A DNA stretch of 34,709 bases from an uncultured Bacilli bacterium. GTDB taxonomy: Bacteria; Bacillota_I; Bacilli_A; RF39; UBA660. The DNA lies in contig CANQHQ010000013.1 of the NCBI GenBank assembly GCA_947623825.1, forward strand, positions 1 through 34,709, written 5' to 3'. The notes beneath the pieces are model-generated. The model saw only the letters and a list, made by a program, of their open reading frames with translations, ran no database searches and was not told the origin of the DNA. The translations under genes and the position numbers were made by a program. Shown here piece after piece: positions 1-34,709 of this stretch (position 1 is its first letter; every line of letters starts with the position of its first letter).

Positions 1-20
1 TGAAAATTTGACAAAAAAAT

Positions 21-50
21 AACCATTTTATAATGGTTTCCTCATTTTTT
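21..50 (+). terminator. Possible intrinsic terminator of an upstream gene
   Basis: A 7-bp perfect stem (AACCATT at 21-27, AATGGTT at 32-38) with a 4-base loop is followed by a T-rich run with interruptions. It would end transcription arriving from the left, before the promoter at 125-153. The stem is A+T-rich and the T tract is broken by two C residues, so the call is tentative. The remaining bases up to 120 show nothing else I can name. Confidence 0.4.
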
Positions 51-124
51 CTCTTTCAAAACTGATAAATTCCCGGGTCATTTTCTTTATAAGAAAGGTT
101 TCTATTTTTTTATTGAATTATCTC

Positions 125-153
125 TTTCCATTTTAAAAAAAATACGATATAAT
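125..153 (+). promoter_or_regulatory. Sigma-A-type promoter for the pilus/surface locus
   Basis: TTTCCA (125-130), a 17-bp spacer and a perfect TATAAT (148-153) lie 33 bp before the GTG start at 186. The start has a strong GGGGAGGG ribosome site at about 171-178. The -35 box matches only 4 of 6 consensus bases. This is likely the first promoter of the locus that follows. Confidence 0.55.
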
Positions 154-185
154 GATTAAGAATAGATAATAGGGGAGGGATTACA

Positions 186-1748
186 GTGATACTTAGAAAG
201 CCATATGCTTTTTTGATGAAACACTTCAGGAAAATCAATTTAATCCTATTGATTCTTGTTGGCTTCGTATTATGGCGTGATTTGTCTCTATATAATTTCG
301 TTAGAGACTATGTAACGACTGGTATCTATAATGTTCGGTTAGATGCCGTTACGAATTACGTTAATTTTTATCTCATTGGTTCCCTTGTCTTCGTGGTTCT
401 TGTCTCCGCTATTTTAGGATTTTTATTAAAACGGAAAGACAAGCCATATATTTCCTATTTTTTGATTCTCATCGTCGGAATTCTCAATATCGTTTTAATT
501 TCTTTTGTCTTTTATTACTTTACGGTAACGATTAATTCCGCTACGTTTGATTTATCTTCCGCTTTAGTGGTGCGAGATTTGTCGTTCATGGTCTCGATTC
601 CTTATTATCCAGTTATTTTCTTACTTGTGATTCGTTCGATTGGATTAGATTTAAAGAGTTTTGGATTTGGTGTCGATAAAGATTTTGAAGACGTAAACGA
701 AGAAGACCGTGAAGAGGTCGAGGTAGAAGTTTCGTTTGATAAAGATCGTTATATCCGGGCTTTTCGTAAAACATATCGTCATTTTAAATATTTCTTTTTA
801 GAAAATAAATTTACAATTAGCGTGATTTTTGTCTTTGTTGTTTTATTGGCGGGTTTTAATATTTATCGTTATGCCTTTGTAGAAAATAAAGTGTATCATC
901 CAGGAGAAACTTTATCAGTAAATGGATTAGCGATTACGACTCATGAGTCTTATATTACGAATCGTGATTATACAGGAAATATAGTCAATAAAGACCGCTA
1001 TTTCTTTATCCTAGATGCCACGATTGCGAATAAAACCTCTAGAGAGGTTCGTTTCGATCCAAATAATTTCTATTTGTATATTGATCGTGATTATTACGTA
1101 CCGACGGATCGATACAATTTATCGTTTGCGGATATGGGAACCCTTTTTAAAAAGGGAGATAAAATTGAGGCAGCCAGTTCCAAAGATTGGTTATTTGTTT
1201 TTGAAATTGCCGCTCCTACCGAAAAGAGTGAATTCTTATTGACGTATCAAACCCTTTCTCTTGCCCATCATCCAAAAAGAATTTCTTTGTCGACAAGAGA
1301 TATCAGTGGTTTTATTGAAAAGGGAAGTGCTTCTCTCAAGGAAACGTTAAAAGTTCCTATTAATTTAAATCAGGAATGGAATTTTACTTTTCGAGATTTA
1401 GAAATTGCCGATACGATTCGCTATCGTTATGAACAATGTAATCCTACTACTTGTCCTGTTCTTGAAAGAGATATGACTTCCAAAGCAGGAAATACAATTT
1501 TACATTTAAAGATGAATTTTGAAGAAGGAACCAAAGCACAGTTTTTAGCCTTTGTTCAAAAATATGGAAAAGTTCGTTATAAAGTCGGTGATACCTATAA
1601 GGAAGAATCGATTCGTTACCCTGTAGATACTTATCAAGGAAAACACTTATATTTGGTGGTTAGTAATGATATCAAAAACGCCGAGTCGATTGAATTGTAT
1701 TTTACCGTTCGGAGTTATCAATATATTTATAAGATAAAGGGTGAATGA
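186..1748 (+). CDS. Polytopic membrane protein with extracytoplasmic DUF4352-like domain
   Basis: The protein has 520 residues. Hydrophobic segments are visible at about 17-30, 61-81, 88-112 and 132-152. A charged acidic stretch (about 160-185) and a fifth segment (about 209-229) follow, and then a long soluble C-terminal part. That part begins VYHPGETLSVNGLAITT and continues with alternating beta-like segments, including FDPNNFYLYID. It resembles DUF4352-type immunoglobulin-like domains by pattern only. The extracytoplasmic part has exactly two cysteines (C-N-P-T-T-C). The GTG start is chosen for the GGGGAGGG site just upstream. It overlaps the next gene by a few bases if that gene starts at GTG 1741. 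Its role is unknown; position suggests a membrane component of the pilus/surface locus. Confidence 0.7.
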   Translation: MILRKPYAFLMKHFRKINLILLILVGFVLWRDLSLYNFVRDYVTTGIYNVRLDAVTNYVNFYLIGSLVFVVLVSAILGFLLKRKDKPYISYFLILIVGILNIVLISFVFYYFTVTINSATFDLSSALVVRDLSFMVSIPYYPVIFLLVIRSIGLDLKSFGFGVDKDFEDVNEEDREEVEVEVSFDKDRYIRAFRKTYRHFKYFFLENKFTISVIFVFVVLLAGFNIYRYAFVENKVYHPGETLSVNGLAITTHESYITNRDYTGNIVNKDRYFFILDATIANKTSREVRFDPNNFYLYIDRDYYVPTDRYNLSFADMGTLFKKGDKIEAASSKDWLFVFEIAAPTEKSEFLLTYQTLSLAHHPKRISLSTRDISGFIEKGSASLKETLKVPINLNQEWNFTFRDLEIADTIRYRYEQCNPTTCPVLERDMTSKAGNTILHLKMNFEEGTKAQFLAFVQKYGKVRYKVGDTYKEESIRYPVDTYQGKHLYLVVSNDIKNAESIELYFTVRSYQYIYKIKGE

Positions 1749-1749
1749 A

Positions 1750-3573
1750 ATGAATTGGATACTTAGTAATAAAAATTTAAAGAAATGTCTCATCTTGTCT
1801 GGTATTGGAATTGGTCTTTGTTTGATTGGGTATTTATCGTGGGTTTTCTTTTTCTCTTATTATGCGGTCTTTCAAGATCAAGAAGATATTTTCCTAGAAG
1901 AGGTACAGCGCTATTATCAATACCGACCGGAACTTCTTCCGAAAGAGGGAGATACGAAAGAGGTAACACTCGCGAAGTTGTTATCTGAAAAACGAATTCA
2001 AGGGTTATATGTTCCTAAAACACATAAAGTTTGTGAGGATACTAGTTGGGTTCGTGTCCATAATGAAGGTGGAGAGTATGAATACTTTGTCTATTTAAAA
2101 TGTGGTAGATACGAATCGAAGGTCGATCATGAACCTCCAGTCATTGAACTCAATGGGGAGAAAGAAATTATCTTGAATCACAATCAACCATACGAAGAAA
2201 TGGGTGTGAAAAAAGTTACCGATGCGGTAGATGGAACTTTGAAAACGGACAAAGTAGAAATTGACGCTAGTAATGTGGATGTTACGAAGCCAGGCGTTTA
2301 CCAAGTTACCTATAAGGTTCGTGATAGTCACTATAATCAAGCCGTCGTTACGAGAACCGTGAATGTACGAAGAAATTTGACTGAGATTGTGAAGTCTAGT
2401 ACCGATGAGAGTCATTATTTTAAAGGTGCGGTTAGTAATAATTATGTTATTTTCTCTGGTATGGTTTTCCGAATCATTAATGTAAATGAAGATGGAAGTG
2501 TCAAAGTAGTTAGTGAAGATATTTTGAGTAATCTTCGATACATAGGGGATTCTTATGAAGGTTCTAGTGTTGAAACATGGCTCAATGAGGTCTTTTATAA
2601 GAGACTACATGATGCCGATCAATACGTAGTGGATACGAATTTCTGTGTGGGAGATGTCGCAAGTATGACAGACTTTAGCGGTTCTTGTACGGAAACGGTC
2701 AAAGCAAAAGTTGGATTGTTATCCGTCGATGAATTTCAAAAGACTGTTTTGAATCAGAGAAGTTCTACGAATTATGGAAATTCCTTTACGAGTCTTTTGG
2801 CAAATCGATTGGTGGATGGTACAAGTATTGGTTCCCATGATTGGCTTTATGTCAAATATGATTCTTCTATGATTCCACCTATTAAACCAGTTCTTACATT
2901 GAAAGCAGATATGTATGTTACCGAAGGAAATGGTACAAAGGAAACCCCTTATAAATTATACGATTATGAATATGGAAAGGAACACGACGAGATTCGTACT
3001 CGTTTAGTGGGAGAATATGTGAATTTTTCAGGACAAACGTTCCGTATTAATGAAATTGATCAAGATGGTAGTGTGAAATTAATTGGTACGAAGCCTTTAA
3101 TCAACAATTCTACAGGTAGTGAGTTACAGGTCAAAATAGATGATATCGAAAATTATCAATATAACTTAGATGATGAAAATAATCCTGGATATATCTTGAA
3201 TGAAGATTTTGTTGAATTTTTAGATGAAGATAATATTCTAACAAAGAAATTTCAGATTCTTACCAATGATCAAAGTCTTCCTTACGATCAATTTGAAAAA
3301 GAAACGGTAAGTGCCCGATTGTTTTTGGCTTCGACGGTCGATTTATTCTCTGGAGCCAATAACAATGTGGAGACCCATAAGAAAACACAATTGTATTCTG
3401 ACCATGCCCTTGGTTCTGATATTGCTTATCAGGCAAATACTTCCAATGGAGTTGTTTATGAAATTGGAACGTTCAATATGAGTAATTTGGGGTTAAAAGT
3501 TACATTGTATATCAATGGTAGTATGAAAATCAAGTCTGGAAAAGGAACAGAAGCTAGTCCTTATATAATATAG
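1750..3573 (+). CDS. Membrane-anchored surface protein with DUF5011-like Ig domain and two repeated surface modules
   Basis: The protein has 607 residues. An N-terminal helix (about 12-36) is followed by a pseudopilin-like segment with RYYQYRPELLP. A DUF5011-like Ig domain follows at about 128-212 (EPPVIELNGEKEI ... VTKPGVYQVTYKVRD). After that come two copies of a module built on F-S-G-x-x-F-R-I-x-x-(I/V)-x-(E/Q)-D-G-S-V-K, near residues 230 and 422. G-x-GT-x(n)-PY closing motifs occur in the middle and at the C-terminus (GTEASPYII). Four cysteines lie outside the membrane helix. The modules resemble DUF6273-type surface domains. The protein at 15286-16401 has the same layout. I chose ATG 1750 over GTG 1741 because AGGGTG lies 6 bp before it. 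The likely role is a surface-exposed or minor pilin-like subunit; this is inference. Confidence 0.65.
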   Translation: MNWILSNKNLKKCLILSGIGIGLCLIGYLSWVFFFSYYAVFQDQEDIFLEEVQRYYQYRPELLPKEGDTKEVTLAKLLSEKRIQGLYVPKTHKVCEDTSWVRVHNEGGEYEYFVYLKCGRYESKVDHEPPVIELNGEKEIILNHNQPYEEMGVKKVTDAVDGTLKTDKVEIDASNVDVTKPGVYQVTYKVRDSHYNQAVVTRTVNVRRNLTEIVKSSTDESHYFKGAVSNNYVIFSGMVFRIINVNEDGSVKVVSEDILSNLRYIGDSYEGSSVETWLNEVFYKRLHDADQYVVDTNFCVGDVASMTDFSGSCTETVKAKVGLLSVDEFQKTVLNQRSSTNYGNSFTSLLANRLVDGTSIGSHDWLYVKYDSSMIPPIKPVLTLKADMYVTEGNGTKETPYKLYDYEYGKEHDEIRTRLVGEYVNFSGQTFRINEIDQDGSVKLIGTKPLINNSTGSELQVKIDDIENYQYNLDDENNPGYILNEDFVEFLDEDNILTKKFQILTNDQSLPYDQFEKETVSARLFLASTVDLFSGANNNVETHKKTQLYSDHALGSDIAYQANTSNGVVYEIGTFNMSNLGLKVTLYINGSMKIKSGKGTEASPYII

Positions 3574-3588
3574 ATGAGAGGTGAAATT

Positions 3589-4419
3589 ATGAAGAAAGGG
3601 ACAAAGAAAGTAAAAATCAATAGGAAGAGAATGGCGGTTTCGATTCTTGCTGTTCTTCTTGTCGTTATCGGTAGTGTTGGGCTCTATGCTACGGTAAGAA
3701 AGAATCTGAAAGAAGAGTTAGAGCCGTTGAAAGAAATTCATGTATCTTTTGAAGACCACAGAGAGGATTTATTAAATTTCTCTTATCAAGGCGCTGCTGC
3801 TGTTGGATGGCTACAGGTACAAGGAACAAATGTAAATTTTCCAGTACTCAATTATTTCTTAACTAGCGATGCTAAGGAAACACAGTATGTTTCTAGTAAT
3901 GATATTTTGGAATATGCGTGGAGAAGTCCTAACTATGTAACAGGAGAAAATCGGGAAACCATTTTAGGACATAATCTTGTGAATCTTTCCAGTACACCTA
4001 TCCGTGATATGTCTGAACTCAAAGCATTCGAAGGATTGATGGCATTTGTTTACGAAGATTTCGCTCAAGAGAATTTGTATATTAGTTATACAAAAGGAGA
4101 GAATGAGTATATCTATAAGATTTATGCGATTGGGTTCGACGATTATGATGTCGATGATTCTTCTAGTTTTAAAACAGAAGAAGTAACAAAAGATTATATT
4201 GATCGCGTACGTAAAAATAGTATCTATGATTATGATATCGATGTAAATGAAAAGGATACCTTACTTAGTTTAAAGACTTGCACAAGATATTTTGGAGTAA
4301 ATCAAAATCAAGAATTCACCATCGATGCAAGACTTCTTCGAGAAGGGGAGAAAATCGAAGCTTATCGTGTAACGAAGAGCGAGAATTATAAAGCACTTAT
4401 AAAAAATTCTGATGTATAA
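3589..4419 (+). CDS. srtB: Class B sortase
   Basis: The protein has 276 residues with an N-terminal membrane anchor (about 15-35). The sortase core GWLQVQGTNVNFPVLNY is followed by the catalytic His in I-L-G-H-N (H128), the catalytic Cys in SLKTC (C231) and the Arg in I-D-A-R-L-L (R248). Order and spacing fit class B sortases, transpeptidases that cleave a sorting motif of an exported protein and join it to peptidoglycan or another subunit. AGAGGTG before ATG 3589 decides the start over the ATG at 3574. It sits in the surface locus just before the large secreted protein. No protein in the window shows a classical sorting signal plus C-terminal helix, so the substrate is unclear. Confidence 0.85.
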   Translation: MKKGTKKVKINRKRMAVSILAVLLVVIGSVGLYATVRKNLKEELEPLKEIHVSFEDHREDLLNFSYQGAAAVGWLQVQGTNVNFPVLNYFLTSDAKETQYVSSNDILEYAWRSPNYVTGENRETILGHNLVNLSSTPIRDMSELKAFEGLMAFVYEDFAQENLYISYTKGENEYIYKIYAIGFDDYDVDDSSSFKTEEVTKDYIDRVRKNSIYDYDIDVNEKDTLLSLKTCTRYFGVNQNQEFTIDARLLREGEKIEAYRVTKSENYKALIKNSDV

Positions 4420-4429
4420 AGTAGAAAAA

Positions 4430-4459
4430 GTAACACAAAAAATAAAAGTATGTTATAAT
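4430..4459 (+). promoter_or_regulatory. Extended -10 promoter for the large secreted protein
   Basis: TGTTATAAT (4451-4459) is a perfect extended -10 element. GTAACA at 4430-4435 is a 4-of-6 -35 match with 18-bp spacing. The distance to ATG 4489 leaves room for a short leader and a GAGAGGTG ribosome site. The 992-residue protein can therefore be transcribed separately from the sortase. Confidence 0.6.
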
Positions 4460-4488
4460 TACTTATAGAATAATAGAGAGGTGAAGAT

Positions 4489-7467
4489 ATGAGAAAGAAA
4501 GCTATGGCACTTATCACTTTTTCTTTGGTGGCAATTGTTTCTCTCTTTGCGGGATTATCTGTTGTCCAAGCGGAAGATGTGGTTCAATCATACGATGTTT
4601 GTGTGTCGAGCGGATTATATGGTGTCACTTGGAATACCAATGTTTCAACGGCAGTGCAACCTTCGATGATTGATGAGGCTGCTCTAAAGAGTGGGTATGT
4701 TGCTTTTCCGGAAGGTATAACGGAGGCTGAAAAGGCAAAATACAAAATCGACGTAACTTTTAAGACAGGGTCTTGTTATGTTGACAATAATGATGGTGGA
4801 AAGATTAAAACTTGTCCTACGAATGATGAAAAAAATCTTTTCCAAAATCATTCACTTTTGGATACAGAGCAAGTCAATGGGAAATATCGTTACAAGTATA
4901 TTGAGATGTCTTTGAATCCAACGACACTTCTTTTCCAAGTTCGAATTAAGGACATTTATAATGGAAAGGCTAAAATACGTTTGGTTACGGGTCATGGTGA
5001 ACCGAATACGGCAAATACGCAATCAGATGGTACGATGACTTTCTTGCGTAAAGAGAATGGATATTTCATTATTGATAATGTTCAGCCTTCAGGACTTAAT
5101 ATTGAAGGTGAAACTATATCAACGAATCAAATGTTACTTGAAGTATATTTGAATGATAGTTCTTCTCCATGTAATAATACTTATATAGCAAAAGCGGACT
5201 TGGTGATTGATTCCGTTGGTGAGGGGGAGGTTGCGAACCCTGCGTATACGGATCCGGCATCATATGGTTGTACGGATATTGAAAATTATATTAGGTATAT
5301 GGTATCTAAAGGAATTTATTATGATGCAAGTAAACCTGCAAATGAACTGGTTGCATCCTTAAAAAGTTCTTATTCGCCGATGTGTTTTGTTAATAAAACG
5401 ATATCCTATACCGATTTAACAAATTTGAAACAACAGATTCAACAAGATTATCAAACATTAAAAGCACTTTTTCCAGCTAGTTATGAACAAGAGAATGCTG
5501 CTTATTCTCCAGTAGATAGTAGTACTGGTTTATACTGTGATGATGGAAGTGGACGGAATTATGCTGAACAATATCGAATCGTGGGTTCTTATAGTGGCAC
5601 TTATTGGGGGGCTTCTTGTCAGGAACGTTATGAAGTAAATTATGATCATGCAAAATTAGTTCGTGCTGGTGGCGGATTTACTTACACTTCTTCTTTTAAG
5701 GCCATTCGTGAATGTACGATTTATCAAAAAGCAAAAGCTATTAGAAAGCCACAATGTTATAGTTCTTGTAGGGCTGTATGTACCTTTCCTAATGGTACGA
5801 CGATGAGTCATGCTGGTCCAAATTCTGATTTTGATAGTTGTGTTCAGTCTTGTGATGGAGGTACTTATTCACAAGAGTGTATCAATAGTTGTTATTCAGA
5901 TGTTTATGGAAGTAAATCTTCTAGGGATTTATCAAGTTTGAATGAAAAACTTGCGTTGGATAGAAAAGACTTCTTAAATGTTGAAAGAACATCAAACATT
6001 GTGCATACTTGGAGTTTGAGCGATCCAGGATGTAACAAATCTGCTTCTGGTGCGGATTTCGGAGTAGATTTTGATGTTTACCATTGTATCGCATCTTGTG
6101 GTAACGACACTGTAGAAACGGATATCTCTACGGGTTGTGATGCTGCTGGAGCTTCTTGTTCTGCCGTCAGTACCGTTGGACCTGCAGGATGTTCTTGGAA
6201 TCCACAAGCAGATTATGATCATGATATTAGTCAATCACAAAGTGAACTTGATGCTGCTAAGGCTTTAACGAATCAAGTCCAAAATACAGGAAATTATAAG
6301 ATTCGAATCGCTGATTCTTATCTTGAAAAAAATGGTGTTGCTTATGTTTACGAAGTAGACACAAACGATATTGTTTCTAGTAAAGAGACGAGTTCTGGTT
6401 GTCCAGGTGGTAATTCTACAGTTGCTTTAGGAGATTCTGGTGGTCCTAGTGCTACTTTTTGTACGAAGAACAGCACCGAGACAACTGTCAGTGTTCGTCT
6501 TGCAGAAGCGTATCTTAACAGAAGAAATGGAAATGCGGTTTATAAAAAAGGTGGAGGATATTACGCTTACAGTTCGAAGAGTGGAGCTACCACTTTACAA
6601 CGTACTTCCTTTACTGCATCTTCTTTCTATTCTAAAGAGTATCGGTATTACACTAACTTATTAAGTAGAAATGTCAATGTTGTAATTCCGGAAGATTATG
6701 AACAGTCTGTAAAATTGCTTTCTGATGAATCTTATTGGTCACAAGGAAAGAAGCAGGATACCATTACAGTCAATGTTTCTAGTTTTGGTACGGGTGGAAG
6801 ATTCAGTAAACAAATTAATTGTTACTATGGTGTATATAATGATTTGTTTATTCAACCAGATGATCCAACACTTTCTCCGTATGGACCAAATGGAAATGGT
6901 ACAGGAGGACCTGGTGATGGAACTGGTGGTGGACCTGGTGATGGAGGAGACAATTGTCCAGAATGTAGTAATGGTGGTTTAGATTATGGAGGAATTACCT
7001 TCATCTATCGTACGATTGAATTAACAGACGAGTTCCCAAATGAGAGAAATCCAAGATGGAACTGGACGGATGGTGCCGCAGTTGCCTACAATCCTGATGG
7101 TAGACTTTATAGTTTATTGAATTATAAGGTAGATCCAATTGGATTGACGCGAGATATTGAAGATAAGGGATATTCTATTTACAGTGATCCAGAAGAGGTA
7201 GATTACGATATTGTTTTAACAACACAACAAATTTTAAATATTCGTAGATATAACAAAAATGTGGAAGATTATAACGAAGATGGAAGCGAGAACTATTTAG
7301 ATTACGATATGAGTTGTGCGAATATTCGAGGAAGAGATGTATGTACCAGTAGATTCCTTAATAATGCAGATTATGTTACTTATAGTTCTGGCTATAGTGC
7401 TACGAAGAGACAAGATGTTGCAGTATGTAACAACACGAAATCTTATGGAAGCACTTGTGATGATTAG
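4489..7467 (+). CDS. Large Cys-rich secreted protein (putative adhesin or pilus-associated protein)
   Basis: The protein has 992 residues. A signal peptide (MRKKA then a hydrophobic core ending SVVQA-ED) predicts export. By my count the mature part has 31 cysteines, many in C-x3-C or C-x2-C spacing (for example PQCYSSCRAVC and DNCPEC). A Gly/Pro linker at about 6885-6945 separates a C-terminal domain of about 175 residues. There is no C-terminal hydrophobic anchor and no LPXTG-like motif, although a sortase gene is directly upstream. It has its own promoter and is followed after 9 bases by the 142-residue protein. I do not recognise the family. Its place in the locus suggests a surface tip, adhesin or secreted substrate of the pilus machine. 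Confidence 0.7.
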   Translation: MRKKAMALITFSLVAIVSLFAGLSVVQAEDVVQSYDVCVSSGLYGVTWNTNVSTAVQPSMIDEAALKSGYVAFPEGITEAEKAKYKIDVTFKTGSCYVDNNDGGKIKTCPTNDEKNLFQNHSLLDTEQVNGKYRYKYIEMSLNPTTLLFQVRIKDIYNGKAKIRLVTGHGEPNTANTQSDGTMTFLRKENGYFIIDNVQPSGLNIEGETISTNQMLLEVYLNDSSSPCNNTYIAKADLVIDSVGEGEVANPAYTDPASYGCTDIENYIRYMVSKGIYYDASKPANELVASLKSSYSPMCFVNKTISYTDLTNLKQQIQQDYQTLKALFPASYEQENAAYSPVDSSTGLYCDDGSGRNYAEQYRIVGSYSGTYWGASCQERYEVNYDHAKLVRAGGGFTYTSSFKAIRECTIYQKAKAIRKPQCYSSCRAVCTFPNGTTMSHAGPNSDFDSCVQSCDGGTYSQECINSCYSDVYGSKSSRDLSSLNEKLALDRKDFLNVERTSNIVHTWSLSDPGCNKSASGADFGVDFDVYHCIASCGNDTVETDISTGCDAAGASCSAVSTVGPAGCSWNPQADYDHDISQSQSELDAAKALTNQVQNTGNYKIRIADSYLEKNGVAYVYEVDTNDIVSSKETSSGCPGGNSTVALGDSGGPSATFCTKNSTETTVSVRLAEAYLNRRNGNAVYKKGGGYYAYSSKSGATTLQRTSFTASSFYSKEYRYYTNLLSRNVNVVIPEDYEQSVKLLSDESYWSQGKKQDTITVNVSSFGTGGRFSKQINCYYGVYNDLFIQPDDPTLSPYGPNGNGTGGPGDGTGGGPGDGGDNCPECSNGGLDYGGITFIYRTIELTDEFPNERNPRWNWTDGAAVAYNPDGRLYSLLNYKVDPIGLTRDIEDKGYSIYSDPEEVDYDIVLTTQQILNIRRYNKNVEDYNEDGSENYLDYDMSCANIRGRDVCTSRFLNNADYVTYSSGYSATKRQDVAVCNNTKSYGSTCDD

Positions 7468-7476
7468 GAGGTTCGT

Positions 7477-7905
7477 ATGAGTAAAGGAATGGTTATTGTT
7501 GCGGTTATTATTCTTGGTGTTTTAACACTTACTTGTGTTAACCTAATACAGAGTTATCAAAATGGAAATGAACTAGATTATTATTTACTAAAAGAAACAA
7601 CGGAAGCTGCGATGATTGATGCAGTTGACTATGGTTATTACAGTGCTTCCGGTGGAATTATTCGTGTTGATAGAGAGAAATTTTTAGAAAGCTTTGTCCG
7701 CCGATTCGCGGACTCTGCTTCTGCCTCTACCAATTATCGAATCAAAATCATTGATTTCAATGAAACACCGCCAAAAGTAAGTATTCAAGTAGGTACGAAT
7801 ACGATTGCTTCTTTTGCGGGTGATAATTTCGATATTGTAAATACGTTGGATGCGATTCTCGAAACAAAGTATTATGAGAAACGTCGCGTCGAAGACGTGG
7901 ATTAA
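7477..7905 (+). CDS. Small single-helix membrane protein, TadE/pseudopilin-like
   Basis: The protein has 142 residues: an N-terminal hydrophobic helix (about 4-24) with almost no leader, then a soluble domain (EAAMIDAVDYGYY ... NYRIKIIDFNETPPKVSIQV). This layout is seen in TadE/TadF-like pseudopilins that assist Flp pilus assembly, but there is no clear prepilin cleavage motif. TAGGAGG upstream of ATG 7477 supports the start. It lies between the large secreted protein and the CpaB-like protein. The exported part has no cysteines, unlike its neighbours. Confidence 0.55.
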   Translation: MSKGMVIVAVIILGVLTLTCVNLIQSYQNGNELDYYLLKETTEAAMIDAVDYGYYSASGGIIRVDREKFLESFVRRFADSASASTNYRIKIIDFNETPPKVSIQVGTNTIASFAGDNFDIVNTLDAILETKYYEKRRVEDVD

Positions 7906-7924
7906 TTAGAAAGGGGAAGAGACA

Positions 7925-8791
7925 ATGAACGTTGGTTATCAAATAAAAAGTTTTTTAACAAATAAAAATACTGTTTCCATTATTTTGGGAATTGTTGCCG
8001 TTCTTGTTTTGTGGCTTGGTTATAACTATCGTATACAACAACAGACAAGTCCAACGACAGTTCCATATGCAAGAGAGAGAATTCCTTCTAGAACACAGAT
8101 TACAGCGGATATGATTTCTACTGCAGATGTTCCTCTTGCTATGATCAAAGGGGATATTATTACAGATACTAGTGCGATTATTAATAAATACGTCAATGTA
8201 GATAGTGCGATTCCAGAAGGAAGTTTGTTCTATGTGGGATCTGTAGTAGATCAAAAAGATTTACCAGATGCGATTCTATATGATTATCCAGATGATTGGG
8301 TACTCGTTAACTTATCCGTTAACACAGAAGATACTTATGGTAATAAGATTTATCCTGAAAACTATATTGATATTTATATCAAAGCAACGAATCGAGTTGA
8401 TATTAACAATTTGACGAGTGATACAGAGGATAAAATTATGGTAGGTAAATTACTTCGTAACGTAAAAGTTTTAGCAGTTCTTGATGCGAATGGATTAGAT
8501 GTATTTGAGGATTCAGAGAATGTCAGAACGCCTTCTCAAATCTTATTTGCGGTACCAGAGGAATATCACATTTTACTAAGAAAAGCAATGTATTTAAGAA
8601 CCTATGAAGTTGCGATTATTCCAGTACCGACGAATGAATCTTTAAAAACAGAACCAGGAGAAGTTTCTATTAGTAGTGAAAGTTTAAAAGATTTCATTAA
8701 CGATGTAACGGAATTTACGGATTATGATTTATCGCAAGATACTGGAAGTCTTACTACTCCATCTACTACTACACCAACTCCTGCACAATAA
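7925..8791 (+). CDS. cpaB: CpaB/RcpC-like pilus assembly protein with SAF domain
   Basis: The protein has 288 residues. An N-terminal helix (about 14-36) is followed by a SAF-type domain: VPYARERIPSRTQITADMI, then INKYVNVDSAIPEGSLFYVGSV. The rest is a beta-rich region and a Thr/Pro-rich tail. CpaB/RcpC proteins are envelope components of Tad pilus machines that may contact peptidoglycan. The gene directly precedes the ATPase, as in many Tad loci. GAAAGGGGAAGAG precedes ATG 7925. The order CpaB-TadA-TadB-TadC supports the assignment. Confidence 0.75.
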   Translation: MNVGYQIKSFLTNKNTVSIILGIVAVLVLWLGYNYRIQQQTSPTTVPYARERIPSRTQITADMISTADVPLAMIKGDIITDTSAIINKYVNVDSAIPEGSLFYVGSVVDQKDLPDAILYDYPDDWVLVNLSVNTEDTYGNKIYPENYIDIYIKATNRVDINNLTSDTEDKIMVGKLLRNVKVLAVLDANGLDVFEDSENVRTPSQILFAVPEEYHILLRKAMYLRTYEVAIIPVPTNESLKTEPGEVSISSESLKDFINDVTEFTDYDLSQDTGSLTTPSTTTPTPAQ

Positions 8792-8818
8792 AATAAAAAA
8801 GAATAAAGAGGGGACAAT

Positions 8819-10624
8819 ATGAAAGATAACTTATTTGAACAGTTGGATTTTGGGGCTTTTAAGGAATATATCGATAATGATGATATTACCGACGTTTCTT
8901 ATACGAATAATGGGCAAATATGGATTCGTTCTCTTACGCAAGGTTCCTTACGTGTCGAGAATCCCAATATCAATAACTCTGTCGTTGAGAAATTAGCGTT
9001 TCAGTGTTCGAATGTAATGGGTACTACGTTCAATAATGCTAGTCCCTTCTTGGATGCTGAGAGCCCAGAGTTACGTATGAATTTCGTACATGATTCGATT
9101 GCGACAAACGGGATTGCACTCGTTATTCGTAAAACTCCGGCAAAGATTCGTTTGAAAGAAGAGACTTTGTTGGAAGAAGAATATGTTACGAAAGATATTC
9201 ATGATTTCTTAATTAAATGTGTTCACGGACATTGTAACATTATGGTGTGTGGAGAGACTGGTTCAGGTAAAACAGAGTTTGTAAAATATTTGGCTTCTCA
9301 TACAGTAGAAAGTGAAAAAATCATTACCATTGAGGATACGTTGGAACTTCACTTGGATAAGATTTATCCACATCGAGATATTGTAGCGATGAAAACAAAT
9401 AACATTGCTTCTTACTCAGATGTTCTTGTTACTTGTATGAGACAGAATCCAAAATGGATTTTACTTTCCGAAGTTCGTAGTGCGGAGGCTGTTACAGCCG
9501 TTCGTAACTCAATTTCTTCTGGACACAACATTTTGTCTACCATCCACTCGGATAAAGCAAATGCGATTCCGCATCGTTTGTATTCTTTGATGGAAACAGA
9601 CTTGGATGTAGATCAGTTCTTGAATACGATTTATCGTTATGTTCAAATGGGTGTACATATTAAAGCATATTACAGTCCGAAATTTAAAAAATTTCATCGT
9701 GAGATTGATGAAATTACGGAGTTTTATATCGATGAAGATAATAAACCAATCTATAACATTATTTATCAAAAGACGATGAGTGGAAAAATTGTCAAAAAGA
9801 ATCCTAGTCAACATTTAATCGATTATCTTGCAGCCCAGAATATTGATGTAGGAGATACTACTTTTGCGAATGAAGAAGACAAAGGATTATCGCTAGATGA
9901 TGTCATCGGCGAAAAAGATGAAGCAGAGGTTTTGAAGGAGCAACAAGAAAAAGAAGCAGAAAGAAAGGCGCAAGAAGAGAAGGAACAACAAGAACAAGAG
10001 AATTCAGATTCTATGAACGATTCTTCCGATTCCTCTTCTGGTGGTACCGTGATTCCACCGGTTTCTCCTGTTCCTCAAGCGGATACGGTTTCTCCTGTTG
10101 CAGAGACACCGATTGTTCCGCAAGAACCGGCTCCTTCTGTAGAGGTGCCACCGACTGTTCCTATGCCGTCCGGTTCCAGTGATTCGGTTGTAGCGACGCC
10201 GGCTCCTTCGGTGGAGGTGCCACCGGCTGTTCCTATGCCAGATCCTTCGGCCATTCGTCCAAATCCGGACCCTATTCCTGCTTCACCAACTTCTGAAGCG
10301 GTTTCTACTTCGCCTTCGAATCTTGCGCCTCCTCCTGTGATGCCAAATGTTCCACCGGCAGTAGAAAGTCCTACGGTAGTGACACCGACCGTTCCTTCGA
10401 TAGAGACTCCGGTGACTCCGAATGTAGTACCGAATGCTTCGGTTTCGCCTGTCATTCCTACGCCAACGACGGAAATTCCTAGTACTGTTCCACCGGTGAC
10501 TCCGGCTGCACCTGTACCTCCTGTACCGAGTGCTCCTGCTACACCACCAACTGCAATGGGTGGTATCCCGATTGTAGATCCAATTACTGGTTCAGTAATT
10601 CAAAATTTAAACGGTAATGTTTAA
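8819..10624 (+). CDS. tadA: TadA/CpaF-type secretion ATPase with Pro-rich C-terminal tail
   Basis: The protein has 601 residues. The first 370 or so form a VirB11/TadA-type ATPase: Walker A G-E-T-G-S-G-K-T at 145-152, Asp box I-E-D-T-L-E-L-H, Walker B region WILLSEVRSAEAV (the usual GE is SE here) and His box S-T-I-H-S-D-K. This cytoplasmic hexamer powers pilus assembly with TadB and TadC. From about residue 375 the chain becomes acidic and Gln-rich. From about 405 to the end it is rich in Pro, Val, Thr and Ser, with internal repeats. Such a tail is unusual for this family and may bind a partner. AGAGGGGAC before ATG 8819 supports the start. Confidence 0.88.
   Translation: MKDNLFEQLDFGAFKEYIDNDDITDVSYTNNGQIWIRSLTQGSLRVENPNINNSVVEKLAFQCSNVMGTTFNNASPFLDAESPELRMNFVHDSIATNGIALVIRKTPAKIRLKEETLLEEEYVTKDIHDFLIKCVHGHCNIMVCGETGSGKTEFVKYLASHTVESEKIITIEDTLELHLDKIYPHRDIVAMKTNNIASYSDVLVTCMRQNPKWILLSEVRSAEAVTAVRNSISSGHNILSTIHSDKANAIPHRLYSLMETDLDVDQFLNTIYRYVQMGVHIKAYYSPKFKKFHREIDEITEFYIDEDNKPIYNIIYQKTMSGKIVKKNPSQHLIDYLAAQNIDVGDTTFANEEDKGLSLDDVIGEKDEAEVLKEQQEKEAERKAQEEKEQQEQENSDSMNDSSDSSSGGTVIPPVSPVPQADTVSPVAETPIVPQEPAPSVEVPPTVPMPSGSSDSVVATPAPSVEVPPAVPMPDPSAIRPNPDPIPASPTSEAVSTSPSNLAPPPVMPNVPPAVESPTVVTPTVPSIETPVTPNVVPNASVSPVIPTPTTEIPSTVPPVTPAAPVPPVPSAPATPPTAMGGIPIVDPITGSVIQNLNGNV
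10127..10239 (+). repeat. Two tandem-spaced 41-bp copies encoding the Pro-rich tail repeat
   Basis: Copies at 10127-10167 and 10199-10239 differ at three positions and encode PAPSVEVPP(T/A)VPMP. They are 72 bp apart. They show that the ATPase tail grew by duplication and is probably variable in length between strains. Confidence 0.75.
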
Positions 10625-10665
10625 AAAAATCGAGTTCCAATACTAATTTAAATGAGGTGACAAAT

Positions 10666-11559
10666 ATGGAATTAGTAATTTTGTTAGCCATTATGATTTT
10701 TATCATCATTTATCGACAATACCAAGGACAGAATGTCTATAAATTCATTACGGCTCAAGCAGGTACTTTGTACGATAAGTTTGCTCCTTATTCTTTTAAA
10801 GTCATTCGTGAGAAGACAAAAGAGTTAGGGCAAGAATACACTGCCAAACAGTATGCCGTTCAGGTTGTGACGTTCTCTCTTTTTGCGGGTGTTGTCTCTT
10901 ACTTATACTTTTACAACTTATTGATTTCTATCTTTTATATTATTGCTGTCGATATGGTTATTCCGTATTTGGCATATCTACGGTGTAAGAAAGTATATAG
11001 TGAATTTCTTTTCGAACAAATACAGATTTATACGACCAATACGATTATGGAGTTTGCGACTACCCAGAGTTTCGTAAAAGCTTTGGAAGGAGTCGTGGCT
11101 TCCGGAGTTTTGGAGGAACCAGTTTTGGGTGATGTGAACCTCATGATTACCCTTGCTTATCAGAATGGTTCCATTGATGAATCCATTCAGTTTATGACCG
11201 CAAAATATCCATACTATATCGTAAAAAATATGCATCAGTTATTCTTACAGATTACCAAAGAAGGTGCCCGTGATTCTGGAGAATCCTTGGATAATATGCA
11301 ATCCGATATCGATATGCTTGTCGAAAGCGTTTATCGTGATAGAATGGATCGGGCGAACTTCCATAAAGGATTTTTGAAATACGGTGTCATTCTTTACTTA
11401 TTGGTAATGCTCGTTCAATATTTGTTAGGAAGAGATACGTATATTACAATGTTGGATAATATTATTGTAAAAATGATTTTACATGCCATTATTTGGTTAA
11501 ATAGTTATTTTCTTCTTAAGGGAGAAAAATTCTATAACGAGAATGTAGGTGAAGAGTAG
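10666..11559 (+). CDS. tadB: TadB-like inner-membrane platform protein (GspF/T2SSF family)
   Basis: The protein has 297 residues. Hydrophobic segments occur at the N-terminus, in the middle (FSLFAGVVSYLYFYNLLISIFYII) and near the C-terminus (KYGVILYLLVMLVQYLL and IIVKMILHAIIWLNSYFLL). A long soluble domain lies between them. This is the usual T2SSF-type layout of Tad platform proteins, which link the ATPase to the growing pilus. I chose ATG 10666 because TGAGGTG ends just before it; a GTG at 10657 is inside that site. The following gene starts in its stop codon. Confidence 0.75.
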   Translation: MELVILLAIMIFIIIYRQYQGQNVYKFITAQAGTLYDKFAPYSFKVIREKTKELGQEYTAKQYAVQVVTFSLFAGVVSYLYFYNLLISIFYIIAVDMVIPYLAYLRCKKVYSEFLFEQIQIYTTNTIMEFATTQSFVKALEGVVASGVLEEPVLGDVNLMITLAYQNGSIDESIQFMTAKYPYYIVKNMHQLFLQITKEGARDSGESLDNMQSDIDMLVESVYRDRMDRANFHKGFLKYGVILYLLVMLVQYLLGRDTYITMLDNIIVKMILHAIIWLNSYFLLKGEKFYNENVGEE

Positions 11560-12344
11560 TGGAGATATTAATTGTTGGTGCTATCTTCTTATTTGCCTTA
11601 TTCTATAATCAGGGAGTTAGTAGTAAAAAGTTCATTCAAGATAATAAGTTATTATTTGACAAGTTAAAAGAAGAGGATTTTGATTTCTTAGTTTCTGTTC
11701 GATATGGAGATAAAAAGACTCCGGAAGAAGTGTTCGATAAGAGAATTAAGACAGCTGGTATTGTGATGCTTGCGTTTATGTTTATTTTCTTATCTGATTT
11801 ATCTTTGATCAATATCGTTTTAGATATCGTCATTGGATATATTACATTTAAGTCAGATTATAATAACTTGAAAAAATATTATAAGAGACATTTACATGAA
11901 ATTGACGTTATGTTGCCATACTACTTAAAAGGATTAGAGATTTTGGTTCAGCATTATACGGTTCCTGTAGCCCTTGCGAAATCCATCGATGAAGCTCCTG
12001 CTGTTTTTAAACCAGGGCTTCGTACTTTGATTGCGAAGATTGATGCTGGTGATTCTTCGATCCAACCTTATATGGATTTTGCGAACGAATATCCTGTTCG
12101 TGACTCTATGCGTATGATGCGTTTGCTTTATCGTTTAGGATTAGGTTCTCAGGAAAGAAAACAAGAAAGATTACTTATGTTTTCTCGTACTGTTTCCAAT
12201 CTACAAGCGAAAGCTAGAGAGCAAAAGTATAAGGAAAGATTGGAGCATATGGAAAGTCAAACCATGGTTATGCTTGTCTGTACTGGTGCAGGAGTCATGG
12301 TATTGATTTTATTCGCTATGCTTCAGATGTTTACATCTGTATAG
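11559..12344 (+). CDS. tadC: TadC-like inner-membrane platform protein (GspF/T2SSF family)
   Basis: The protein has 261 residues, with helices at the N-terminus, at about 65-100 and at the C-terminus (MVMLVCTGAGVMVLILFAML). The cytoplasmic domain LPYYLKGLEILVQHYTVPVALAKSIDEAP is typical of TadC-type T2SSF proteins. The GTG start overlaps the TAG stop of tadB (TAGTG), so translation is probably coupled. It is the second platform subunit of the machine. Confidence 0.72.
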   Translation: MEILIVGAIFLFALFYNQGVSSKKFIQDNKLLFDKLKEEDFDFLVSVRYGDKKTPEEVFDKRIKTAGIVMLAFMFIFLSDLSLINIVLDIVIGYITFKSDYNNLKKYYKRHLHEIDVMLPYYLKGLEILVQHYTVPVALAKSIDEAPAVFKPGLRTLIAKIDAGDSSIQPYMDFANEYPVRDSMRMMRLLYRLGLGSQERKQERLLMFSRTVSNLQAKAREQKYKERLEHMESQTMVMLVCTGAGVMVLILFAMLQMFTSV

Positions 12345-12388
12345 AATTGTCAAACGATTCAAAAAAGATTTAATTTAGAATCAAAATA

Positions 12389-12403
12389 TGTTACTATTAT
12401 AAT
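12389..12403 (+). promoter_or_regulatory. Possible extended -10 promoter before the pilin genes
   Basis: TGTTACTAT (12389-12397) has the extended -10 form seen at 4451 and 19954, and an overlapping TATAAT lies at 12398-12403. Both are very close to the AAGGAGG ribosome site at 12404, so the TATAAT box could not include that site in its transcript. A TTGTCA lies further up at 12347. A separate promoter for the abundant pilins is plausible but the exact boxes are uncertain. Confidence 0.3.
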
Positions 12404-12419
12404 AAGGAGGAGATAAGAA

Positions 12420-12602
12420 ATGAAAGAAGCGACTGGTGAATTAAACATGACCGTAATTACGATTATCGCTATCGGTGCTATCATCGCATTCTTCTGGGTT
12501 ATGTGGCCTCAAATTCAAGAGAAGATTGAAAATGTATGGGGTGCTACTTCTACTTGTCCAGAAGGAATGACTGAAAAGAACGGTCTTTGCGTACAAGATT
12601 AG
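12420..12602 (+). CDS. 60-residue Flp-like pilin candidate
   Basis: The protein has a short leader MKEATG, then ELNM and a strongly hydrophobic helix (TVITIIAIGAIIAFFWVMW). A short polar tail with two cysteines follows (C-x11-C). Size and layout fit Flp/Tad major pilins, which are 50-80 residues and mostly helix. The leader matches those of the next two proteins, but the usual Glu at mature position 5 is Thr here if cleavage follows the Gly. A near-perfect AAGGAGGAG ribosome site suggests high expression. It lies directly after tadC, where pilins are often found. Confidence 0.65.
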   Translation: MKEATGELNMTVITIIAIGAIIAFFWVMWPQIQEKIENVWGATSTCPEGMTEKNGLCVQD

Positions 12603-12646
12603 TATGTATCAAATTTTCTATAAAAGAATAGAAGAGTGGTGATATC

Positions 12647-13153
12647 TTGAAAGAAGCATTTGGAGGGATATTTACCTTGGAAGCCATCACGTTCGCATTG
12701 GTAGTAATCATGTGTCTGATGGCTTTCACTGTAAATTACACAAAAGCATTTCGAGTAAAAAATGAGATTCGTAATATTATTGAGAAGAACGATGGATTAA
12801 CAGCCAATGCAGAGTTAGAAATTGCCGAATTTATCCATAATACCAATTATTATTTACCAGAGGAATATGAACAGGCATGCAAACAAATGGGATATGACGT
12901 TTATACTGGAAATTCTGCTGATGGAGCTTCTGGTATTCGTTTTTGTATCAAATGTAATTATGCAAATGCGACTGGTTGGACCAATGAAAAAGCAGAAGTA
13001 CGTGGTGTCTACTATTCCATTGCGACGTTTGTCACTTTTGATATTCCTGTTGTGAATAATATTTTCCCGATTTCGGCAAGCTTTTTTAGAATTTCAGGGG
13101 AAACACAGTTGATTTACTCAGAGAATTATAAATACAGTAGATGGTGTCAGTAA
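12647..13153 (+). CDS. Pilin-like protein with prepilin leader (minor pilin candidate)
   Basis: The protein has 168 residues. The leader MKEAFG-GIFTLEAITFALVVI fits a type IV prepilin: cleavage after a Gly leaves I-F-T-L-E with Glu at position 5, then a hydrophobic helix. The globular part has four cysteines (QAC, FCIKC, WC). It is a clear paralog of the next protein: both share the leader, the YTKAFR/YTRAFR motif after the helix and the FPISA/FPATA motif. The TTG start is supported by GTGGTGA upstream. Confidence 0.72.
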   Translation: MKEAFGGIFTLEAITFALVVIMCLMAFTVNYTKAFRVKNEIRNIIEKNDGLTANAELEIAEFIHNTNYYLPEEYEQACKQMGYDVYTGNSADGASGIRFCIKCNYANATGWTNEKAEVRGVYYSIATFVTFDIPVVNNIFPISASFFRISGETQLIYSENYKYSRWCQ

Positions 13154-13165
13154 GCAGGTGAGGAA

Positions 13166-13675
13166 ATGAGAGAAGCGATGGGTGGTGCTTTAACTTTTGA
13201 AGCACTTTTGGTCTTTTTACTATTGGTTATGGGAATCTTGTTTTTCAGTGTGAGCTATACGAGAGCATTTCGATTCAAGAATCAAGTGATTGACGTGATT
13301 GAAGAATTTGAAGGTTTGACAGAAGATGCAGAGGACAAGATAGATCGTATCGCAAAGAATCAAGAATATACCTTGGATTCTACGAGCCCTTATGCTAGAA
13401 AATGTGAGTCACGTGGATATCAGGCATTGGTTCGAAATGGAGATCCTCAATATGTTCTTTGTGTTAGTTGTGAACTCGTGGATGTTACCGGAAGAGAAGT
13501 TTCCAGTGCTCGTTATAAAGGGGCTCGTTTCCGTGTTGCTAGTTTTGTGAATGTTAATATTCCAGTGATTAAGCAAATTTTTCCAGCAACGGCAGATTTC
13601 TTGATGGTGGAAGGGGAAACCGATTTGATTTTGTCTTCTGGTAATAACTCTGAGTTGTGTAGGAATATTAATTAG
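13166..13675 (+). CDS. Pilin-like protein with prepilin leader (second copy)
   Basis: The protein has 169 residues. The leader MREAMG-GALTFEALLVFLLLV again places Glu at position 5 after cleavage at the second Gly (A-L-T-F-E). The helix is followed by YTRAFRFKNQ and a globular domain with four cysteines in the same order as in the preceding paralog (KC, LCVSC, LC). It probably arose by tandem duplication. It starts 12 bases after the previous stop, with CAGGTGAGG as ribosome site. Confidence 0.72.
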   Translation: MREAMGGALTFEALLVFLLLVMGILFFSVSYTRAFRFKNQVIDVIEEFEGLTEDAEDKIDRIAKNQEYTLDSTSPYARKCESRGYQALVRNGDPQYVLCVSCELVDVTGREVSSARYKGARFRVASFVNVNIPVIKQIFPATADFLMVEGETDLILSSGNNSELCRNIN

Positions 13676-13708
13676 ATTGGGTTGTGTGCTTATGGAAGGT
13701 GATAATAG

Positions 13709-14749
13709 ATGAACGTAATTATATCAAATGAAAGACAGACAGAATTAGCGAATTTGGATATTGAAGTAATTAAGTCAGTTAATGGGGTTTTTGAAGCCGA
13801 TGAACTGGTTCAGATGTTTTCTAACTTCTTTTTTGGTCGAATGATTCTTGATTTGACCGCTTTAAAAAATTATCGTGATATTCACAATTTACAGAAATTG
13901 TCTATGTCCCTAGATGTTGAAAAAATTATTGTATTGTTACCAGATACGCCTGAGTGTTTGGCTCCCCAATTTTTGTCTAAATTGATATCTATGGGGATTT
14001 ATAATTTTACTACCAATTTGGATGGGGTGAATTATTTATTACAAAATCCTAATACGTATCGTGATGTTGCCCATTTACATCAAATTGATGCTTCGGCCTC
14101 AGAACCTGCATCCGGTGGCAGTGGCATGGCTCCAGCTGCTATGATGCCAACGCCAGCGGTGGAGGATGGGACAACGATTATTAATAATATTGTCAATGGT
14201 GGTGCCTTTATTTTAGGTATCAAGAATTTGACGGAGCATGCAGGAGCAACGATGTTATCCTATTTATTGAAACTTGAATTAGATCATATTGGAAAACCCG
14301 CAGTTGCGATAGAAGTGGATCGCCATGATTTTATGTATATTAACAATAAGGAATTGGTATCCGTTTCGAAAGATTCTTTAGCACAGGAGTTGTTAAAGCA
14401 TCGAGAGGCTTCTGTCATTCTCATCGATTTAAATAGTTATGAAGGAACCGATGTTTGTACTGAAATCATTTATTTGGTAGAACCATCAACGATTAAGTTA
14501 AATAAATTGATGCGAAGAGATCGTCAGGTATTTGACAAGTTAAAAGGAAAGAAGATTGTTTTGTCGAAAAGTTTGCTTACTATGAAAGATATTACGGAAT
14601 TTGAATATGAAGCGAGAACCAAAGTGTTCTTCAATATGCCACCATTAGATGAACGGGTAAATAATTCGGAAATTCTTCAGGATTTATTGAATCGATTAGG
14701 TATTAGTACTTATTCTGCTGGAGGTTCTTCTGGTGGAGGCTTAATGTAA
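13709..14749 (+). CDS. CpaE/TadZ-like localisation protein with degenerate ParA/MinD domain
   Basis: The protein has 346 residues. The N-terminal part (about 1-125) looks like a receiver-type fold (RMILDLTALKNY, IIVLLPDTPE). An Ala/Pro/Gly linker (about 130-155) leads to a MinD/ParA-like domain starting AFILGIKNLTEHAGATMLSY. At the Walker A position it has HAGATM instead of KGGxGKT, so ATP binding is doubtful. CpaE/TadZ proteins place Tad machines at cell poles or foci. AAGGTGAT precedes ATG 13709. The family call rests on layout and location. Confidence 0.65.
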   Translation: MNVIISNERQTELANLDIEVIKSVNGVFEADELVQMFSNFFFGRMILDLTALKNYRDIHNLQKLSMSLDVEKIIVLLPDTPECLAPQFLSKLISMGIYNFTTNLDGVNYLLQNPNTYRDVAHLHQIDASASEPASGGSGMAPAAMMPTPAVEDGTTIINNIVNGGAFILGIKNLTEHAGATMLSYLLKLELDHIGKPAVAIEVDRHDFMYINNKELVSVSKDSLAQELLKHREASVILIDLNSYEGTDVCTEIIYLVEPSTIKLNKLMRRDRQVFDKLKGKKIVLSKSLLTMKDITEFEYEARTKVFFNMPPLDERVNNSEILQDLLNRLGISTYSAGGSSGGGLM

Positions 14750-14775
14750 ATCTATGTCAAAATCATAGCAAGTTA

Positions 14776-14804
14776 TTGACGTTAATTTGATAATTCGATA
14801 TAAT
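14776..14804 (+). promoter_or_regulatory. Strong sigma-A-type promoter before the two-helix protein
   Basis: TTGACG (14776-14781), an exact 17-bp spacer and TATAAT (14799-14804) match the consensus at 11 of 12 bases. It is among the best promoters in the window. It drives the small membrane protein at 14830 and suggests that product is needed in larger amounts than the machine parts upstream. Confidence 0.8.
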
Positions 14805-14829
14805 GTTTTTAGTAAAGAGGAGGAGTATA

Positions 14830-15198
14830 ATGATGGATTTAATTCAATTTTTAGGAAAGTGTCCTGATGATTTAGCACCTATTTTTCGTTTCTTGAAACA
14901 TGGTGTATATCCAATTATTCAAATTGGTATCCCAATTATCTTGATTGTAATGGGATCTATCGATTTAGGTAAAGCAGTTTTATCAAGTGATGATAAGGAA
15001 ATTAAGTCAGCAACGAGTAAGTTAGTTAAAAGAGCCATCGCTGCTGTTGCCGTTTTCTTTGTTGCAACCATCGTTTCTTTATTGATGGGTATGTTTGCTG
15101 GAACTGGTGCCAAAGATTCTGATGCAACAAGTTGGAAAGATTGTTGGGATGATGCAAATTTAGGAACTGGTGATTCTGGTGCTGAAACTCCAAGATAA
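14830..15198 (+). CDS. Two-helix small membrane protein, VirB2/TrbC-pilin-like
   Basis: The protein has 122 residues (start at ATG 14830 or the adjacent ATG 14833; AGAGGAGGA lies before them). Two hydrophobic helices (about 25-43 and 65-87) are separated by a charged loop GKAVLSSDDKEIKSATSKLVKRA. This layout and loop resemble VirB2/TrbC-like pilins of Gram-positive bacteria, though I cannot confirm homology. Two cysteines lie outside the helices. Its strong promoter and following terminator make it a single-gene unit inside the pilus locus. Confidence 0.6.
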   Translation: MMDLIQFLGKCPDDLAPIFRFLKHGVYPIIQIGIPIILIVMGSIDLGKAVLSSDDKEIKSATSKLVKRAIAAVAVFFVATIVSLLMGMFAGTGAKDSDATSWKDCWDDANLGTGDSGAETPR

Positions 15199-15214
15199 TA
15201 AAAAGCAATTTTTG

Positions 15215-15255
15215 AAAGGATAAGATGACTTCTATTGTCTTGTTCCTTTTTTTTT
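15215..15255 (+). terminator. Intrinsic terminator overlapping the next promoter
   Basis: AAAGGA-TAAGAT (15215-15226) pairs with GTCTTG-TTCCTTT (15237-15249) with one bulge and two wobble pairs, followed by an uninterrupted T tract to 15255. It ends the two-helix protein transcript. The right arm contains part of the -35 box of the next promoter. Confidence 0.7.
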
Positions 15256-15263
15256 GGTATAAT
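15235..15263 (+). promoter_or_regulatory. Sigma-A-type promoter for the 371-residue surface protein
   Basis: TTGTCT (15235-15240), 17-bp spacer and TATAAT (15258-15263). It lies 22 bp before ATG 15286. Its -35 box and spacer lie within the terminator hairpin and T tract of the gene upstream. Confidence 0.65.
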
Positions 15264-15285
15264 GATAGTTGTTAAGGGTGAGATT

Positions 15286-16401
15286 ATGAAAGATTTATTT
15301 GAAAATACTGGTACAAAAAAGTTGTTGTTTATTTTCGGTGGCATTGTGGGATTGGCGATATTCATCGTTGTTATTCTTCTTTTATATAATTCTTTTTTTT
15401 CTCGGATGTCTTATTCGAAAATTGAAACGACGATGGTGGAAGCCGCCAAAAAGTATTATGGAGAAAATGGTCGTCTATTGCCTTCTGAATCGGGTGAATC
15501 TGCTACTGTCAATGTGACATCTTTAGTTTCTGCTGGTTATATGGATGAGTTAAATAAATATACGAGTAGGATTGATAAGTCACTATCTTGTAGTGGTAGT
15601 GTTTTGGTTACCAATATTAATAATCAGTATCGTTATTCACCAAACTTAATTTGTGGAGAAAAATACGCTACTGAAACCTTGTTGAAGCACATTCGTGATC
15701 AAGAAGCGATTGTAACTTCTGGGGATGGGTTGTATGAATTAAATGGTGGATATGTCTTTAGAGGAGAAAATCCAAATAATGTTGTCAAGTTTGCTGATCG
15801 TACTTGGAATATTATTAAAATTCAAGATGATTATATATATATGCTTTATGCTGATGAAGAAAAGTATGATAAAAGAGTTTGGGACAATCGATATAACATT
15901 GATCGTTCCTCTGCGGTTGGTATTAATGATTTTTCTGTTAGTAGAATTCATGATTCTTTAAATAATATTTATAATTCAGGTACCTTCTTTTACGATGATG
16001 AGAAGATGTTGGTAATGCCATTTGATTTACCAATTGGAGGTCGTTCTGTGAGTGATATCGCAAACGATGGTAGTATGGAGGGTTCTAGAATTCTAGAGAA
16101 TCAATATTTAGGTCTTTTACCACTTTATGATTTTATTAATGCTAGTACTGATACCAATTGCTTATCGGCTTCTTCTAAGAGTTGTGCGAACTATAATTAT
16201 CTTTCTTATTTAGATGATGATTGGTGGTTATTGACTCCATCTAATGAGAATACCTATGAGGTGTACAATGTAACGAATGGGACAGTGTCTTTGGAATATG
16301 CAAGTGTAAATAGTATTGTACGACCATATGTCCGCTTGGTGAAAGATGTCCTTTATGTAGATGGAACAGGAGCACCATCTAATCCTTATACAATCAAATA
16401 G
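15286..16401 (+). CDS. Membrane-anchored surface protein, paralog of the 607-residue protein
   Basis: The protein has 371 residues. The N-terminal helix (about 11-34) is followed by a pseudopilin-like segment (KIETTMVEAAKKYYGENGRLLP ... LVSAGYMDELN). Next come a module with VVKFADRTWNIIKIQDD and a C-terminal part ending GTGAPSNPYTIK. This matches the layout of the protein at 1750: helix, R-L-L-P motif, CG near the end of the pseudopilin part, then DUF6273-like module and G-x-G...PY end. Four cysteines lie outside the membrane. ATG 15286 has GGGTGAG upstream. It is likely a surface subunit or minor pilin. Confidence 0.65.
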   Translation: MKDLFENTGTKKLLFIFGGIVGLAIFIVVILLLYNSFFSRMSYSKIETTMVEAAKKYYGENGRLLPSESGESATVNVTSLVSAGYMDELNKYTSRIDKSLSCSGSVLVTNINNQYRYSPNLICGEKYATETLLKHIRDQEAIVTSGDGLYELNGGYVFRGENPNNVVKFADRTWNIIKIQDDYIYMLYADEEKYDKRVWDNRYNIDRSSAVGINDFSVSRIHDSLNNIYNSGTFFYDDEKMLVMPFDLPIGGRSVSDIANDGSMEGSRILENQYLGLLPLYDFINASTDTNCLSASSKSCANYNYLSYLDDDWWLLTPSNENTYEVYNVTNGTVSLEYASVNSIVRPYVRLVKDVLYVDGTGAPSNPYTIK

Positions 16402-16420
16402 AGCGTTTTGCTCTTTTTTT
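16400..16420 (+). terminator. Intrinsic terminator
   Basis: AGAGC (16400-16404), loop GTTTT, GCTCT (16410-16414), then seven further T residues in a row (to 16420). The stem begins inside the TAG stop codon of the preceding gene. Confidence 0.75.
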
Positions 16421-16436
16421 CTAAAGGGGTGAAAAT

Positions 16437-17213
16437 GTGAAAAAAATCAGTAGTGAAAATCTGAATTATTTATTGATGGGTGTGGTCGTGACGTTACTCA
16501 TCGCTTTGGTTCTTGTTCTTATTATCATGAAACCTTTTTCTCGATTACAGAATGCTTCTTCTGATCGTCCGTCTAGTTCTCATACAGAAGAGAAGACACC
16601 AGCACCTACGGATCAAGATGAACCGGTAACTCCGACACCTGAGGAGACACCGGTACCTACGCCAGTAGTGACGCCACCACCTGTGGTGACGACTCCTTCT
16701 ACACCAACACCAAATCCTATTCCAGAAGAGAAAGGGTCAGAGGAGATGTTGATTCAATATTTTGATGGAGAAGTGAATGAAATTGAAAATCATTCGTCCG
16801 ATGTTTCTTTTGTCGAAAAAGCGAAAACAACGTTTCATAATATTGTAGATTTTATCTTTTATGGTAAAGAGATAAAAGGGTATACTTTTTCTGAACTTAC
16901 GACGCAAGCAAAATTGAAAATTATTTCTTTAGCGCTTAAGTTAGATAATAAGATTGATCAATATTTTCCGAATTATAAAGAAAAAATCAAAGAATCTTAT
17001 GTCAATATCAAAGGAAAATTGGCTGCTTTTTACTTAGAATTGACCCAATCTCTATGTGAATCAGTTGGAGAAGTTACTTGTAATCAAGCCAAACAGGATT
17101 TTCAATCCATGAAAGAAAGTTTTGGGTTTACTTGGGAATTATTGAAAGAACTTGGTTCAAAAGGAAAAGAAAAAATTTTGGAGTTTTATTGGAATCTAAG
17201 AGATGGAAATTAA
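16437..17213 (+). CDS. Membrane-anchored protein with Pro/Thr linker and helical C-terminal domain
   Basis: The protein has 258 residues. The N-terminal helix (about 10-32) is followed by a Pro/Thr-rich linker (about 45-98, PTPEETPVPTPVVTPPPVV) that could span the cell wall. The C-terminal domain is charged and helical, with two cysteines (C-ESVGEVT-C). The GTG start follows AAGGGGTG. I recognise no family. It is the last + strand gene before the chromosomal housekeeping genes, and the layout suits a wall-spanning accessory of the surface structure. Confidence 0.55.
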   Translation: MKKISSENLNYLLMGVVVTLLIALVLVLIIMKPFSRLQNASSDRPSSSHTEEKTPAPTDQDEPVTPTPEETPVPTPVVTPPPVVTTPSTPTPNPIPEEKGSEEMLIQYFDGEVNEIENHSSDVSFVEKAKTTFHNIVDFIFYGKEIKGYTFSELTTQAKLKIISLALKLDNKIDQYFPNYKEKIKESYVNIKGKLAAFYLELTQSLCESVGEVTCNQAKQDFQSMKESFGFTWELLKELGSKGKEKILEFYWNLRDGN

Positions 17214-17296
17214 GTTTTTCTTTCTGTATATTTTTGAAAAGAAAAATCAATACTATTAATGGTTATCAGTTAATAAAATAAATTAGGTGATGCCTG

Positions 17297-17518
17297 TTGT
17301 ATCGGTTTTTCTTTTTTTTACTTGGTTTTGGCTTTATGGTGATCGGTTTCACTTACTTGATTCTTTATTTAAATCTTTTCACTTTTGGATATAGTTTTTT
17401 GGATTATTTAATATTTGTATCTAGAAGAATGGAATGTTATTTTTCGCTTGTGGGTTTTTTCATCATCAGTTTTGTTATCTTTACGAGTGGGAGGCATACG
17501 CATGATTACGATTTATGA
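17297..17518 (+). CDS. Small two-helix membrane protein of unknown function
   Basis: The protein has 73 residues and two hydrophobic helices (about 4-28 and 46-64). The TTG start is supported by TAGGTGA ending 6 bp before it. It overlaps the next gene by 17 bp in another frame, so the two are probably cotranscribed and translationally linked. No motif suggests a function. The 83 bases before it hold only a weak A/T stem and no convincing promoter. Confidence 0.55.
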   Translation: MYRFFFFLLGFGFMVIGFTYLILYLNLFTFGYSFLDYLIFVSRRMECYFSLVGFFIISFVIFTSGRHTHDYDL

Positions 17519-18155
17519 TATTTTAGTTAATTTTAGTGATTCGTATTTATATGATTTTTACGAATGGGGCGTGAATGATGAAGTAGAAAATTTAAAAAAG
17601 ATTGGATTATTTCGTATTTCCATGAAAGAAATGGATGAGGTAATCGATAATAAAATTCAAGTTACAGAGGATTTTCTTTTGAAGATTTATCGGACGTGTG
17701 AGGCTTATACAAAAAATAGTATTCAAGTGATTCCTTATGCTTGTTTGTTTTCTGATGGTTCTAGAGTTCTTGCCGTCGAATGGGATAGTAAAGGAGTTTC
17801 TCAATGTAAAAGCAAATTAATTTTGGAAGAGGAAGAAGATGTATTAGAGGTCGTTTCTGATGTTTCTCCTTGTGCTTTTTCTTATCGAATTATAAGACCA
17901 GAAAAAAATCGTTTCTTTTTGACTCGGAAAGAATTAAAAATGAAACGGTATTTGATTTCAGAAATTAAAGAATCCTACGAGAATAAAAAGTATGAAAAGT
18001 TAAAATTTTTATATGAGGAATATTTTGAAAAAGAGGAGAAAGATTATCAAATTATGAAGAATCAGCTCCTTGATAGCATGAATGATTTTTTGGATAGTAA
18101 ACATTTCGCTTTGTATGAACTATTACGTCTTTCTCATAAGAAAAAACAAGTATAA
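17502..18155 (+). CDS. yjbA: YjbA/DUF3603-like protein
   Basis: The protein has 217 residues and is soluble. The opening ITIYDILVNFSDSYLYDFYEWGVNDEVENL follows the pattern of the YjbA family (DUF3603), which starts with a H-D-x-W-V-N-W ... F-H-E-W-R-x-D-D motif. The C-terminal half is charged and coiled-coil-like. In Bacillus subtilis yjbA lies beside trpS, and trpS is the next gene here, though convergent. GGGAGG precedes ATG 17502. The biochemical role of the family is not known to me. Confidence 0.6.
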   Translation: MITIYDILVNFSDSYLYDFYEWGVNDEVENLKKIGLFRISMKEMDEVIDNKIQVTEDFLLKIYRTCEAYTKNSIQVIPYACLFSDGSRVLAVEWDSKGVSQCKSKLILEEEEDVLEVVSDVSPCAFSYRIIRPEKNRFFLTRKELKMKRYLISEIKESYENKKYEKLKFLYEEYFEKEEKDYQIMKNQLLDSMNDFLDSKHFALYELLRLSHKKKQV

Positions 18156-18180
18156 AAAAACTGTTAGATGATTCTAACAG
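18154..18180 (-). terminator. trpS terminator
   Basis: An 8-bp perfect stem CTGTTAGA/TCTAACAG (18161-18180) with a 4-base loop is followed, on the minus strand, by seven T residues (the A run at 18154-18160). It starts one base after the trpS stop. Transcripts from the + strand gene could form the hairpin but lack a T tract. Confidence 0.75.
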
Positions 18181-18181
18181 T

Positions 18182-19195
18182 CTAATCAAAGTTTTCATAA
18201 TCGATTTGCATTTTTTCTTTGACTTCTTTTACTACTTCTTTGGCTTTTTCCCTTGCTTCTTTGCTTCCTTTTTCTAGGATTTCTTTGACTTCTTCGGAAT
18301 GTTCTAAATAATAGCTTCTTTTTTCGCGGATTGGTTCTAAGAATTCATTCATTTTTTCGATGAGTTCTTTTTTACATTGAACACAACCACGGGTACCATT
18401 TTTACATTCTTCACAGACAGTGTGGATATTTTCGTTTTTAATTAATTTATGATAGTAATAAACCATACAAATATCTGGATTGGCTGGGTCATCTTTTTTG
18501 ATTTTATTTGGATCTGTGATAGCATTCATTATTTTGTCGTGAATGGTTTTTTCATCATCAGAAAGATAGATGGCATTTCCTAAAGATTTTCCCATTTTTT
18601 CACTTCCATCGAGTCCTTTGATTCTTGGTGTTTCCGATAAAAGTGGTTCTGGTTCTAGGAGGGTTTTTCCATAGATATGATTAAACTTTCGGACGATTTC
18701 ACGACATTGTTCAATGAGAGGTAATTGATCTTCTCCTACAGGAATCCATTCTCCTCGAAAAGCTGTGATATCGGCTGCTTGACTGACTGGGTATCCGACA
18801 AATCCATAAGTTACGCTTTCTCCTTCGTTTCCAAATAACGCTTTCTTTTGCGCAATTTCTGTCTTTACGGTTGGGTTTCGATAAAGTCTTGCGATGGTAA
18901 CTAAATTCGAATAAAAGACAGTTAGTTCTGCGATTTCTGGAATCTTTGACTGTAGAAAAAGATGAACTTTATTTGGATCGATTCCGGCAGATAGGATATC
19001 TATGGTGATTTCTTTTACATTTTTTCTTACTTTTTCTGGATGGTCAAAGTTATCGGTCAAGGCCTGTACATCCGCAATTTCAAGGTAGAAGTCGTAGTCT
19101 TCTTGTAGTTTTAACCAATTTTGACATGCGCCAAAGTAGTGTCCTAAATGAAGATTTCCTGTGGGACGAATTCCGGTTAAAATTGTTTTTTTCAT
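18182..19195 (-). CDS. trpS: Tryptophanyl-tRNA synthetase
   Basis: The enzyme has 337 residues and charges tRNA-Trp with tryptophan in the cytoplasm. It is a class I synthetase of normal length (about 330). The HIGH-type motif is HLGH at 16-19 and the KMSKS-type motif is KMGKS at 200-204. A Cys-rich part, CEECKNGTRGCVQC, lies at 261-274. The start was set at the ATG with GAGGAGAG six bases before it; an upstream ATG at 19219 would add eight residues and lacks such a site. It is the only minus-strand gene in the first 30 kb. No T-box leader is visible before it. Confidence 0.95.
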   Translation of the reverse strand: MKKTILTGIRPTGNLHLGHYFGACQNWLKLQEDYDFYLEIADVQALTDNFDHPEKVRKNVKEITIDILSAGIDPNKVHLFLQSKIPEIAELTVFYSNLVTIARLYRNPTVKTEIAQKKALFGNEGESVTYGFVGYPVSQAADITAFRGEWIPVGEDQLPLIEQCREIVRKFNHIYGKTLLEPEPLLSETPRIKGLDGSEKMGKSLGNAIYLSDDEKTIHDKIMNAITDPNKIKKDDPANPDICMVYYYHKLIKNENIHTVCEECKNGTRGCVQCKKELIEKMNEFLEPIREKRSYYLEHSEEVKEILEKGSKEAREKAKEVVKEVKEKMQIDYENFD

Positions 19196-19349
19196 AATAT
19201 CTCTCCTCGTATCTCTCATTTTATCATATTTTCTTGTGGTTGAAAACCATTTCTATTTTCTGTTTTTTTAAAAAATGATGGATTTTATTTTGCTTTTTCT
19301 ATGTATATTTTTTTCTTTCTTGGTCATTCTACAAATGAGGAGGGAAAAG

Positions 19350-19886
19350 ATGAAAAAGTTTGGAATTTTGATGATGACCATTTTCCTTTTGGTTGGATGT
19401 ACTCCGATGGGAAATACTCCCACTCGAAAAGTCGAAGAATTTTTAGGAAAATATCAGACCCAAGAGGAAGTCGTTTTAAAACAGTTAGATGAAGTGATTG
19501 ATACAGCTGGTACGATGACTAAAGAACAGAAAGAAAAGTATCGGGATTTGATGAAGAAACAATACAAGAACTTGTCTTACAAAATCAAAGAAGATACGGA
19601 AGATGGAGATACGGCCACAGTAGAAGTAGAGATTGAAGTGTTTGATTATGCGACAGCGATTAAAAATGCGGAATCTTATTTGCTTACTCATCAAGAAGAA
19701 TTTTTGGATGAAGAAACGAATCAAGTGGACGATGAAAAATTCGTTGATTACAAATTAAAACAGATGGATGAGACGAAAGATAAATCAAAATATACACTTC
19801 ATTTTGTTTTAAATAAGAAAGATCAAGAGTGGAAGTTAGAAGATATTACGGATATTGATCGTCAAAAAATTCATGGATTATATTAA
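19350..19886 (+). CDS. Lipoprotein of unknown function
   Basis: The protein has 178 residues. MKKFGILMMTIFLLVGC is a lipoprotein signal peptide with lipobox L-V-G-C at about residues 14-17. The mature part is charged and lysine/glutamate-rich, with a beta-rich core (TATVEVEIEVFDYATAI ... YTLHFVLNKKDQEWKLED) like small NTF2/DUF-type lipoproteins. GAGGAGGGA just before ATG 19350 decides the start over an upstream ATG at 19275. It is divergent from trpS and ends in its own terminator. Confidence 0.7.
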   Translation: MKKFGILMMTIFLLVGCTPMGNTPTRKVEEFLGKYQTQEEVVLKQLDEVIDTAGTMTKEQKEKYRDLMKKQYKNLSYKIKEDTEDGDTATVEVEIEVFDYATAIKNAESYLLTHQEEFLDEETNQVDDEKFVDYKLKQMDETKDKSKYTLHFVLNKKDQEWKLEDITDIDRQKIHGLY

Positions 19887-19907
19887 GAGAGATTCTCTCT
19901 TTTTTTC
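19885..19907 (+). terminator. Intrinsic terminator of the lipoprotein gene
   Basis: AAGAGAG (19885-19891), loop ATT, CTCTCTT (19895-19901) and a T run to 19907. The 7-bp stem starts inside the TAA stop codon. Confidence 0.8.
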
Positions 19908-19932
19908 TTTTTTAGGAATTATCATCGAAATC

Positions 19933-19962
19933 TTGCACTTTCAGAATAGAATATGTTAGAAT
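19933..19962 (+). promoter_or_regulatory. Extended -10 promoter
   Basis: TTGCAC (19933-19938), 18-bp spacer and TGTTAGAAT (19954-19962, extended -10). It lies 35 bp before ATG 19998. Confidence 0.6.
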
Positions 19963-19997
19963 GATAATGTTTGAATAAAATAGTAAAGAGGGAATTT

Positions 19998-20387
19998 ATG
20001 ATACGGATTACACAAATATTTTTAGCAGATTTTATTATGATGATTCTTCCGACCCTTTCTTCTACCACCGCTTATGCGAGTGTTACTTCGCCTTTTACTT
20101 TGACGAGTGGCGCTTTGACGAGTAGTATGGGGTCGCATTCTATTTGTGAAGGAGAACATCCTCTTCCTTCTTCTTCTGGGATTTCCAGTATTACAACAGG
20201 AGCTTCTATCCTCGTTTCGAGTACGTTCAATACATCTTATACGCTAGAGTGTTTAAAGACCACAGAAATGTATTTAGAAACGATGGATGAGGAACAGTTA
20301 CATCATTTGATTGGAAAACTGGAAGAGAAAGAAATTTCGTTTTCGTTAGAAGAAACGCATCTATTATTGAAAAAAAGAGAAGAGTAA
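19998..20387 (+). CDS. Small secreted protein, Ser/Thr-rich, unknown function
   Basis: The protein has 129 residues. The N-terminus (MIRITQIFLADFIMMILPTLSS) is hydrophobic and ends near A-Y-A-S, like a signal peptide. A Ser/Thr/Gly-rich middle with two cysteines follows, and then a charged helical C-terminus (EEQLHHLIGKLEEKEISFSLEETHLLLKKREE). AGAGGGAAT upstream supports ATG 19998. It has its own promoter and terminator. I recognise no family. Confidence 0.55.
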   Translation: MIRITQIFLADFIMMILPTLSSTTAYASVTSPFTLTSGALTSSMGSHSICEGEHPLPSSSGISSITTGASILVSSTFNTSYTLECLKTTEMYLETMDEEQLHHLIGKLEEKEISFSLEETHLLLKKREE

Positions 20388-20418
20388 GTTGATTAGAAAG
20401 TGGACTAACTCTTTTTTT
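20381..20418 (+). terminator. Intrinsic terminator upstream of the split dacB-like gene
   Basis: AGAGTAAGT (20381-20389) pairs with ACTAACTCT (20404-20412) with one mismatch, and T residues continue to 20418. The stop codon of the small secreted protein is in the left arm. It isolates the dacB-like gene from upstream transcription, so that gene needs its own promoter. Confidence 0.75.
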
Positions 20419-20423
20419 GTTTT

Positions 20424-20431
20424 CATATAGT
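20424..20431 (+). promoter_or_regulatory. Candidate sigma-E-type -10 element of the dacB-like operon
   Basis: CATATAGT fits the CATAnnnT -10 form known for the mother-cell factor sigma-E of Bacillus. It lies 18 bp before the TTG start, directly after a terminator. The same CATATAGTT stands at 33466 before yunB. I do not see a convincing -35 box at either place and no sigma-A promoter here, so this remains inference. Confidence 0.4.
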
Positions 20432-20448
20432 TGGATAGGTGATGATTC

Positions 20449-20628
20449 TTGAGAAAAGCCATTCTTTTGTTTTTCCTTTTTCTTCTTTTGCCTTGGCAGG
20501 TATCCGCTCTTTCGGTCTCGAGTGCTTCTGCCTGCCTGATGGATATGGATAGTGGGAGAGTCTTTTTTGAAAAAAATGCTCATGATGCTCGCCTCATTGC
20601 GTCTATTACTAATATTATGACTACATAG
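20449..20628 (+). pseudogene. dacB: 5' part of interrupted D-Ala-D-Ala carboxypeptidase (dacB-like)
   Basis: The TTG start has TAGGTGATG before it. The 59-codon fragment encodes a signal peptide (LFFLFLLLPWQVSALS) and the start of a DacA/DacB-type penicillin-binding protein (ACLMDMDSGRVFFEKNAHDARLIASIT). It reaches the catalytic Ser (S52) and then runs into element DNA, ending N-I-M-T-T-stop. Host sequence stops at the AA of 20611-20612. The lysine codon of S-x-T-K is therefore AAT (Asn) here. Joined at AA to 25134-26040 it gives an in-frame 356-residue enzyme. It would act outside the membrane, removing the terminal D-Ala of peptidoglycan stem peptides. The gene is interrupted rather than decayed: neither half has another defect. 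Confidence 0.88.
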
Positions 20629-20643
20629 TGATTAATCAAGAAT
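20611..20643 (+). other. attL: left junction of the serine-recombinase element
   Basis: The crossover dinucleotide is AA (20611-20612). To its right is the P' half: an arm TTATGACTACATAGTGAT (20615-20632) exactly complementary to 25112-25129. The match continues imperfectly to 20643 (26 of 29 bases in all). To the left is dacB coding sequence (B half). Confidence 0.85.
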
Positions 20644-20728
20644 ATGTAAGAATACAAAATATATGTCGTAATAATTATACTGTTTCTTATGATATTAGTT
20701 TAAATATAGTTATATATTTTAATTAGTT

Positions 20729-20757
20729 ACAGACTTATGTAGTCTGTTAGACTTTTT
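20729..20757 (+). terminator. Possible terminator near the left end of the element
   Basis: ACAGACT (20729-20735) pairs with AGTCTGT (20741-20747) around a 5-base loop; TTAGAC separates it from a six-T run. The gap before the T run makes it weaker than the next one. The loop and right arm contain ATGTAGTC, also found in the att arms, perhaps by chance. Confidence 0.4.
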
Positions 20758-20787
20758 TCAAATTCTATCGACTTTGTCAATAGTTTG

Positions 20788-20819
20788 AAAGATGATAAAA
20801 CCAAATATCATCTTTTTTT
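20788..20819 (+). terminator. Strong intrinsic terminator at the left end of the element
   Basis: A 10-bp perfect stem AAAGATGATA (20788-20797) / TATCATCTTT (20806-20815) with an 8-base loop is followed by T residues to 20819. It would stop transcription entering from the dacB-like promoter, so the downstream dacB part and spmA-spmB are cut off from that promoter while the element is present. Confidence 0.85.
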
Positions 20820-21091
20820 GTTATTGAAGAACATAATATTTTAACAATTGATTGTTATAAATAAAAATGATATTCAAACATTTTATTATGATAATCTATT
20901 TGAAAAAATTAGTTATAATTTTGATGAAAAATGCAATAATTTTTATAATACTTAAAAATGTAAAAGAAAGTGAATATAAGTTTTGTAATATAAGTGTTAT
21001 AGATAGTGAAACTATTTTTCATAAACTTGCTAATTAAGTTTAATATAATGTATAATATTATCAACAAAAATAAAAAAAGGGAGTAAAAGAT
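20820..21091 (+). promoter_or_regulatory. A+T-rich intergenic region with promoter for the HEPN-like gene
   Basis: From 20629 to 21091 no gene is visible. After the terminators the DNA is extremely A+T-rich. The best promoter is TTGCTA (21027-21032), 18-bp spacer, TATAAT (21051-21056), with AAAAGGGAG as ribosome site before ATG 21092. A second TATAAT overlaps at 21044-21049. I see nothing else I can name between 20820 and 21026. Confidence 0.5.
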
Positions 21092-23062
21092 ATGAGAAAA
21101 GTATATGATAAAGAACAATTTTTATTTACCAAAGAAGAATTAAAAAAGTTTTTATTAGGTAAAATTAAGGAAGAGAATGAACCCTATAAAGAATATCTAT
21201 TTCTCAATCCCAATGAAATTATTTTAGATTATTTGGATAAATACATTGATTTTATCACTGAATATTCCCAAAAACAAAAAATGATTTGTAATTACAGGAA
21301 TAATTTTGGTAATCTTTTTCCTGTAGATTCTTCCTATCAAATTTTAAGAGAAACTTACTTTGTTAAATGTGATGAAGACCAGTATATATTATGGTATTAT
21401 ACTTCAAAAGATGATAGTATACACAACTCTCGCAACATTAAATTATTAAACTATATTTTGAAAAAATTTCCTAATCTTGAAATTTTTCGAAATGATATAA
21501 AATTCAAAATTGCTGAACTAAAAAATATCCAAAATTTCGAAAAAACAGCAAAGAAAAATCAATTAATAACATTGAAACAGCGAATTAAAGAATTTGAAGA
21601 ATATGATATAATTTCTAAAATTGAAGATAGTTTTAAATTAGATTATAATGACGTTAAACATGAATTGTATCATTTCATAGATTTACCTAATATTACTTTA
21701 GAAGACAAGTGTATCATTTATTATTTAATATTAGTAGCTACTAAAAATATCTATTTTGGTCATAAATTAAATGGAGATCAAAGACAAAAATATTATAATG
21801 AATTTATCGAAAATATTCCTATCTATTTAGACTTTTTGGATAGTAATAGAGATAAAGTTACTAAGGAACTTGTTTACAATAAATCATGTGATGCAAGAGT
21901 TCCTTTATGGGCTTTACTACATAATGATTATGATTATAACTATATTTATCTACAAGATTTTTATTACCCCGATTTAAATTATGAGACTTTAAAAGAAATA
22001 GTAGGGCGTATTTATTTTAGTCGTTGTATTGAGGAAAAAGAATACTCTAAAGCGGAAAATTTCATTAAAAAACATCCTGTTCATTTAATTGATGAATTGA
22101 AAACTTTATCTAAAATAAGTTATGGCCACCAAAACTCTATAGTAAATCGTTTAAAGTCTAGTATCAACGATGAATACAATTTAATTAAAAATGATGTTCA
22201 CCAAGAAATTGACAGTTTTTTAAATACTGAAGATAGCGCTATTATCGATCTCCGTATTAAACCGATGCTTCATTTTTTAATTAGTTATTATTATTATCTA
22301 GAATATAAAAATGATAATTATACTAAAGATGCCTTATTTAACTTTTTAAATTTATTTAAAACTAAATATGAAATTGATAATTTTTTACAGGCTTGTAAAT
22401 ATGAAAACCTAACACAAAAAATTATAGATTTAAAAATAAGCAAACCTGATGAAGATGTTGAAAAGGCTGTAGATAATATTCATACTTTAATATCCAATGA
22501 TATTAAAGTTGATTCCTATGATTTAAACAATATCGCTACTTTATATCCCTATATTGATTTTAATAATTTAAATTCTAAAACTAAAGAGTTTGTTGCAACA
22601 GGAGAATATATTATTGCTAATTTTAATAGTAATTCTAAAAATTTTGATTATTCTGCTGCCGTTATTGAATGGTCTAAAGCAGTAGAACTTGAAATGTCAG
22701 AAAAACTAATCAAAAAACTGACGAAAGAAGAACAAAAAGAAATTAATAATTATGCTAAAAAAATCAATTCAACTTTAGAAATAAAGTTTATTCCTACAAC
22801 TTTGGGTTTATTTAATAAATTAGAAAAAAGTCACCTAGAAGATTATTTATATAAGAATTATTATAGTAAAATTTATACCTTTCAAGAAGAAGAATATAAA
22901 AATTTATGCACTTATGTAAGAGAATTAACAAAACCAAGAAATGATGCAGCACATAAAGATCACACTATTGATATAGTTACTGCTAAAGAGTGCCAAGATA
23001 GAATCCTAGCAGCTAATAAAATCTTAACAATTTTATCTAAATTACAACTTAAAACTAAATAA
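21092..23062 (+). CDS. 656-residue protein with C-terminal HEPN-like motif (candidate defence RNase)
   Basis: This is a large soluble protein without signal peptide or membrane segment, mostly helical by composition and rich in Lys, Asn, Tyr and Asp. The last 130 residues or so start with an AAVIEWSKAVELEMSEKLI helix. They contain LTKPRNDAAHKDH, where R616-N-D-A-A-H621 fits the R-x4-6-H catalytic motif of HEPN RNases, followed by an amphipathic helix. HEPN proteins often act in abortive-infection and toxin systems. The N-terminal 500 residues are unfamiliar and could be a sensor. It is the only large cargo gene of the element and has its own promoter. Family membership is inferred from the motif and the helical context. 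Confidence 0.6.
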   Translation: MRKVYDKEQFLFTKEELKKFLLGKIKEENEPYKEYLFLNPNEIILDYLDKYIDFITEYSQKQKMICNYRNNFGNLFPVDSSYQILRETYFVKCDEDQYILWYYTSKDDSIHNSRNIKLLNYILKKFPNLEIFRNDIKFKIAELKNIQNFEKTAKKNQLITLKQRIKEFEEYDIISKIEDSFKLDYNDVKHELYHFIDLPNITLEDKCIIYYLILVATKNIYFGHKLNGDQRQKYYNEFIENIPIYLDFLDSNRDKVTKELVYNKSCDARVPLWALLHNDYDYNYIYLQDFYYPDLNYETLKEIVGRIYFSRCIEEKEYSKAENFIKKHPVHLIDELKTLSKISYGHQNSIVNRLKSSINDEYNLIKNDVHQEIDSFLNTEDSAIIDLRIKPMLHFLISYYYYLEYKNDNYTKDALFNFLNLFKTKYEIDNFLQACKYENLTQKIIDLKISKPDEDVEKAVDNIHTLISNDIKVDSYDLNNIATLYPYIDFNNLNSKTKEFVATGEYIIANFNSNSKNFDYSAAVIEWSKAVELEMSEKLIKKLTKEEQKEINNYAKKINSTLEIKFIPTTLGLFNKLEKSHLEDYLYKNYYSKIYTFQEEEYKNLCTYVRELTKPRNDAAHKDHTIDIVTAKECQDRILAANKILTILSKLQLKTK

Positions 23063-23246
23063 AGAAAGAATTACTTAATTCACAATCTAATAGATTTGAT
23101 ATAGCAAAGCTATTCAAAACTTTAAAAATTAACGTTATATATATCTATAAATTATTATTTGAAAATTTAATATTTTAAATAATGATTTATAAGGTGTATT
23201 CTCTTTCAGTATGAAATACTAAATTTCAACTTAAGAAAAGTCCATG

Positions 23247-23270
23247 GAACTCAATAGAGTTCTTTTTTTT
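23247..23270 (+). terminator. Intrinsic terminator after the HEPN-like gene
   Basis: GAACTC (23247-23252), loop AATA, GAGTTC (23257-23262) and an eight-T run to 23270. It separates the cargo gene from the small-protein/recombinase pair. The rest of 23063-23306 is A+T-rich with no gene seen; a short palindrome GTATGAAATAC lies at about 23209-23219. Confidence 0.8.
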
Positions 23271-23306
23271 GGGTTTTAATAATATTCTTAATCGAAGGGA
23301 GATAAA

Positions 23307-23441
23307 ATGATAAAGTCTAGTGAACAACTTAATTATGAAATTGAATTAATTTTAAATGAAAATTTATATAAAAAGAAAGTAATCACAGAAGATATTTATA
23401 AAAAGGTTAATGAAAGATTACTTAAATTAATAGAAATGTAA
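23307..23441 (+). CDS. 44-residue SHOCT-like small protein upstream of the recombinase
   Basis: The protein is MIKSSEQLNYEIELILNENL followed by YKKKVITEDIYKKVNERLLKL and IEM. The S-x-E-Q-L-N-Y-E start, helix and (V/L)IT-(E)-(D/E)-x-Y-K-K pattern resemble short SHOCT-type proteins often found just before large serine recombinases in Firmicutes elements. GAAGGGAG lies before ATG 23307. It ends 53 bp before the recombinase start and is probably cotranscribed with it. It may help DNA binding or recombination direction; that is a guess from position. Confidence 0.6.
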   Translation: MIKSSEQLNYEIELILNENLYKKKVITEDIYKKVNERLLKLIEM

Positions 23442-23453
23442 AATAAGAAATAA

Positions 23454-23480
23454 ACCTATTAATGATAGTGGTTAATAGGT
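23454..23480 (+). promoter_or_regulatory. 9-bp inverted repeat directly before the recombinase ribosome site
   Basis: ACCTATTAA (23454-23462) and TTAATAGGT (23472-23480) form a perfect 9-bp stem with a 9-base loop. AGAAAGGAG, the ribosome site of the recombinase, follows immediately. There is no T tract, so it is not a terminator. It could be an operator or an RNA hairpin that tunes recombinase expression. Confidence 0.5.
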
Positions 23481-23494
23481 AGAAAGGAGACATT

Positions 23495-25123
23495 ATGGAA
23501 TTATATAAGATTCGAAATAGAATTTCAATGGGAGAAAGTATATATGATCTTCCCTTAAGAGTGACATTTTATGCTCGTGTATCTACTGACAAAGATGTAC
23601 AGTTGAACTCATTAGATAATCAAGTTATGTATTTTAGAAACTTGATAACGGAAAATAAAAATTGGACCTATGTTGATGGTTATATTGATGAAGGTATAAG
23701 CGGAACAAGTGTTAACAAAAGGGAAGATTTTTTAAGAATGATTGAAGATTCAAAAAAAGGAATGTTTGATTTAATTCTAACAAAAGAAATATCCAGATTT
23801 TCAAGAAGCACACTAGATAGTATCAAATATACACAAGAATTATTAGAAAATAATGTTGGAGTTTTATTTCAATCCGATAATATAAATACCATAATGCCGG
23901 ATTCAGAACTTCGTTTGACTATTATGGCTAGTATTGCACAAGAAGAAGTTCGGAAATTAAGTGAAAGAGTGAAGTTTGGAATGAAAAGAAGTATTGAAAA
24001 AGGGAAAGTATTAGGAAATAATGTTATTACAGGATATAAAAAAGAAAAAGGTAAATTAGTAATCGTTGAAAAAGAAGCAGAAATGATAAGAATCATATAT
24101 GAAATGTATGCAACAGGAGAACATGGATTAGATTATATATCAGATTATTTATATGAAAAAGGTTTCAAAACAAGAAAAGGTGGATTTATACATACTACAA
24201 CTTTAAGAAGAATTATTACGAATCCAAAATACAAAGGTTTTTATTGTACCAATACTGTTAAACATTTAGATTATAGAACGCACAAACAAATTAGATTACC
24301 TCAAAGTGAATGGGTAGTTTACGATAGTAATGGAGATATCCCTGCTATTGTATCTCCGGCACTATGGGATAAGGCAAATGAAATACTTGAAAATAAAGCA
24401 AGTGGATATTGTGCAAAAATTAAGGATATGGGGGTATTTAAACGAACAACAACTTATGGTGGATTATTGATATGTGCAGAGCATCATGTTGCTTTTAGAA
24501 GATTGACTGCTAATAATAAAAAGGTAAGTTGGAAATGTGGAGAAATGTTAAGACATGGTCTTTTAGCTTGTAAAAGTCCAATTCTTTCTGAAAACGAATT
24601 AGATGATATTTTTCATAAAGTAATTGATAAATTAATAGAAGATAGATCCAAAATTATTAAACATTTATCGGAATTATATGAAGAAGAAAATAAGAGCAAA
24701 AATTACGAATATGAAATAAAAAAAGTATCTAAGCAAATTGATGAAATTAATTTAAAGAAAAATAAATTGTTAGATTTCTTGATAGGAGAAGTTATTAGTA
24801 AAGAAGAGTATCAACGAAGAAATAGAGAATTAGAACAAGAAATGGAAAATTTAAATAATAAAATAATGAAATTAAAAAATGATGAACTATATGAAAAACA
24901 ATTAAGAGAAAAGTATAAAGAAATAGATGAAAAAATAAGTAATGAAATAGATAGTGAAGAATCTTTCAAAAAACTAGTTCAACTTCTGATTGAAAGAGTT
25001 GTTGTATCTAAAATAGATGGTGATAGGAGAAAGATTAAATTAGATATTTATAATGCAGTTGGTAAAAAATTAACTGTCTATGATAAAACCGTTTTAGACG
25101 ATTCCAGATTCATCACTATGTAG
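23495..25123 (+). CDS. Large serine recombinase (integrase/excisionase of the element)
   Basis: The protein has 542 residues. The N-terminal resolvase-type catalytic domain has Y-A-R-V-S-T-D with nucleophile Ser30, DEGISGTSVNKREDF and KEISRFSRST. The Recombinase domain follows (VEKEAEMIRIIYEMY ... TTLRRIITNPKYKGFY). The zinc-ribbon region has C327-x2-H330, C348 and C359. A long coiled coil (about 388-490) sits at the usual place before the C-terminus. Length and domain order are those of large serine integrases, which catalyse attP x attB integration and, with a directionality factor, excision. Its TAG stop lies inside the attR inverted arm. AAAGGAGAC precedes ATG 23495. Confidence 0.95.
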   Translation: MELYKIRNRISMGESIYDLPLRVTFYARVSTDKDVQLNSLDNQVMYFRNLITENKNWTYVDGYIDEGISGTSVNKREDFLRMIEDSKKGMFDLILTKEISRFSRSTLDSIKYTQELLENNVGVLFQSDNINTIMPDSELRLTIMASIAQEEVRKLSERVKFGMKRSIEKGKVLGNNVITGYKKEKGKLVIVEKEAEMIRIIYEMYATGEHGLDYISDYLYEKGFKTRKGGFIHTTTLRRIITNPKYKGFYCTNTVKHLDYRTHKQIRLPQSEWVVYDSNGDIPAIVSPALWDKANEILENKASGYCAKIKDMGVFKRTTTYGGLLICAEHHVAFRRLTANNKKVSWKCGEMLRHGLLACKSPILSENELDDIFHKVIDKLIEDRSKIIKHLSELYEEENKSKNYEYEIKKVSKQIDEINLKKNKLLDFLIGEVISKEEYQRRNRELEQEMENLNNKIMKLKNDELYEKQLREKYKEIDEKISNEIDSEESFKKLVQLLIERVVVSKIDGDRRKIKLDIYNAVGKKLTVYDKTVLDDSRFITM

Positions 25124-25133
25124 TCATAAGGAA
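25101..25133 (+). other. attR: right junction of the serine-recombinase element
   Basis: The P-half arm ATCACTATGTAGTCATAA (25112-25129) is exactly complementary to 20615-20632. It is followed by GG and the AA dinucleotide at 25132-25133, after which dacB coding sequence resumes (G-ATT-ATG-ACA). The first bases of the arm also encode the end of the recombinase. Confidence 0.85.
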
Positions 25134-26040
25134 GATTATGACAGCGATTTTAGCGATTGAATCAGGAAAATTAGAGGAAGAAGTGACGGTAGGGGAAGAA
25201 GTATTAAAGATGTATGGATCGAATATCTATATTGAACTGGGAGAAAAGATGTCTCTTTTAGATTTGGTTTACGGCTTGATGCTTCGAAGTGGGAATGATG
25301 CCGCTGTCGTGATTGCCACGTTTGTGGGAGGAAGTGAAGAAAACTTTGTCACGCAGATGAATCAAAAAGCCAAACAAATTGGGATGAAAAATACGATTTT
25401 TCGAAATCCTCACGGATTAGATGAAGAGACTGAAAATCGTTCTTCGGCTTATGATATGGCTTTACTATCGAGTTATGCTTATCAAAATGCCGTTTATCGC
25501 GAGATAGTCGGAACGAAAAAATATCAAGTACAGAGTAATAAAAAAAGTTATCTTTGGTACAACCGAAATCAATTGTTAACTTCCTATAAAAAAGCAACGG
25601 GAGGAAAGACAGGGTATACCCCGAGAGCCGGAAGAACTTTGGTTACGAATGCGAGTAATGGAGATCTTCATTTGACGGCAGTTACTTTAAATGATGGGAA
25701 TGAATATGAAACACATAAGACGCTTTATGAATATGCTTTTTCTCATTACCAAAACTATTTGATTTTAAATAAAAAGAACTTTACGCTTCCGCGGGCTTAT
25801 TATCCAAAAAAGGTTTTTATCAAAGAAGATTTTTCTTATCCTCTTTCTTTGGAAGAAAAAGATAAAATTACAGTGGAAGTGAAACTGACGAATCTTTCTC
25901 CTAATCGTGGAACCGATGTGGTCGGAATGGTTTATGTCAAACTAGATGGAGATGTCATTCATAAACAAAACGTTTTTGTTCAGGAAGAAAAGAAGAAAGA
26001 ATCCTTCTGGGATTGGCTTCGAGGGAAATTCTCATGGTAA
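25134..26040 (+). pseudogene. dacB: 3' part of interrupted D-Ala-D-Ala carboxypeptidase (dacB-like)
   Basis: The fragment resumes at the third base of the SxTK lysine codon and reads I-M-T-A-I-L-A. It carries the other two active-site motifs of the family: L-R-S-G-N-D (S107-G-N in the joined protein) and G-G-K-T-G-Y (K213-T-G). It ends with the beta-rich C-terminal domain usual for DacA/DacB and a W-rich amphipathic end (FWDWLRGKFSW) that could bind the membrane. An ATG at 25138 with AAGGAAG three bases before it could allow translation of 300 residues. That product would lack the signal peptide and nucleophile and so be inactive. The stop overlaps the spmA start, which indicates an operon. 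Confidence 0.9.
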
Positions 26041-26612
26041 ATGTGATTTGGGGTTGTTTTCTTCTTCTCGGTCTTGTTTATGGTTTCTTAACCGGAAAAG
26101 TCGAGGTGATGAATCAAGAAATTCTTTCCTGTGGCTCTCGTAGTCTCGAACTTTTCTTGTCTCTTTTCCCTATGATGATTCTTTGGAGTGGAATTATGAA
26201 AATTGCGGAAAAAGCAGGAATTCTTTCTTTTTTGGCAAGACGGATGCGTCCTCTTTTTTCTATTCTTTTTCCTGAATTGGAAGCGGATGATCCGGCACTG
26301 GAGTATATTGCCAGTAACCTTACGATTAATTTGCTTGGGATTCACAATGCCTCGACTCCTTTTGGACTGAAAGCGATGCAATGTTTACAAGAAAAAAATC
26401 CTAAAAAAGATACCGCTACGAAAAGTATGATTACGTTTCTTGTTCTTAATACCAGTGGAGTCACTTTGATTGCGAGTGATATTCTGGCTGTTCGAAGTAG
26501 TATGGGTGCTTCTGTGCCTACGGATTTGCTTTTTCTCACCATTGTGGCTACTTTACTGAATACGTTTCTCGCTCTTCTTTATAATGCCTTTTTGGCAAGG
26601 AGGTCTTCATGA
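26034..26612 (+). CDS. spmA: Spore maturation protein A
   Basis: The protein has 192 residues (Bacillus SpmA is about the same). It is an integral membrane protein of the nucleoside-recognition/Gate family: VNVIWGCFLLLGLVYGF at the start, then ILWSGIMKIAEKAGI and the signature NLLGIHNASTPFGLKAMQCL. SpmA and SpmB are needed for proper spore core dehydration in Bacillus; the molecular role is not settled. ATG 26034 overlaps the dacB-like stop (26038-26040), and GAGGGA lies before it. The dacB-spmA-spmB order matches Bacillus. Relatives also occur in non-sporulating bacteria. Confidence 0.9.
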   Translation: MVNVIWGCFLLLGLVYGFLTGKVEVMNQEILSCGSRSLELFLSLFPMMILWSGIMKIAEKAGILSFLARRMRPLFSILFPELEADDPALEYIASNLTINLLGIHNASTPFGLKAMQCLQEKNPKKDTATKSMITFLVLNTSGVTLIASDILAVRSSMGASVPTDLLFLTIVATLLNTFLALLYNAFLARRSS

Positions 26613-27133
26613 ATTTTTTAGCGATTGGTTCTTATCTTCTTCCTCTGGTTGTTTTTTTGATTCTTCTTGTTGGTTTATGGAAAAAAGTTCCTCTTTTTGA
26701 TACGTTTGTCGAAGGGGCAAAGGATGGAATTCGTTTGGGATTTCAAGTTTTTCCTTGTCTGTTAGGAATGATTTTTGGCGTCAATCTTTTATTGAAAAGT
26801 TCTCTTATTACTGATATTTTTCAACTTTTTTCTCCGTTTTTTACGAAACTTCATATTCCTGTTGAAATTCTTCCGATGGCTCTAGTACGACCGATTTCGG
26901 GAAATGCTTCTTTTGCGATGATGATCGATTTGTTTCAAACGTATGGTGTCGACTCTTTTTTAGGACGAGTTGCGGCCTTGATGCAGGGAGCGACGGATAC
27001 GACGATTTATGTTATTTCCCTTTATTTCGGAAGCATTGGTATCAAAAATATTCGTTATGCGTTAAAGGCAGGGCTTTTTGCGGATTTGGTTACGTTTCTC
27101 ATGAGTTTGTTGTTTGTTTCTCTTTTCTTTTAA
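26609..27133 (+). CDS. spmB: Spore maturation protein B
   Basis: The protein has 174 residues and is the partner of SpmA in the membrane. The SpmB signatures are visible: FVEGAKDGIRLGFQVFPCLLGMI, ALVRPISGNASFAMM and LMQGATDTTIYVISLYFGS. The ATG overlaps the spmA stop (ATGA) and AGGAGGTC is upstream, so the two are translationally coupled. After it the region 27134-27219 is T-rich without a clear hairpin. Confidence 0.92.
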   Translation: MNFLAIGSYLLPLVVFLILLVGLWKKVPLFDTFVEGAKDGIRLGFQVFPCLLGMIFGVNLLLKSSLITDIFQLFSPFFTKLHIPVEILPMALVRPISGNASFAMMIDLFQTYGVDSFLGRVAALMQGATDTTIYVISLYFGSIGIKNIRYALKAGLFADLVTFLMSLLFVSLFF

Positions 27134-27219
27134 TTTTTGTCAAGTTTTTCTTGTTTTCTTAGAACCTCTTTTTCTTTTTGAAAAAATTATTTATAATAAG
27201 GTTAGTAGATGCGTTCTCC

Positions 27220-27248
27220 TTGCGTTTTTTCTCGTTTTGTGATATCAT
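27220..27248 (+). promoter_or_regulatory. Sigma-A-type promoter for the DinG-like helicase
   Basis: TTGCGT (27220-27225), 17-bp spacer, TATCAT (27243-27248). It lies 28 bp before ATG 27277, which supports that start over the upstream start at 27178. Confidence 0.65.
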
Positions 27249-27276
27249 AGGAGCGTTCAAAAAGGGGTTGGTAAAC

Positions 27277-29304
27277 ATGACCAAAATTAATGAAATTTCG
27301 ATTTGGAAACAAGAGGAACCGAAAGAAAAATCTCCTTATCCTGAATTAGCGACCAATGTAGATGACTTTTTTGAATCTCTTCATGGATGTAAAGGATTGG
27401 AATATCGAGATGGACAACATACGATGGCTTTGGATATCGTAGATGCAATCAAGGAAAATCAAGTTTTGGTTATCGAAGCCGGCGTTGGAATCGGTAAAAC
27501 GTATGCCTATTTAATTCCTGTGATTTATGCGATGAAGGAAAATCCTAATTTTAAAGGGTTTATTATTTCAACTTCGACGATTAGTTTACAAGAACAGTTG
27601 GTTCACGATATCGAATCGGTAGTTCAAATGCTCGATCTTGGTCCTGTCGATGTGATTTTGGCGAAAGGAAAACGAAATTATGTGTGTCAAGCACGATTAC
27701 AGGCTTTTTTCAAGGATGAAAGTTATAAAGAACATTGGGATACCGTTCGAAAAATTTTAAAAGAGGATTTGGTTGATCATAGTGACATCGAAGGGGTACC
27801 TGAATCCGTTTGGAATTTGATTCATGTGAAGAACTGTTCTACTAGGGCGTGTCCTTATTATGGAAAATGTAAATTTTCGGTCATTCGAGAATCTTTTTCT
27901 CGTCCTAAAAAAATTATTGTTACCAACCAGGATTTATTAGCGGCACATTTGAATATGGACGCACCGGGTATTTTCGGTGAATCGGATTTTCTTGTCGTCG
28001 ATGAGGCACATAATTTTGAGGATAAAATGAGAACTTACTATACACAGGAAGTGGACAAGCGTCGGATTGAGGGTGCTGCTTATCATTTGTATCAATCTGT
28101 TTCTTCTGAGAGAGGATTTGTTCCTTCTTCTTCTTTCTTCGAAAGTTTGAATGATTTCTTCGCTAAAATTCGTAATGGTGCCAAAAAAGTATTGCGAACG
28201 AATTTCGATGAAGTAGATAAATTTAATGAACATGAGAAAGTGCAGTTTTATTGTACTTCGTTGATGGTTGATACGATTGGAAAACTCCAGAAGGAACTTG
28301 ATTCTTGTATCGAGGAAGTAATCCGAAAGGATGCTTCGATGACGGTCCATTCTCTAGATAAAAATGCATTAGAGATGTTACAAAACTTTCGCTTTCTATT
28401 AAGTGATATTGTAAAACCTCAAAATCGGGAAAACATTTATTGGGTCGATTTTCTTGATCCGAAAGGAATCTATGTCCGATTGAACTATGCTCCTCGTCAA
28501 CTAGAAACAAAGGTAGCCCCTCTTCTTTCGAGACTTCCTCATGGGGTAGCCTTTACTAGTGCGACATTGACGACGAATCCAAATAATTATGAGTATTTTA
28601 GTAAGTATTTGGGATTAGATAAAATTGTTGGAAAACCTGTTTTTCATGAATTTTCACAGCGTTCTCCTTATGATTATTCCGATCATACCATTTTCTATTG
28701 TGCTTCGGATATCGAAAATCCTAATAAAGATAAAGATTTGTATTTAGCCCAGGTTTCAGACCGAATTCGAGAACTAATAGAAATTACGGAAGGTCGTACA
28801 CTTGTTTTGTTTACCGCTAAAAGCGATATGAAGTATGTTTCTTCTCAGTTACAGAAAGAACTATTGGATTATCCTATTTACGTTCAACAGGACGGAGTGA
28901 GCAATCAAAAGTTAAAAGAACGATTTGAGAAAAATATTCATTCTTGTCTATTAGCGACGGGAACCTTTTTTGAAGGAATTGACATTCAAGGAGAGTCTTT
29001 AAGTAGTGTGATTATTCCGAAACTTCCTTTTCCCGTTGTCGATGCGGTTACAGAATCAAAGTTTCAAGAATATAAAGATAATTTTGGAAAAGTTGCGCTT
29101 CCTCAAATGATGATTAAATTAAAACAAGGGTTGGGACGTTTAATTCGTAGTAGAGATGATAAAGGTGTCGTATCTATTTTGGATTCTAGATTTTTGGAAT
29201 ATGATGAAAAATATAATCAGATGTTATCTCGTAGTTTGCCTTTTGGAAAGCCAACTACCGATTTACAAGACGTACAATCGTTTGTTCATCAAAAGTTAAA
29301 GTAG
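27277..29304 (+). CDS. dinG: DinG/XPD-like Fe-S helicase
   Basis: The protein has 675 residues and is a superfamily 2 DNA helicase. Walker A is G-V-G-I-G-K-T at 69-75 and the DEAH box is at 242-245. Four cysteines in the Fe-S position (C137, C187, C192, C198) fit the 4Fe-4S domain of DinG/XPD enzymes. C-terminal motifs include FFEGIDIQGE and KQGLGRLIRSRDD. There is no N-terminal exonuclease domain, unlike Bacillus DinG, so it resembles the shorter DinG/YoaA type. The likely role is unwinding of damaged or structured DNA. AAAAGGGG precedes ATG 27277. It stands between spmB and rluB, which are close together in Bacillus. Confidence 0.88.
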   Translation: MTKINEISIWKQEEPKEKSPYPELATNVDDFFESLHGCKGLEYRDGQHTMALDIVDAIKENQVLVIEAGVGIGKTYAYLIPVIYAMKENPNFKGFIISTSTISLQEQLVHDIESVVQMLDLGPVDVILAKGKRNYVCQARLQAFFKDESYKEHWDTVRKILKEDLVDHSDIEGVPESVWNLIHVKNCSTRACPYYGKCKFSVIRESFSRPKKIIVTNQDLLAAHLNMDAPGIFGESDFLVVDEAHNFEDKMRTYYTQEVDKRRIEGAAYHLYQSVSSERGFVPSSSFFESLNDFFAKIRNGAKKVLRTNFDEVDKFNEHEKVQFYCTSLMVDTIGKLQKELDSCIEEVIRKDASMTVHSLDKNALEMLQNFRFLLSDIVKPQNRENIYWVDFLDPKGIYVRLNYAPRQLETKVAPLLSRLPHGVAFTSATLTTNPNNYEYFSKYLGLDKIVGKPVFHEFSQRSPYDYSDHTIFYCASDIENPNKDKDLYLAQVSDRIRELIEITEGRTLVLFTAKSDMKYVSSQLQKELLDYPIYVQQDGVSNQKLKERFEKNIHSCLLATGTFFEGIDIQGESLSSVIIPKLPFPVVDAVTESKFQEYKDNFGKVALPQMMIKLKQGLGRLIRSRDDKGVVSILDSRFLEYDEKYNQMLSRSLPFGKPTTDLQDVQSFVHQKLK

Positions 29305-29311
29305 GTGTTTT

Positions 29312-30037
29312 ATGGAAAGATTACAAAAAGTCATTGCGCAGAGTGGTGTCTGTTCTAGAAGAAAAGCAGAAGAATGGATTCAAGAAGGAAAAGTTCGGGT
29401 CAATGGAGTGGTTGTGACGACCTTAGGTACGCAGGTGCGTCCTCAAGATGAAATTGAAGTCATGGGGAAAATTCTAGAAAAAGAGGAACTCGTTTATTTC
29501 CTTTTAAATAAACCCCGTGGGGTTGTTTGTACCGCGAAAGATGAGAAGGGAAGAAAGACGGTCGTCGATTTGATTCCTACAGGCAAAAGAATCTATCCTG
29601 TCGGTCGTTTGGATTATGATACGACAGGCGCTCTTTTATTAACGAATGATGGAGCATTTTCTAATTTGATTCTTCATCCTAGTTCTCATGTGGAAAAAGT
29701 CTACGTAGCGAAACTTTCCAAACCTCTTTCGAAAGAAGCCATTTTTCAGTTAAAAAGAGGAGTTCTCTGTGATGGAGTTACTGTTCGGGCAGATCGAGTG
29801 AAAGTAAGAAAAATTCATTCTGATGGAACTTGTATTGTCGAAATCACCATTCATGATGGACGAAATCATCAGGTAAAAAAGATGTTTGAAGCGGTCGGTG
29901 TTTTGGTCGATAAATTAAAAAGAGAACGGATTGCTTTCTTGACGGTGGATCATTTAAAGTCAGGAGAATCTCGTCCTTTGAATCGAAAAGAAGTTCATCA
30001 ATTATATGCCCTTGCGAATCAAAAAGAAAAAGAATAA
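29312..30037 (+). CDS. rluB: Pseudouridine synthase, RsuA/RluB family
   Basis: The protein has 241 residues. The N-terminal S4 RNA-binding domain is MERLQKVIAQSGVCSRRKAEEWI. The catalytic motif G-R-L-D-Y-D-T-T-G has Asp101, and the family motif K-P-R-G-V-V is at 67-72. RluB enzymes convert a uridine of 23S rRNA to pseudouridine. It starts 7 bp after the helicase gene and probably shares its promoter. In Bacillus rluB follows dacB-spmA-spmB, so the synteny supports RluB over RsuA. Confidence 0.88.
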   Translation: MERLQKVIAQSGVCSRRKAEEWIQEGKVRVNGVVVTTLGTQVRPQDEIEVMGKILEKEELVYFLLNKPRGVVCTAKDEKGRKTVVDLIPTGKRIYPVGRLDYDTTGALLLTNDGAFSNLILHPSSHVEKVYVAKLSKPLSKEAIFQLKRGVLCDGVTVRADRVKVRKIHSDGTCIVEITIHDGRNHQVKKMFEAVGVLVDKLKRERIAFLTVDHLKSGESRPLNRKEVHQLYALANQKEKE

Positions 30038-30077
30038 AAAAAGTCATGTGTGAGAAAACACTCACCATGACTTTTTA
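30036..30077. terminator. Bidirectional terminator between rluB and ferredoxin
   Basis: AAAAAGTCATG (30038-30048) pairs with CATGACTTTTT (30066-30076), topped by GTGAG/CTCAC with one bulged T and a six-base loop. A and T runs flank it so it can work on both strands. It overlaps the stop codons of both converging genes. Confidence 0.85.
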
Positions 30078-30269
30078 TTCTTCTTCTAATGTAATAGCGT
30101 CTACGGGGCAACCTTCTTGTGCATTTCGTGCCTCTTCTTCGTCTTCTTTTTTTACTTTTTCTTCGATGGCTTCTGCCAATCCATCTTCTCCTATTTCAAA
30201 AACATTTTCGGCTGTGTAAGTACATGCTCCACATCCAAGACAGATATTTTTGTCTACGATTGCTTTCAT
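30075..30269 (-). CDS. fer: 4Fe-4S ferredoxin
   Basis: The protein has 64 residues. Cysteines are arranged C-L-G-C-G-A-C with a distal C-P (GCPVDAI), the single-cluster [4Fe-4S] pattern of Bacillus-type ferredoxin. There is no second C-x2-C-x2-C group. The middle is very acidic, usual for an electron carrier in the cytoplasm. AAAGGAAG precedes the ATG on the minus strand. Its redox partners are not in the window. Confidence 0.92.
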   Translation of the reverse strand: MKAIVDKNICLGCGACTYTAENVFEIGEDGLAEAIEEKVKKEDEEEARNAQEGCPVDAITLEEE

Positions 30270-30293
30270 ATTTTTCTACTTCCTTTCTAGTTC

Positions 30294-30323
30294 ATTATAC
30301 TGAAAAGTTTACAAAAAAGACAA
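30294..30323 (-). promoter_or_regulatory. Ferredoxin promoter
   Basis: On the minus strand TTGTCT (30323-30318), 18-bp spacer and perfect TATAAT (30299-30294) lie 24 bp before the ferredoxin ATG. Confidence 0.65.
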
Positions 30324-30353
30324 GTATTTCTCCTTTTTTTTTGTAGAAAAATA

Positions 30354-30362
30354 TGCTATGAT
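30354..30362 (+). promoter_or_regulatory. Extended -10 promoter, divergent from ferredoxin
   Basis: TGCTATGAT is an extended -10 element 28 bp before ATG 30391. The -35 region is a T run with little consensus, which extended -10 promoters tolerate. Confidence 0.5.
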
Positions 30363-30390
30363 GAAGTTAATAGGATATAGGGTGATACTT

Positions 30391-31362
30391 ATGGCTAGTA
30401 GAATGGATCGATATCAAAAAGAAGAAAACTCGAAGCCGGAGTCTTTTTCTCGTGTTGCAAGAAATCAAAAAAAGTATGAAGATTTATATACCAATGCGGC
30501 GTATACGAGTTTTTCGTCGATTCGTCCCAATGTCATTGATTTGTCTACTCCTTCTTCAGAAGTAGGACGTAGGGAAAGTTATCAACGTCAGAAAAATACA
30601 TCGCAATTTGGAGAAACGGTTCCCCAAGAGGTCAAAAAATACGAATATCCTGTTTATGAGAAAGAAAATAAAGATTTCGATGTAAATCATATTTTGGAAG
30701 AAGCTAAAAAAAATCGAGAAGTAGGTGAGTCGGAAGAAAAGAAGAGACTAACGCCGACGGAATATAATATTTTAGTCGATTTAAGCGAAGAGAAAGTTGC
30801 TCAATATAAGAAGGAAAAGAAAAGTGGATTAACACAAGAAGAAGAACAAAATTTAGAAGAATTAATTCATACGATTACTTCCAAAACTATGGCGCAAGAT
30901 TTGGCTAAAATCATGGAAAAGGAATCCTCGGAAGAAGAAAATAGTCTGTTAGATGATTTGATGCCTACGAAGTTAGGAGAATCAGTTGTTTCAGGAGAAC
31001 TTTTGAACGAAATTCAAGACAAAATGAATGAAACAGTAGAGGAAACGAAGGAAACTACAGAAGAAGAGATAGAGGAAGAAGAGAGCGAAGAAAAAGAGGA
31101 AGAAAACGAAGAAGAAACAGAGGAGGGAACCTCTTCTAAAGAACTAGAAGATACGAAAACAGAAGAAAATGTGGTCGATCGTTCTTTCTACACCGATTCT
31201 ATGGATATTTCTCGTTCTGATATTATGCGTGGGGTGGAAAAAGAAGAGGATGAGTTATTTGTCGATGATAAAAAATCCCGAATTTGGGTTAAAATCTTTG
31301 TTTTAGTTGTTGTTTTGTTTTTAATCGTAGGAATTGTCTTTGTTGTATTACAGAATATGTAA
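30391..31362 (+). CDS. Acidic tail-anchored protein of unknown function
   Basis: The protein has 323 residues. A long charged cytoplasmic part includes a Glu-rich low-complexity segment (about 212-255). It ends in one C-terminal helix (IWVKIFVLVVVLFLIVGIVFVVLQ) with only two residues after it, so it is tail-anchored with the bulk in the cytoplasm. LTPTEYNILVDLSEEKVAQYKKEKKSG is a possible folded core. GGGTGATA lies before ATG 30391, preferred over ATG 30358 which lies in the -10 box. I do not recognise the family; cell-division or envelope scaffolds can have this layout, but that is only a comparison. Confidence 0.6.
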   Translation: MASRMDRYQKEENSKPESFSRVARNQKKYEDLYTNAAYTSFSSIRPNVIDLSTPSSEVGRRESYQRQKNTSQFGETVPQEVKKYEYPVYEKENKDFDVNHILEEAKKNREVGESEEKKRLTPTEYNILVDLSEEKVAQYKKEKKSGLTQEEEQNLEELIHTITSKTMAQDLAKIMEKESSEEENSLLDDLMPTKLGESVVSGELLNEIQDKMNETVEETKETTEEEIEEEESEEKEEENEEETEEGTSSKELEDTKTEENVVDRSFYTDSMDISRSDIMRGVEKEEDELFVDDKKSRIWVKIFVLVVVLFLIVGIVFVVLQNM

Positions 31363-31383
31363 TGTAGAATAGGAGGAATAAAA

Positions 31384-31650
31384 ATGATAGCGAAAGTGGA
31401 AAAGAGAGATTTGGTAGCGACGATTCTATTAACCATTGTTACATGTGGTATTTATGGACTTTATTCTATTTATTGGGCTTATCAAATGGGAAAGAAAATT
31501 GCCATGGCAGAGCAAAAAAGAAATTTAGTTGTGCAGGATAATTCCATTCTTTATTTAATTCTTTCTCTCTTTGGATTTGGAATTGTCGTATACATTATCG
31601 CTCAATCTGATTTGAATAAGCTTGCGGAATTCGATGCTCAACATGCGTAA
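31384..31650 (+). CDS. DUF4234-like small membrane protein
   Basis: The protein has 88 residues. Two helices are separated by a basic/charged loop. The first has the typical DUF4234 pattern ILLTIVTCGIYGLYSIYWAYQMGK. AATAGGAGGA precedes ATG 31384. It overlaps the next gene, so the pair is probably cotranscribed. The function of this family is not known. Confidence 0.75.
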   Translation: MIAKVEKRDLVATILLTIVTCGIYGLYSIYWAYQMGKKIAMAEQKRNLVVQDNSILYLILSLFGFGIVVYIIAQSDLNKLAEFDAQHA

Positions 31651-32014
31651 AAGAGCGATTTCTTTTGGAAAAGTTTCCCTTTTGGGATTGGGAATTCTAG
31701 GAGTTTTAGGATTTTTAGTGACTCATTCGGTTTCTCTTCCTTGTCTATTTCATCAAATAACAGGATTCGATTGTCCTGGGTGTGGAATGACAAGAAGTGT
31801 GATTGCTTTTCTCCATGGGAATTGGATGCAAGCAGAAAGATGGAATGGGTTCAGTCTTCCGATTTTCTTCCTTTTTGGATACTTTTGGGTTCAGTTGGGA
31901 AGAAAATATATTCAATTAGGGAAGGTCGCAAAGTTCGAAGAAATTTTTTCGCAAAAGTTTCTTTCCGTTTTTTGCTTTCTCTTTTTACTTTATGGTATTT
32001 TACGTAACTTTTAA
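31634..32014 (+). CDS. DUF2752-like membrane protein
   Basis: The protein has about 126 residues. The DUF2752 signature LPCLFHQITGFDCPGCGMTRSVIAFLHGN is clear, with helices before and after it. The start is uncertain: ATG 31634 and ATG 31643 are both possible and neither has a strong ribosome site; both overlap the DUF4234 gene. DUF2752 and DUF4234 proteins often occur side by side. The CPGC motif suggests metal or redox chemistry, which is unproven. Confidence 0.75.
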   Translation: MLNMRKRAISFGKVSLLGLGILGVLGFLVTHSVSLPCLFHQITGFDCPGCGMTRSVIAFLHGNWMQAERWNGFSLPIFFLFGYFWVQLGRKYIQLGKVAKFEEIFSQKFLSVFCFLFLLYGILRNF

Positions 32015-32034
32015 TTAGAAAGGTGGTTTCTATT

Positions 32035-33429
32035 ATGGCTTATCAATCGTCTATGTTTGATTCTTATGTGGATCAAGCAGATGTTACAAGGGAATCTTTT
32101 GAAAAATCGATTGCTTACTTAGAAGGGTTACAGGAAGCTTTGTCTAAGGTTCATTCCATCGATGATTTTTCGGCTGCTTTAATGAAGTTTATGAGTGATT
32201 ATTCTTTTTCTGATGAAGTGATTTTTTTATTGAGTCAGATTTGTAAAGGGTTATCGAAAGATGATTCTGTCTACGATGCCTGTGAGTATATTGTTAATAC
32301 CTTGCGAGAGATGGTGGGGCAAAGAGGAAAAGAAAGTGATTATGCAGAAGCGGATCTTGCAGGTGTACGAAAAGAAGTGGTCGATCATTTAGAAGGACAA
32401 TTGAATGATGTGGGGGTTTCTGTTACGGGGGATTACGGAGAACTTGAGAATCAGATTCAATCTACAGAGGATGTGGAACGGTTACGTGATAATATTGATG
32501 AAGTGGTCGATTATTTAAAAGAAAGAGAAAAGTTGATTGGAGAAAATCAAACAGATGTAGAGTTATCGATTGATCAGGTAGATGATGCCTTGCAGAATCC
32601 AGATAGTACGACGATTTTAGAACATGTTCAGGCAGAGGAAAATCTTCTAGAGACAGAAACGGTAGATGGTATGACTGTGAATGAAAACGGAGAAGTGGTT
32701 CTTTCGGCTAGTCAGTCGAAACCAGAGTCCGTAGATTTTGCGAAAATGATGATGGTTGGAATGATGACTCATTACGCGACGAAGGAAGTTTCTGACTCGC
32801 TTTTTGGAATGCAGTTAGAAAAAGGGGAACATTCATTGGATGATTTTACAGTTAAATTTGGAATCAATAATTTTTCTAAAAGTTTCAATGGACCTATGGA
32901 TGTGAAAGTTAGTAATCAAATTATGGAGATGGCGAAACAGTTTCGTACGGAGACGGATTATACTGCTTTACTTGCGAATGCTTCTCCGGAACTTTCGAGT
33001 ATGATGCAACTTTTTGAGAAAGGAATGTTAGGAAAGGAAGGAATGGCTCGTCTTGCTGTTCGTCATGATGGAGAACAGTTGGGTTTTGCTTTTCAATTGG
33101 GTGGACAATTGAATGAAGTGGCAGATGCTTTAGGAACCAATGGCGCACCTATTACCCAGACTCCTACCGGTGATTACTATTGTCGTTTTACTGAGATGGC
33201 GCCTGGAGATACGTTAAATACCATGATGCTTGCGAACGAGACGTTAAGTTCTCTTTCCAACGAAGAAACTCTAGGACAGGCTCAAGAAAAGACGAATACC
33301 AATGTTCTTGTGAAGACTTTGGATTTGCCAGTAGGTGATCGAGCTGCGCTTGTCAATCCTTATTTGTTGATGATTGTTTCGGTTCTTGAAGCTTTGTCGA
33401 TTTTATTTGTCGTTTTACATCTTTCATAA
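32035..33429 (+). CDS. Tail-anchored protein of unknown function
   Basis: The protein has 464 residues. It lacks a signal peptide, is acidic, and contains a helical N-terminal region (about 1-180). A second region (about 225-400) includes FAKMMMVGMMTHYATKEV and FTVKFGINNFSKSFNGPMDVKV. One C-terminal helix (YLLMIVSVLEALSILFVVLHLS) would place it in the membrane with the bulk in the cytoplasm. AAAGGTGG precedes ATG 32035. I do not recognise the family. It ends in a strong terminator and shares the tail-anchored layout with the 323-residue protein upstream. Confidence 0.6.
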   Translation: MAYQSSMFDSYVDQADVTRESFEKSIAYLEGLQEALSKVHSIDDFSAALMKFMSDYSFSDEVIFLLSQICKGLSKDDSVYDACEYIVNTLREMVGQRGKESDYAEADLAGVRKEVVDHLEGQLNDVGVSVTGDYGELENQIQSTEDVERLRDNIDEVVDYLKEREKLIGENQTDVELSIDQVDDALQNPDSTTILEHVQAEENLLETETVDGMTVNENGEVVLSASQSKPESVDFAKMMMVGMMTHYATKEVSDSLFGMQLEKGEHSLDDFTVKFGINNFSKSFNGPMDVKVSNQIMEMAKQFRTETDYTALLANASPELSSMMQLFEKGMLGKEGMARLAVRHDGEQLGFAFQLGGQLNEVADALGTNGAPITQTPTGDYYCRFTEMAPGDTLNTMMLANETLSSLSNEETLGQAQEKTNTNVLVKTLDLPVGDRAALVNPYLLMIVSVLEALSILFVVLHLS

Positions 33430-33434
33430 CTGTG

Positions 33435-33458
33435 AAAAAGTAGGAAACTACTTTTTTT
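33435..33458 (+). terminator. Intrinsic terminator with GNRA-type loop
   Basis: AAAAAGTAG (33435-33443), loop GAAA, CTACTTTTT (33448-33456), T run to 33458. The stem is a perfect 9 bp. Confidence 0.85.
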
Positions 33459-33465
33459 CTTTTGT

Positions 33466-33473
33466 CATATAGT
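33466..33473 (+). promoter_or_regulatory. Candidate sigma-E-type -10 element of yunB
   Basis: CATATAGT fits the CATAnnnT form and is identical, with the next T, to the element before the dacB-like gene. It lies 19 bp before the yunB start and right after a terminator. In Bacillus yunB is a sigma-E-controlled sporulation gene. I see no good -35 box. Confidence 0.4.
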
Positions 33474-33492
33474 TTACTAGGGAGGGATTTTT

Positions 33493-34245
33493 TTGAAAAA
33501 AAGAATTCGCCTTCGTGGAAAGAAGAAACACGGGAAAGGGAAGTGGTTTCTTTTGGTTTTTCTTTTTCTTTTTTTGATCGTATATCTTCTTCTTCACTTT
33601 TTAGGTAGAGAAATCACTCCTATTTTATTGGAAACGGCTGAACTTAAGATAGAAAGTCTTTCTTCTTATATTGCGAACCAAGCCCTTTCCGATCTAATTC
33701 AAACCAATGATTTTAGCGATTTATATGAGACTATTACGAGTGAAGATGGTTCCATTCAAAGAATTGATTTTCATTCTACAGTAGTCAATCAACTATTGAA
33801 TACTTCTATTCGTAAAATGATTGATTTATTTCAACAAGTAGAACGTGGGGAACTTTCTTCTTCGTCTCTTTCTTCCTTTTTTTCTGAAGAGGAACTTTCC
33901 TGTTTATCGAAAGGAATTCTTCAGGAGGTTCCTCTAGGTCTAGTTACCGGAAATCCTCTTCTTTCGAATTTAGGTCCTAAGATTCCTATTCGTGTGCATT
34001 ATGTGGGTGATGTAGAGGGGAATGTTACTACGAATATTCAATCGTATGGCATCAATAATGCTTTGGTAAAAGTCAATTTGAATTTTACTTTTACCGCTCA
34101 AATTCAACTTCCTTATCTCACTCAAGAAAAACCCATGTCCTTCGAGATTCCTCTTTTTATTCAGATGATTCCAGGAAAGATTCCAACCTATTATGGAGGA
34201 GAAATTATCGGAGATTCTAATTTATATACCCTTCCTATTCATTGA
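33493..34245 (+). CDS. yunB: Sporulation protein YunB
   Basis: The protein has 250 residues (Bacillus YunB is about 250). An N-terminal helix (about 18-38) follows a basic start. The family pattern is clear: ITPILLETAELKIESLSSYI, then IDFHSTVVNQLL, then QEVPLGLVTGNPLLSNLGPK and the S-Y-G-I-N-N-A motif, ending near PGKIPTYYGG. YunB is a mother-cell protein needed for normal spore formation in Bacillus; its chemistry is not known. The TTG start has AGGGAGGG seven bases before it. Its presence supports a sporulating ancestor. Confidence 0.88.
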   Translation: MKKRIRLRGKKKHGKGKWFLLVFLFLFLIVYLLLHFLGREITPILLETAELKIESLSSYIANQALSDLIQTNDFSDLYETITSEDGSIQRIDFHSTVVNQLLNTSIRKMIDLFQQVERGELSSSSLSSFFSEEELSCLSKGILQEVPLGLVTGNPLLSNLGPKIPIRVHYVGDVEGNVTTNIQSYGINNALVKVNLNFTFTAQIQLPYLTQEKPMSFEIPLFIQMIPGKIPTYYGGEIIGDSNLYTLPIH

Positions 34246-34270
34246 TTTTTCTATTTAATTCCTGTATGAT
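34242..34270 (+). promoter_or_regulatory. Sigma-A-type promoter for yutD
   Basis: TTGATT (34242-34247), 17-bp spacer and TATGAT (34265-34270). The -35 box overlaps the end of yunB. Confidence 0.6.
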
Positions 34271-34287
34271 AAAAGTAGGTGGTAAGA

Positions 34288-34599
34288 ATGGAAAAAGAAT
34301 TTTTAATACAAAATGAAACCTATCGATTAGTGAAAAATTATCGTGATGCCTTTGATTTGGATGAAGTAAATCAAAAGTATACAGATTATTTTCAAGAATT
34401 TGATTATGTATTTGGAGATTATTCTTATGAAAAGTTACGTTTAAAAGGATTTTATCAAAAAAAGAATCCAAAATGTAAACCATGGAATGATATTACAAAA
34501 TTAGATTCTTATATTAAAAATTATTGTGCTTATGAGTGTCGTTATTTTTTATTAGAGAAGCAAGAAAAAGAAAAAGTAGAAAAAGTTCGAGAAAAATAG
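34288..34599 (+). CDS. yutD: YutD family protein
   Basis: The protein has 103 residues and is a small soluble protein. It fits the YutD family (DUF1027): VKNYRDAFDLDEVNQKYTD, then FDYVFGDYSYEKLRLKGFY and ITKLDSYIKNYCAYECRYFLLEK. TAGGTGG precedes ATG 34288, preferred over GTG 34279 inside that site. In Bacillus yutD is near yunB, so the synteny agrees. The function is not established. Confidence 0.85.
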   Translation: MEKEFLIQNETYRLVKNYRDAFDLDEVNQKYTDYFQEFDYVFGDYSYEKLRLKGFYQKKNPKCKPWNDITKLDSYIKNYCAYECRYFLLEKQEKEKVEKVREK

Positions 34600-34627
34600 T
34601 TGAAATCTTCTAGAAATATGGTAGAAT
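34600..34627 (+). promoter_or_regulatory. Promoter after yutD with no ORF behind it
   Basis: TTGAAA (34600-34605), 16-bp spacer and TAGAAT (34622-34627) preceded by TGG (extended -10). Transcription would start near 34634 and run into the terminator at 34666. Confidence 0.45.
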
Positions 34628-34665
34628 AGAATATATAATCTTGAATTTATCAGTTTTGAAAGAGT

Positions 34666-34709
34666 AAAATCTCCCAATCCCTTTGTTTATAAGGAATTGA
34701 GAGATTTTT
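34666..34709 (+). terminator. Strong terminator at the right edge
   Basis: AAAATCTC (34666-34673) pairs with GAGATTTT (34701-34708). The stem continues with CAAT/ATTG and CCTT/AAGG around a 7-base loop, with two mismatches in all, and ends in a T run at the window edge. It ends yutD or a short RNA from the promoter at 34600; it could also be an attenuator of a gene beyond the window. Confidence 0.75.

Follow-up and report, generated by a model that had tools for sequence, protein, structure and literature searches.

Predicted pilus-like subunits of uncultured Bacilli share an almost fixed six-residue start across about 50 related genera

Type IV pilins carry leaders whose published lengths range from 6 to 26 residues, the leader of P. 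aeruginosa PilA being six residues long (PMC4471445). Processing by a prepilin peptidase is a feature of the known type IV pilins, in which a glutamate at mature position 5 (Glu5) is "often, but not always" present (PMC10191384). In the parts of the conjugation literature on which we draw, the IncI plasmids R64 and TP114 as well as PAPI-1 encode type IVb pili together with a conjugative type IV secretion system (T4SS), and these pili serve in mate recognition (PMC9045228, PMC5297154). From gut Firmicutes, the section of Miller et al. 2022 that concerns us flags an operon of DUF5411, CpaF and PilC genes as predicted to be secretion-related (PMC9523054). Among open-licence papers, nothing relevant was found on RF39-type pili, on DUF4320 or DUF6133, or on a hybrid of Tad and VirB4 components.

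The locus compared here with these systems lies in a window of 34,709 nucleotides, the whole stretch of DNA that was analysed. A preliminary description had singled out three open reading frames beginning MKEATG (60 residues), MKEAFG (168 residues) and MREAMG (169 residues), each continuing into one hydrophobic helix; their coordinates and starts were confirmed. They stand in the following gene cluster.

7477..7905, + strand: pilin-like DUF5411 protein (PF17424, 160.7 bits, cut-off 30; AF2 model with pLDDT 80.5, helix 3-48).
7925..8791, + strand: CpaB/RcpC-like protein with a SAF domain (PF08666, 22.1 bits, cut-off 21; PF16976 and TIGR03177 below cut-off).
8819..10624, + strand: CpaF/VirB11-type assembly ATPase with a long Pro-rich tail (PF00437, 88.8 bits).
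10657..11559, + strand: first inner-membrane platform-like protein, in the TadB position and with the transmembrane layout of the same genome's conventional TadB.
11559..12344, + strand: second inner-membrane platform-like protein, in the TadC position and with the TadC transmembrane layout.
12420..12602, + strand: 60-residue single-helix subunit, MKEATGELNMTV..., ATG start; candidate filament shaft, with 67 homologs in 53 of 61 loci.
12647..13153, + strand: 168-residue pilin-like subunit, MKEAFGG, TTG start; 84 homologs including both paralogs; AF2 model with pLDDT 87.
13166..13675, + strand: 169-residue paralog, MREAMGG, ATG start; same family as 12647-13153 and its sister in the tree (support 0.64).
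13709..14749, + strand: TadZ/CpaE-like protein with a degenerate P-loop; 51 loci, invariant G170/T175/A178/G179/T181 stretch.
14803..15198, + strand: VirB2-like small two-helix protein (PF18895 T4SS_pilin, 21.4 bits, below the cut-off of 26.6).
15235..16401, + strand: DUF6273-like protein, 40% identical to L242:7383-8606.

The best solved relative of the ATPase is CpaF (E 8e-18). Neither the two platform-like proteins nor the TadZ-like protein has a Pfam match, and the platform and TadZ names are given by position and topology. No homolog of the 60-residue protein matched Flp (PF04964), which in the window's genome is matched solely by a pilin on contig C44. Profile-profile comparison of the window's pilin-like families with conventional Flp and TadE was not significant or weak (41.6% for the TadE type), and neither the large pilin-like family nor the TadB-like one gave a match in a sequence search of solved structures. 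Directly 5' of the DUF5411 gene, at 3574-7467, a sortase-like protein is followed by a 992-aa Cys-rich secreted protein, a pair found in about 14 of the 61 loci. Proteins of the DUF6273 type flank the locus (1741-3573 and 15235-16401) and share a similar segment after the N-terminal helix. A low-GC insertion at 20625-25140 contains a 656-aa ORF and the gene for a large serine recombinase (23495-25123); the gene that it interrupts, between ...SITNIMTT and IRKIMTAILAIE..., is D-Ala-D-Ala carboxypeptidase-like.

The shared start of the three proteins is not due to chance. The pattern M[KR][ED][AS].G stands at the N-terminus of 51 of the 67 small and 59 of the 84 large homologs and at that of none of the 731 other ORFs of at least 100 aa from the same loci, so that the loss of conservation in homologs, which the preliminary description had named as refuting its leader, was not observed. 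An SD-like site lies 3-13 nt 5' of the MKEA-type start in 65/67 small and 75/84 large homologs, compared with 8/201 and 4/252 control positions, respectively, indicating that the motif is the true N-terminus. The 168-aa ORF begins with TTG, and no other start lies between the preceding stop and this codon. Conservation in the 60-residue family is highest over residues 1-11, whose mean information exceeds that of the following helix (K2 in 65, A4 in 65, G6 in 64, E7 in 66 and T11 in 64 of 67), and Gly6 recurs in 76 of the 84 large homologs. Third codon positions within the motif vary (GCA, GCT, GCG or GCC for A4; GGA, GGT or GGG for G6) while the residues are fixed, which places the constraint at the protein level. 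Judged from the sequences, these pilus-like subunits hardly vary in their first six residues among about 50 related genera. The set of three proteins is nonetheless incomplete, since 28 of 62 DUF5411 homologs also start M[KR][EDQ][AS]; many DUF5411 homologs start MKES[FY]WG, and the window's own begins MSKG and belongs to a sub-lineage with an MSKG or MNKG start.

Within one family of uncultured Bacilli, DUF5411, used as a marker of the locus, was detected in 119/145 genomes; the relatives in public records, Candidatus Onthousia among them, are uncultured Bacilli that in many cases come from animal guts or rumen. Of 61 loci, almost every one from a separate genus, 53-58 retain the gene block, and the order DUF5411-CpaB-CpaF-TadB-TadC-small(1-2)-large(1-2)-TadZ is retained in most of 60 relatives' loci. 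In part, this bears out the preliminary description: the three genes lie in a Tad-like filament locus and are kept together across genera. Outside the family, among genomes sampled in the phylum, DUF5411 gave four matches in other families of the class. One was over the cut-off, and its locus shows the familiar order DUF5411-CpaB-CpaF-platform proteins, after which comes a different small protein and no MKEA protein. In another family of the class (L241, genome G506), a distant locus of this kind runs from DUF5411 through CpaB and CpaF to two platform proteins and continues with a 114-aa single-helix protein that begins MGKGVEIFGG (weak DUF4320 match) and a 1173-aa Ig-like surface protein.

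We interpret the three proteins as subunits of a type IV filament machine, Tad-like but divergent, that is functionally tied to a T4SS, and put the probability of this reading at roughly one half. It draws on gene order and its conservation, the N-terminal motif, the CpaF-type ATPase, the CpaB-like protein and the secretion block described below; counted against it are the unmatched platform and TadZ-like proteins, the missing Flp match, a hydrophilic ELNMT stretch in the small protein, the absence of a peptidase from the locus and the position of the block on another contig. In the proposed machine, the subunits would insert N-in/C-out, and the start M[KR][ED][AS]xG would serve as a recognition tag specific to this system, which the machine and/or the A24 prepilin peptidase would read ahead of assembly or in its course; the genome's single A24 copy would most likely cut after Gly. 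CpaF and the two platform proteins may drive the 60-residue helix to form a thin shaft or pseudopilus, with the 168/169-residue proteins and DUF5411 possibly forming the filament tip or base, as caps or initiators. The filament could then contact a target, or span the wall towards one, that is served by the VirB/VirD4 secretion channel, a role modelled on the conjugative type IVb pili of IncI plasmids as presented in the part of the source used (PMC9045228). By its position and size, the 60-residue protein is plausibly the main subunit; it and the VirB2-like protein (14803-15198) are the two candidate filament subunits.

Is the conserved start a cleaved leader? The preliminary description had called it unusually short, a claim we reject because the leader of P. 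aeruginosa PilA also has six residues (PMC4471445). It had further presented Glu at mature position 5 of the two larger proteins as the hallmark for assembly. The residue is indeed there in both if they are cut after Gly7, and placing Glu and Thr at position 5 requires two cut sites, Gly7 in the large proteins and Gly6 in the small one. Among the 84 large homologs, however, the corresponding residue 12 is N in 21, Q in 15, T in 10, G in 7, K in 6, Y in 5 and others in the rest, and Glu is confined to the pair from the window (2/84). Likewise, none of 105 homologs from 80 further loci (named genome records) carries Glu at this residue. Since the two window paralogs are sisters in the tree, a single local gain can explain Glu in both; being private to this species' two paralogs, Glu5 cannot be the system's assembly signal, and we rejected it as such. 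The preliminary description is supported in part, by the shared and conserved start at true N-termini, the Tad-like locus and the predicted pilin-like layout, while the short length, the Glu5 hallmark and the completeness of the set do not stand. Most of the initial reasons for calling the proteins pilins with a short cleaved leader fail.

As in class III leaders, the start is hydrophilic and ends in Gly/Ala, position 6 being Gly in 64/67 of the small and 76/84 of the large homologs, and in the large proteins 20-25 mainly hydrophobic residues follow directly after the Gly. In the small family, ELNMT or EANMT lies between Gly6 and the hydrophobic tract, which runs from about residue 11-12; with residues 1-11 conserved and Glu after the Gly, a class III leader appears to fit the 60-residue family poorly.

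In classical pilins, the free N-terminal amine pairs with Glu5. A possible, though doubtful, alternative is that there is no leader at all and that the MKEA start stays in the mature subunits, where the basic residue 2 and the acidic residue 3 would pair between neighbours and, joined by the invariant Glu7 of the small protein, substitute for the pair of amine and Glu5. This would agree with residues 2-11 being the best conserved of the 60-residue family, whereas the leaders of the same bacterial family's ordinary Tad pilins are variable; with the lack of any acidic residue at 8-28 in 67/67 small and 82/84 large homologs, the exceptions being the two window proteins; with the late beginning of the small protein's hydrophobic tract; and with paralogs that have no Gly/Ala at the cut site, such as MKEATEELSS in L059. 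Against it, Gly6 is almost invariant, as at a cut site, and cleavage by a prepilin peptidase is the rule for known type IV pilins (PMC10191384).

The distribution of the peptidase also bears on this alternative. The window's genome encodes exactly one A24 prepilin peptidase, which has the family-invariant Asp residues and adjoins a PilC gene on contig C3; in a profile search of the genome's contigs this was the single match, with none on the window's contig. The suggestion of one peptidase and joint assembly is consistent with this single copy and with genes that stay together across genera, but none is encoded within the locus. TadV can be encoded away from the Tad locus. Across the family, A24 was detected in 132/145 genomes. 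It is missing in 10 of 113 good genomes, about what is expected from 90-97% complete MAGs, and was undetected in 7 DUF5411-positive genomes even with a family-specific profile and at E<=10. Several genomes without detectable A24 still encode canonical KG|QALVE pilins. Given the MAG incompleteness and these pilins, the absence of A24 is no evidence of independence from it, which weakens the case for an uncleaved start. The most suggestive single case in its favour is G083, which has the locus, no detectable A24 and no T2SSF-type platform.

Predicted structures agree with the earlier view that the larger proteins are pilin-like. The model of the 168-aa protein consists of a 45-residue N-terminal helix and an alpha/beta head (pLDDT 87), and that of DUF5411 of a 46-residue helix and a three-stranded sheet (pLDDT 80.5), a predicted layout compatible with the lollipop fold of type IV pilins, in which a long alpha1 carries a beta-sheet head. 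Repeated matches to solved pilins or pseudopilins (for the large protein, EpsI 2ret, Z 4.3; S. sanguinis PilA 7o5y, Z 3.6; TcpA 8uhf, Z 3.2; FimA, Z 2.6; for DUF5411, PilA4 6xxd, Z 5.1) are weak (Z 2.2-5.1), with pilins tied with unrelated proteins (Foldseek, VIA-align).

In relatives, the VirB2-like gene is followed 3' by genes for a TrbL/VirB6 protein, a VirB3-sized protein and a split VirB4, giving a block VirB2-VirB6-VirB3-VirB4N-VirB4C on the same strand in which the N part of VirB4 has about 190 aa and the C part about 600 aa. The VirB4 C part of the split type is listed in 118/145 genomes, 106 of which also have DUF5411; the two lie 9-17 kb apart in 46 of these 106 and on separate contigs of fragmented assemblies in 57. 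Homologs of VirB4, VirD4 and VirB6 are all present in the linked block. In the window's genome, VirD4 (NF045973, 311 bits, cut-off 250) and both VirB4 parts lie on contig C10 rather than on the window's contig, in a block (L143, C10:22000-37605, at 1-10435) that comprises VirB2-like, VirB6-like and VirB3-like proteins, the split VirB4, a SpoIID-NlpC/P60 hydrolase and VirD4, as well as a 229-aa protein with a lipoprotein-like start. No relaxase was seen in the stretches read, this block included. The PrgI model PF12666 had no match in the window's genome, and the relatives' VirB3-like protein also has no informative Pfam/NCBIfam match. In six relatives (L045, L061, L043, L077, L081, L242), the block VirB4 consists of two ORFs (~190 + 600 aa), and the genomes of some of them carry separate full-length VirB4 genes of ~790-840 aa.

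In G013 the block ends VirD4-DUF6273, with DUF3603 and trpS further on; in the window, DUF6273, then DUF3603 and trpS, lie 3' of the VirB2-like gene. Given this shared order, the simplest reading is that the secretion block was once part of the window operon and would have moved in the window's lineage. We propose, tentatively and with well under even confidence, a single hybrid machine in which a Tad-like filament, the MKEA N-terminus of its subunits kept or recognised, is combined genetically and functionally with the split-VirB4 VirB/VirD4 system and inherited vertically family-wide. The small proteins could instead be membrane or pseudopilus parts of the T4SS channel itself, helping it to cross the thick wall without forming a surface pilus. 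This we consider rather unlikely: their genes are contiguous with those of VirB2, VirB6, VirB3, VirB4 and VirD4 in relatives, and the VirB11 model gives the ATPase a slightly better score (114.4 bits) than the TadA model does (95.6 bits; both below cut-off), but the CpaB-like and paired platform-like genes indicate a filament machine. Moreover, a split VirB4 without DUF5411 occurs in 12 genomes, and DUF5411 without a split VirB4 among the matches listed in 13, suggesting that the two modules may be separable.

Among known filament types, a TadA/CpaF ATPase and an RcpC/CpaB protein are present, as in Tad systems; for the paired TadB/TadC there are two genes with matching membrane topology, with no model match and no significant hhalign comparison to the conventional TadB/TadC of the same family. 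Because Flp (PF04964) and an in-locus TadV are missing, the locus is best assigned to type IV filaments and not to the Tad pilus, being Tad-like by its ATPase, CpaB-like protein and layout. The same genome carries an ordinary Tad operon on its own contig, C44 (L094, 2171-7042), with Flp, two TadE/F-like pilins, TadZ, CpaF, TadB and TadC and no peptidase, and with canonical pilins (KG|QALVEY, in Flp KG|QALVEYV, and KG|QALIEF). That the window locus itself encodes a normal monoderm Tad/Flp pilus, its Flp and TadE/F pilins cleaved and unusual in nothing but their drifted sequences, is very unlikely: CpaB, CpaF, paired platform-like genes, a TadZ-like gene and one short plus two longer pilin-like genes would fit, but such an operon already exists on C44, none of the Tad models scores over the cut-off with the window's pilins, its platforms or its TadZ-like protein, the homologs lack Glu5, and the window-type locus is linked in relatives to VirB/VirD4 genes, to our knowledge no known Tad feature.

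If the interpretation as a filament machine is correct, a whole bacterial family would possess a type IV filament whose subunits bear a fixed N-terminal signature instead of the Glu5 mark by which pilins are recognised, and which would be tied to a chromosomal T4SS in uncultured gut bacteria. It would also provide a simple sequence rule for finding the subunits, namely M[KR][ED][AS]xG followed by one helix, and would allow the question whether a cleaved leader is always required for type IV filaments to be tested directly.

The operon of Miller et al. 2022 resembles the window locus in bringing together DUF5411, a CpaF ATPase and a PilC/GspF-like membrane protein in gut Firmicutes, and from these shared components we infer that the two are the same system; it differs in coming from Roseburia, Ruminococcus and Eubacterium, and the section concerned mentions neither MKEA subunits nor a VirB/VirD4 block (PMC9523054). 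With the type IVb pili of IncI plasmids and PAPI-1, as described in the parts of those papers used, the locus has in common that genes for a type IV filament accompany those for a T4SS (PMC9045228, PMC5297154). Those pili belong to mobile elements of diderms and consist of type IVb pilins, whereas here a chromosomal Bacilli locus has Tad-like parts. The linked block is like Gram-positive T4SSs (CD1110/CD1115, mycoplasma ICE) in its VirB4 (NF045975/NF045971), VirD4 (NF045973), NlpC/P60 hydrolase and VirB6/TrbL, and unlike them in its VirB4 split into ~190 + ~600 aa and its linkage to a Tad-like module. With the Tad/Flp pilus, finally, the locus has in common the CpaF ATPase, the CpaB-like protein, the gene content and one short plus two longer single-helix subunits; by contrast, the window has no Flp, TadE, T2SSF or TadZ model match over the cut-off and no in-locus TadV, and its subunits, in place of a conserved Glu5, carry the fixed MKEA start.
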